A stretch of DNA of 64,000 bases from Tubiluchus corallicola (GCA_030141605.1 JAQGDQ010000329.1:203028-267027); one strand, 5' to 3'; shown: positions 1 through 64,000, counted from the stretch's first letter. Translations and numbers: made by a program. The notes: generated by a model from the sequence alone, not told the origin.

Positions 1-350
1 CGCCACGTGAATTGGTTTAAGCAGCATGCTCTTACGGAAAGCCACAATGCGCTTACGAAAATCCACCAGTTACATCACAATTTTCAAGTGTATGGCGGCA
101 ACCACCGTGCCTGAAAATTTCTGTACAGCAGTAGTATAAATTAACTTTCTGGTTTATAGACAATTTTTGTCAATTTCTTTGTTATATTTTTCTAAATTTA
201 AGTGATGTACTTTCCTTTATTTCTCTACAGAAACAAAATTCTTGTCTATAAAACTTGTAAAGTTATAACTTTTGACAAAAGCAAAAAAATGAATTTAACA
301 ATGCAACTAATGACAGCATGCTAATGTAAAGCTCTATGAACAAAGGATAC

Positions 351-2859
351 TACTCTGGCTAAAATGATGTCACCGGGTCTGAAACTTTTGTAACACTCCA
401 CCTACAAAGACAACAAATAGCTGTATGGCGTGATCTATTCATTCAATAAACATAACAATAACATAAACCTTTGTTATATGCAGTTACGATAAGAAACCAA
501 ACAACATTTTTAAAAAAAGGATCAGTATTGCGTGTGTGCAAGTGTAAATAACAGTGATGGTGGTGGAATGGTGCTTAACGGAATAATGACCTTAAATACA
601 GTATGGCAGCATAAAAAAAACAGAGTTAGGGTAAACATACTTTATCTTTTTCCGTTGCTCTGATGTCTTCCTTACGTATTTGGCCTCTAAACGATTCCTG
701 CAGTACGCTGTCTTCCACACACAAAATAGCACATTTGCAATATCGTTGATATACATGAGTAATCTACTTGTATAAAAAACAGTTTTACTTTACATTTGAA
801 GTTCCAAAGTGAAGCGATTATAAAGGCACTTTAAAGAAAGCTATTTTCAAAGACAACTAAGCTTATATGTGTACATTTAAGTTCACAAAATTTTATACAA
901 AGATAATAATACAAATTTAATGCATTTTCCTTTTGAAATACAATCACTGTTACATGACTGAAATTTCACAATTCCATCACATAACATGCATAATCTGCAG
1001 ATTATGTAGTATAAAATAGTCATTAAAAACCATGTAACATCTTGTAAAATCAGTGAAAGTTTTCACCTTACCTTAGCTGTAACAATAGAACCAATGTGCG
1101 GTACAACCTTCTTTTCCACATCTCTTCTCACCTCAACAATCACTTTCTAATCATAAAATATAAAACAGCAATGAAACGGGTTTTGAGCACTATCTTTTGC
1201 ATACTAATAGTCTATATGCTATGCAGAAAATAGTGCAAATAATGTTTAAGTAAACAATTCACTACTTTTACATTACTTTTGCACTTTTCCATTTTCTTCT
1301 TTTGGCTTGGTTTGGTTTCAAAAATTTGGTAATTGTGGATTCGTTCCATCATTAACTGATAATGCCTTAATAAAAATAGTTAAATTAATGACAAAAATAA
1401 TCTAATTAATTGTAACTATACCAGCATGAGCAAACCAACACTTTGAGGTGGTGGTTTGGTTGGTGAAAGCTATTAGAATGAAATAAATCTTGCTTCGACC
1501 AAAGGTATTAAGGTTTATAATCTAAAGGTACAGTATGTAACAGGCTTCAACAGTATTCAACAGGCTCAGTCATAATTCTGTCACATAAAATTATTTACTT
1601 TTGGTCTAGTTTGACTTTAGAAATTTAACAATTTTCGATTCATTCTACAGCTTACTCGATAGTTATTTTTCTATCGACATGCAGCAGAAACAGTACTTAA
1701 AAGTAGGGCTGTCATATTTACATGTGTAAACATTAGCGTTTAGTTTAGTCACTCTAAATGTTTATTGATTTTTGTAAACAATAAATGATTGCCATTACCA
1801 TCACACTGCTTCTGAAATGACTATACTAGTAGTAGATGAAACACTTGCTTTTTTAACAGGGGGTATCTACAGTGATAATCTACTTTACTCATATATTATA
1901 ATTTTTTTAAATGTTATTTTCATCTGCTAGTAGCTAATATGTTACTATTTGATTGTGCATACCATCAGCATGAACATTTGTATATTTAACTCAGAAATTG
2001 AAGGGTTAAACTACTACAAGAGATAAACTTGTGCCATTTGAAATTTTGAACACTCCGAGCTTCTTTAATTTCCTGACATGGCTTATTAGTGAAATTTAAT
2101 GTTAAGTACTAAGCAGCCTGGCGAGCCTGTACAGCCAGACTGCTGCTTTTTGATACTCATAGGCTATCGAAGTATAATTTACCGCTACTATGGGGGAAAT
2201 ATTTGAAAGAATGGTTCACAAATTTCATGCCAAAGCAGCAGCTTCCCTCTCTGACTTTCATATTTTTACTATACGGCAGCAGACAAATTTGGCAGAATTT
2301 CATATTAAAATTCTTTAACAAACCTTTTAGTAGTAACAAACAATTGATAGCAATGACTACAATATTTAAAACAGAGCCACATGCAACCGTGTTTACCCAC
2401 ATAAAAGTTTATGTGTTAGGTAATCCAGATGTTACACTTGAACATAACATCAAAAGAATAACCAAATAGTTTAGGTAATAATAGCAGTTATTAATTAAGG
2501 CATCTACATGGTAAAGTTCAAGCTAGATCCTACAGATAAAAGTAATTATCAGCACAAATTTATTCTACATAGTCCCAAAGAATTTATTGCACGAGTTGGT
2601 ACCTTATACCTCCACTAATGCATAAACCTTGGCATATTATTTACATATAGAGTGTAAATGTAATCGTTCAATTTAAAAAACCTGACGGCCCTACTTATAA
2701 ATCCTATTAACAACTATTAATCATATACAAAAAATACTTTGTCATCTTTTTCATCCGACATGTGAACATAGCCAGCAAGACTTGCGTAGATAAAACCATG
2801 TCGACTGTAGGCTCCATTGCCCGGAATATGGTCATCACCTGAACGACAGATTCTCTGAC
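351..2859 (-). CDS. EXOSC1: EXOSC1/CSL4-like exosome cap subunit (partial, both ends missing)
   Basis: Four consecutive minus-strand exons were found: 2738-2859, 1072-1146, 641-763 and 351-401. All have AG/GT borders and compatible phases, and together they give about 123 codons; the human protein is about 195 aa. The first exon reads QRICRSGDD... then SRHGFIYASLAGYV, the conserved N-terminal domain. The next two hold the S1 RNA-binding domain (VVPHIGSIVTAKITHV...). The third contains SFRGQIRKEDIRATEKDK, a CSL4 hallmark, and the fourth continues VECYKSFRPGDIILARV. CSL4 is a cap protein of the RNA exosome, which degrades and trims RNA 3'-5' in nucleus and cytoplasm. The C-terminal exon(s), carrying the zinc-ribbon-like part, lie left of base 1. 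The short first exon with the start codon was not located to the right of 2859. The intervening introns show no genes. Confidence 0.92.
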
Positions 2860-3065
2860 CTAAACGAACATCAACACTAACATTACAAAAGTTTTACAAA
2901 TATTCATGTAAAAACAATAACATGCATTTTAAGCTTACTCGTTTACAATTTGTTTGCTTATTTAGTAAGCTATATATGCTTTCAAAAAATATAAGTATTG
3001 TAAAATGTGTGTGTAATATAATTTGCTCACATTTATAACGTAATTATTAAAACAATCTTATAATA

Positions 3066-4040
3066 CAGTAGGCGCCGCTTAATAGACTCACTTTGGGACC
3101 CACGTATTTTGACCCAATTAACTGACTGATCCTATTAACCGATGGGTGTAGCATTACAGGTATAGAAGTATGAATCATCAGCTTACTACGCACTGCAAAG
3201 TTTTTTAATGAATTTTAGAAATGAAGTAATGCCTAAATTCTTTTGTGCAGTTAAAAATTAGAAAAAATATTTTAAAATATTAATTTATATAAGTGGATTA
3301 GCAATAAATTAAAAAGTATACTTTTCTAAATCACAGACTTTTCTCGAAGTCCGTTTATTTGCAAAAATTAAAAAATTTCTTCAAAGTCGGCTGCTTCATT
3401 TTCTCGCGAAGAAGTTGGCCCACAAAGTTCTCGTAATTATAAAAACGTTGAAAATCTGTTGTTGCGTGCCACTAAAATAGTTCTGAATCGTCTGCTCACT
3501 TACATTGCTCTTATTTGCTGTACGACGTTTCCTCTTGTAAGTCACAAGGAATACCAGCTGATTATACTGTACCTGCATCTTTGACTGTTAACTCATTAAG
3601 CCTGAAAGCTTGATTTGCAACGAGAGCATCAAAAGGAAACCGCTAGGCAAGTGATCAAATGTTTAGCTTCCAGAAATTCTTTGGATAACAGTGGGCGAGC
3701 AGGTAACAGATTCAGAGCAAAACTGCTATGCTAGCATATTAGCGCATGATAAACGTACCAGCTTACAAACAAAACAATACTAAATACATGATTATTTCTG
3801 TATACATAGCGCACAAAAGGGAAGTAAAGATGACATAAAAGTAGGAAAGGCTCTTTGGGCACATACAAATATCTTTTTTTAAGTAAGTGAATGAGAAATA
3901 CTGAGTCAATCATGCGGAGTTATTTGAGTCAATTACCTACAGTTTTTGTGTATATTTCAATAGAATGCCGTTCCAGGCATTTTTGAGTCAATTAAGCAAT
4001 TGAGTCTATTAACCGTGAGTCTATTAAGTGGTGCCTACTG
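3066..4040. mobile_element. TA-flanked DNA transposon with terminal inverted repeats (pogo/Tigger-like, non-autonomous)
   Basis: The element begins CAGTAGGCGCCGCTTAATAG and ends with the near-exact inverse (CAGTAGGCACCACTTAATAG on the other strand). TA stands directly outside both ends, as expected for Tc1/mariner-superfamily insertion. The length is 975 bp. Inside, on the minus strand at 3396-3578, a 60-codon frame contains SNVSEQTIQNYFS, which resembles the C-terminal tail of pogo/Tigger transposases. No catalytic DDE domain is visible, so it is a deletion derivative. A second, 3'-truncated copy lies at about 17371-18220. Confidence 0.75.
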
Positions 4041-5826
4041 TATTACAAAATATATACTTAATAGCTATTTAGAAAATTATGATAAAGACAAACATAATTT
4101 AAAAGTTTATAGCACGAACTCACAAATTGTGCCATAGTTATGACAACTTATCGTCTAAATGACACTTTATTATTTTATTTCCAGTTTTTTTATTTACTTA
4201 TGTTAATTTGTTGTTACATATGAATTTATCATGTTATATTAAAAGTTTTTCCAATGGCTTCAATGCTTGCTAAAGCAAGATCTGCCATTCCCTGAAGTTT
4301 CTGTGATGATTAATGATCAATTAACATAGCAGTCGTCCAATGGCAATGTTATCATAAAATGACAAATTTAAGCTAATTACTGACTGTCACAGACAAGTTT
4401 ATTTTACATATTACATACAATATTGTATATAAATATTACACTATTTATATATTTTATATATATATATGTATTGATTTTTATTTTCAATGATGACAAATTC
4501 ATTGTTGATAGGACAATAATATTAATACCAGGGTTTGCTCATGGGTGTTAACTTAGGATGGTATGGCACATTGCTCGGAATTCAAGCCTAACTTTGAAAT
4601 TTAACATTATTAAATTTCTATTCTTTCTTTCATTTACGAACTTGTTAAATCGGTGCAGAATTTGAGTAATGCAACATCTGCTTTAGGCTTATTTTGCTAA
4701 CTTTGGTTTGTTTGCATAATTTGCACACTTCTGTTTTGGCCTAAAATTCTGCTGTGTGTTACTGTGGATTTTTTTCTTTGGCCAAATATTTCTGCAGAGA
4801 ATTTGTTTCCTGTTTTTAGGTATTCTTGTCTAACTGTTTATGGTCACTACCATACAATGTGTGAACTACTTATCATTTAGTCTTATATTATTTTAAATGT
4901 TTGTGCTTTTTCAAGATATATGCTACAAACTATTGTACACAAGTTTTGTGTCAATCAAACCTCGCTTCACAGCATGTCTCTGTTTAGACATTGTCTATAC
5001 TAAAAGGTGAAATTTTGTTGGCTATTATCATTTCTATTTCTGTGGCTGACAGATAGCAGTTCACTGTTTTGCTCTACCCAAGACCTACAGTGCTGTTAAA
5101 ATTGCCCAATGTTGAATGCAATGTATGCCTAAGCACTGGTTGAGAAGCAAATAAGACTAAAAGTGGCTACCTAGCAATAATTTATTTATAAATTGTACTG
5201 ACGACTTTACTTTGGGAAGGATTTTATTTTTTGGTGTGACCACTTTACATAATTATAAGTTTTTTATTACTCAGGAACTGGTTAATTTCTTTACGTAAAT
5301 TCAATGCACTTTTTAACATGGGAACGCCTACACTAATATTTTTAAACAAGTCACGCCATCGCTGTATGCACTGCTATAATAGATTATAACAATTCTAACA
5401 GGACTAAAAATATAATTTTAATTACTAATTATTAATACTTTTCGTTTTAGTAGTACTTAATAGTAACACTACTGCTATGCCTGGCACGCTATTCACCAGT
5501 AAGTAAATGGCGTGTAGGTGTTAAGTAAGTAAAGTAAGTAAATGGCGTGTAAGCAAATAGTGGAGGCAATTATTGGTACTTGAACTTTTCTTTGACTTTA
5601 CCAGGGCAAAATGGACATTGCCACAAGGAATTGAAAGAAGTGAAAATAATTGCGATACTTCGATTATAATGATGTTTGTTATTTTTTTTTAATTTTAATG
5701 AAGAAAAAGTCACCAGGAACACAAATTGTCAAGTGTGCAGACATGCTCTTTACAGATGAAATTTAGGAACGATTGATGCATCGTCACTTCCATATTCCAC
5801 AACGATCTTTCACTTTTTTCAACTTT
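4041..5826. other. Intergenic, no gene seen
   Basis: AT-rich DNA with no credible exon. It contains a short (AT)n run near 4435-4475 and a small local duplication of a 'taagtaaatggcgtgta' phrase near 5500-5550. The missing first exon of the exosome gene could be here but was not recognised. Confidence 0.5.
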
Positions 5827-5840
5827 ATTATTGCACAATT
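5827..5840. repeat. Target-site duplication, left copy (ATTATTGCACAATT)
   Basis: This 14-bp sequence is repeated exactly at 6244-6257, on the two sides of the 5S-headed SINE. It marks a retroposition event by target-primed reverse transcription. Confidence 0.85.
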
Positions 5841-5960
5841 GACTACGGCCAAATCACGTTGAAAACACCGGTTCTCGTCTGATCACCGAAGTTCAGCAAC
5901 GTAGAGCCTAGTTAGTACTTGGATGGGTGACCGCCTAGGAATACCAGGTGCTGTAAGCTT
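5841..5960 (+). pseudogene. 5S rRNA-like head of the SINE
   Basis: This segment has full 5S length (120 nt) with the A-box/IE/C-box region largely intact, but with substitutions in the 5' half. No T-run follows, and the segment sits inside a target-site-duplicated retroposon. It is therefore better read as the SINE promoter head than as a functional 5S gene. Confidence 0.75.
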
Positions 5961-6243
5961 GCGGGATGCCCACACTGTATCTCGACACTAAGCGGAGGAG
6001 CTGCACAAGCAGCCAACGGCTAGAGGGCGAGGAGGTCAAGTTGCCCAACGACCATGTGTAGAGGAGTAAACCTTCCAAATCAGGAGTGGAGCCCCGAAGG
6101 CGGACCAGTGCACCCTGGAGATGTCAAGGATCAGATTGCTCAGCCACAGTCGGCACTGCGGCTCCATCAATGTGATCAATAACTGATTCTCTTAGTGCAC
6201 ACTCCATTGTCTTCCGAGACAGAAGGATGCCAACCATCCAACC
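5841..6243 (+). mobile_element. 5S rRNA-derived SINE (SINE3 type)
   Basis: The first 120 bp (5841-5960) are recognisably 5S rRNA: GACTACGGCC start, TCTCGTCTGATCACCGAAG, the promoter-region phrase TTAGTACTTGGATGGGTGACC, then GGAATACCAGGTGCTGTAAG. It is not followed by the oligo-T terminator of a true 5S gene. It runs instead into a GC-richer 280-bp body and a tail with TGCCAACCATCCAACC. Exact 14-bp direct repeats border the unit. 5S-headed SINEs are transcribed by RNA polymerase III from the internal 5S promoter and moved by a LINE. The partner LINE is not identifiable here. Confidence 0.85.
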
Positions 6244-6257
6244 ATTATTGCACAATT
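6244..6257. repeat. Target-site duplication, right copy
   Basis: Exact copy of 5827-5840. It is followed by CAATTT-type repeats that belong to older host sequence. Confidence 0.85.
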
Positions 6258-7959
6258 CAATTTCAATTCAATTTCAATTTATTGCTCTAATACATAAATA
6301 TTGTGTACATTGGCAAAACACAGTACAGTACATGTAAATTGCACAAATACATTAATGTGCCATGGCAAAAATTGTCAATTACAAAAAAATGATAGTATAA
6401 GAACAAATACAATTATGCAACATTGAAAACCATGAGTTTGTACAACTTACTTAAATAGCCTACTTAAATTTAATATAAAATTATGTGATCACTACGCAGA
6501 TTTAGTACCAAAGCAAGGGGGCGATAATTATTATTCACCAGATGCTCATTGCTCACCCTTGCAGTTAGCCAGCTACCCCTTCACAGTTGATACTTGAATA
6601 TACTTGAAAATTATGATGTAACTGATGGATTCTGTGACTTTTGACATGCTGCTTAAATTAATTCAAACTTCTGCAGCTTACCAGTCCTAACATTCATGCA
6701 AAAATATCACAAAATTAGCTATCTAATTTTTTTTGTAATAACTTATTATTATATTTTTGACGAAAGCTTATAGTGTATTACTTTTTTCAAAATGAATAAC
6801 GTCATTAGAAGACGAATGGGCTTTGAAAATAGATGGGACTTTGAAAACAGAGCGCCCAAGCCTGAAGTGATTGTGACTTCAAATTTAAAAGTGATTTTAC
6901 TAGTTAAGCGAGGCACTTATTACAATTTTATTACTAAATCCTTCTAACATTTTCGCAAACATTGAAACAAGCCTGTCTTCCCACAAAGCTACAGGTCTTT
7001 CCCGCAAAGATTTCTGCATCGCATTTTTTATATCATTTTCAATTCACATAATTTGGACACTATAAAAATGCATTCTGCCCAGTTTTGCTAGTTTCTACAA
7101 AATTATATTGATCCGTATTTTCCTCAAAATTGGATCCAATTAAATGTGCTAAAATGTATCAATGTTAAAATGTTATTGACATTAAAATTAATTATTTCGC
7201 AAATTTCTAATTATTGCAGAAATTGGGGAATGAAATATCTGTGTGGCCACATTGTGCGCTTGGTTGCGAGATAAAGCAAGTCCTGATTTAGTTAATAATT
7301 AGATTATGGATAAGTCACATGTCAAAAAATTTGAGCTTCGATTTTATTAAATGAAATGCAATTCTTAGGTAATCAAGCATGGCAAACTCAATGGAGGCAA
7401 TATTAAACATTACTAGTGTACGTTACTTCTGGCATGCTCAAGCTTTGGTGATGGATATTATTACAAATCTCTGACGTGGTTTATTTTTATGAAGTTTTAC
7501 ACTAGAACTATGAAATATTTGTTTTATGAAAATATTGGCTTGTTTTTCTTTCATTGGTGATGCAGTCGTGGAGTGCAGCTGGAAATCAGTCAGTAAGTTG
7601 GGAAAAAATAACCCACATTGCAAATTTTCAAAATGCGCAGCAAATTTAGGAAATTGTGAAAATCACAGGATTATTAAATTTTGTTGTGGTTTTTTGTATT
7701 TGTTTGTTTCATCCTTAAGTTTTTGAGCTTCAAAGTTAATATATTATAGCTGACCAGCATATACTACGGTCCCATAATTTTAGTTTAACATGATAGTTTG
7801 TGGTACTCAGTCAGTAGTTTCTATTGTCAATTTGTCATAGTCGCGCCTGTGGATAGTGTTTACATTCACTTTGTACATTCAATGCTGATAATATATTCAC
7901 AGTTGATGTGATTTAAATTTCACTGTGTTACTTGATAACCTCAATACGAGAAAGTGGTG
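6258..7959. other. Intergenic, no gene seen
   Basis: After a run of CAATTT/CAATTC repeats the sequence is AT-rich and holds no conserved exon. The promoter of FRA10AC1 should lie in the right-hand part of this stretch; no canonical core element could be assigned with confidence. Confidence 0.45.
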
Positions 7960-8830
7960 ATGTCAGATAAACATGGTCGTTCATCAAGTTTAAATATAGT
8001 GGAGGTAATTACGGAGTAACATTAGCCAATGCTGGGATGGCTATTTTCCGAGGTTTAGTTAACAGATATCTGAGATAGTGTTGCATGACCAAGGCATAAG
8101 TTTACTACGTCACACTACTTTTCATTAGTCATTACTCCTTTAAATTAATTAATTGATCATCACTGCATCACGTAATTTAAAAGTACTTGAGTTGGTGTGT
8201 GTGATTGGATAACGTATGTTTTTAGCCACCGCTTTCCATTTGTCTGGCTATCTGTTCATTGTACTAATTTCGTGTATATATTACTTTGGGATAAAAATGA
8301 AATGATGTAGTTGGTTTTGATTTGAGACATGTTACTGTTGCCATTCATCTCTATACAATATTACTGCTAACAAAAAGCAGCAAAATGTAGCACACAGAGT
8401 AGCTGTCAGCTGCGTCACAGTTGGACGGACCATATCAAACAAGAAAACATTGGTCAAGCTTCTTGCTATGAAACCTTGCTGCTTTGTTTTTTATTTTTGT
8501 TCTGTTCTTTGAGATTCTTTTGCATCAGACTTTACTTTCCAGAATATGCATTGCTCTTTGTGTAATATAGTAAACTTTGTAAGAATTAGTATTTAGCCTG
8601 GTAGGCCTCTTTTTTGTTTCTCTCTGCAAAATGTACTTAAAATTTAAATTTTATTGATGCTGGCATTGACCCGTATGTGACCTTGAACTCAGCCTTGTTT
8701 GAAATGTTCAACCTCCACCTCAATACAAAATTTATTTGGGGCTACAGCCCAGATCATTACTATAATTTTTCATAACTATTTTTGCTTATAAGGATTTTTT
8801 AAAAAGACCTACCATTCCCACTTTACAACT

Positions 8831-8872
<42 letters not shown>

Positions 8873-11800
8873 AAATAGTTAAGTTTGATTTGCATATTTT
8901 GCAGGCTTCCACTGGCTATGGCTCAGAATTTGAATATGATAGTGAACGAGAAAGAAAACGGTATGGTAATTAGACTTCATCACAGACTGTATAGTGACAT
9001 TAATGTCTGCTAAATACTAAATGTTTTTTATATTAGGAATAGGAATCCCCGAAGGCACATTTTCATCAAGCAAATCAAAGCCAATTTTTTATGCTTGATT
9101 GTCATTCTACCGAAGTTCATCCGCGTAATCTGTGTTGTACTGAGCCTAGTTCCGAATAAAATATCAAGTTAAAGTGGAACATCTGAACAGAGCCAAGCCG
9201 AATTTTTTACTGAAACCGAATTGAATTTTCTTGTAATATATTACTTAGAATGCAAACATTCCAGCAATTGAAAGGAATTGTAAAATTTGTGACATTTAAA
9301 TCGTTTTAAATTGGTAGTGGTTAGTGATCTCTGTAAAATTGTTCTGGTTGCTGAATCTGTGTTTTTATTTAATGATTAATGTAGTAAGGCATTACATATT
9401 TTAAAACATTTTAATTATTTAAAAAGCAGTCTAAGCTTTCACTAATTTATTTTCTCATGTACAAGCGAATACTCTGCGACCACACTATTGTGCATTGACA
9501 CTCATGAGTTGGATAGGGACCTACTGATGGTGCATCACACTTTTCAAGTTGTACAGAAACAGTACAAAAACAGAAACAAAATGTCTGGTGTTGTGCCATG
9601 TTGGCTGTTTACTATCACCTTTTTTCTGATAAGTTTTTGAGAGTAGCAGGCAAATATTTGGTCTGTTTAATATCATTTTCACAAAATGTTACCATAAGCT
9701 TTTTCATGTTACCACGATAATATTACCAATGATTGATGATGATCGTAAAAAGGTCAAAGGTTAAGTGTACCAAACAGCGTATTTGTGTACACTTGACAAT
9801 GCCTCCCAACCCAAGCTACTATAATACTAACAGTTTTAACAGCTAACTGGATAACTCTACGCACAGACTAATGCATAATTAAAGTCCACTTAAAACAGCT
9901 GAAGTTACTAAACTGATATGGGAGACGGCTTTGTTTACCCACATTTCACGTGACTATTGTACTTAAGACACGTTGCTGTGGTACATTTAACCTTTGACCT
10001 ACAGCAACTGTGAGTGTGCACAACGAAACTGTGAAATGATATACATACATACTTACGTTATATGTGCATTGTCACAAAGACATGCTTTCCAGCTGTTTAA
10101 CTTTGCAACTTTTTAGTGTACAGTCCAGAAAGTATGCCAAAATTCAAAAGCCTTTTCCTCTTTTAATACCGTTACAACATAATTTGTTTATATTTCGCCA
10201 GACGTGTTTGCTGTTTACATCTTTTTTCTGCTGGATAGATGTAATTTTACATGAATGTCACCATTTTATATCAGGTTAGTTATGCATGTCTATTGCTACT
10301 ACTTTTTCTAACTTGTATGTTCAGTTGATGCTCAGGTAACTTTTTCTTCTCATTTCAGTTTTAAGAGGAATGATCTAACTGCAAAAGAACCCATCCGAGC
10401 TGAGAATACTTGTTCGTCGAAGAAACATTATGAAAAAGAGCTTAAGAGGTTGGCCCATTTTAACAGTTTGGGGTGATGATTTATAAATAAAATGTAATTT
10501 TGGCAATCCTAACAAACCATGTAATTATATTTAAAGCATCACTTTAGTCATAAAATGAAATTCTAGTACCTGTAGAAGTTGAGCACCAGGTTCATTTGAT
10601 GTATTAATCCCTGATTGCGTTATCAGACCAGTCAGTTTTATCATCTTATTTATTTTTTGAGTTGTTTTGAGCATAACAATAATTGGTTATTCTTATTCAT
10701 CCTGTCCTCTGTCTGTTTGCTCATGCCACTGTTTTATTTGTCACTTAGTAAATTAAAATTAGCAAAAATTTGCTCATTTATTCTAACTATACCGGTTCAT
10801 ATCTGTGTCTGACTTTGTCTAAGAAATCCATCATGTAAAATGTTATTTTTACAATTTTTTAAGAATGAAACGTCGAGCTAGGAGTGCATCCCCAGTGCAT
10901 GAGCGAACAGACAGGGTAAAGTCGCACAACCGAAAGAAAAGACATCACCATAATGATATGAACCAAGAGCCTGACAGTGACGAACATGAATCAGACCGGT
11001 CTTCACACAGAAAAAAACGCAAGAGGCGATCGCCAATCATAAAGAGAGAGCCTTCGGCAGACCTAGATCCCAATCTGCCAATCAAAACTGAGCCTGTGGA
11101 TAATGGTTATGGTAGACGTTCACATTCGAGGCAGGATAGCCAAGATGTTAGTCGGCTTCATGACAAAGACGATAAAAATAAAAAGGCAAAATCAACTGAA
11201 AAACAAAAGCCAAATTTCGAAATCAGTGGTAAACTTGCAGAGGACACTAACACATATCGTGGAGTTGTAATAAAGTACAACCAACCGCCGGAAGCAAGAA
11301 GGCCCAAAACTCGTTGGAGGTTGTATCCGTTTAAGGGAGAAGCTACACTCCCTGTGCTGTATGTACATCGTCAAAGTGCGTATCTACTTGGTAGAGATCG
11401 ACTAGTGGCTGATATACCTGTTGATCATCCGTCGTGTTCAAAGCAGCATGCAGTGTTGCAGTTTCGGCTGGTGAACTATAACCGAGAAGATGGAACAGTT
11501 GGTCGTAGAGTCAGGCCATTCATAATTGATCTGGAGTCAGCTAACGGCACGTTTGTAAATAACAAAAAAATTGAGTCCAGGGTTTATGTAGAATTGATGG
11601 AAAAAGATGTGCTGAAGTTTGGCTACAGTTCTCGTGAATATGTGCTGCTGCATGAACAGTCCAAAGATGATGAAGCTGATCACGAGGATGCTGACTAATT
11701 TGACTTATTTGCTTATTTCAAATTCTTATCTTGTGTTTTTGACTAAGAAGTTAGACATTCTTAAACATGTGTAATTAGACCTTTGAAGTCTAGGGCTCTT

Positions 11801-14800
11801 TAGGATAAAATGGCAACATCATTGCAGCAACTTTTATCGATAATTGAATTGATCTGTCTATGTCTCCATTATTAAATGAAAATATGTGAACAGTATGTCC
11901 TGAAACATTTTAAACATTATTGTTTGTATAGTTTCAGTTAGATCGCATGGCATTTATGAAAGTTATATAGTTTAAACGGGCAATTTGGTCATGGAACTAT
12001 TGAAACATACAACCTGTCAATTCGACTTCTAACTTGAATATTTGTTGGCTAAGCTGCAAAACTTATTATTTTTTCTCAGTTTTAAAAATTTCTGTTTTAT
12101 CCCAATCGTGTCACTATGTGAAATGTGTTGTTGTCGCCTGAACATTTTTTGCTGTAAATAACTAATAAATGTAGAAAGAAACATGAGCTGTCTTGTGTTA
12201 AACATATCACTTAATTTGCTGATGTAGTGCATTTTGACGAAGTTCTATAGCAATGCAACAACTTTGTGTATGCAAACATGTAGTACAGTAGATTCTATTC
12301 AAGTGAGTCGCAATTTTCCATAGCTTCTTATTTCCAATGTTTATAAACAACCGATGATACACCTTCCTAAGTATGGCCTTTGATGTGCTAACACTAAAAT
12401 TTTTATTCGTAGAATTAAGAAAGTTTCATAACTACAATATACATACAACACAAAATTATCATTAAAATGTTTCCTGGCACAGATATAGGAACTTCCGAAA
12501 ATAAACAAGCACTTTGAATTGACTTGTACACTTAGCAACACCTTAGTAGCAGTTCATTAAAATCAATAAATAGTTCGTTACAAGAATTTGCAAATTTTGT
12601 GAATGTTGCATCAGAACATTTCTTAGTGGCATCATCCAGTGACAGTTAGTTACAATTTTTTGTAGCAGTCTGGAATGCAATATGTGTAGCAATTGTTTAG
12701 TTTTATAACCAAAACTTTGAAATAGATTTAAAATATCAATTCATGTGTACGCACTTGTTGCCACTCACTTTAATGATTAGTCAAACGCTTCCAGTTATTA
12801 AATTGTCCATAAAATGTGCCAAGACGTTATACTTGAAATCACTGTGATGGCTAATGAAGGCGGCAGCATTTGTTTTGTTTTTGACAGTCATAACAGCATG
12901 AATTTATATCTTACTGGCATGCAAAATTGCTACAGCTATTTTTTTCAGTACTTGTAGAATTGTAATTCAGAATTTCTTTGTTATAGGTACCAAGGGCAGC
13001 CATACAAATTTAGCACTTCTGGCTTAGATGCTGTATCCATTTTGGTAAACTAGGGACAAGATTTCTTCAGTTAACATCAAATTCACAGAGGAATTTAGTG
13101 GCCCTTTTGTGGTTTATCATTTTGAAAAGTGTAGGCCTTTGTTAGTACATCATAAATTGGCTTTACTGTTTGTTTAACTGCTTGAAGCATAGCAGACTTA
13201 TCATGATAGCAGAATAATGTGTTATTTGATTATAATTTAATACTGATTATGTGCAAAATGTTTCATGGTTTCTATTAGTAAAACCTCCTTATACTGCTCG
13301 CTATGCGACTCTAGAAAAAGCTGACATTAAGCAAGTTTGGCGTGATGATGAGATGCATTAATACATACATGTCTATGCAAATATGGACATTTTCTTTTAT
13401 CAAAAAATTGGGTGTTAAACGAGGTTAGCATTATAAATGCGGGCTATATAACGAGGTTTGGCTGCATTATATTTTAGTAATTCACAACATTTTCTTAACA
13501 CTTCTGTCAGTTCACAAGGCATAAACTCTTAGTCAACAACTACTTACTTTATTATCCTGGTGCCAGAGAAGAACATTTCAAACGAGATTCGTAAGTTTTA
13601 ATCATTCTGAAACTCATGTTATTTAACATTGTTGATCGTCAAACTAACAGTTATTAAATATAGATAGACTAAATTTTTTATACTTACTTTATTCAGTCAT
13701 TCTCCTTTATCAAATGGTGTCGGCCCACTTTAAAACTGCACGCTTTCATTTCAGAATAAGTGAAGTTTTACTTGTGTTTTCTATTCACATGGTGATTGAG
13801 GATTGATTTTTTCTAAACAAGAATGCCAATTCTTTGCTTCTGGGTTATGTGTTAACAAACTGTGTAGGTTAAGGAAAAATTCATGATGGGGTTTCACTTT
13901 AACAGCAGGAAATATTTTTGGTTTTCCTCATCCTGAAAAAATTGTCATTTTCTGTGCCTTTTAATCCCAAAATTCAACGTGTTTAGGTCAAAAGACAAAA
14001 AGGACATAGACGTCATCAGAGAGCATCATCAGTTTCTCTGGCGTGAAGATGACGATACTGACAGTTTGTGGTAAATTTCTAACAAGGTTTTGCCTAAATT
14101 TGTGATAGTGATTCTTACTAAAACTTACGTTAAACTCAAAAGGCAGTCAGTAGCCGTATGCATTTAACAGTGGTGTTTAGTACATTGTTTACACAATATT
14201 GTTTCACTCTTGTCAAAGTTTATGTTGGCATCTATAGGCATCTATGGTAAAGTAAAGGTGCAAATGGCAAAACTGAAAAATTAACATTAAAGTGGTTCAC
14301 AGTAAAATGGTAAACAATAAGCATGGAGATGTTTTTCGTAAATAATTCTGAAAGTAGTCATTTTCTTGCAGGGAAAAGAGGCTCGCAAAGAAATACTATG
14401 ACAAGCTTTTTAAAGAGTACTGTATCTGTGATCTTTCTCGATATAAAGAAAATAAGGTGATTAGTGATGTGCGGGTGCACTTAGTTGTTATACAACTGAA
14501 GAATCATGGTTTCTTAGTTTGTTATTCAAAAAAGATGTTTTCTTTGTATCCTTGACTGTCAGTCATTTTACCTTAACTAGCACAAAAAAATTATCTATAA
14601 TTATTCATTTGCAGTTGATACTTCTTGTAGGTAATGTAACCTGTGTTCATTCGTATAACATTATTGCATCTACATTGTTAGCCATCCTAAAAATCTCAGT
14701 TTTATTCTTAAGGTTGCAATGAGATGGAGAATAGAAGCTGAAGTAATATCTGGAAAAGGTACGTTTGATATCCCATTCGTTGTACATTCATTGTATTGGG

Positions 14801-17800
14801 AGTTGCAAGTTTTGCAAAATATTTGCAAGTTGCAGGTCTGCGCATGGTCAGAAATGTCATTGTTCTACAAGAATCTATGGGACTCATTTTTAAATTGTAT
14901 TTATAAATATACAGTCTAGCCTCGTTATCTCGCCCCTCGTTATGCCGCCAAACTCGTCTCTCGCCATAGATTTTACCAGGACGGATTTCCTGCTTTGATA
15001 TTTACCTCGTTAAATTGCCACCCTCGCCACGTCATGCTAGGATGAGTACTTAGGTAAACTATATTCGTTATGTCGCCAAACAGACAAACTCAGAGGTGAA
15101 TCGATCAATACATATACTGCGTGTGGATCAATATAACCGCGGTATGTAGACAATGCTGCTGTACTCAACAGACAGACATAATTAATCTAGTGTGTGTCTC
15201 ACCAGGATTAGATTAGGAGTGCTGTGGTTGGTTAATGCGCAGAGAAACTAAAGCGTCACCGATATCCTTACTCTATAACACCAAAGCTGCGTTTAAGTTT
15301 GAGTTTCCACAAAGTGTGAGCAACTTTACATGATGTCTCTGAAGCGAAAACTGTTTTGTCTTAATCCTGAACAAAAAAAGGAAATTTGTATTTATCATAC
15401 GAACGGGCAGGCCGCGGGCAGCAGCGATGAAGATGACACGGGCAGTTGCGATGAAGACGATGGCTCATCTCATGTATCGAATGACCAGGCAGCAGCAGCT
15501 GTCGACACACTGATGCGATATTTTGAACAGTCTGACATCGTCACAAGTGACGATATTCAAGGATTGTGTGTATCATCAATGAAACAGTCGTCTCTTCTGA
15601 ATTATTTCAGTCGTCAGTATCTCATTTGTGAACATTTCTAAATCTTTTGCTATGTTTATTGCATTTAAGTGTATACTCGAAAAAGGTTTTTTAAATAAAA
15701 AAATAACATTCTAAGATTATTTTTATGACATTTTTTTCATTTCTGATTTAATGTTGATTGGTATCATAATGCGAAATATATTTTATATGTACATAGAGGA
15801 ACACTATGTTAATCAACTATTATGTACAGTATGTATATACATATAGACTAACTTCGTTATATCACCGTTATCTCGCCATACTCGCCTCTCGCTAAAAATT
15901 TGCCCTAGACAGACAGGGGCGAGTATACTGTTAGACTGTATATGTTAATACAATGTTAATGGCCCTGTTGCAGATATACGCTTCGCTCGGCGATGAGGTA
16001 TTGAAAAAAAGTACAAGCGCTCACGGTACGTCGTCCACACTTAGTGCATTTATATAATGAATAAACTTTCTGTGCACTTTTTACATTAGTTGTCTGACTA
16101 GTTTATATGACCACCAGTGAACACAAAAAAGGGACCTCAGAACGAGTCAACGGACTGCCGTGCAGTCACATACAATATACACTTAGTGTGCCAATAGGAA
16201 AGAATAAAGTTTTGCAAACTGATGTTTGATGGGAAATGCGTAAGATTTGGGTTATCATAATAAGTCTTTTCACAGTCTTCACAGGTCAAAGGTTATGTGT
16301 ACCATATCAGTGTGTCTTAACTATAACCATCACACAGCATGTGCGTAAAGCAAAGCCATCTGCTCTGTACCAATTCAGTAATTCACGGTTGTTTTACATG
16401 GGCTTTACTTAATTATGCATTATTCTGTGCGTAGAGTGATTTACTAGCAGGATCTTGCTTGGGAACAAGAAAAAATTAACTGGGTGAGGTTCTCGGTAGC
16501 TGTTAAAACTGTTACTATTATAATGGCTTGGGCCATGAGGTGTTGTCAAGTGTACACAAATGCGTTGTCTGGTACACTTAACTTTTGAGCTTTTCGCAAT
16601 CATCATCAATCACTGGAACTGTGAAAAAGCTTATTATGTTAAGTCAAACTGTTATGCTTAAAGGCACTTAGAGGTTGATGTGGGTGTGAATACTTAATTT
16701 TAAATAAGGAATAGGCAGAGTTTCCTTACTGTGTATGACCTGAAAGCTTGTAACGAGGCAGATTCAACCCTGTGAGTTTACTCGACATTACGTGTCATTT
16801 GACAATCAAAGATGGCAAATGACAGCTTCGAGTCACTTGATGGCAATTTCTAGGACATGTCTAAGAAAAGCTCGATGCTATATTTAATAAAAAATAATAA
16901 AACCACAATGGCTCATTTTTTACTAGTCAAGGTTTCCCACATTTCTAAGCTTTTGTAGGACACTTTCAATGCGGAAATAACAAGTGCAACAACACAGAAT
17001 CGCTTAGGTCTTGGGAGGTCAATTTTGGATATGTGGAACATGGAGAGAAGAAGAATGCTCTAGTCAAACTAAGTATGTAACTATGATATTTCATTAAACT
17101 GAGACAAAACATATCTTTCTTACTAGAGATCCATATATGAATAGACTATAGGCTTATTAACACAGATCGAATAATTCAAAGTAACCCACTCCGCATTTAC
17201 CCAATGCCACAAATAAGTAAACACAATATACTGGGCACTTATAAAATTGCACTGGTAACTGTGATTAATGATTGTATCAATGATTAAATGTATTGTATGA
17301 ACTGCATTGATTGTAGGCATATAGTATTCTATTATATCGTACGGTAATGTATTGTTTTAAATCAATAATACAGTAGGCACCGCTTAATAGACTCACTTTG
17401 GGACCGAAGTGTTTTGACCCAATTAACCGACTGAACCTATTAACCGATGGGTGTAGTATTCCTGGTATAGAAGTTTGAGTCACCAGCTTACTATGCAAAA
17501 GTTTTTAATGAATTTTAGAAACGAAGTAATGCCTAAATTTCTTTGTGCAGTTAAAAATTAAAAAATGTATTTTAAAATATCAAATATTAATTTATATAAC
17601 TGAATTAGCAATGCATTAAAAAGTATACTTTTCTAAATCAGACAAGTCTGTTTATTTGCAAAAATTACAAAAATTCCTTCAAAGTCAGCTGTTTCATTTC
17701 ATCGCAAAGAAGTTGGCTCACAAAGTTCTCATAATGACAAAAACATTGAAAATCTGTTGTACGATGCATAAATTCTCGTAAAACACTTAGTGCTTGGCGT

Positions 17801-19577
17801 GCTTAAATTGTTGGTGATGCCCACGTTTCCCCGCAAGTAGCTTCGTCTGTAGTTTTGCCTAAGCTTCTGCTTGCTATTGTGACACACTTACTGTACTGTA
17901 CCTGTATCCCAGGCATAATGGCAAGATCTACCTGGTTAAACTTTCTGGCAAAGACAGCCTCAAAGGCAAACCGCTAAGCAAGTGATTAAATGTTTAGCCT
18001 CCAGGAATTCTTGGGTAACGAGGTTAATTGCAGTAGATGTGCTGGTCAAAGGAAACCATCAGGCTAGCATATTAGCGTATGATAAACGTTCCTGCTTACA
18101 ACAGACCAAACGGTACTTAACATGATTATTTCTATGTATATTATAGGACAAAAGCGAACTAAGATGATGTGAAAGTCATAAAAGCTTATTAGTCACACGA
18201 AAGTGTCTTACTGAAGTCAGTTATTGTATTGTATTGAATAATGGCTGCATAAAATGATCGTGACTCTCTTTTCTATTGTAAATGCAACTGAACCTGCTTA
18301 ATAAATCAATGATTTTTGTGTTATGATAGTTCAATTAGTCAGTGTGGATGGTATTAATTGTGTGATTAGCTTTCATTTGGTTTGTTCTGCTACTTTAGTT
18401 TAGTATTTTCATGTGCTCCTTGAACAACAGTTTTTTTCAAATACCAGTTTTTTATCTGTGATAAATTGCTGTTCATTAACTTCCTTATCATACACAACTG
18501 TTATTCAGTATAATAGTAAATAAAGATTATTCTATCTATCTAGGAATTGGGAAAGTGCATTAATAAAAACCATTAGCCATGTGCTTTGCTTTATTTTTGT
18601 AGGATTATGCCTGGACTGCTCTTACATGCTGAATTATCATCATAAGTAAGTAAACATTTTCTCGTATAGTTACTGAGTTAAATATCTTAGCAATGTATTG
18701 TGTTTTAGGTTAATTCATTTTATTAGTAGGCTGTATTTTTTGTTCATTTTCCAGAAGAAAAGATGTAACAAACAAGCGAAAAAAGAAAATCCTTACTCAC
18801 CATGGTGTTGATGAATTGACATCTACACCTGCTACCACTTCGAAGGGTAAGCATCATGGTTTACATCTCCCAGCAAATCTGTACAAGAAAACTTGTTCAC
18901 TTTTGTAAAAATTATAAATCATCTGGATTTTTTCAGACATTCCGTCTTCATCAAATAAAGGTACAATTTCATCAGAACAATCTGAAGATGAACCAGACCA
19001 GGTTGCAGAGTCTGCAGAAGATATATGGAAAGCGCCAGTTAAATTCACAGAAGATAAAACAAGGTTACATTTCATTTACTTTCTGCATTTTGCATTCTTT
19101 TAAAAAATTTTGGTAATAGTTAGGGTATGAACAGAAACTGGAAAATTCTACTTGCACAAAATTTTAAAATTAAATTGTTTGGATGAATATATACTTTATC
19201 AAATGTTTCAGTATTTGATTAGAGTGTATCAATATATCAAAGAATATTTCGCTACCCCAAGAAGACGTGTCATTATATATCATGAATGCATTAAAAGTAG
19301 TACATACTTCTTTTGTTTTGAAGATTCCTGGTAAGGGAAAGGTGCTGTTTGTTTGCTTTTCTGCAATGTTAAATGTGTCTTTATGTTCTACTTCTAATTA
19401 TGTGTAAGTGTGAACAGTTTCTAATGCCTTAATCAAGTGCAGTAACGATGACAACCAGTAATTATCCTTTTATTCTTTGTAAGCTTATATATAATGTTGT
19501 GCCGTTGTTTTATTTACTGTCTTTATTTTTTTAGGAATGAAGAATTTGAAGAATATTTTGAAGACCTGTTCTTATAA
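7960..19577 (+). CDS. FRA10AC1: FRA10AC1 homolog, spliceosomal C-complex protein (12 exons)
   Basis: Coding exons: 7960-8004, 8905-8960, 10359-10472, 13519-13590, 13987-14070, 14372-14456, 14713-14758, 16959-17072, 18603-18645, 18755-18846, 18937-19063 and 19535-19577. Phases join without error and give about 306 aa; human has 315. Diagnostic stretches are LLYYPGAREEHFKR (exon 4), KKYYDKLFKEYCICDLSRYK (exon 6), RWRIEAEVISGKG (exon 7), SWEVNFGYVEHGEKKNALVK (exon 8) and the C-terminal EEFEEYFEDLFL. A four-cysteine metal-site candidate is CGNNKC (residues 172-177) plus CLDC (208-211), split over exons 8 and 9. Known family role: a nuclear protein of catalytic-stage spliceosomes. The start ATG (MSDKHGRSS...) is chosen because exon 1 ends GAG|GTAATT in phase 0 with exon 2. 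The exon 3/4 junction is the weak point: an alternative acceptor at 13511 preserves FTRHK but breaks the frame. Intron 3 contains SNIP1. Confidence 0.92.
8835..8868. repeat. (TA)n microsatellite
   Basis: An uninterrupted TA run just upstream of FRA10AC1 exon 2, inside intron 1. Confidence 0.9.
9751..10000. mobile_element. MITE with 22-bp terminal inverted repeats (AGGTCAAAGGTTAA family)
   Basis: The left end, AGGTCAAAGGTTAAGTGTAC, recurs inverted at the right end with about one mismatch in 22. No coding capacity is present. It lies in intron 2 of FRA10AC1. A related copy in opposite orientation is at 16283-16591; the two share about 100 bp of internal sequence, including GTGTACACTTGACAA. The end begins with a DR1-like pair of nuclear-receptor half-sites (AGGTCA-A-AGGTTA). 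Confidence 0.8.
10865..11698 (+). CDS. SNIP1: SNIP1 homolog, FHA-domain splicing/SMAD-interacting protein (single exon)
   Basis: An uninterrupted 277-aa frame. Residues 1-110 are basic, RS/KR-rich and disordered, with two SUMO-type psi-K-x-E sites (IKRE about 59-62, IKTE about 73-76). After FEISGKLAEDTNTYRGVVIK (118-137) comes the FHA domain, with LLGRD (174-178), DHPSCSKQHA (187-196) and NGTF (227-230) as phosphopeptide-binding landmarks. It ends in an acidic tail (KDDEADHEDAD). Human SNIP1 is 396 aa, mainly through a longer disordered N-terminus. Family role: the RES-complex Pml1 counterpart in the spliceosome, and a repressor of SMAD and CBP/p300 signalling. The whole ORF lies in intron 3 of FRA10AC1 on the same strand. 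A TTTTTTAAG acceptor-like site directly precedes A-ATG, so it may have a 5' exon upstream. Candidate poly(A) signal AATAAA at 12164-12169. Confidence 0.95.
   Translation: MKRRARSASPVHERTDRVKSHNRKKRHHHNDMNQEPDSDEHESDRSSHRKKRKRRSPIIKREPSADLDPNLPIKTEPVDNGYGRRSHSRQDSQDVSRLHDKDDKNKKAKSTEKQKPNFEISGKLAEDTNTYRGVVIKYNQPPEARRPKTRWRLYPFKGEATLPVLYVHRQSAYLLGRDRLVADIPVDHPSCSKQHAVLQFRLVNYNREDGTVGRRVRPFIIDLESANGTFVNNKKIESRVYVELMEKDVLKFGYSSREYVLLHEQSKDDEADHEDAD
12164..12169 (+). other. Candidate poly(A) signal for SNIP1
   Basis: AATAAA about 465 bp after the SNIP1 stop codon. It lies in the FRA10AC1 intron, so its use would also decide whether the host transcript is cut short. Confidence 0.35.
13276..13466. 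mobile_element. Short Tigger-like MITE
   Basis: About 190 bp, beginning TAAAACCTCCTTATACTGC and ending ATAACGAGGTTTGGCTG, roughly inverted to each other. Related copies are at 43626-43782, 45254-45425 and 51356-51559. It sits in FRA10AC1 intron 3, close upstream of exon 4. Confidence 0.6.
14912..15938 (+). mobile_element. Tigger/pogo deletion derivative with fused transposase ends
   Basis: The element starts CAGTCTAGCCTCGTTATCTC and ends in the approximate inverse (CAGTCTAACAGTATACTCGC). TA stands outside both ends. Length is 1027 bp, in intron 7 of FRA10AC1. The 103-codon frame at 15330-15641 begins like a CENP-B/pogo N-terminus (KRKLFCLNPEQKKEICIYH), has an acidic middle, and ends MKQSSLLNYFSR, the usual pogo C-terminal tail. 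The catalytic DDE domain is missing, so it cannot mobilise itself. Confidence 0.75.
15330..15641 (+). pseudogene. Internally deleted Tigger transposase remnant
   Basis: 103 codons inside the TA-flanked element. The N-terminal helix-turn-helix start and the C-terminal tail are present, and the catalytic core between them is absent. It looks like an in-frame internal deletion. It is not part of FRA10AC1. Confidence 0.65.
16283..16591. mobile_element. MITE, second AGGTCAAAGG-family copy (reverse orientation)
   Basis: It begins AGGTCAAAGGTTATGTGTAC and ends TGGTACACTTAACTTTTGAG. Its right half, read on the minus strand, matches the left half of the 9751-10000 element over about 100 bp. It is in intron 7 of FRA10AC1. 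Confidence 0.75.
17371..18220. mobile_element. Truncated copy of the 3066-4040 transposon
   Basis: It starts CAGTAGGCACCGCTTAATAG after a TA and follows the 3066 element for most of its length with substitutions and small gaps. The right terminal repeat is absent. It lies in intron 8 of FRA10AC1. Confidence 0.7.
18300..18545 (+). mobile_element. Possible LINE/SINE 3' end with ATCT tail
   Basis: AT-rich sequence ending TAAATAAAGATTATTCTATC plus a short CTAT repeat, the form typical of non-LTR element 3' ends. No reverse-transcriptase residues are seen. Confidence 0.3.
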
Positions 19578-19940
19578 CAACAGACATTTCTAAAAGTGCA
19601 GTTTATCAAAAGTTTTGGAAGTATCCCCTTCTACATAAGCTTTGCTTAGTCATCAGTCACCTTACTGTATACTAAAAGTTGTCGATAACCTGTTGTGCAA
19701 AGTGCATTAGTGGTGGCACTTATTGATTTTTCGCTAAATTTAGGTATTTTTTTATAACTGAACATTCAGAGTGATTTAATTATTGATATTATTGAGAATT
19801 TTTAACAGCTGTTATCTACACCAACGGGAATTTAGCGGAAACGTACTGTCTTGTGAAACTGGAGATCCACTTACTATTTCCATAAGACACGCTGAGATAT
19901 GTAAATTAGGTTTTAAAAATGTTGATTATGACTTAATGTG

Positions 19941-19946
19941 AATAAA
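19941..19946 (+). other. Candidate poly(A) signal for FRA10AC1
   Basis: AATAAA 364 bp downstream of the FRA10AC1 stop, the first canonical hexamer noticed after it. Confidence 0.5.
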
Positions 19947-21677
19947 GCAAGTGTGTAGTGATATTCAGAGAGAGCCTGCTGCTGGTTATTAAATACGCCG
20001 TAAGCACATTAAAATGTATGACAATGAAATATGTACTTTCATGGTATTTTTGACCTAAAGTCATTTTCCATGGATTAATCATGACTGTTAGTAGATATTA
20101 TAATATCAGTAACATGTAGAGCAGAATAGAATAAATTTATTATGCAATAATGAATACAATCAATACGATAATAATAATAATGATTGAAATGTTATTGTAA
20201 GGAGGAAGTACTTTTTATCCTTCCTCCTACAGGTGATTACAATAACTGACAATATTAATTTATAACTACTTAAATTCATTTTAAAAGCAAACTGTAAATT
20301 TCAGGAAACCGGTGAAAATTTAGGGAACAGCTTTTACCTCACTGTGTCTTAACAACAGATAAACACTTAAACAACTGAAAAGCTCTGAAAAAACTATTCT
20401 CAGTCACCAACAATAACTCTTAAAGCAGATACATCTAGAACACACTTATTGGATATATTATGAATAATGATGAAATGGAATTTATTTAATTGATTATTTT
20501 AAACTTAAACATTTTAAATTCAATTAATGTAGAATTAAATTTAATTCAATTGTGTAGAATATCTAATTAATATAGTACAACAGATTTTTGTTTAATAATC
20601 AGCATTTTATTGGTTTTGTTGTTGTTGTATCGGATATCATCTTTGGAAGAATGCTCCATTCTCAGTACCAAACATTTAGCTATTTTACAAATACTAACTA
20701 AACACTCGTTGATTAACATTTGAAAAACAATGGAATTCAAAGAATTTAGCAATGCATTGTCAGATGTCAGAAGCAACTGGCACTGATTCCTAAAACTCAC
20801 AGAAATATAATGCTTACTGTAGTATAATTAATTTTTGTGGTCTGATACAGGTACATGTAATTGCCCAAAGTTTTATGATTCACGTTTGTAAATTGCTCGA
20901 ATCCACAATTGTCGATAGAAGATGGCGACACGATCCCAAAACAAAATCACAGTGGCGCGACTGCGTGGTGGTCGGGGGGAAGATTCTGCCGCCCGTAGAT
21001 GTACAATTTCTGTTGATGACAGTTATTTTATCGTTTTTGTGAAATTCAGAAAATGAGTTAAAAGTTTGATATGAACTAACGCAGCTATTGATAAGAGCAT
21101 ATTCAGTTTATTAATAGGCGATGCTACCGTTAGCATTTTGGAATCAAAATAGGAAACTTGAGCAGACGAAATCAGAAAGCGATGCGATGAAAGGTGGGTA
21201 GGAAACAGGGTTTTGACGTTGAGACTGCTTTTGGCCTGTTTTCGTATTGTTTTCGATTTTTACTCTTGTTTTGTTCGAACTGATACGACCACAGATTATC
21301 CGTTGTGCGCGTACTGCTCGCTGGCGCTTGCAGGCTGCATTTTGGCCGGGCACTAATTTTTAGCTTTTTCTAGTACTACTACTACTGAGTACTAGTGTGT
21401 GTTTTCACCGGTGTTAAAAAAAATAGACATTTCTATCTCTTAAAGAGAGACTAAAAAGAAGGAATTAAGAATTTTAGTGCTTACAGGTAGTGCTGGGAAT
21501 TAATTTCAGTTTTATGATTATTTGTCAACCTTCAGAAACGATTGATGACAGACTAATAATCGATCGTGATATTTAGTAATGCTGCTTCAAGATGAAATTA
21601 CAACTGACACTGTATGCGTTGTTTGTCCTACAGTAATTAAATTTCAGAAATGAGTGGTGAAGTGTGCAAAATCTTAT
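19947..21677. other. Intergenic, no gene seen
   Basis: Between FRA10AC1 and LANCL3. At 20199-20230 a hairpin (AGGAGGAAG ... CTTCCTCCT) follows an AT-rich ATAATAATAAT run and may be a retroelement 3' end. No conserved exon was found. Confidence 0.45.
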
Positions 21678-21804
21678 GTTGCATTCAGGCATAATGACTT
21701 TTCTCACAACTTGCTGCACAACTTCTCTCTGAGAGTAAAGTCACACTTGTGAACGGGTTGACAACCTAAGTTGCGAGAGAAGTGTCTATGCCTGAGTGCG
21801 CCAT
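21678..21804. mobile_element. Small foldback MITE
   Basis: The left arm (CATTCAGGCATAATGACTTT, then TCTCACAACTTG) is repeated inverted on the right (ACTCAGGCATAGACACTTCT, then CTCGCAACTT on the minus strand). It is about 125 bp with no coding capacity. Confidence 0.55.
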
Positions 21805-22327
21805 TATTCTCCTTAAACGATCGTCGATCATGTTATGTTATAAGCATCACGGTTGACAGCCTTTCCATAAAATCGATTAATCTGAGCAACACTACTTACA
21901 ACACACCATCAGTGAGTGTTGCCTGACCCTTAACCCTGACAATTTTTGTAACCTATCCTTTCAAAATCATACTCGATTACACAATATGAATTAGTTAAAG
22001 GTGTGAAGTTTCTTCTGTTGGTCTGCAAACTTATAATTTGAACTTCAAAACCAATCGTGCATTTGGACTTACAACGTTTTTAAATATTATGATATATTTT
22101 TGCAAGAATGGACACATATATACTTCCTAAAAGTATGTTTGTCGCGTATGAAATTTAGCAATTAACTTGTTGACACATTACTGGCAACACAGCTACCTTA
22201 AGTCTACCAAGCTTGTTGGTTTAGTGGTTTATTTTTGAATGAGTAATTATTGATAAAAACTGAACAATTTAAAATTAATTTTTGGTAGTAACAACTTAGA
22301 AAAGATTTCACTCATGAATTCGAATTA

Positions 22328-23610
22328 CAGTCAAACCTCGTTATATCGCCGACTGTTATACTGCCAAACTTGTTTAGCGCCTGCAAAATGTCATGGAATG
22401 CAAAATGCTAACAAAACGGCTGCATTCAAATGTATATAAAAATAACCCATTATACTATCTCCTGTTACCTGACATCCGACTGGCAAACTACACTCATATC
22501 TCGGTTTGCCGGACCTCGCTTTTACGGATATCAGCAAAGTCAGACAATATCTGGACCTTTAAAAGTTCTGCATTCAACGGATACAGTCCGTTGTTTCGCG
22601 AACTGACCGCTAATTGGTGGGCCGTGATTTCGTTTTCATTGTTACACCAGTGCAGCCAATTAGCGTGTAACGACACGTGTAGCTTGTATGTCAAATATTT
22701 TTGAGACAATTAGGCGATTGATTCTATATTATTGTGAGTCTAATACATGGCTGTATTACCTGAGTATCAGTAAATGCGGACGATCAGCAAATTCGGAACG
22801 ACATCCACCCGCTTTTGTCTGGCAAACCGAAGACGTGATATATGTTCAATGGGAAAATTCCACCAATGTCTCAACAAAGCTTATGAATGACTACCACTAT
22901 GAGCTGGTCTCTACTAGTGCCAGGGGCTTCTCTTTACAGCACCAACTGTTTGGCACTGCTATATACTCCGCTGAGTCGCTGTCACGCACTGGTCAGATGT
23001 CGCTTGTTATACTCTGCTGAGTCGCTGTCACACACTGGTCAGATGTCGCTTGTTTAAAATAATGCATGTTATAATGTTTTGATTGTCTACAAGTTGTACT
23101 ATACATCGTACAACACAATAACAATATTCTGACTATTGTCAATGCCAAGCAGTCATAATGGCAACTGACAAAAAAAAACATTACTCTTCTTTCATGAGTG
23201 AAAAGCGTGAAATTTTGCTTGTTTTCTAAGAATCTTCTAAGCAAATCACAACAAGAAAGTTGTAGTTATAACTCAAAGCTTTTTTTACATGTATCTTAGT
23301 GGAGACAACAGTTTATTGCATTTAAGACTGAGTACACGGCACGTTTATTATGTAAACAAAAAGTATTTAATAAAACTTGATTGATTTTGAGTGAATCATT
23401 AATTCACAGATAATAATTTAATAATTTTCTTTTAATTCATTCTCCTTTAGAGTGAAAATTGAGAACTCTAACCAGCATCTACTTGTTCTGACTGCTTCAA
23501 AATTTTACTATGGCAAAATTTAACACAACTCGTTATAATGCCAAACTCGCTATAAGGTCAACTTTTTTCCAGTCCCAAAATGGACGGAAGTTTGACCGTA
23601 GTACATTGAG
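22328..23610. mobile_element. Cluster of DNA-transposon remnants (Tigger-like ends)
   Basis: CAGTCAAACCTCGTTATATC at 22328 is a Tigger-like terminus. A similar CTCGTTATAATGCC phrase recurs at about 23530. Between them, 22495-22560 and 22790-22850 share an inverted GGTTTGCCRGAC phrase, suggesting a second nested element. Borders are uncertain. A 46-bp direct repeat lies at 22970-23061. Confidence 0.45.
22970..23061. repeat. 46-bp tandem duplication
   Basis: The phrase GCTGAGTCGCTGTCAC, then ACTGGTCAGATGTCGCTTGT, occurs twice in direct succession with about one substitution. Confidence 0.85.
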
Positions 23611-24584
23611 TACAGTCATAAATGTGTCAAGCACTTTTTCCTGTTACGGTTTTGTTTACACACAGATGATTTAGATCTTAGAAAACCACTTCCCAGAACA
23701 AAATTGCCGGAATTTTTTCCCAGAGAAACTATTTCCTAGAAAACTCATTTCGCAGAAAAAATGTTTCCCAGAAAGATTTTTTGATAAAAAACCACAGCTA
23801 TGTTTTCAAGTTCTAAATCTGCTATTTTAATAGAATAACACCTTGGACTTCTCTCTCTGTTTCCTTCTCCTCCTTTACCATCCTACACCCTCGCATCTTC
23901 TCCCTCTTTCCTTTCCTGCTTGTCTCTCTCTCCCTCTTTAAATAAGGGATCAACCTTGTTTTTTTATTTTATTTTGGAAAAATATTTTGTTTTGAAACTT
24001 CATTGCTGCAATTTCAAGTTTTTAGGATGAAATTGTTTTCTGGGCAAAGTAATTTGCAATGTATCATTTGCTGCATGTAATCACTGCATATAATAGGATT
24101 TGAAAATAAAGTTTAATAAATAATAATTATAAAAACTGAAAACACCAAGACTGCGAACCATACAGATTTGTTAATATTTTGAGTCAATTTTTGCTCAAAA
24201 ATTTATGTTTCTTTGAAATTTTTTTACAGATTCTTTTATGGTAGGGCCAGATCTAGTTCATTATCAAAATAATCCTCTGAGATGAAATACTGACTTTATT
24301 TTGTAAAATTGGAAGATTTTTGTTATGTTACTTATTACTCTGTTATTAGTGCTCCTAGCAGAGTGCTTTTCTGAAATGATGTTTTAGTTATATGTTAAAT
24401 CGCTGGTTGTAAAAGGGCAACTGACAGTTTGAAAATGTTAAGAGTGAGCTAAAAAAACTAACTATTTTATTTTCATTGTGTTACCGGAACTGGTGATCTC
24501 CTATAAGCATTATATGCTTTCACATTGAGTTTTTTAGTGACTTGATTAAAGTCATTTAACACTATAACTTTTTTAGTAAAACCT

Positions 24585-24910
24585 AAAGCAAGTCTTGTTT
24601 CAGTCGGAGATTTTTTTGCAGTGCTGCCTGTCGTTTATGGGAATGCGCTTTCAGATGAGGTCAAAAACTCCAAAAATATTGCTATTTTTAAATGCAAAAT
24701 TAAAACACTTTTATTCTTAGAAACTATTTAACTTTTTGTTATCTTCATCTGTGTCTATGTAATTGTGTTCTTTAAAATACAGTTCATAGCTTTTTGTGAC
24801 TTTTAAATGTTTGCATGCCAAAGATCATTTTTATATGGATATTAGTAATAAAATGATGATGATGATTATTACTGTTATTTTTATTATTACTATTATTATT
24901 GCTGTTGTTA
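24585..24910 (+). mobile_element. Non-LTR retrotransposon (LINE) 3' fragment
   Basis: Plus-strand translation reads VVYGNALSDEVKNSKNIAIF, then KCKIKTLLF, which matches the usual LINE ORF2 C-terminus (W-N-x-L-P ... F-K-x-x-L-K-x-x-L-F). A 3' UTR and a TGATGATGATTATTAC-type tail follow. It is heavily 5'-truncated, in the intergenic DNA before LANCL3. Confidence 0.6.
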
Positions 24911-25452
24911 CTTTGTCTCTTTGGGTTAAATTGCCTATACAAAAAATTGGTTAAAACGATGGTAATTATTTGTTTGTTAATGTAAGTAACCTTAGATTAT
25001 TTTTACTTCAGTTATAAGATGTGCGAAACGAAACAAAGGTTTTGTATATTAGGCACTGAGTATAACCCCGAGAGACAAACTAACGACAATTCTGTCAATT
25101 CATGATACGCTTATTGTGACAAAACTGCATCTTAAAATTTCATTTATATTTAAACTTCTTATGTTTGGTGATCTTTCCTGAAATGAATAAACAAAATGTC
25201 TAGTCTTTAGTCAGCTGATAGTTGATACTGAAATTGCTGTTTCTGATTCTGATAAAGCAAGTAATATTGCCAATTCTCTCAATTTACCAAGGCTCTCAAT
25301 CTTCACTGTAGCTTAATGTTACAGCAATGCTGCAATAGTAAGTAACAGTCATGCATGATAAATCAATATGTCTGTCATAATATCCACAGAGCCCTTCAAG
25401 TTTCTAAAGCTTCTCGTGTTTATACACTGTACCTTTTCAATGTGTTTCAGCT

Positions 25453-28400
25453 ATGACAGATATCAGGAGGAGGTACTTTGTCAACAAGCTCGCTGACTAC
25501 AAGGAAGGACACATTGTCGTCGATAAAGAAAAATGGACGGAACGAATCATTTACTTGGTCAATAATATTACAAAGGATCAACCGGCTAAACTAGACCACT
25601 GTGATGGGGGTCTGTATGTGGGTTGTGCAGGTATTTCCTACACACTTTTTAGTCTGGCAAGATATGGTGCATTTAAAGACAATGAGACCATGCTGCTGAA
25701 AGCTGCTGAGAGTTATGCCACCACGGCGTTTCAGTTTGCGCAACTTCCAGAAAATAAGAATGACCAGCAGATGAGGTCTTCATTTTTGCTGGGCAACCTG
25801 GGTGCCTATGCTGTCGCTGCCGTTGTGTATAATGCTATTGGTCGTGATGATTTGACAGCAACGTGTTTAACTGAGTATGCACTGGCTGCGAATCTTGTAA
25901 CACCAACACATTTCTTACGTTGCGGATCTGATGAACTGTTTGTTGGCAGAGCTGGCTACCTGTGTGGTCTACTAATGTTGCATAAATTCACTGGACAACA
26001 GGTAAAGCTTTTAAAACCCTGCATGGCATTGCCAAAAACACTACTTGTTTTAAATTACCAAATAGAATTTGATTGTTAATGCACTGTAGGAACTTACACT
26101 CATTTTCTCATTCATTATTACTATTTTCTTTAGACATTTTTTATCTTCACACAAAGCAGTCTATAAAATATTGATATAATAAATGGCAATTTTTTCAACA
26201 TTACATTTATCTCAGAAGTTCTATACAACATACAAAATTAATATGTTTATAATATGCATATAAAGTCACACTCACACACACGCATGCATGCACGCACACA
26301 CGCGCGCACACACATGTCAACAGAAAAACCTTATTGTGTAAGGTTATGCTAGGACTAGTACCTTGCTCGTGAAGTTTAGTCCGCTAAGATTGCCACGTTC
26401 AGATTACCAGAATCAGTATGGAGAATGGAATCTTTAGCCTGACTCAACCATCTATTTACAGACTAGAGACTCCGTGTTGCTTAACTTGTGGTGCTCAGCA
26501 AAAATCGTGATCGCTCATCTATTCTCCTTGCCCTCATGCTTTTAAAACTAGACTAAAAATTCAAGCTGTCGATCACGTGCATTGTCTTCAACATGCACAT
26601 GATGACTCACACCTTCCTAGGCTCCTAGCTGACATAAGGAATCTGGTCTACCAGACGTTTGCTTCTGTGTGAACAATATTGTCAACTAGAAGGATCTCAC
26701 TCTGTGGTAAGCTTTGAAAACAACCCCTTTGGCATTTGATTTGTTCTGATACGCTTTCGGCAAAACCAAGTTGAACGTTTGTGTTTCATGTTTAGGCCTT
26801 TATGGTTTACATACGTTTAATATTAATTGCTACACATACATGTATGCTATGCATCTGGTAAAACTTTGCCTCTTGAATACAGGTGGTAAGCCAAGAACTG
26901 GTTGATGAAATTTGCTCTGCAATAATCAAGTCTGGTAAGGAATACTCAAAGCGTCATCGATCACCATCGCCTCTTATGTATGCTTACTATGACACAGAGT
27001 ATATAGGTAAATTCCTAAGTTAAGGTACTTTAAATTTAGTTTGTGAGATATGAGAACCGTTGTTATTAACTTTTTATTTTGTCAAATGAATTTCTTATAA
27101 AATTCTGTTTGTTCAAAATTTTTGGGGCATATTTGGTTTACAAAATGTTTAACTCGAAGTTATATGCAAATTTTTGATGCTGATTTATCTTATAAAACAC
27201 GAAAAAAGAGAGCTTATTTTTTAAAATCCGAGTTTATAGTGACAGTAAAATGTTAAACAGATACCACAGTGTACACGTTTAATTTTAAAGTCTTGTTTCC
27301 TTGTTTATGTTATCTTTGTTAACAGGACCTGCGCATGGCATAGCTGGTATTCTGCAGATGTTGCTGTGTTTTCCCGAATTTGTTAAAAAGGATCCGACTG
27401 TGGAGAAACTAGTCAGAGAATCAGTTGAATTTATATTGTCTTTAGAGCAATCGAATCACAATTATCCAGCAGGCATGGATGAAGTGAGTTTCTCATTTAT
27501 TTTAGTCTTAATTCTTAATCACATTCTTACCTATTAACAGCTAACATTTAAAGAAGAAGAAAATGAAATTTTGAAGTATATCTAAAGAACTTTCCAAACA
27601 AAGTTATATTACTTATTATTTCGCTTAAACTTTTGAAAGATTTATGTAACTGGAAAAGAAAATTCTGAATGACTTACTATATTCACTTCACCTGGTGAAA
27701 TGGCACTACATTCCAATGCGCACCACAGATTCATCAAAAAACACATTAATTTTATTGACAATATAAAGTAATTTAAACCTTTGCTTAGCAAAGATTGTGC
27801 TACGAATGTTCTGATTATTTTTTCAAACTTACTGCAATGTTAAGTATACTTGTTTCAAACGACTTATTGTTAAAATGGCTGCACCTAAAGGTCATCACGG
27901 GAATTTAAGTTTAATAAGCTTTATACAACGTTACTCGTTAACGTTACAATGTTAACGAAGCTCGTTGTCCTATAAGAGGGCATGTAACTGATGTAGCAGT
28001 AAAATTTCAAGGCAAATTTCTTAAGCTTGATTTATGAAGAGTGTTTTCTTGTACTTTAACTGTCTTTGGCATTATCCAGGATGCTTACAATATCCTGATA
28101 TTGTTCTACAAAATTTTGAATTTTTTAGAGTGCAATATCAATTTTCACCACAGCAAGTAGTATTTGCCTACTGCTGCTGCTGCAGCTGTCAAGATACAAA
28201 AGTTCAAACACGATAATCCATTGATCTGACACTGATATGCTTGCTTGTGTCAGCTTTACATTTTGGGCGTGAAGTTCTTGCTGCTTCTTAACACTGCTGG
28301 CTAGGCTTTGTTTGTTCTTGTTCAACTGAATCAATACTGTGAGCTGGATAAATTGCTTTTTAACCAAAAGTCTGAAACTGCAGCAGCTAATTCGGGGCAA

Positions 28401-31400
28401 TTGCCTCAGAAACCACTGTCATTAATTAAACTGTTGATGTGGTGCCTTGGTTTTAAAGGCCAAATACAGCATATTTTATGAAGTTTCAGTTTTGCACAAA
28501 AGCAGAAAGAAAATGCGATTTTCTGATACTTTTAACTTCTTCTTGGATAATTTATATAAGAGGGAAGTTGAAAGAAAAGTGTCATTTGCAAAGAAAGTGT
28601 GGAATTTTATCTCGCACATTTTGCTCGTTGGATGGCACCAGCAAAATATTCCCTTAGGTTACGGTGGCATTTTTGTTTGGTTATCTCTGTGTAGCATTGT
28701 TTACAAATTCAGAATCACAGAATCGATGCGTTATCCAAGGAAGCCGTTTCTAGCACTTGTTTTTAGCCTGCGATTTTCCGAAGTTTCACAAGCAAAACCG
28801 AACAAAATGTTTTGGAGAAAATGCAACTTCGAGACCAGATTTCATTAGGAAGGAAGCCTAGAAATTTAATAAAATCTGTATCAAATTTTAAGTTACACTT
28901 AGCTCTTTTTATTAAAGAAAACTTGTGTTTACGTTAAATTTGTGTTTATGTTACCTTTAAAAACATAATCTGTGATAAGCCTGACATAACTTTCCTGGGC
29001 ATGCGGTTTACTGTAGTTGTGCAAAAATCCATTGGGACATTATAATAGCTTGTTTTCTGAAACTCAGAAAGATCACTTTCAGGTAATGAACTCGTATCAA
29101 AAATTTTCTGATCCTGAATTCACAACTTTACAGTTACCTAGCTCTGATTGCCCATGCTGCTAGAGTACCACTTTGGTAGCTACATAATAATTAGATTTAT
29201 ACAAAGTGCATGCTTAATGCACAAAGACTAGTGTAATGCATTAATGAGTTGCCATTGTTATATTAAAATTCTATTCAAAACTTTTTTGGATAAAGAAAAA
29301 TCAGTGGTGTAATGAAGTATGTCATTAATTTCTTTTCCTCCAAAGAACCATTCTGCATGAGTAATGAATTGTTTTCTGAATTTCTTGCTCTCATGGCGTT
29401 TTTTATGCAAAAAAAATCATTTTAGATTGCTAAATGGTCTTTTTGTTTTGTCATATATTAATAAGTAAGTAAGATCTCAATTTAAACTTTATTTCAACAA
29501 TGAGCAAAACTGCTTTACATGTCTCTTGAGTGTAAAATAGATCTCAATTTAAACTTTATTTCAACAATGAGCAAAACTGCTTTACATGACTGTTGAGTGT
29601 AAAATACACTAACTGCACAATATATACACAGTAAATTATAAAACAGTCTATTTTAACCATATAACATATGACCCATCTGAGTTATTCATGAAGAATACAT
29701 CTCACTGTAGGTTTTTGAGCACTTCTTGTTAATATCATAGTTTTCAACGTTTTCAATTAGAATGTAAGCCAGTTGATGTTACAGGTTACTTCTAGAAGAC
29801 CCGAAGAAGAAGAATTGGTTCACTGGTGTCATGGTGCTCCTGGTAAATAACTTACTAGACTAGTTTTTTTTTTTTTTTATTTAACATAGACCTGTAACTA
29901 AGATTTTATTTGATATGCACTGGTACATTATAAATTTGGTTACTTATAAGTAATGATTTAATATAGTCTAGAAGCTATTTGAATAAATTTAATGTGATTT
30001 AATTTGGTTCAATGCAACATGTGCAAAGTGTAAAATTATCCATGTGACTTGGATTAAGCGATCACAATTATGTCATTTGAATTTTGTAATTGATATATGG
30101 TATAAAATAACTTAGTATGTTAGGAATCTTACGGTCCAAGCGAACTTTGTTAACGCTGTCTCGCTACATTTTTTCTGAAAGCCTGAAGTTAAAGCTGAAT
30201 CAGTGTTTCTGGAAATACAATTTAATGCCTTTACTTGGGGTGAGCATAGTCTACCAGAAAGTGAAATTGAATTGAATTTGTAGAACTTTGTTAAAATTAT
30301 GCTGTCTCGTTACATTTTTTCTGAAAGCCTGAAGTTAAAGCTGAATCAGTGTTTCTGGAAATACAATTTAATGCCTTTACTTGGGGTGAGCATAGTCTAC
30401 CAGAAAGCGAAATTGAATTGAATCTGTAACTTTCAGGCTTGAATTAAGCTGTATTTCAGCATATTCGAATCCAAATCGAATTTGAATACAGTTATGAAGA
30501 TTTTTGAATGACTAATAAAAAGCGGTCTCACAAAGATCATGCATACTACTTGATTTCATTCAGAAGTACAAACACTAATAATTAGTTGAAAATTGTGCTG
30601 ATTGTGTGATGTTTCAATGTTTTCATGATAATGAATGTTTGTAGTTGCAGTGCTCGATTGTTTAAATCTATAATTTTAGATTTGAATCAAATTAGAACTA
30701 AAACAACTCTTTCAAATCAAATTCGAGGGTCGATGCTCACACCTAGTCTTTACGACCATGTGTGAGTAAAAATAATTTGTACACAATTTGTTTCGTGCTT
30801 AGGGAACGTATCAGCTAAACAGCAAGTACATAGAAGCAAGCATAGTTATGCAAAAGTTTTGCCAAAGTACATACTTTTTTTTTATAAAGCCGACTCACAA
30901 ACCGATAGGAATATGTTACAAATTTTAAAGATATGTAAAGATATTCATTATCCGTCAATTATTTTTGTTTACATTTGTCACTTTGAGTGCAGTATGTTTG
31001 CATTTCATTATAACAAGTCTCAGAAATGAACACCACCTTTCCACCTTTTTTGGAGTTTATAAAAGAATTAAGGTAAAGATTTTTCACATTTTGAATGTCT
31101 GTGGCAACATCGTTGCGGCATACCATTCAATTTTATGCAGACCAATCAGTAGCTGAAAAACGTTTCGGTAAACACATAATTCAGTGCAAAATCCCAATGA
31201 TATTATTGATTTTAGTGTTTTTGATTATTAATAAGCAAAATATTAGTATTTTTATTCTGTTTTATTAGTAGTCTTATAATAGTAAAATAATTCTGAGCAC
31301 TAATGATGATGTAATGGATGCTGCACAGATTTCCAGGTTTCCACACAAACGCTGAAGTAAATAACTCATTTATGTTGTTGGTCTTTCTCACTGGCTATAA

Positions 31401-33410
31401 GGATTTTAAATGATACAAATTTGGCGATACAACAACGATACAATACTTTTTTCCAGTGATATCGATAACCTGTTTTTCAGATGATACGATCAATTATTTC
31501 AAATGATAACAACGATACTGAACTGGATACTCACTGTATTGAAACACCACATGTTTGCAGGCTGTCCTCCAGTTAAAGCATAGATATATGTAACCTATGA
31601 CAAAGTTCTCTTCTTTATCTAGTCGTAGAATAATATTAATATGTGCGCTACAACAGATAAATATATTACGTATAGATTTAATACTACAGTAACTGCCTGA
31701 ATGTAACTGGAAAAATGCCTCTAAAAATGCCACACTTGACATTCATGTGTCACTAAACCGACTGAAGACAACTGCTATTGCAAGAAGAAAGTACAAGAAG
31801 ATTACTGAACAACCTTATTGAATTAACTAAATCTCTTTTAATTTCTGGCATAATTTTGTGTCATAACTGAAAAAGCAAAGTGAAATGATTTTATGAAGGT
31901 GAGCAGTAGCAGGGATGTGCAGCAGATTTGATACCATAACAGTTAAACAAATTTTTTGTATCTATATGACATTCGATAATTATGGAGTTATTGTTAACAT
32001 TTCTACTTACTATAACAAGCAATGTGACTTGGCATTGCCAGCTAATGAGTCCATCTTTAAAATAAACTGTAACATAAGTAATAAAGCAATATGCATACAG
32101 TCTGCTAAGGTAAACTGGATAGCCAATGGTCACAGCATTTGTATCACAACTGAAATTGAGCAATGTTGAGAGCTTGAGGCTGGTCATTGAGTGACTCTTG
32201 ATCACCCGAGTTCAATACTCACTGTCGACGGTTTTATTAGCTGTATTGATTGTGGTATGTTGAGAGAAGATGGATACTATTCAAACATAGCTACGACATC
32301 TCTGCCGATATGGTGACCAATCATAAAGAGATATCGTTGACAGTGAGCAAGGTTCCAGTTTTGCAATAATGTCAAAATTAAGTAGGCCCTGCCATTGAGT
32401 GCTAGATTCCAGCTTGCAGTGTGGCAAAGTATGTACAAAGATCCTTAGCTAAAAACAGAATGTACATAAAAAGTCAAACATTATATAAACATCAATAAAC
32501 TTTTTTTAGCTTGTACTCAATAACTGATTTTTGCTGTTTTTAAACTCGTCTTGAAACCTATCTCATTTCCATAACGTTTAGTTAGTGTGCCTGATGAGTT
32601 TTTATTGTGTGCTTTATTTTTTATTTTTATTGCACTCATTTTTAATTGTAAGCCTGTATTATGGTGCAATTGATGACAATAATTGGTCGATTTCTGTGCT
32701 CTACAAATAAAATATCATTATCATTATAAACAATGTAGATAGGTACAAACAACACACAGACAACTACAGCAACAATATTATATATATATATATATATAAT
32801 ATAAAAACTTAACACAAATTTAGTTCTTAATGACAAGAATAACAACAAAATAATGATATAGAAAAACCACAAAATGTTAGTACTGGCATCATGTGATTTT
32901 CTTTTGTCACCTGATGATAAATGCTGCAGCGGTTTGAAACTTTCTTTTCATTGTTGTAAGTGTTTAACTTTTTAATAGTTGACAAACCTATAATGTACTG
33001 CAATTTTTGACTTTATCATAACGTGATTATGTCTTTTTATAGGTGTAGTTTATATGTTTGCAAGAGCCTACCTGTTCTGGAAAGATAACAAATATCTGGA
33101 GGCTTGCAGACGATGTGCGGATTTCACTTGGGAACGGGGTTTACTGTTGAAAGGTCCGGGTATTTGTCATGGGGTTGCCGGTAGCGGGTATGTCTTTCTG
33201 CTTTTATATCGACTCACCGGCGAACAAAAGTACTTACATAGGGCTAATTTATTTGCTGAGTTCATCTTCACCGATGCATTTAGGAAGTACACTAGAACAC
33301 CTGATAGCCCGTACAGCTTGTTTGAGGGTTATGCAGGTACTGTTTTGTTCCTTGCTGATTTGCTGGAACCAGACAATGCTTCTTTTCCATTTTTTAATGT
33401 CTTCTTGTAA
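25453..33410 (+). CDS. LANCL3: LanC-like protein, LANCL3 type (5 coding exons)
   Basis: Coding exons 25453-26001, 26883-27006, 27326-27483, 29785-29842 and 33043-33410 join in phase to give 418 aa; human LANCL3 is 420. Conserved blocks include CGSDELFVGRAGYLCGLL, LMYAYYDTEYIGPAHGI, VHWCHGAPG and GPGICHGVAGSGYVFLLLYR. The three zinc ligands of the LanC fold are present: Cys292 in WCHG, and Cys338/His339 in CHGV. The protein is an alpha/alpha barrel. Vertebrate LANCL proteins bind glutathione and have been linked to removal of dehydroamino acids; the role of LANCL3 itself is less clear. The ATG lies 2 nt after a TGTTTCAG acceptor, so there is probably a non-coding first exon upstream. It converges tail-to-tail with the TGN38-like gene at 35502. 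Confidence 0.95.
26268..26315. repeat. (CA/CG)n microsatellite
   Basis: Alternating CACACA, GCATGCATGCACGCACA and CGCGCG units in LANCL3 intron 1. Confidence 0.85.
27545..27965. repeat. Unclassified dispersed repeat, copy 1
   Basis: About 420 bp in LANCL3 intron 3. It shares a series of phrases in the same order with 42395-42850 and 49750-50135: AACTTTCC(A)NACAAAGTTAT, ...ATTCACCRAAAAACACATTA, ...TTTGCTTAG, ...GTTTCAAACGACYTA, ...AAAATGGCTGC. No inverted repeats or coding capacity are evident. Confidence 0.75.
29473..29606. repeat. 67-bp tandem duplication
   Basis: GATCTCAATTTAAACTTTAT, then TTCAACAATGAGCAAAACTG and the rest of the 67-bp unit, occurs twice head-to-tail, nearly identical, in LANCL3 intron 3. 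Confidence 0.9.
30143..30430. repeat. About 145-bp tandem duplication
   Basis: The block from AACTTTGTTAA through GAAATTGAATTGAAT occurs twice in succession, with a 5-bp insertion and very few substitutions. It is in LANCL3 intron 4. Confidence 0.9.
32500..32740 (+). mobile_element. LINE 3' fragment
   Basis: A degenerate LINE-like ORF end precedes CTCTACAAATAAAATATCAT and a TATCATTATCATTA tail, typical of a non-LTR 3' end. It is in LANCL3 intron 4. Confidence 0.45.
32779..32799. repeat. (TA)n microsatellite
   Basis: A short TA run in LANCL3 intron 4. Confidence 0.8.
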
Positions 33411-33734
33411 CTTAACTTTGCCAGCTCAGTGGCATTGATATTGCTGCTTTTGTAAAATTAATCAATGTCCCATTCACTTTGTTGTAATAATTGCAATGTG
33501 CAATCACATAACTATATGGAGTTATTAGAGTTTTAGAATTCATTGTACAATTATGGGCTATGCTACTAGATGCATTTAGAAGTCACTTTTTTATTGGAGA
33601 CCTTTCTATTATAAAACTTTCTTAAACAAGAACAAATAAGTATTACGCAGTTAATGTAATTATGTGTGAGAAGCTCCATTAGCCTAGACGTGCATCTTGT
33701 ATTTAAAGTACAAAGTGTATAAGTGCATGTCTGT

Positions 33735-33740
33735 AATAAA
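33735..33740 (+). other. Candidate poly(A) signal for LANCL3
   Basis: AATAAA 325 bp after the LANCL3 stop. Confidence 0.5.
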
Positions 33741-35145
33741 TGACTAGAAAAAATAATTTTTTTATTTTGTCACATGGTGTTGCACACTGTTCACTACTTA
33801 ATTCTCAGTCTTTATGAGTCATCCAGTGTTACATGCATTATTGCAGCTAGATTGTGCTTGATACTTCATCCTTTTACCTTAGTGTATGTGACAGATTGAA
33901 AATTTTTATCAACAATCTAGTCAGGTTTGATTTGGGATTAACATTCCAGTCTCTTGCTCTCCGAAGATCTATTGCCTCATTAAGCCTGTTTTAGCGCTAC
34001 TTTTTTAGGAGGTCATAATGAGGATCTCTCCCTATTAGTTCCTGAATCATGGTTTGCTTGGAGTACTCGGTCTTTTCATAATTTTAGCCTTCCCATTTCT
34101 AGTTGCAAAACAGCTGGTTATTTTAGTTCAGCGCATTCAGCATGGAAAGCTATGACAACATATTGATGGTTATAAAATAATTATGATTTTCTAAAATAAG
34201 ATACTGAATGGACTATGATTTTCCCATTTTCGGATGTTTATTCATCCTCCTCTGACGAGACAAATAGCCTAGAAGTGATTTTCCATGGTATCATACATCC
34301 ATTTACAACCACACCCAGTGTAGCTTACATTTCTACGTCAACCGTTAATTTTATTCCCTCACCTATTAACTTCAGCAGTCATATATATTAATAACTTGCT
34401 TGACTCAGACTGAAAGGTGGAATAAGTTGACAGGCATTATATCTCGTGTTTATGTAAAGAAGTGGAAGAAGATGTCTAACATGACTCATTTTGCTTAATG
34501 TCATCCAAACTAACAGCATTTGAAACAACATGTGCACTTTTTTGCAAGTGAGTATAAAAGTGGTATGATCCATTAGCTATGTGAAGAATTAACAAAACAT
34601 TTTCTCTAACAGCAATTAGTTGATTTTTTACTCCATAATAAAAAACTAAAAAAACTCCACCTAATAACTTGTGTTGAGCAAATCACAATAAAAATATTAA
34701 AAAATAATGTGTAGGTTGAAATTAATTTAATTTGCAAATTAATTTAGTATTACCACTAGGTTGTAAACAATTGAGATTTATAGACTTGGGTGAACATTCT
34801 TGACAATAGCTAATGATGGGTAAACTTGGAATTAATGAAAAACATTGAATTATAAAGTCGCCGAAGCTGTCTGGAAAACCAGATACAACAGGTGTCTTGA
34901 GTTTTTCAAAAGTCCGGCATTGAGATTTTACAAGAGGGTTCACATTTATTTCCTAATCAAATTTACATTAAACTTTCAGTGTGAAAGCTTGGAAAGCTGC
35001 TGTGGGAAACGTAATTATGAAATCTTACTGCATTTCACAACAAAACATGCACAGCCTACATTGCATGTAAACACCAATCATAAGGTTTGCAAAATTTGAC
35101 TAGAATTGATATGTTACTAAGAATCTTCTCACACCATTTGCACCA
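33741..35145. other. Convergent intergenic stretch, no gene seen
   Basis: It lies between the 3' ends of LANCL3 (plus) and TGN38-like gene A (minus). It is AT-rich with only short spurious frames. Confidence 0.5.
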
Positions 35146-35151
35146 TTTATT
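35146..35151 (-). other. Candidate poly(A) signal for TGN38-like gene A
   Basis: TTTATT on the plus strand (AATAAA on the minus strand), about 350 bp after the gene A stop. Confidence 0.4.
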
Positions 35152-35501
35152 ACATACACCTGCATACACATCAAGCTCAAGTTACATTTATACTTACTCA
35201 CATATACATGTACTAGATTTCAAAAATATATTTACACGTCAAAACTTTATGTAACAGTAGTATAAATCATCCTTATATATCACTTGTTTACTGCACCTCT
35301 TTGTGTTTATACTTTAGTGTGAAACAGTGAGCTGTATGATTGAAATCTGTGAGACAGTTCTATGCAGCCGACTTTGAAACATTTTACATTGCATGCAACA
35401 GTATAAAGCACAATAGCATAAAATTTGGATTGTAAATATGCATCCCTTACTTATTCAACAAATTATTTTAAGAGACCAGTGAATGCTAATCATCATCAAT
35501 G

Positions 35502-38500
35502 CTAATAAATGAATTTTTCGAAAAGCTTTGGCGTAGCTTCCTCAACATTTGAATCTGTGGCTATCCTTTTGTATTTTCTTTTGTTTGGTCTATTTGGCTG
35601 TCCTTCTATGCAATAACCCATAATCTAAAAACAATATTCTTATTGTCACAGGCTTTACTCGCCAATTAAATAATATCTAATATACGAGTATTAACGTTGA
35701 GAATTAAGGCCAAGTGAAAAAGTCAGAATGAAGGGAGGGCTGTTAAAAAGTCTTTAAGTAGCATCTATATAACACTAAATTTTTATTTAAATACAGCAAA
35801 AAGTTGACACTTAATTATAGGATTCTAATTTGTAAGTTGTCAGAATGCAAAAATGAATCTTACCTGTAATCTTTTGTGATAAACAATGTATGCTACTATT
35901 ATAATAGTAGTCCCTGCAAGAAAATATCCTATGAAGTGCTGCCCCTTCACATGGTTGATCACAGACTGTACCACTCTCTGTTTGCCTGTTGAAAGAAAAG
36001 ACCCAAACTTATTTTTGAAACTTTTGGCAGTTTTTTGTGTTTGCTCAACATTGCTTTCAAGAGAAAATTTAAATTTATCAGTTTTGTTGACAAAGGGCAT
36101 TAAATTTTTTAGCTTTAAGGCCAACAATTAATTCCAAAAAAAATTCTGTTGCAAATGTCACTTGTGTCACATCCATACTTATGGTACTTATTAGTGTCTT
36201 GTGTGTCAACTAAAGTGGTATAAGACTCTTAGAATTCATTGTTGATTAGCCATATGTGGATTTTCATATAATGTATAAAACTCAGAAAAGTGTGCGCTGA
36301 TTTAACTGATTGGAAACATGTCCTGTAGGAAGACTGGCAATTTTGGTTTTTTATCTTGTCCACAGAATTTAGTAAAGCATCTTAATATATTGCCTATTAA
36401 CATTCCGTTGTGATCAGTCAGCAAATTGACAGGAAGGAACTAAGAATGACTTCAGCTTATGCATTCTACCTTCTGTCAAAGTATTGACAATACTGGTCAT
36501 GAATAACATCCTGTAGTGTATTTTTTGTTTGTAATAAACAAATGCAGTGATCTTCAACTTTAAGTTTAAATTTTACCTGAAGTATTTTCACTGTTATCGC
36601 TATCTGGTTCATCTGTGGTACCTGCTTTTTTGTCCTTGGTTCGGTCGTTATTTCTGTTGTTGATTTGCTCTGCACTGCCTTTATTTACTTGCTGCATATT
36701 TTGTGGCTCTGGCATTTTGTTGTCGGTGTTCTCGGCACCCACTGTAGGAGTACTGTTAGACATGTCATCACCTTTGTGTATGTCACTCTGTATTGTGCTT
36801 GTATTTGAAGTTTCCTTTTCATCAGCTACGGGTTCAGCAGTGGTATTTGGTGTATGTGGTAAGGCTGAAGTGCTGCTCTTCTCAGGCTTACTGGATGTTG
36901 AAGTTGTTTTCTCATTGTTTTCATTTTTGGTTGTAACAGACACCAACTTTTCTGTCACTTCCTCTTTCTTATCAGGACTGCCATCTTTGCTACTTACTGT
37001 GCTTTCTGAAATGCCATTTCTGCTCTTATCAGATTCAGCAATTTGTTTTGCCAAACTTGCGAGTTCAACTTCAGCTTTGCGCCCATCTGCATAGCTAAGA
37101 ACTATCTTGGCCTCTACGGGAGATGGGTCTTCTGTAAAAAACAGAAAAACAAAACCTTCTCTACTGGGACGTATGAAAACCTTCACATTTATAATATTTA
37201 TACAATTCTTTTGATAATAAAAGTTCACATTGTATACATAAAATATTGAGATGTTTTTTACAATTGTTTTAATGGTGCTGCAGCCCCAAAGGAATAAAAT
37301 TTCGGAGGGATTTTTTATGTATTTACTCACGTTTTCCAGCTGCATTTTGGTTCCTAGAAATAGCAGACGTGGATTGAACTTCATTTTGGTTGCCATAGAA
37401 TCCAGCAGTCTGTAAATTCTTGTAATTTCTTTCCTGACCTTCATATTCGTTATATTTCTTAGCAGGGTGATGATTATTTAGATATCCCGGTTGGTCATTA
37501 ATTTGGCTACCTTGATAATCGTTTATGTAGAATTGTTGCTGAGGAGACTCAGTTATATAGCTATTTCTATTTCTGTGTTGAATGTTACGCTGAAAACCTA
37601 CAAAAAACATGCAGGTTTAGCTAGGTTAGAAATGACATGACCCTATCATGGCAAAATGGGCATTGAAATAAGGAATTCCTGTCTCTTTATGAATATTTAG
37701 CATGTTATAAAAACTTGTTGCCAATAATCACGAGAGCCAGCTGAAGTAAGTCTAGGATGGGTCCTGTACCAAGTGAGCCATGAGGTTTTCCAGGCTATAG
37801 TATGGAGATCCACGTCCTAATTATTTGAGACTAAATAAGCTTGCCAGTGTTTTACCCCGTACTTTTTGGAGAAATTATTAACTTCTTTCATGGTACTCGC
37901 AGGTCTCGAGTAGTACAGGACCAATAATAACAGATTTGTCAAAAATTTTGTGTCTGCCATGATGCGCCGACAGGACTCAAAAACCAAATCATTCCAAAGA
38001 AATGACTTTTATATGTAGCTTACAGCACGGCAAGCTTCAAAATTATCGCTAAAGAATATTCAGAAGTGGCTTTAAATTTATTGAAATTAAACTATTTACA
38101 TTATCTGATCTGCCAGTCGGTCACCCGATACTAACAATATTACATGATTTTACCAAAGGATCGATATAGCCTATTTTCACAAAGCGTTTCGCCAAACTGT
38201 GTGAGACAATACTAACTCACGCACACACAAACAGGCACTTACGCACGCACGGACACACACATTTGGTACAGCGTTAAGCTACGACTCCACGTGCGCGTAA
38301 TGCGTGATACCGAACGTCTGAATACGCATTACGCGCACGCGAGTCCTAGCTTAAACCAAGATAGAGAGAGCGAGCCTAAGAATGGAGTAATGAAAAAAAT
38401 TCTAGATACCGTTCGTATATTGTGGCTGCTGCTGATGAAAGCGCCCTTGTGCGTTAACTACTGTCAATCCCACTCCTAACAAAAACAACAAAAACACTTG

Positions 38501-38503
38501 CAT
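35502..38503 (-). CDS. TGN38/TGN46 (TGOLN2)-KCT2-like membrane protein, gene A (complete, 5 exons)
   Basis: Exons in order: 38410-38503, 37331-37597, 36577-37131, 35864-35985 and 35502-35624. Phases agree and give 386 aa. Exon 1 encodes a clear signal peptide (MQVFLLFLLGVGLTVVNA, cleavage about residue 18). Residues 32-120 are N/Q/Y-rich, and 121-305 are acidic and S/T/K-rich and probably disordered. One membrane segment is at about 323-341 (FIGYFLAGTTIIIVAYIVY). The 45-residue tail, starting HKRLQIMGYCIEG, matches the TGN38 pattern HHNKRKI-AF-LEG in order and spacing. It holds the YxxPhi signal Y364-K-R-I, in the position of the mammalian YQRL motif. Family role: type I proteins cycling between trans-Golgi network and plasma membrane. 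The luminal part is too simple to align, so the assignment rests on the membrane/tail module. Confidence 0.85.
38274..38354. repeat. Foldback palindrome with about 31-bp arms
   Basis: The left arm TTAAGCTACGACTC, then GTGCGCGTAATGCGT, is mirrored by ACGCATTACGCGCAC, then GAGTCCTAGCTTAA, with one indel and about two mismatches and an 18-bp loop. It is in intron 1 of gene A, about 55 bp after the donor. It is markedly more GC-rich than its surroundings. Confidence 0.85.
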
Positions 38504-39351
38504 TTTAAACACTAAACCTGCCCCCAAATACTTGCTCACAAACTGTATTGCCAACTCACACATTATGTAAGAAAACTTAATAATTCAAAACCGGTCACGA
38601 TTCTGAGTGGGTTAATGCATTCAGTAACGCTTGAAAAGCTAGGTCATTAGCACTTGGCTGCTATACGTGTTCAGGAAGCTATACAGTGCGCACCATTAAA
38701 ATATACGAAATATACGCACCCTAACTAGATAGGCATATTTTAGCACTCACAGTTCGATCTTAGATTTGGGGTAGTAACATAATGCGCCTGATAGATATAC
38801 GGGATGTCAAAATATTTTGACAGATATTAGAAGTTTTTGTATCCCTATACGATAGCTAGTTCTTGGTCATGTGCCTTCGTCGTGAAGAAAACTTCTTGAA
38901 AGGCAATATTTTGCACTTGAGATTGGCAGTCGAGGTTTCATTTCGAATACCAATCAGAAGAGTTTAAAACGTTTCATAAATTTATAGCATAACACATGAA
39001 GTTTAAAGATTTCAAACAGAAAGCTGCAATTGTCATATTTTATTATTTTTAAATCCAAAAACCGGACTTTTGTGAATCCAACATTTTTAGTCCCGTAGAT
39101 GTTTTAGGCCTGTGTTTCAATTTGATTTTACTATATTATTATTGCAACAATTTTAGATAATATACAACTTTTTTATAATGTTTAAAACAACTTATATTTG
39201 TATTGAATTATTTTATCTTGAAATTTGCATGTACTTAATTCTGTACTTTTTAATTTATTTTACGCACCATTTTTTCAGACTAAATGTCGGCGCGAAATAT
39301 AATAATTATTACTATTATTTCAAAAATGCTTGATAATTGCAGTAAAACTGT
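38504..39351. other. Upstream region of gene A, no gene seen
   Basis: It should hold the gene A promoter. It is AT-rich and no exon was recognised. Confidence 0.4.
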
Positions 39352-40198
39352 AATTCACTAACGCTGAAAATTTGTTTTCATGAATTTTAGCTAGAAAGGG
39401 CTAGGGTATTAATAGTTACAGTATTAGAAAGTTGTTACTAGCAGCTAATTCAAGAAAATGCTGCGATATTTACTAGTGACCAGCATATAAGTAGTGTCGA
39501 AAATTATAAAATCTGAGAAATACGATAAGATGGAGCACGCTTTGATGTACGGCATGCCGGCAGAGTTGCAAAAAATTGTACAGAATTTCTCAGAAAAGAA
39601 ATGAGCGTGTGCTTTAGCTATGGTACAAAATATTTGCAATCACTTTTGGTGGGGGTTCGTCGATATAAAATGGTGATGCCGATGATTTAGTGAAACGCTT
39701 CCAATCTGTTCTTCAACACTATTTTAATAGGTCTGCCTGATATGATGAAGCTTCGACTTAGCAACATTGTAATCAATTCACTAACGCTGAAAATTTGTTT
39801 TCATGAATTTTAGCTAGAAAGGGCTAGGGTATTAATAGTTACAGTATTAGAAAGTTGTTACTAGCAGCTAATTCAAGAAAATGCTGCGATATTTACTAGT
39901 GACCAGCATATAAGTAGTGTCGAAAATTATAAAATCTGAGAAATACGATAAGATGGAGCACGCTTTGATGTACGGCATGCCGGCAGAGTTGCAAAAAATT
40001 GTACAGAATTTCTCAGAAAAGAAATGAGCGTGTGCTTTAGCTATGGTACAAAATATTTGCAATCACTTTTGGTGGGGGTTCGTCGATATAAAATGGTGAT
40101 GCCGATGATTTAGTGAAACGCTTCCAATCTGTTCTTCAACACTATTTTAATAGGTCTGCCTGATATGATGAAGCTTCGACTTAGCAACATTGTAATCA
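39352..40198. repeat. 423-bp tandem duplication, two nearly identical units
   Basis: Unit 1 is 39352-39774 and unit 2 is 39775-40197. They appear identical by eye, including a short minus-strand frame that recurs at 39445-39639 and 39868-40062. On the plus strand a fragment reading KYDKMEHALMYGMPAELQK then KIVQNFSEKK is followed by a stop and could be a decayed transposon gene. The near-identity implies a recent duplication or an assembly artefact. Confidence 0.92.
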
Positions 40199-41807
40199 TA
40201 AGGAGATTACATCGAAGAAAAAAGAGAAAATTTTGTTTCATGCGAACAGCGAGTGTTACGAAAAGCTTTCAAGGGTACTGAGTACTTTCAAAACTCACTA
40301 AAGTAATTAGAAAATTGCGTTTTTTATTCATATGTCTGCACTTGAAATGTTTCATTATGTTTTACTAAAGCAAGCACCAAAGAGACTTTATCCCCCTCTT
40401 AGAAAACAAGTTAGCGAGAATTTAGCCAACATTGACTGATGAAAATGTCAACATGAGTCATGTTCTCCTTCTAGGATATCGTTAACCATCGTACAGAAAA
40501 ACAACAAAAAGGTTCCACGAAAGAAATGTCTATGAAAGAAAAGATTACAGCTGGCGCAGAATGTTACTTTGTGAAATTTTCAGACGCTATTATATTTAGT
40601 GTTTGTGAAATTTGGGCGATTAAAGTGTTTTTATTTTCCACAGTTTTAAAACAAGGAAGTTAAAAAAATAAGCTGAAGTTTAATAAAAAAAACTGACTAC
40701 TTCCTAGCTTAACATGTTCAATTTTTGTGATACAGCTGAAAACTTCTGATACAGTAGCGTTTTGTTTGTTTTTCGCATACGCGCGTTTTGTGAAAAGCGT
40801 TAGAGATACCATTGACGTCAATCGAAAACTAAAACAGCTTATTTCTGCATGTAGAAATTGCTTGTCAATTTTAAATATGATATAGTTATCCGCTTATAAT
40901 CAATAATGCGCGAACATTCTACAAGTGTTCATTTATTTATCTAACTCAAAGCTAACAACAGCTTTTACAGAAGCAAAATTATAGACCGAGTACAATAGCT
41001 GGCGTCAGAAAATAATGGCTTTGCGTCAGCAGTTTTGTAAGCTATAATCTTCCGAAACCGAACCTCTGAGCAACTCGTCATCGCTCCTCTTGGTGACGGC
41101 GACTCCAAAAGGGACGTTTTTGTTACAGGCTGTTCTGTCACAATTTTGAAAAAGTGTAGTTAGGTCCGTGAAAGCGTCCTTTAAGTGACACCATGGCCCT
41201 CCCGCCAATTCTAAATATGCCTACTATACACACACCGTTGAATGGGCTATCTAACCAATACCAGCACTCCCCTCAGCCCATTGCCGATTACTAGAAAAAG
41301 AGGCATAGGTTTTGCGAAAATGAGTGAGAAACGGCTATTTTTGGAAGTTTTTCGCCCCCGTTCCTATCAATGAGACGACATTAGATCTTGAATAGATTTT
41401 GCAAACTAAGAAGAGTTTGCTCATCTATTGATGAAGTGGATCTAGTGGAATCACAGGAATCACTACAGCTAGACCTTTCGTTACCAACCTGATTGAACCT
41501 TTCCCATATTAAAAGTAACAAGGGGAGTCTTAGCTCACACTAACTTGTGTTAGTATTAATTAGCTGTTAGTTTATATGATGACTTTAATCAGTAGCTGGG
41601 GGGGGGGAGGTATTCGTATTGTAATAGCTTTGCTAGAGTGTGCTTTATCGCTTAGGCAGAGACTGATTTTCGAAGTTTTGACAAGGAACAAAGAAACAGC
41701 AACTAAAATGTGACTACAAACAAATATCACAGTGTATTTTTTTATTAACACATCAACAACTCATTAAGCTTGCAAAATTTAAGCAAGTGTAACTTTGTAA
41801 AACTAAC
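40199..41807. other. Intergenic between gene A and gene B, no gene seen
   Basis: No conserved exon was found. A poly-G run (about 9 G) is at about 41600. Confidence 0.45.
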
Positions 41808-42083
41808 GGCGCATTCAAACTGGCGAGTTTTCTGTCTGACACCAACCTTGGAAGTGTGAACTATTTTGACTGTTGGCAAGCTATTGCAAACTCTCCGACA
41901 GTTGAGTTACTATCTAGTGTGAATACTTCAGCGAGTTACTCTGGACACTTCTCGCAGTAAATACAGAGTGTCAGCTGACGCTTACTGTCGGATAGCAGCT
42001 TGTAACAAGTTTTGCTCTATAGTCTGAACACGCTTGCAAAGTTAATGGCAAGAAAACTCACTAGTCTGAACACTGAACGCGCC
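41808..42083. mobile_element. MITE with GGCGC termini
   Basis: It begins GGCGCATTCAAACTGGCGAG and ends with the inverse GGCGCGTTCAGTGTTCAGAC (minus strand), both followed by GAGTTTTCT. It is 276 bp and non-coding. The superfamily is not determined. Confidence 0.6.
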
Positions 42084-42394
42084 ATAACACAATGGCAGCT
42101 AAAACATGTTCGCTGTAAATAAATGTATAAAAATGTTCTAATGAATGTATTCTATTGCATATACTATTTTGCGTCTTGTTTAATCAAATCTGTTTGCTTG
42201 GGGTAATGTAAATCACAAAAAGGTGTGTCTACTCAGTTTTTAATTCAGTTCATAGCACATTTGTATTTCACTACTCTTGGTAAACAAAGGGCCAAACAGA
42301 GCAAACTTCTTTACATCTTATAATTCAAAAACTTATTTACTTGAAATCTTAATAAAATGCCACTTTCAGTTTTTTTAAATGATGGTGACTGCAT

Positions 42395-42850
42395 GTACGA
42401 GGGGAAAAAGGGGGAATTTTAAAATATCTCCTAAAAAACTTTCCATACAAAGTTATATTAGTTTGCATTGTGCTTACCTGTTCTAAAGACTTATATAACT
42501 AGAAAAAACTTAGTTATTTAAAATGTTTGTGCCAGCTGGTAGATGTCACTGATTCACTTTCCCAGTGTGCACCACTGAGTCACCAAAAAACATATTATTA
42601 ACATTACTAACAAGATAAAGCAATTTATATTTATACTTTTGCTTAGTTAGTAAAGTGTGCCCTACAAATGCTATGATTATTTTCTTAAACTTTACTCAAT
42701 TTTATCTAAACTAGTTTCAAACGACCTACCATCAAAATGGCTGCTCCTAACAGTCATTGCGAGAGATTAAATTTTCACGTTTTATACAGTACTGCTGTTA
42801 ACACAAGCTCTTCGAGCAATAAGGCAGTATATAAGTGACACAAAATTTCA
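42395..42850. repeat. Unclassified dispersed repeat, copy 2
   Basis: It shares the ordered phrases of copy 1 (27545-27965), including AACTTTCCATACAAAGTTAT and GTTTCAAACGACCTA ... AAAATGGCTGC. Confidence 0.75.
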
Positions 42851-44218
42851 AGATGAATTTCTCTAGCTTTATGTAAGTAAATGGTTTTCTTGTTCTGTTA
42901 ACAAATACAATTGTTACGTGTGGAAACTTTACTGATGCCATCAAAACCAGAATGTCACAATGTAAATGCAATAATAACTTAGCTGCAGCGAGCCATCACA
43001 TCATTTTATACACCATTATATTTTTTACAGTGACGCCAAGTACACAAATACTTTAATAAAAAAATAAATTACAGCAAATATGAATGAATTATTGCAGTGT
43101 TTTACACAAGCGCACTATATGCTGAGGTGACCATACAGAGCACAAAATATACATAATGACCTCACAGTTTTATAACTAATTAAAAGGCACAATGGCTATG
43201 AACTACATACTCTGCATTTGGGCCATCTGATTCAAAGCCAAGTTACGTAGAAAAGTAATGCAAGTTACGCTCTAGCATAAAATCATTTATATATTTACTG
43301 AAAAACTTGGATAGTTGTTCAAAGTCAACACTTAACATTATCATGCATGGGTCTTTGGAAAAAGTTTGACAGAGTGACCATTTTCAAGCTTGTACTTAAC
43401 TATATTAATCACAAAAACGATAATACAGTGCACAACAGAAAAGCAAACTCGATTTACAAGTATAATGGCAATGTCATACATTACTATCATATTTAGCAAA
43501 AGATAAAACAGTTTATAGTTTTATAAATTCACACTTTTAAGCGCATTTGGCTATTTGGAAATCACAAAATTACTTTCTGCACAATTTATGTTATGAGTTC
43601 GCAAGGGTAAATAATAAAATAATGCTACACCTCGTTATAATGCCAACCTCATTTAATGCCCAAATTTTTAGCAAAACAAAAATATTTGTATTTGCATAAA
43701 CACGTATGCATTAATGCAAAACTCGTCTAATTACTGCCAACTTTTTTGTAGTGCCTACTCAGGCTGTATAAAGAGGTTTGAGGATCTAAGAATTTTGTTG
43801 ACAACCCACTGATAGTTACTTGCACCCAAAGCAAAAGTTATTACGTTACCAATGAAATCTGGGTGTAGCGAGTTCAGTACACACAAAAGCTACTGCTATT
43901 GTACTACTGTTCAAGCAAAAGCAAAAAGGTGGAGAAAAGAACCCTGCCCAAAAGGCTGTCACACCTCACCTTCAACACTAATCAAATAACATCATAATGC
44001 TCATGTCACACTTTACAAGCTTAAAAATTCACAAAATTGGCTTTTTACGGCATGATCAAAGCTTGAAATAGTCTACTAATACAGTTAAAAACACGTTATT
44101 TAAAACAATAATCTTAATAAAAAACTCAGTTAAGATATAATGCACAAGCTTGTCAAGTGGCCAACAGTATTTACATTTTGGAAATGGAATGTGTGTGAAC
44201 AGGAAATAAAAATCTTTT
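42851..44218. other. 3' flank of gene B, no gene seen
   Basis: AT-rich, with a Tigger-like MITE at 43626-43782 and otherwise nothing recognised. The 3' UTR of gene B should lie in the right part. Confidence 0.45.
43626..43782. mobile_element. Short Tigger-like MITE
   Basis: ACACCTCGTTATAATGCCAA at the left and AAGAGGTTTGAG at the right. Internal similarity (CATTTAATGCCCAAATTTTT, AGCAAAACAAAA) to the 45254 and 51356 copies. Confidence 0.6.
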
Positions 44219-44359
44219 TCAGTATATATAACCTTCATGAGGAGTTTTTGTTTTCAAACTCTGCATCACATCTTCTACCTGTTCTTCTACTTTACCATAA
44301 TGTCTTCGAGAAGGTCGTTTTTCGCCCTTCCTCCGTCCTTCAATAATGACTGCAATTAT
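44219..44359 (-). CDS. Gene B terminal exon: cytoplasmic tail
   Basis: 46 residues and a stop. IIAVIIEGRRKGEKRPSRR is followed by H-Y-G-K-V, then EEQVEDVMQSLKTKTPHEGY and IY. The start matches the TGN38 tail (KIIAFVLEGKRS...RRPK..Y). The YGKV tetrapeptide fits a YxxPhi AP-complex sorting signal at the expected distance. The acceptor TTTCAG|ATAATT is strong and in phase 0. Confidence 0.85.
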   Translation of the reverse strand: MIAVIIEGRRKGEKRPSRRHYGKVEEQVEDVMQSLKTKTPHEGYIY

Positions 44360-47300
44360 CTGAAATAAAAGCTTAATTTCATTGACTTGGGCAATTTTAA
44401 TTACAAGTAGAAAATTCTAATGTCAGGTAGAGATACAATATTAGTCTTGAAGCCAAATGTTTTTCAGATTTCAGATTGTCTTGTTGGCACCAGTTTGTAT
44501 CAGTATTAGTCTGATTCCTATTTCTTGCATATTGCTACAGATTTTGTTCTTGGTCTTAACCTTTACTCTTATTTACACAAAATGCACTTAATGTTAATTT
44601 TAAATGTTAATTATTCATATCACCAGATAGTGCATGAAAAAGTAACATACATGAAAAAGTAACATAATTACGCAAAAATGTTTTGAATGCAGCATATTTA
44701 ATAGGTCTGAAACTGCTTTCTAGGAAAAAAGTAATGTCCGTTCCTACTCTCAGAACAGTCTTGATTTTGACAATCTTGGTTATAAATGTTAGAGTCTTAT
44801 TATTGGTCTTGAACATGGGTTTTGGTCTCGACTACTCTTATCTCGACGGTCTTTGTTGCCTTAGTGAACACCACAGTACAGTATTTTTTATCTTAAAATG
44901 ATCTCTTAAATTTCATCTGTGCATTCTTTTGGTATGTCTAAGTTGAATTTAGCACTGAACTGCTGGTGGCACCTGGTTCGGGCCTGCAGGTACAGAGGTG
45001 GAGCAGCCTAATAATGATTTGCACATAACCACAATTAAACAAAGCTGAAGATTTAACTACAAAGAGATTTAAATATTACAAGGCCTAAACTAACTATGAC
45101 AAGATTTTAAACAAATTAAAGAAAAACAGAACAAAGAAATAAAGGCCTATATTTTCTACATTTTTACTTTACATCTCTTTGTTTTCAATAGCCTACAGTT
45201 GGCATTGCTAGTACTAATTCTGCCACAACATTAGCTAAATGTGTTTTTATGAACAGTAAAACCTCATTATAACGTCCCCTTTTATAGTGCCTACCTCACT
45301 TAATGCCCAATTTTTTGGCAAAACAAAATGTTTATATTTGCATAGATGTGTATGTATTAATACACATCGTTATAATGCCAACTTTTTTGCCGTAGCAAAC
45401 TAGATAGTAAAAAGAAATTTGACTGAATCTGTCTTATTATTACAAACAACAAATAAAGGAATATCAAGTTACAATAACAACCTTGTTTTTATTATGGAAG
45501 AGAACGTAGCCAAGTATACAGAATGTTACTGCAAAGAGAAAGTATGCCATAAAATGTGTGGTTGGAGGAGAGTACGTCATTTGTGTTACATCGTTTTGAA
45601 CTTGTTCAACTGCAAACAAAAACATTATGAATCATTATGAAATGTCATTGTTTTGAATTGGAAAACTTGTATCATTAGGTTTGTTGTCACTGTTTAAGTG
45701 TTACGTGAACTATTATCGTAAGCATTATCGTAAACATCACAATAAATTTTAAGTTTTGAAATGCTTCCTAAAAACTTTCTGAATTACAGTAAGAGTGTAA
45801 TGAGAGATCGGGAAACAATAATCCTTGTGTATCTGCACTGCAGAAATGAAATAATATGGCATTTGGATAATTGACCTTTAGTTAAAGCAGAACTGACTTC
45901 GATGATAATTATTTTGGACACCCAGAATTTCTGACATACTATAACTAATAAAAACATATACAATCTGCACAGTGTCCAATACATAGCATAACCACTTTCA
46001 AAAAATAAAAGCTAGTCGACTAGTTAAACAAGATGTCAAACTACCATCTTTTCTCTAAACATTGTCCTGGTATAAAGAAAGCTTATGGGTAAAAATATTT
46101 AGATGATTAAACAGAAACAACTGAAAAAATCATTTCTACCAACAAGAGTCACATTTGACTAATTTCAGGCTGTACCATGTTTTTTATTTTGTTCTTTCTT
46201 TCTTAACTTATTAACTTAATAGTTATATATTCTTAAGAAACAGAATATTTAAAATTTCAAAACCCGTTAAATGAATAGCAACAACTTACTTGGCACTTCA
46301 TTCGGCTGTTTTTCTACTCCTGTTCCAGGTTCTTCATTTGCTCCTACAAAAACAAAAAAAACTAATGTTGCATACAAAATGTACCGCTTTTTTAAATTTA
46401 TAAAATACATAACATAGTTTCTATTTTTAATCTTATTTTTCATTCATTTTGCTTTTTGAGCAATAGCAGCATCAATGATAACGATAAAACTAACCAGCAT
46501 TTGGCAAATCTTCAGTATCCCCACCAACGATGTCTTGCTCATCATCTCTTTCTGTTTCTTCTGGGCCATCATCTGTAAACACGAAACATGAACTATGCCA
46601 GGAAATACTGTTATCACCCACAATATGTATATATTCGTTGCTACAAGCAGTACATAATTCAGAAGCAAGCAATTTTCATCTTTGGCAAACCAACAACTGA
46701 ATCTGAGGATTAATGTAAATGTGCCAAATGCAGACCTTTTGTAAAATACCTAGGCATTTTATATAATACCAGTGCATTTCAGGAGAAGTACGAAGCACAT
46801 TTTTTGTTGTCACACTTTTCCTAGACATTTTGTGTAATAGGTAGGATCTACATGGAATGCGTAAACTGGTTTTTGCAAAGTGCAGAGTAAACACAATTCG
46901 TGTTGAATTTAACTTTTCCTAGATATTTTATACAATATGTGAAATGACTTGGTCAACATATTAAATTAAGGGGATCAGTGGATCGAGCAAGCCCTTAGTT
47001 AATAACCCTAACCCTACATCTCTAACCCTAGCCAAAATTAATTGTGACTTTTTCTTAACCAAAACTGTAACTTCTGTCCGTGATTTTTCCCTGTGACTTT
47101 AGCACTGCCATATTTAACAGTCGCCTATATGAGACCTAGTGCTGTAAGCTTGCTTTTCTACAGGTCAACCATTCAACCAAACCACACTTTTACAATAACG
47201 AACAATCAATAGCCAGCTGCTTTTTGTACCACATGATTAAGTATTTACATAATTGATTAATTGCTGCCATTTTTGTCACTCAGAAAACAATCCTTCGATG

Positions 47301-50300
47301 CATTAGCTTGCCTTTCTTCTAAGCCAGTGTAAAATCATTCTTTGGTCTTAAGCACAAAATCAGTAGGTATCCATCCTGTACAGAACACAAAGCGTAACAC
47401 TTCTAACAGCAGACAGCAGCTGCTAATAAAACCATTATGTAACCTGAGCATTCACTTGAAGTGTTTTTATCACACGAATGCAAGCACCTTCAATCCTTGC
47501 TTAAATCCATTAAATATCTAAACACGGCTTATTTCACATATTGCCTAAAACAAAATTTGCGTAATATAAAATGTCTAGGAAAATCATCCCAAAACAATTG
47601 GCTATTTGTTTTGTTTTTCTATGGCATTTGGATAATTGACCATGTTTTAAAACAGAACTAACTTCGATGTAATTATTTTGGATACCCAGAACGTTTAAAA
47701 AGCTAAAACTATTCAAAACATGTACAGTTTATACAATTTGAAATTCAGAACAAAAAGTTAATATATTTCACAACCACTTTCAAAAAATAAAAGCTTGTCG
47801 ATCAGTTAAACGTAATGTGAAACTATTTTTTCACTAAACATTGTAGAGGTACGTTTAGACACTGCAAACACATAGTACCAATCGAAAGTATAAATTCTAT
47901 GAGCAAGAGTCACATTTGACTAATTTCAGGCTTTACTGCGTTTTTTTATTTTGTTCATTTTGTCTTAGCTTATTAACTTGTTAATGATACACTCTTAACA
48001 AATAGAATATTTAAGATCCGTGTATTGAAGAACAACAACTTACTTGATGCTTTATTGGGTTGTTTTTCTACTGTTGTTCTAGGTTCTTCATTTGCTGCTA
48101 CAAAAACAAAAAACATTTGTTTCTATTTTTAATCTTATATTCATTTATTTTGCTTTTTGAGCAATAGAAGCAAACAGCAGCATCAATGACAACAATAAAA
48201 CTAACCAGCATTTGGCAAATCCTTGGTATCCTCACTAACGATGTCTTGCCTATCATCTCTTTCTATTTCTTCTAGGCCATCATCTGTAAATACAAAATAT
48301 GAAACTATGCCAGGAAATACTGTATGACCCACATCTTAGGCAACCAAACAGGCTGAAAATTACAGTCTAACTCACATAAGCTGCCGTTTAGGGCATCTCG
48401 CCTATGACAAAAAATGGAAACTAGCGATGATCTTTATGGCTTAATCTATATTAAGAGGGTGACCGGAATCTGGATGATTGCTACAGAAGATATACATGTA
48501 TGTATTTATCGCTAAAGACAGTACATATACCAGAAGCAGACAATTCTTCTGTTTGACAAATCAACGAGTCAACCTGAGGATTAATCTATAAGTTACAGAC
48601 AATGCGCAAAATTTAGATCTTTTGTAAAATACCTAGGCACTTTATATAATCATATTATTATTGTAATATATAATTATACTAAACATAATTGATTTCGGGA
48701 CAAGTATGAAACACATTTTTTGCTGTGATCGTGTCACACTTTCCCTAGATATTTTGTACAACAGGTATGTAAAGTGGTTTTGGCAAAGTGCAGAATGAAT
48801 ATAATTCATGTTGAATTTAACGTTTCCTAGATAATATATACATACCCAGACATTTTACACAATGCGAGAAATGACTTGGCAAATGTTTAAATTAAGTAAG
48901 TGGGTCAAGAACAGACCTTTGCTGCATTAGTTTGTCTTTTTTCTAAGCTAGTGTAAAATCGGTCTCATTTTAAGCACAGAATCAGTAGGTATTTCTGCAT
49001 CCATCTTGCACTGAACATAAAAAGGTAACACTTCAAACAGCAAACAACAACTCTTAATGAAACCATCACGTAACCTGAGCATTTATTTGAAATGTTTTTA
49101 TCACACAAATGCAAGCACTTTCAATCGTTACTTAAAGCCATTAAATATCTAAACATAACTTATTTCACACATTGCCTAAAACAAAATTGGCATCATATAA
49201 AATGTCTAGGAAAATTATCCCAAAACAATAGGCCATTTGTTTTGTTTTTACATTAATTAAGTTGTATTCAACATTCTATACAATGACTAGGAAAAGCTGT
49301 AAAAAACTAAACACACCATACTTTGGTTACACAAACTTTTGCAACATATGTAATGCCTAGGAAAAATATAAAAAAAATATTTTAGACACTTTACCTGGTT
49401 TATTTTAGCACTTTGTAAAATGACTAATCATTTTGTAGAATGTCTCGCTTCACATTTTACCTGTCTAACATATATTGCTAGACAAACCTGTTAACACTAC
49501 TAAAAAGGAATCCAGCTAAACATTTTCACTCTTTTCAAGAGTTTTAAGCAAAAAGTCAAGATAACAACAACATGGTAAGGGATGTAAGAAACTGAAGCCG
49601 TTATTAATACTATTAACTTGTACCAGAAGTGGAAAAAGTCGGTTCTGTATAGTTCAAACCATCAACTGCAACTTGATCTGCACAATAATAAAAATGCTAA
49701 TGTTATGTAACATAGATGACAGTTGAACAAATAAACTAAAATGTACTAGAATGCTTAAAGAGGAAGAAAAGAGAATTTTAAAGTATATCTCAAAGAACTT
49801 TCCATGTAAAGTTATGTTACTCTGCATTACGCTAACCTGTTTGAAAGACACATGTAAATGGAAAAGAAAATTCTTTGTGTAGTCTAAATATAATGTTTAT
49901 GCCACCTGATAAAAGGACACTGCATCGCCATTCCAGTGTGTACCATTGATTCACCGAAAAACACATTATTGATTTTATTAACAACACAGAGTAATTTAAA
50001 CTTTTGCTTAGCTAGGGAAATGTGCACTACGCATGCTCTGATTATTTTTCAAATTTTACGCAATGCTGTCTCAACATGTTTCAAACACCTTATGGTTAAA
50101 ACAGCTGCACCTCTGCGCCTTATGGCTAAAATAGAAACACAGACCTGCTAGATAATCAGCTGCATTAATTTCCATAATTTACTGTAGCTAATTCTAACTT
50201 AATCGTACATTAAATATTAACTTTATATTGTTCACGTCATATCAATTAGTTTTAATAACTACAACGATGCCACCAAACCAACAGTTTCTATATCATGAAA

Positions 50301-53300
50301 AGTGTGACTGATTCGATAACTTCTGTTTTTTGCCACTCTTTTCCCTAGGGTATGAGTTATTTACGATATTTGTGTAACCTTACATTTACTATCGTAGGAA
50401 AAAATAAAAAGAATCTGAATCTGCAATATGCTGACAGTTTATATTTTAATGTTGCTCGATTATATACGATTACATTTCTACAACGAGACGTACGTCAGAG
50501 ACAACAATGATAAATAAATGTGCACAATATTTTTTCCTCAGTTACTTACAACATACCATCTTTTGGTTCTTCTTCGAAATGTTCAAATTCTGGTGCACTT
50601 TCATCTGCAAAACAAAATGATCCGTTAAATGAGTTAGAGAAGCTGGTGCAACTATCAAGAATAACGAAAATTGTAAAATATTAAATGTGGCAGCATAATA
50701 AACACTGAGGCAACATTCCTACTTGACTTTTTGTGACATTTTCTGACATCACAATACACGCATCTGCAAATAAATAAGATAATTCTTTTGATGAGTAAAA
50801 CCAAATGGAATTGCATTTTTTTGTTTTTATTGAACTCTTTTCTGGTGAGTTGAGCTGAAAAAGCTTAACAATTTATTGGAAAGAAAGAACCATTCAAGCA
50901 CACCCTCTGCAACACTGCTATAAGACGTGGCACAAAAACTAATGAAAAAATCTGACAATTAGGCGACTAACACCAAATTTTATTTTGACGTGAAAGAATA
51001 AGAAAGAAAAATACAAAAAAATGTTGCATAATATTGTCAATAGTAATTTTTGGGGGCATTTTCATATTATTAACACATAAAGATATCACCCTAAAAAGTA
51101 TACACTCACATACAACACAGAACCACAACCACAGCTAGGGGTGTTCGAGGATCGGGATGGATTGACGTTTGGGTCAAGATTAGCACTTCATGACGGTTTG
51201 TGGTGCGCATTTCCGAGGTTCGCGATCGGGATGAAATGTTTGAGATAGGAGTTCATGACCCAGAATCATAAATATAATTATCAGCAAATGGAAACGTGAA
51301 AATTAGAGCAAAATTCATATAATTTTATCTTCAACTTGTTACTTATAAGTGAATGACTGTAAAAAACCTCTTTATACCCCCTATTTCAAACTGCAAAAAA
51401 GTTGGCATTAAGCGAGTTTGGCATTATAACAAGGGGCATTAATGCATTCATGTCTATGCAAATATAGGCATTTTGTTTTGCCAAAAATTTGGGCGTTAAG
51501 TGAGGTTGGCAACTTGGCATTATAAGGGGGAGGGGGCGTTATAAACGGAGGTTTGACTGTACAGCAAAATCAGATTAAAACACTCACCAGGCGATTCAGT
51601 CAAAGGCTTGTCGTTTACATCCTCAGAGGGTTTTTCATCAGTTTTACCTAAATACATTGCACAATATTAGCTGTTACATTATTATTATTACATTATAAAA
51701 CCAACAAAAAACTATATTCTTTCACTTATCAGTAATAGATGGTACATGCAAAGCTTAGACATTCACAAAGACTATTAAAAATTAGATCATTTACAACCAC
51801 ACAAAAATAACAACACATAACAGGCACTTAAATTTTAATAAATCTGGAAGGTAAGAAGTTATGTGCTCATCAATTCAACTAACACAGCCAAAGTTAAGTT
51901 CCGAAAATTAATTTCAGGACATACCCTAATGTGGATAAGACACCTCTGCCATTCAGTATCTCAACTTAGAGGATTATCTTTAGTAATGAGCTACACACCA
52001 GTCCTGACACACACGTCACCATAACAAGTATCACAATTTAAAGCTGGATGCTGAATTACAGTGCGCCGACAAGAATAAAAAATGTAGTAAACTAGAAGAA
52101 AAATTCAACTTGGTATAAATGTCAAGAATTTGTAAACAAAATTTTGGCTGAGAACATTTGCATCTTAAAAATGTGCTCTAAACTTGTATTACTTTACATA
52201 TGCATGTGGTTAATGATTTTAAAGCATGGGTTAGTGTACCTGGAAAAATGCACCACAATAGAAAAGTGTATTAAACCAATATTTACCAACTGGGTATTTG
52301 TTAACTTCTTCACTTAGTTCTGCACTTCCACCTGCAAATATTTAGAGGAAAACCGGACTCAATCTTAAGCTATAACTCAAACCAATCTACTTCTTAAAAG
52401 ATTGAAAAGGAGCATACTATTTTTTTCAAAAATGACTTACGTGAAATAATTATTACCACAGAAACGTAATTTTGCATTTGTGGGGGTAGTTCTTCCCCGT
52501 TACATACATTTAGCCACATGCTAGTTAAACAGACAGTAGCGCCTGCATTTCAAAAACATGTTGCACAAAAAACAAACGCTGCACCTGTCAGTTTAGAAGT
52601 GTTCGGATGTGACATTGTACACACATTCAAAAGCTTATTTGTGAGTACAACGTTAAACTTGAAATTGGAATTTAAAATTTAAAAGTTGCCACGTTTTTGT
52701 GTATTACACCGAATGTTGTACATGCACTACTGACAAAAGTCTTAGAACACATCTATACATATATTACGTTTACGATTTCTGTTTAATATTTTTCTGACTA
52801 ACCTCGAAGATTTGCAGCACCAGCATTTTCTGGCAAAACAGATTGTTGCGGCTGATCTAAAAAAATATGGATAAATAAACTACGCATACATAGCCACTAA
52901 AAATCTTAAAACTTCAAATGCAAAGCTCAAAAAGCTGTAAGCAATAAAAACGAAAAATCGGATAAAATAGACCAAAATAAATTTGTTCCTACCAGCAGTA
53001 AACTTTGTCCGTGCTGCACTTTAAAGTAAATTTTGTTAAATTACTTTTGCATAAAAAGCCAAATGGCCTCATTCATATTAGTAACAGCTAAAGGGGATGT
53101 GATTGCAGGTGAAAGAATAACATCACCCCAATGTGTTTCAGGTTTAACTGGAGGCAGTTAGCAGTTACTATAGCCTCTCTGGATCTCATGCTTAACTGGA
53201 GGCACTCAGCAAAGGCTTCATTAGATTTTATGCTTCAAATGATGAATGTAGCCAAAAGCCATAAACTATATAGAAGGTCCAGTCAACTCTTAAAGCCCAG

Positions 53301-56300
53301 TCAAGCATTGTAACTATTGTACACCACCTGCCATCATTTAGGACAGTTGTTTGACATGCGACTATTTAGCATATATTATGCCATCTATAATGCTACCATT
53401 ATAGCTCTTTAAGCTATACTTCTAGAAAGGCACTACTTTTTGTGCATGAAATTAACACTGTGCTTTCTCAAGATCAACAAAACTGCAGGAGTTCCTCTAA
53501 AGCAATTAACTAAATGAATGGCAAAAGTAAAAATCAGAATGTATGAATCAGTACTTTCAGTTTATTGCAAAAGACTCATTCATTTGCACATCTCAAAACC
53601 TAGACTACAGGGTGTTTCAAAAGTCTCTATACACGTTGAAGTCTATTTTTCTTTTCAAATTTTCCTCCGAATTCAACAAGCTTTAGCATAATTCACAAAC
53701 GGTCTTTTGAAATTACTTCTCTGTTTAAGATTCAACTGGGTCACCATAATTATGATGATTGTTATGTAAAAGACTTTCTTAGCACAAGATTTCCATCAGG
53801 CAAAATGGTCATTAATGACCTCAATTATAAATACTGAGATTTGACAGAGTTGGCTCCTGCCAATCTTTTATGAGTCAACATCAGCTGAAACGTTCATATA
53901 TGCAATAGGATCAAGGCCCTTCCATGAACTTGAAACAATGATTAGGGATTGCCACACAAATATTAACTTGAAATGCTGATGTTGGAAATGTATTTGTTAA
54001 CTGAAGTGCTTGGAAAAAAGTGGTGAACAATCTATCAGTCACATCATTCGTTTCGGATTTTCATTTAATTTGACTAAAAAAAAATTCAGAAGTATTAATT
54101 TACACATAAAGTTTTGCTTTAAAAATAATACAAAATGTCAAGTGGATAGAGATGTCTAACACACTCATTTGTAACCTATAGCAACACTGCAGGTGATGTA
54201 TAGATAAAGTATTGCTTGCTCACTACTGTCTAGTATGTAATGCAACAGCATCTTGGAAAGATATTGTACATTTAGAAGTAAATTCTCACTGAGCAGTGTC
54301 TAGTATGTAATGCAACAGCATCTTGGAAAGATATTGTACATTTAGAAGTAAATTCTCATTGAGCAGGGTGTAAAAAATGCTATCCCATTGACATGTGGTT
54401 TCAAAAGCATTACCCAAGGTAAGTTGTAAGTGATCATCTTAAGTATTATAAGTGAAATGCCTTATGACTCACCAGATGAAGTTTTTTTGTCCATGTTATT
54501 CTCATCAAAATGCTTTTGCATCTCCTTAAGCTCACCTACAAGGACATATTTATTACGATGAATATACTAATGAGCAATAAACTTAACAAAAAAATGACAC
54601 AAAGACTTTTATCGATAAAACCTGTGACAATTTGGCTCATTATTCAAACTAACAAATCACAAACTTGTGCAATATCTAAGTGTAACTATACGTAAACATA
54701 TATAGTATGCATAGTAAACATATAATGCATTAGACAATTTGTTGCAGACAAGGTATTGCAAATTATCCTAATAACTCTATAATAAATCAGGCAGCATTTT
54801 GCAATCAAAAAAGGTCTATAAAGGTTCACGAAATTTCTAACGCAATGTCTAACACATCCAGTGAGTTAGTATTTCCTAGTTTTATGCACATTTCATAATG
54901 TATGTTGTAATGTAATCATAATGTAATTTAAGCACGTTGACAATTCCATTTTTTTCAATAATTAGCAGACACGCTAATGTAAACTGTTTGAAAATGTATA
55001 TCAACAACCAAATAAAAATTTAGAGACCAAGCTGAGTTTCTTTCTTCTGGAACCAAATTACGAGTGGAAATTCTTGAATGTCAACATTTATTCCATTCAA
55101 TGCCAACATCACCTCATTATTTTGTCTGTAAAGCAATTTTAATAAGCTAACTATCAAGTTACTTGTTGGCACATCTCAGCAGGATAGTGCTTTTAAAAAT
55201 AAAATAAAACCGAGAGAGAAAGAACTTTTGCACAAAAACTGTTTTTAAGCCTAAGTAAGTAAAGGACATATTTTTTCATAATATTTTTCCTCACTACATG
55301 GAAACTCCTTTCCCATTTTGTATCAAACATACGAGAATACAAAGCAACTATACAGTTTACTTCACAATTTTTCACATAAACATTTTAGTTTTCTGAAATT
55401 GCTGAAAACGAAAAGATAAATCCACTTTCCTCGCACGGCATGGTCAAGAGTGATAGAATTGACACTGTAGACAATGCCGTAACATAAGCAAGCTATGCCG
55501 TATGAAGTCATCACGAAAAGTTAACATAGCATAACACCTCACACAAGTGTTGTATAGCAGAAGTTAGGCTGTGCAAAGCAAGAAAGTTGCAGGTAACAGG
55601 CAACATAATTTCTTCATTGAATTGGCTTTTAAACAAGTAACAATAATGAAGTAACAAGTAACAGGATTTTGTGTCATCTTTTAAATGGCATTTTTCTTGT
55701 GAATCTTAATGCATAGGCACGCTGGACAATTGCCCTGGGTTCCCACGAGCATAGGCACTGTGAAATTTTCTTTCACTTGAGTGTATGGAAAATGACATCC
55801 TGAAGTCCATTGACATCAAGCGAAATATAAAACAATTTTGTGCAAAGAAATTTTGCGGAAGTTTGTGTTGAACACTTGATTAATAATAAATAATTCACAG
55901 TAATTTCATACTGTGTCATCTTCATCTGTATGGTTTACTAACTGAGTATCATATATCAGTTGAATTTTTTGTGTTTTTCAAGGCTCACGTTATATTGCTC
56001 AAACATTTGTGTTAATGAATCTTTGCTGAATAACATATTTTAGATGTTAGACATTGCTTTTGGTGGCAGTAGCAATACAACAATAATTTTATCGACCATT
56101 TACATTTTTATTCCTGTGAATGGTTGTTTAGATAGGGGCCCCAGTGTACTGCTTTGCTCAGGGTCCTATAATGCTGTTAAGATGGCCCTGCATAAGAAAT
56201 TTCATGAAATTTTATATAGTCTGTTATTGCTGTTTCTGGTAGTTTGCTAATTATTTTTGCAAGCATTGTTCTTTCGTAACTGGCGGTACATTACACTATG

Positions 56301-57574
56301 TAACAAAAAACTAGTTAACTTAAATAACAATAACAATGTCATTGAAGTATCAATGTTACTGGGTTCAAAACTCACCATCATTTGAAGGTGAACCAGATTC
56401 AAATGACTGTCTGCCTTTGTCTTCGGGTGCTACAAGTGTAAATTAAATAATTACAAAAAACTGAAACTACTTTACAGAAAACACTGTACATTGCACAACC
56501 AACTTCACAGTCAATTAATTCACTAAACATAACAAAAATAATTAACTTACAACACAATACCATTAAAGTGCTAAAATTTACCAGCATCTGGAGCCGAGTC
56601 ATGAACAAAGATTTGTCTGCCTCTCTCTACAGGTAATGAATCTGCAAGAGGAAAATAAATAATGACCTAAACTGCTTTACATAGCATGTATTCTGCATTG
56701 TACAACGAACTTCAACATGATTGGTTAAGACACTGAACATAAAGAACCTAAATAACTTGTAATAGTCTGTTATTGCTGTTTCTGGTAGTTCGGTGACTAT
56801 TTTTGTACGAACTGTTCTTCTGTAACTGGCGGTACATTACACTACGTAATAAAAAAACAGATTAACTTAAATAACAATAACAATGTCATTAAAGTGCCAC
56901 AGTTACTGCATTAAAAACTCACCAACAATTGAAGATGAGCCAGACTGAAATAATTGCTTATTCTCTCCTACAGGTGGTAAGCCTGCAAGTGTAAAATAAA
57001 CAGTAATTACATAAACTTCTTTACAGAGAATGAATTTCAACACAATTAACTAAGCCATTAATACTCTTGAACTACATGAAAACTTTTTATTGTCTAAAGC
57101 AATTTTGAAATCTTGGATTATTTGCAAAATATGAAAGTGCTTAAATTAGCTCCTAAGACATTTAGTTGCTACAACAAACCAGAACATGAAAGCAGCTAAA
57201 TGACCGAGAGTGCTTGTAAAGCATTCAATAGGTCAAGCCATGAGTTTCAATGACGTTTTATTAAGATGACCTCATGCAAAAGACTTTGTCAACATCAGAA
57301 TCAAACACCAGACTTCACACACAAATAATAACTACAATAAGTTACAAACAGAAAGAAGTGAACTATAAATTGGAAACTACAGTATGTACAAAAAATATAG
57401 ATCATCTGTAAACGTCTGTTTCATTATTTTTTTTAGTATTTTTAATGTGTTCTTTTTCAAGGTTTACCTATACAGTCCCAAGCTTCAACACGAGAATAAT
57501 ACATTCTTACTATAAGCAGAACGTACCATTTTGTTCCTGCTTGTAGTGTGGCACTTCTTCAAAGTCAGAAAAAC
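44219..57574 (-). CDS. TGN38/TGN46 (TGOLN2)-KCT2-like membrane protein, gene B (16 exons, 5' end missing)
   Basis: Minus-strand exons in transcript order: 57527-57574, 56923-56982, 56582-56641, 56376-56429, 54473-54535, 52803-52856, 52287-52331, 51588-51647, 50557-50604, 49624-49677, 48206-48283, 48044-48097, 46495-46572, 46290-46343, 45482-45609 and 44219-44359. All have AG and GT borders. The first 14 are symmetric phase 1-1 modules of 15-26 acidic, hydrophilic residues, so each can be gained or lost without frameshift. The last two encode the membrane segment and tail (HFMAYFLFAVTFCILGYVLF, then HNKNK-IIAVIIEGRR), closely following mammalian TGN38. 1079 nt of coding sequence were found. 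The start codon and signal peptide were not found and may lie beyond the satellite at 58.3-63.6 kb or beyond the window. The gene lies immediately upstream of gene A, a tandem paralog. Confidence 0.85.
45254..45425. mobile_element. Short Tigger-like MITE
   Basis: 172 bp, beginning CAGTAAAACCTCATTATAAC and ending TTTGACTG, in the last intron of gene B. It resembles the copies at 43626 and 51356. Confidence 0.65.
45482..45609 (-). CDS. Gene B membrane-spanning exon
   Basis: 42 codons: a juxtamembrane stretch EQVQNDVTQMTYSPPTT, then the hydrophobic segment HFMAYFLFAVTFCILGYVLF and HNKNK at the cytosolic border. The exon enters in phase 1 and leaves in phase 0, exactly as the equivalent gene A exon (35864-35985) does. 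Confidence 0.88.
46290..46572 (-). CDS. Gene B exon pair 1 (duplicated luminal module)
   Basis: Exon 46495-46572 reads DDGPEETERDDEQDIVGGD then TEDLPNA. Exon 46290-46343 reads ANEEPGTGVEKQPNEVP. Both are phase 1-1. They are paralogous to the pair at 48044-48283, at about 80% identity by eye, and the flanking introns are also alike. Confidence 0.85.
47002..47030. repeat. Short interstitial telomere-like sequence
   Basis: AACCCTAACCCTA followed by CTAACCCTA gives three imperfect (CCCTAA) units inside a gene B intron. It is too short to be a telomere. Confidence 0.5.
48044..48283 (-). CDS. Gene B exon pair 2 (duplicated luminal module)
   Basis: Exon 48206-48283 reads DDGLEEIERDDRQDIVSED then TKDLPNA. 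Exon 48044-48097 reads AANEEPRTTVEKQPNKAS. Exon lengths equal those of pair 1 (78 and 54 nt). Intron phrases such as CACTTTCAAAAAATAAAAGC recur at an offset of about 1.75 kb, so a genomic block containing two exons was duplicated. Confidence 0.85.
49750..50135. repeat. Unclassified dispersed repeat, copy 3
   Basis: It matches copies 1 and 2 in phrase order (AACTTTCCATGTAAAGTTAT ... GATTCACCGAAAAACACATT ... TTTGCTTAGCTAG ... GTTTCAAACACCTTA). It is in a gene B intron, between exons 49624-49677 and 50557-50604. Confidence 0.75.
51356..51559. mobile_element. Short Tigger-like MITE
   Basis: ACTGTAAAAAACCTCTTTAT at the left, GGAGGTTTGACTG at the right, roughly inverted. It ends about 30 bp from gene B exon 51588-51647. 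Confidence 0.65.
53607..53830. mobile_element. Possible DNA-transposon end (CAGGGTGTTTCAAAAGTC)
   Basis: ACAGGGTGTTTCAAAAGTCT resembles termini of several mariner/IS630-type elements. No matching inverse end was found nearby, so it is probably a fragment, in a gene B intron. Confidence 0.3.
54228..54367. repeat. 70-bp tandem duplication
   Basis: GTCTAGTATGTAATGCAACA through AAATTCTCAYTGAGCAG occurs twice head-to-tail with one substitution. Confidence 0.92.
56376..56982 (-). CDS. Gene B three-exon cluster of paralogous modules
   Basis: Exons 56923-56982 (GLPPVGENKQLFQSGSSSIV), 56582-56641 (DSLPVERGRQIFVHDSAPDA) and 56376-56429 (APEDKGRQSFESGSPSND) share a P-V/E-x-G-R/K-Q-x-F-x-x-x-S pattern. 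The introns at 56218-56345 and 56763-56895 share phrases such as TCTGTTATTGCTGTTTCTGG and ACTGGCGGTACATTACACTA. Whole exon-plus-intron blocks of about 550 bp were therefore copied. Confidence 0.8.
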
Positions 57575-58280
57575 CTAAAAAGCACTTTTTTTAATTATTT
57601 TCATCTAACTAATTATACTCACACACATTGACGTTAATAAGAAATTAAGATGAATGGGAACGTGTAATTAATGAAAACAATTGTCATTCCACACTCATAG
57701 ACGTAACTTACAACTTATGAACAGTAAACAGAGCATCAGGCACATACATTGCATACTAAGTGTCAGAAACAGATTAGAATTTATTAACACTCTAGTGCAA
57801 ATGAAAAAAAGCACAATAAGTTCAATAATATAAATCTGACAGAATAGTATATAAAAGTAAAAGATTTATTTAAAACAAGACATTTTGGTTTAATCGCTAA
57901 ACGTCTGAATTTTATATTGCATTACAATAATTATTGTAATGTTAGAGACATAAAATTTACGTAAAAATTATTGCTGACAAATGCTCTAAAAATAAATTAG
58001 TGAAGCCCAGATAGCAACCGATGGCATAAATTTTTAAAAATTTTACAATTTCAATTTGTTATGCTTAGGTTACAAAAAAACTAATGTGAATTTAATTTTT
58101 GTTACAGATATGTCCGCTAAAAATGATTTAACAAATAAACCAAGGCATTCTGATATGTCACGAGAATCATGATGTGATTTAAAATGCCTAATTCAAAACT
58201 ATAGTTTGCACGGCATCTATAAAATATCATTGACAAAGAAAATATGTATGTATGAATAATATGATATATGAATATCCATG
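57575..58280. other. Gene B upstream or intron DNA, no exon seen
   Basis: AT-rich DNA between the last confident gene B exon and the satellite. No signal-peptide exon was recognised on the minus strand. Confidence 0.45.
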
Positions 58281-58299
58281 ACTATATATCTATAATTTG

Positions 58300-61200
58300 A
58301 TCAGATGCCAACATGATCAACTTCAACAATGTTATCTTAGGCTGCCAAACTGATCAATTTCAACAATGCTAAACTGATCAACTTCAACAATATTATCTTA
58401 GGGCTGCCAAACTGATCAACTTCAACAATATTATCTTAGGGCTGCTAAACTGATCAACTTTAACAAAGTTATAATACAGCTGCCAAACTGATCAACTTCA
58501 ACAATATTACCTTAGGCCTGCCAAACTGATCAATTTCAACAATATTACCTTAGGGCTGCCAAACTGATCAACTTCAACAATATTATCTTTGGACTGCCAA
58601 ACTGATCAATTCCAACAATGCTATCTTAGGGCTGCCAAACTGATCAATTTCAACAATATTATCTTAGGACTGCCAAACTGATCAATTTCAACAATGTTAC
58701 CTTAAGGCTACCATACTGATCAATTTCAACAATGCTATCTTAGGGCTGCCAAACTGATCAATTTCAACAATGCTATCTTAGGGCTGCCAAACTGATCAAT
58801 TTCAACAATATTATCTTAGGACTGCCAAACTGATCAATTCCAACAATGCTATCTTAGGGCTGCCAAACTGATCAACTTCAACAATGTTATCATACAGCTG
58901 CCAAAATGATCAACTTCAACAATATTATCTTTGGACTGCCAAACTGATCAATTTCAACAATGCTATCTTAGGGCTGCCAAACTGATCAATTTCAACAATA
59001 TTATCTTAGGACTGCCAAACTGATCAATTTCAACAATGTTACCTTAAGGCTACCAAACTGATCAATTTCAATAATGTTACGTTAGGGCTGGGAAACTGAT
59101 CAATTTGAACAATATTATCTTAGGGCTGCCAAACTGATCAATTTTAACAATATTATCTTAGGGCTGCCAAACTGATCAATTTCAACAATATTATCTTAGG
59201 ACTGCCAAAATGATCAATTCCAACAATGCTATCTTAGGGCTGCCAAACTGATCAATTTCAACAATGTTATCATAGCTGCCAAACTGATCAACTTCAACAA
59301 TATTATCTTTGGACTGCCAAACTGATCAATTTCAACAATATTATCTTAGGGCTGCCAAATTGATCAATTCCAACAATGCTATCTTAAGACTGCCAAACTG
59401 ATCAATTCCAACAATGCTATCTTAGGGCTGCCAAACTGATCAATTTCAACAATATTATCTTAGGACTGCCAAACTGATCAATTTCAACAATGTTACCTTT
59501 AGGCTACCATACTGATCAATTTCAATAATGTTATGTTAGGGCTGCCAAACTGATCAATTTGAACAATATTATCTTAGGGCTGCCAAACTGATCAATTTTA
59601 ACAATATTATATTAGGGCTGCCAAACTGATCAATTTCAACAATATTATCTTAAGACTGCCAAACTGATCAATTCCAACAATGCTATCTTAGGGCTGCCAA
59701 ACTGATCAATTTCAACAATATTATCTTAGGGCTGCCAAACTGATCAACTTCAACAAAGTTACCTTAGGGCTGCCAAACTGATCAATTTAACAATGTTATC
59801 TTAGGGCTGCCAAACTGATCAATTTCAACAATATTATCTTAAGACTGCCAAACTGATCAATTCCAACAATGCTATCTTAGGGCTGCCAAACTGATCAATT
59901 TCAACAATATTATCTTAGGGCTGCCAAACTGATCAACTTCAACAAAGTTACTTAGGGCTGCCAAACTGATCAACTTCAACAATGTTATCTTTGGACTGCC
60001 AAACTGATTAATTTCAACAATATTATCTTAAGGCTGCCAAATTGATCAATTTCAACAATGCTATCTTAGGGCTGCCAAACTGATCAATTCCAACAATGCT
60101 ATCTTTGGACTGCCAAACTGATCAATTTCAACAATATTATCTTAGGGCTGCCAAATTGATCCATTTCAACAATATTATCTTACGACTGCCAAACTGATCA
60201 ATTTCAACAATGTTATCTTAGGGCTGCCAAACTGATCAATTTGAATAATATTATCTTAGGGCTGCCAAACTGATCAATTTTAACAATATTATCTTAGGGC
60301 TGCCAAACTGATCAATTTCAACAATATTATCTTAGGCCCAAAACAACAACAGCTGCCAAACTGATCAACTTCAACAATATTATCTTTGGACTGCCAAACT
60401 GATCAATTTCAACAATATTATCTTAGGGCTGCCAAATTGATCAATTCCAACAATGCTATCTTAGGACTGCCAAACTGATCAATTCCAACAATGCTATCTT
60501 AGGGCTGCCAAACTGATCAATTTCAACAATATTATCTTAGGACTGCCAAACTGATCAATTTCAACAATGTTACCTTAAGGCTACCATACTGATCAATTTC
60601 AATAATGTTATGTTAGGGCTGCCAAACTGATCAATTTGAACAATATTATCTTAGGGCTGCCAAACTGATCAATTTTAACAATATTACTTAGGGCTGCCAA
60701 ACTGATCAATTTCAACAATATTATCTTAAGACTGCCAAACTGATCAATTTCAACAATATTATCTTAGGGCTGCCAAATTGATCAATTTCAACAATGCTAT
60801 CTTAGGGCTGCCAAACTGATCAACTTCAACAATATTATCTTTGGACTGCCAAACTGATCAATTTCAACAATGTTATCTTAGGGCTGCCAAACTGATCAAT
60901 TTCAACAATATTATCTTAGGGCTGCCAAACTGATCAATTTCAACAATATTATCTTAGACTGCCAAACTGATCAATTCAACAATGCTATCTTAGGGCTGCC
61001 AAACTGATCAATTTCAACAATATTATCTTAGGACTGCCAAACTGATCAATTCAACAATCTATCTTAGGGCTGCCAAACTGATCAATTCAACAATTTATCT
61101 ACCTGCCAAACTGATCAACTTCAACAAAGTTATCTTTGGACTGCCAAACTGATCAATTTCAATAATGTTATGTTAGGGCTGCCAAACTGATCAATTTGAA

Positions 61201-63590
61201 CAATATTATCTTAGGGCTACCAAACTGATCAATTTCAACAATATTATCTTAGGGTTGCTAAACTGATCAACTTCAACAATATTATCTTTGGACTGCCAAA
61301 CTGATCAATTTCAACAATATTATCTTAGGGCTGGCAAATTGATCAATTTCAACAATATTATCTTAGGACTGCCAAACTGATCAATTCCAACAATGCTATC
61401 TTAGGGCTGCCAAACTGATCAATTTCAACAATATTATCTTAGGACTGCCAAACTGATCAATTTCAACAATGATACCTTAAGGCTACCAAACTGATCAATT
61501 TCAATAATGTTATGTTAGGGCTGCCAAACTGATCAATTTGAACAATATTATCTTAGGGCTGCCAAACTGATCAATTTTAACAATATTATCTTAGGGCTGC
61601 CAAACTGATCAATTTCAACAATATTATCTTAGGACTGCCAAAATGATCAATTCCAACAATGCTATCTTAGGGCTGCCAAACTGATCAATTTCAACAATGT
61701 TATCATAGCTGCCAAACTGATCAATTTCAACAATATTATCTTAGGGCTGGCAAATTGATCAATTTCAACAATATTATCTTAGGACTGCCAAATTGATCAA
61801 TTCCAACAATGCTATCTTAGGACTGCCAAACTGATCAATTCCAACAATGCTATCTTAGGGCTGCCAAACTGATCAATTTCAACAATATTATCTTAGGACT
61901 GCCAAACTGATCAATCTCAACAATGTTACCTTAAGGCTACCATACTGATCAATTTCAATAATGTTATGTTAGGGCTGCCAAACTGATCAATTTGAACAAT
62001 ATTATCTTAGGGCTGCCAAACTGATCAATTTTAACAATGTTATCTTAGGGCTGCCAAACTGATCAATTTCAACAATATTATCTTAAGACTGCCAAACTGA
62101 TCAATTCCAACAATGCTATCTTAGGGCTGCCAAACTGATCAATTTCAACAATATTATCTTAGGGCTGCCAAACTGATCAATTTCAACAAAGTTACCTTAG
62201 GGCTGCCAAACTGATCAACTTCAACAATGTTATCTTTGGACTGCCAAACTGATCAATTTCAACAATATTATCTTAAGGCTGCCAAATTGATCAATTTCAA
62301 CAATGCTATCTTAGGGCTGCCAAACTGATCAATTCCTACAATGCTATCTTTGGACTGCCAAACTGATCAATTTCAACAATATTATCTTAGGGCTGCCAAA
62401 TTGATCCATTTCAACAATATTATCTTACGACTGCCAAACTGATCAACTTCAACAAAGTTATCTTTGGACTGCCAAACTGATCAATTTCAATAATGTTATG
62501 TTAGGGCTGCCAAACTGATCAATTTGAACAATATTATCTTAGAGCTACCAAACTGATCAATTTCAACAATATTATCTTAGGGTTGCTAAACTGATCAACT
62601 TCAACAATATTATCTTACGACTGCCAAACTGATCAACTTCAACAAAGTTATCTTTGGACTGCCAAACTGATCAATTTCAATAATGTTATGTTAAGGCTGC
62701 CAAACTGATCAATTTGAACAATATTATCTTAGGGCTACCAAACTGATCAATTTCAACAATATTATCTTAGGGTTGCTAAACTGATCAACTTCAACAATAT
62801 TATCTTAGGGCTGCCAAACTGATCAACTTCAACAAAGTTACCTTAGGGCTGCCAAACTGATCAACTTCAACAATGTTATCTTTGGACTGCCAAACTGATT
62901 AATTTCAACAATATTATCTTAGGGCTGCCAAACTGATCAACTTCAACAATATTATCTTTGGACTGCCAAACTGATCAATTTCAACAATGCTATCTTAGGG
63001 CTGCCAAACTGATCAATTTCAACAATATTATCTTAGGGCTGCCAAATTGATCCATTTCAACAATATTATCTTACGACTGCCAAACTGATCAATTCCAACA
63101 ATGCTATCTTAAGGCTGCCAAACTGATCAATTTCAACAATATTATCTTAGGACTGCCAAACTGATCTATTTCAACAATGTTACCTTCAGGCTACCATACT
63201 GATCAATTTCAATGATGTTATGTTAAGGGCTGCCAAACTGATCAACTTCAACACTGTAATCATACAGGTGGCAAACTGATTAACTTCAATAATGTTATCA
63301 TACAGCTGGCAAACTGATCAAGTTCAATAATGTTATCTTAGGGCTGCCAAACTGATCAATTTCAACAATGTTACCTTAAGGCTACCATACTGATCAATTT
63401 CAATAATGTTATGTTAGGGCTGCCAAACTGATCAATTTGAACAATATTATCTTAGGGCTGCCAAACTGATCAATTCCAACAATATTATCTTAGGGCTGCC
63501 AAACTGATCAATTTCAACAATGTTATCATAGCTGCCAAACTGATCAACTTCAACAACGTTATCTCGCAGCTGGCAAAGTGATCAACTAAT
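58300..63590. repeat. 38-bp satellite array, about 140 units, with higher-order structure
   Basis: The tandem unit consists of CTGCCAAACTGATCAATTTC followed by AACAATATTATCTTAGGG, 38 bp. Each unit carries the TGATCA palindrome. Variants recur: GGACT for GGGCT, TTCCAACAATGC, AACTTCAACAAAGTTA, and a block CTACCATACTGATC ... AATAATGTTATGTTAGGG. They recur in the same order at several places (near 58700, 59040, 59490, 60570, 61460, 61930, 63200 and 63380), which shows multi-unit duplication. As 38 is not a multiple of 3, no long frame is maintained. No transcript role is evident. Confidence 0.97.
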
Positions 63591-63915
63591 TATTCATATT
63601 CAACCAAAAGTACATAATGAATGATAAACATATAACATTATTAAAGGTTCACAAGTTGCATGATTGTTAACATAAAGAAATAGAGAATGGTGAAGCTTTT
63701 TCAACTATAGACTCTGACTTTCGAAATACAAGCACAAAGGGTACTAGGCATAGACACAAAAGGTAATATTTAAATCTGTTTCATCAAACATTTTCGCATC
63801 TCCCATATTTGTTTTCAAGATTCAGCAACATTAATCTGCCATTATTCCTTGCAATTTACAAATGCAAACATCAAAGAGCAATTGACGACAAACATATTGG
63901 TCTATCGCTCCGCAC

Positions 63916-63957
63916 CTGCTGTAACGTAAGCACCCTCAGCAGCATTCAGGACAACAG
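63916..63957 (-). CDS. Weak candidate upstream exon of gene B
   Basis: A 42-nt minus-strand segment with an AG acceptor (GTGTGAG) and a GTGCGG donor reads AVVLNAAEGAYVTA plus a split G. It is phase 1-1, like the other gene B modules. The acceptor has a poor pyrimidine tract and the codons resemble nothing known, so it may be chance. If real, the satellite lies inside gene B. Confidence 0.25.
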
Positions 63958-63975
63958 CTCACACAGGACAATAAC

Positions 63976-64000
63976 TCTCTAAGCTAAACTAAACTAAACC
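63976..64000. repeat. Short (CTAAA)n run at the window edge
   Basis: CTAAGCTAAACTAAACTAAA repeats up to the last base; its full extent is cut off. Confidence 0.6.

Follow-up and report, generated by a model that had tools for sequence, protein, structure and literature searches.

Do two neighbouring minus-strand genes in this stretch of Tubiluchus corallicola DNA, which close with the same kind of membrane exon and tail exon, belong to the TGN38/TGOLN2-KCT2 family, and how did one of them come to have 14 tiny luminal exons where the other has two large ones? The window, by which we mean the whole 64,000-nucleotide stretch that was analysed, closes contig C1723 on its right-hand side, in an assembly of 343.5 Mb. 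A sequence-only reading had proposed a tandem pair of TGN38-like genes sharing these two exons in phase and residues and differing greatly in their luminal parts, and on both points our analysis agrees with it: all the exons of that reading could be located, with canonical AG/GT ends.

The trans-Golgi network is routinely marked with TGN38/TGN46. The rat protein, TGN38, and its human counterpart, TGN46, cycle between this compartment and the plasma membrane, with the tail sequence YQRL as the retrieval signal; in TGN46 the tail comprises residues 403-437 and YQRL lies at 430-433. The luminal domain is disordered, and its conservation is poor, its bulk being only ~25% identical between rat and human (PMC10928510). 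Sorting of the secretory cargo PAUF requires TGN46, for which direct evidence of a cargo-receptor role came only recently (PMC10928510, 2024).

Gene A occupies 35502-38503 on the minus strand, has five exons and encodes a protein of 386 residues:

35502-35624, minus strand: gene A tail exon, IMGYCIEGQPNRPNKRKYKRIATDSNVEEATPKLFEKFIY followed by a stop, with the YxxPhi motif YKRI
35864-35985, minus strand: gene A membrane exon, entered in phase 1 and left in phase 0, ending in HFIGYFLAGTTIIIVAYIVYHKRLQ
36577-37131, minus strand: gene A luminal exon 2, 555 nt, phase 1-1, rich in S, T, E and K, with N-glycosylation sequons
37331-37597, minus strand: gene A luminal exon 1, 267 nt, phase 1-1, rich in N, Q and Y
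38410-38503, minus strand: gene A signal-peptide exon, MQVFLLFLLGVGLTVVNAQGRFHQQQPQYTN

The predicted product has type I topology, with a signal peptide (MQVFLLFLLGVGLTVVNA), a luminal part of ~300 residues that lacks cysteine and carries four N-glycosylation sequons, one span, and a tail of pI 9.3. Up to the membrane exon every intron is in phase 1; the last one, which leads to the tail exon, is in phase 0. Another signal-like reading near gene A, at ~37960, was rejected because its donor, as judged by eye, is in the wrong phase. Just upstream of gene A, at 39352-40198, a 423-bp stretch occurs twice in tandem with 100% identity; it was duplicated very recently, or else the assembly is in error here. 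Convergent with gene A are the exons of a LanC-like (LANCL) gene (25408-33410, plus strand), and a long open frame at 10823-11695 on the plus strand, which we take to be SNIP1-like, begins with charged, basic sequence and contains an FHA domain (Pfam match).

Gene B (44219-57574, minus strand) has 14 luminal exons between 57574 and 46290, followed by its membrane and tail exons, and a probable signal-peptide exon lies ahead of them:

44219-44359, minus strand: gene B tail exon, IIAVIIEGRRKGEKRPSRRHYGKVEEQVEDVMQSLKTKTPHEGYIY followed by a stop, with the YxxPhi motif YGKV
45482-45609, minus strand: gene B membrane exon, entered in phase 1 and left in phase 0, ending in HFMAYFLFAVTFCILGYVLFHNKNK
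46290-46343, minus strand: gene B luminal exon 14, a tandem copy of exon 12
46495-46572, minus strand: gene B luminal exon 13, a tandem copy of exon 11
48044-48097, minus strand: gene B luminal exon 12
48206-48283, minus strand: gene B luminal exon 11
49624-49677, minus strand: gene B luminal exon 10, containing an NYT sequon
50557-50604, minus strand: gene B luminal exon 9
51588-51647, minus strand: gene B luminal exon 8
52287-52331, minus strand: gene B luminal exon 7
52803-52856, minus strand: gene B luminal exon 6
54473-54535, minus strand: gene B luminal exon 5
56376-56429, minus strand: gene B luminal exon 4, kin to exons 2 and 3
56582-56641, minus strand: gene B luminal exon 3, kin to exons 2 and 4
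56923-56982, minus strand: gene B luminal exon 2
57527-57574, minus strand: gene B luminal exon 1
57712-57754, minus strand: probable gene B signal-peptide exon, MQCMCLMLCLLFIS(C)

All 14 luminal exons, of 45-78 nt each, are multiples of three with phase 1 at both ends, and together they encode a strongly acidic, cysteine-free domain (pI 4.1; 71 D+E versus 24 K+R). The candidate signal exon, absent from the sequence-only reading, is separated from exon 1 by a 137-nt intron, and its donor, GTAAGT, is in the required phase 1. At the same threshold such candidates occur at ~0.03 per kb per strand across the window, and the chance expectation of one between exon 1 of gene B and the satellite beyond it is ~0.025; the stretch 57712-57754 is thus likely, but not proved, to be the signal-peptide exon of gene B. 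With it the predicted product of gene B also has type I topology, with a luminal domain, one span and a tail of pI 9.5. The satellite itself (58367-63585; 38-bp unit, ~137 copies, 86% match) lies near the contig end and is perhaps the reason why the contig stops there.

One could envision A and B as a single transcription unit, with the membrane and tail exons of A providing an alternative 3' end for B, as the two lie on the same strand in the same order and their splice phases are compatible throughout. However, the gene B tail exon has its own stop codon, gene A starts with a signal-peptide exon of its own whose phase fits, and gene B has a separate signal-peptide candidate, so we regard a single unit as very improbable and treat A and B as two genes.

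Another concern is that some of the 14 mini-exons are spurious or decaying, such that the real luminal part is shorter or gene B is a pseudogene. We counted exon-like units under a strict splice rule, with the plus strand, six control stretches and 30 Markov shuffles for comparison. The minus strand of the gene B luminal region holds 21 phase-1 units versus 2 on the plus strand, 1-5 in the control stretches, and a mean of 3.8 (maximum 9) in the shuffles; units in phases 0 and 2 on the same strand number 10 and 7. Eleven of the 14 gene B exons are among the 21, and some of the other ten units represent these exons in shortened or extended form. The three weaker calls (exons 1, 8 and 10) fail the strict rule, which favours the concern, as does a dN/dS of 0.65 over the 42 codons of the duplicated exons described below, a value that does not prove constraint because 5 synonymous and 13 nonsynonymous changes are too few. 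In the opposite direction, all 14 exons are open, in phase 1-1 and bounded by AG and GT, the excess of exon-like units over shuffles is about fivefold and confined to this strand, and the duplicated exons are free of gaps in an aligned block that has many. Spurious or decaying exons therefore appear quite improbable, and we retain gene B as a gene with 14 luminal mini-exons.

How these exons multiplied is in part still visible in the DNA:

45850-49270, no strand: tandem duplication, with copies at ~45.85-47.6 and 47.6-49.25 kb, introns included
56216-56956, no strand: second tandem duplication, with 547-bp spacing, which includes exons 2 and 4 together with flanking intron

In the first, a block of ~1.7 kb is present in two tandem copies of ~80% identity, and the exon pairs 11/12 and 13/14 exist because this block was duplicated; its two exons align without a gap over 132 nt, whereas the whole block contains 387 gap columns. 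The second links exons 2 and 4, to which exon 3 is also related. The remaining luminal exons show little or no detectable kinship. Since both ends of every luminal exon of gene B are in phase 1, any one of them can be duplicated, lost or skipped and the frame into the membrane and tail exons is kept; alternative splicing of the mini-exons is only a possibility. The proposal that the luminal part is freely rebuilt is thus borne out for gene B by visible tandem exon duplication, within a comparison of two luminal domains. A short repeat, at 42629-42683 in the downstream flank of gene B and at 49994-50048 in one of its introns, is possibly part of a mobile element.

A search of the organism's own genome with the gene B membrane/tail module returned, besides B, two exons on contig C2143: a tail exon (51% identity) and, more weakly, a membrane exon. 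This third gene, C, on the minus strand and likewise absent from the sequence-only reading, has a membrane exon ending in DSATFITYFVIAASACVICYILYANRNK, preceded by phase 1 and joined in phase 0 to IMARCIEGKRKGKRPPKRDYSKLEQNVEEAIPSMCRTTPNESYIY and a stop; the supposed pair of A and B is real, but it was an incomplete description of the set. In the 1.3 kb remaining to the contig end no luminal exon of gene C could be named, and we infer that it has further exons upstream of the membrane exon, in the stretch beyond the contig end. B and C both lie near contig ends with their 5' sides facing the end. At 8840-9290 of L008, just upstream of the gene C membrane exon, there are several tandem copies of an element of ~80-90 bp. 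The same search gave weak matches at two other loci: that at L006 lies inside an apparent sugar-transporter (SLC2-type) gene and was taken as chance, and L007 yielded a weak match only. The reverse search with the gene C tail found only gene B, and a search with the gene A module returned gene A alone, which makes A the most divergent of the three.

The module, less than 90 residues long with a span of ~19-20, is entered in phase 1 and joined to its tail in phase 0 in A, B and C. Residues common to the three tails include the first I, IEG, RP, R-Y, VE and E, and all three close with (Y/F)IY. Each carries a YxxPhi motif, YKRI in A, YGKV in B and YSKL in C, where TGN38 has YQRL; Val at the Phi position, as in gene B, is a weaker choice. 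The motif lies 23 (A), 26 (B) and 26 (C) residues from the membrane-spanning window, a position we count as corresponding to the ~25-28 residues expected in the family.

Because the module is short and gene A finds no Pfam match, the likeness could be merely generic, of the kind expected between any single-span proteins with a basic, tyrosine-containing tail, and A at least could be unrelated to TGN38/KCT2. When membrane and flanks were shuffled separately with composition kept, however, the observed module pair scores lay 13 (A-B), 16 (A-C) and 23 (B-C) standard deviations above the shuffles and were reached in 0 of 5000; the tails by themselves gave 6.5, 10.4 and 23.2 standard deviations, respectively. 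Among 2212 ORFs of the window, the best matches other than self to a profile built from B and C, with A left out, were the two separate gene A exons (membrane exon, E 8.9e-5; tail exon, E 8.4e-4). Together with the agreement in intron phase and placement, and with EG, RP, R-Y, VE and the (Y/F)IY end retained in the tail alone, these results make generic similarity very improbable.

As to which family this is, PF17818 (KCT2) matched the gene C module with 28.2 bits and B in full length with 26.9 bits, both narrowly above the curated Pfam cut-off of 26.2 bits; the gene B module alone scored 24.3 bits. Over the luminal stretch gene B matches weakly, perhaps owing to its acidic composition. Gene A, whole or as a module, had no Pfam match, and its likely membership follows from paralogy, A being placed only through B and C. 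The membership put forward earlier for the pair therefore stands by profile search for B, and for C, but not directly for A. The only other Pfam hit of gene C was one viral profile, far below its cut-off (E 0.14). PF17818 is the sole credible Pfam family for these proteins; placement of the module in another family, which would have told against the sequence-only reading, did not occur in the Pfam search. Judged from the sequence, the TGN38/KCT2 assignment is good for genes B and C and likely for gene A. A whole-genome scan with PF17818 gave no match, but gave none in control genomes either, so that it is uninformative on absence, and a search of solved structures produced no credible relative.

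TCF/LEF is an animal gene, present in several copies in vertebrates. A TCF/LEF-type HMG box was found here at one locus only, with up to 91% identity (one exon) to a TCF/LEF box, so that the DNA most likely comes from a non-vertebrate animal; a search for mitochondrial COX1, which would have narrowed the phylum, gave no match. TCF/LEF and VDAC are neighbours of TGOLN2 and KCT2 in humans; linkage to either was not seen, both being on other contigs, with C1723 and C2143 too short to exclude it.

The three proteins resemble TGN38/TGN46 (TGOLN2) in a basic tail and a YxxPhi motif at a similar distance from the membrane, as well as in the type I topology predicted for A and B and a probably disordered luminal domain, and KCT2 (C5orf15) in the PF17818 match of full-length B and the C module over the membrane/tail part, A being below detection. 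The TGN38 tail peptide KVTRRPKASDYQRL, which serves as an AP2 ligand (PMC3655264), is similar to KGKRPPKRDYSKL of gene C. In contrast to TGN38, where Ser stands two residues before the motif's Tyr (SDYQRL), A, B and C all have Arg there; ~19-23 residues follow the motif in the present proteins, compared with 4 in TGN46, and the chain closes with (Y/F)IY; the luminal domain of gene B is spread over 14 small exons; and there are at least three genes. A described invertebrate counterpart is C. elegans TGN-38, which resides in the trans-Golgi and is brought back from the plasma membrane via a retromer-associated recycling route (PMC10166553). Invertebrate members are thus not unheard of, and the earlier statement that these proteins are hard to find outside vertebrates was only partly right. 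A partial literature search yielded no paper on the family's invertebrate distribution or on the relation of KCT2 to TGN38.

We thus favour, with a probability of roughly 0.8, the explanation that A, B and C are TGN38/TGOLN2-KCT2 paralogues encoding type I proteins that cycle by means of their tails and whose luminal part has been reshaped. Whereas exon anatomy, family match, motif position and tandem duplication can be read from the DNA itself, expression, adaptor binding, cycling and any role with cargo are inferred for these products. Each would consist of a signal peptide, a cysteine-free and probably disordered luminal stalk, one span and a short basic tail, whose YxxPhi motif most likely binds clathrin-adaptor mu subunits; through such binding the protein would leave the trans-Golgi network for the surface and be retrieved, and it may carry or sort luminal cargo en route. 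Phase 1-1 luminal exons could have been duplicated, lost or skipped without affecting the frame, leading in gene B to 14 tiny acidic exons, and the membrane and tail exons would have stayed fixed as these multiplied, partly by tandem DNA duplication. One could go further and envision an animal family built as a fixed membrane/tail shuttle with interchangeable phase 1-1 luminal mini-exons, whose duplication or alternative splicing would provide every paralogue or isoform with a separate cargo range, a speculation we consider unlikely.

The locus adds to a known family and has an unusual arrangement of exons; from the family and the conserved YxxPhi motif we propose a trans-Golgi protein that recycles and whose luminal part can change. 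The three non-vertebrate paralogues show which parts are fixed, namely the membrane part, EG, RP, YxxPhi and the C-terminal (Y/F)IY, and which are free, and the tandem duplication of frame-neutral exons offers a visible route to luminal-domain divergence.
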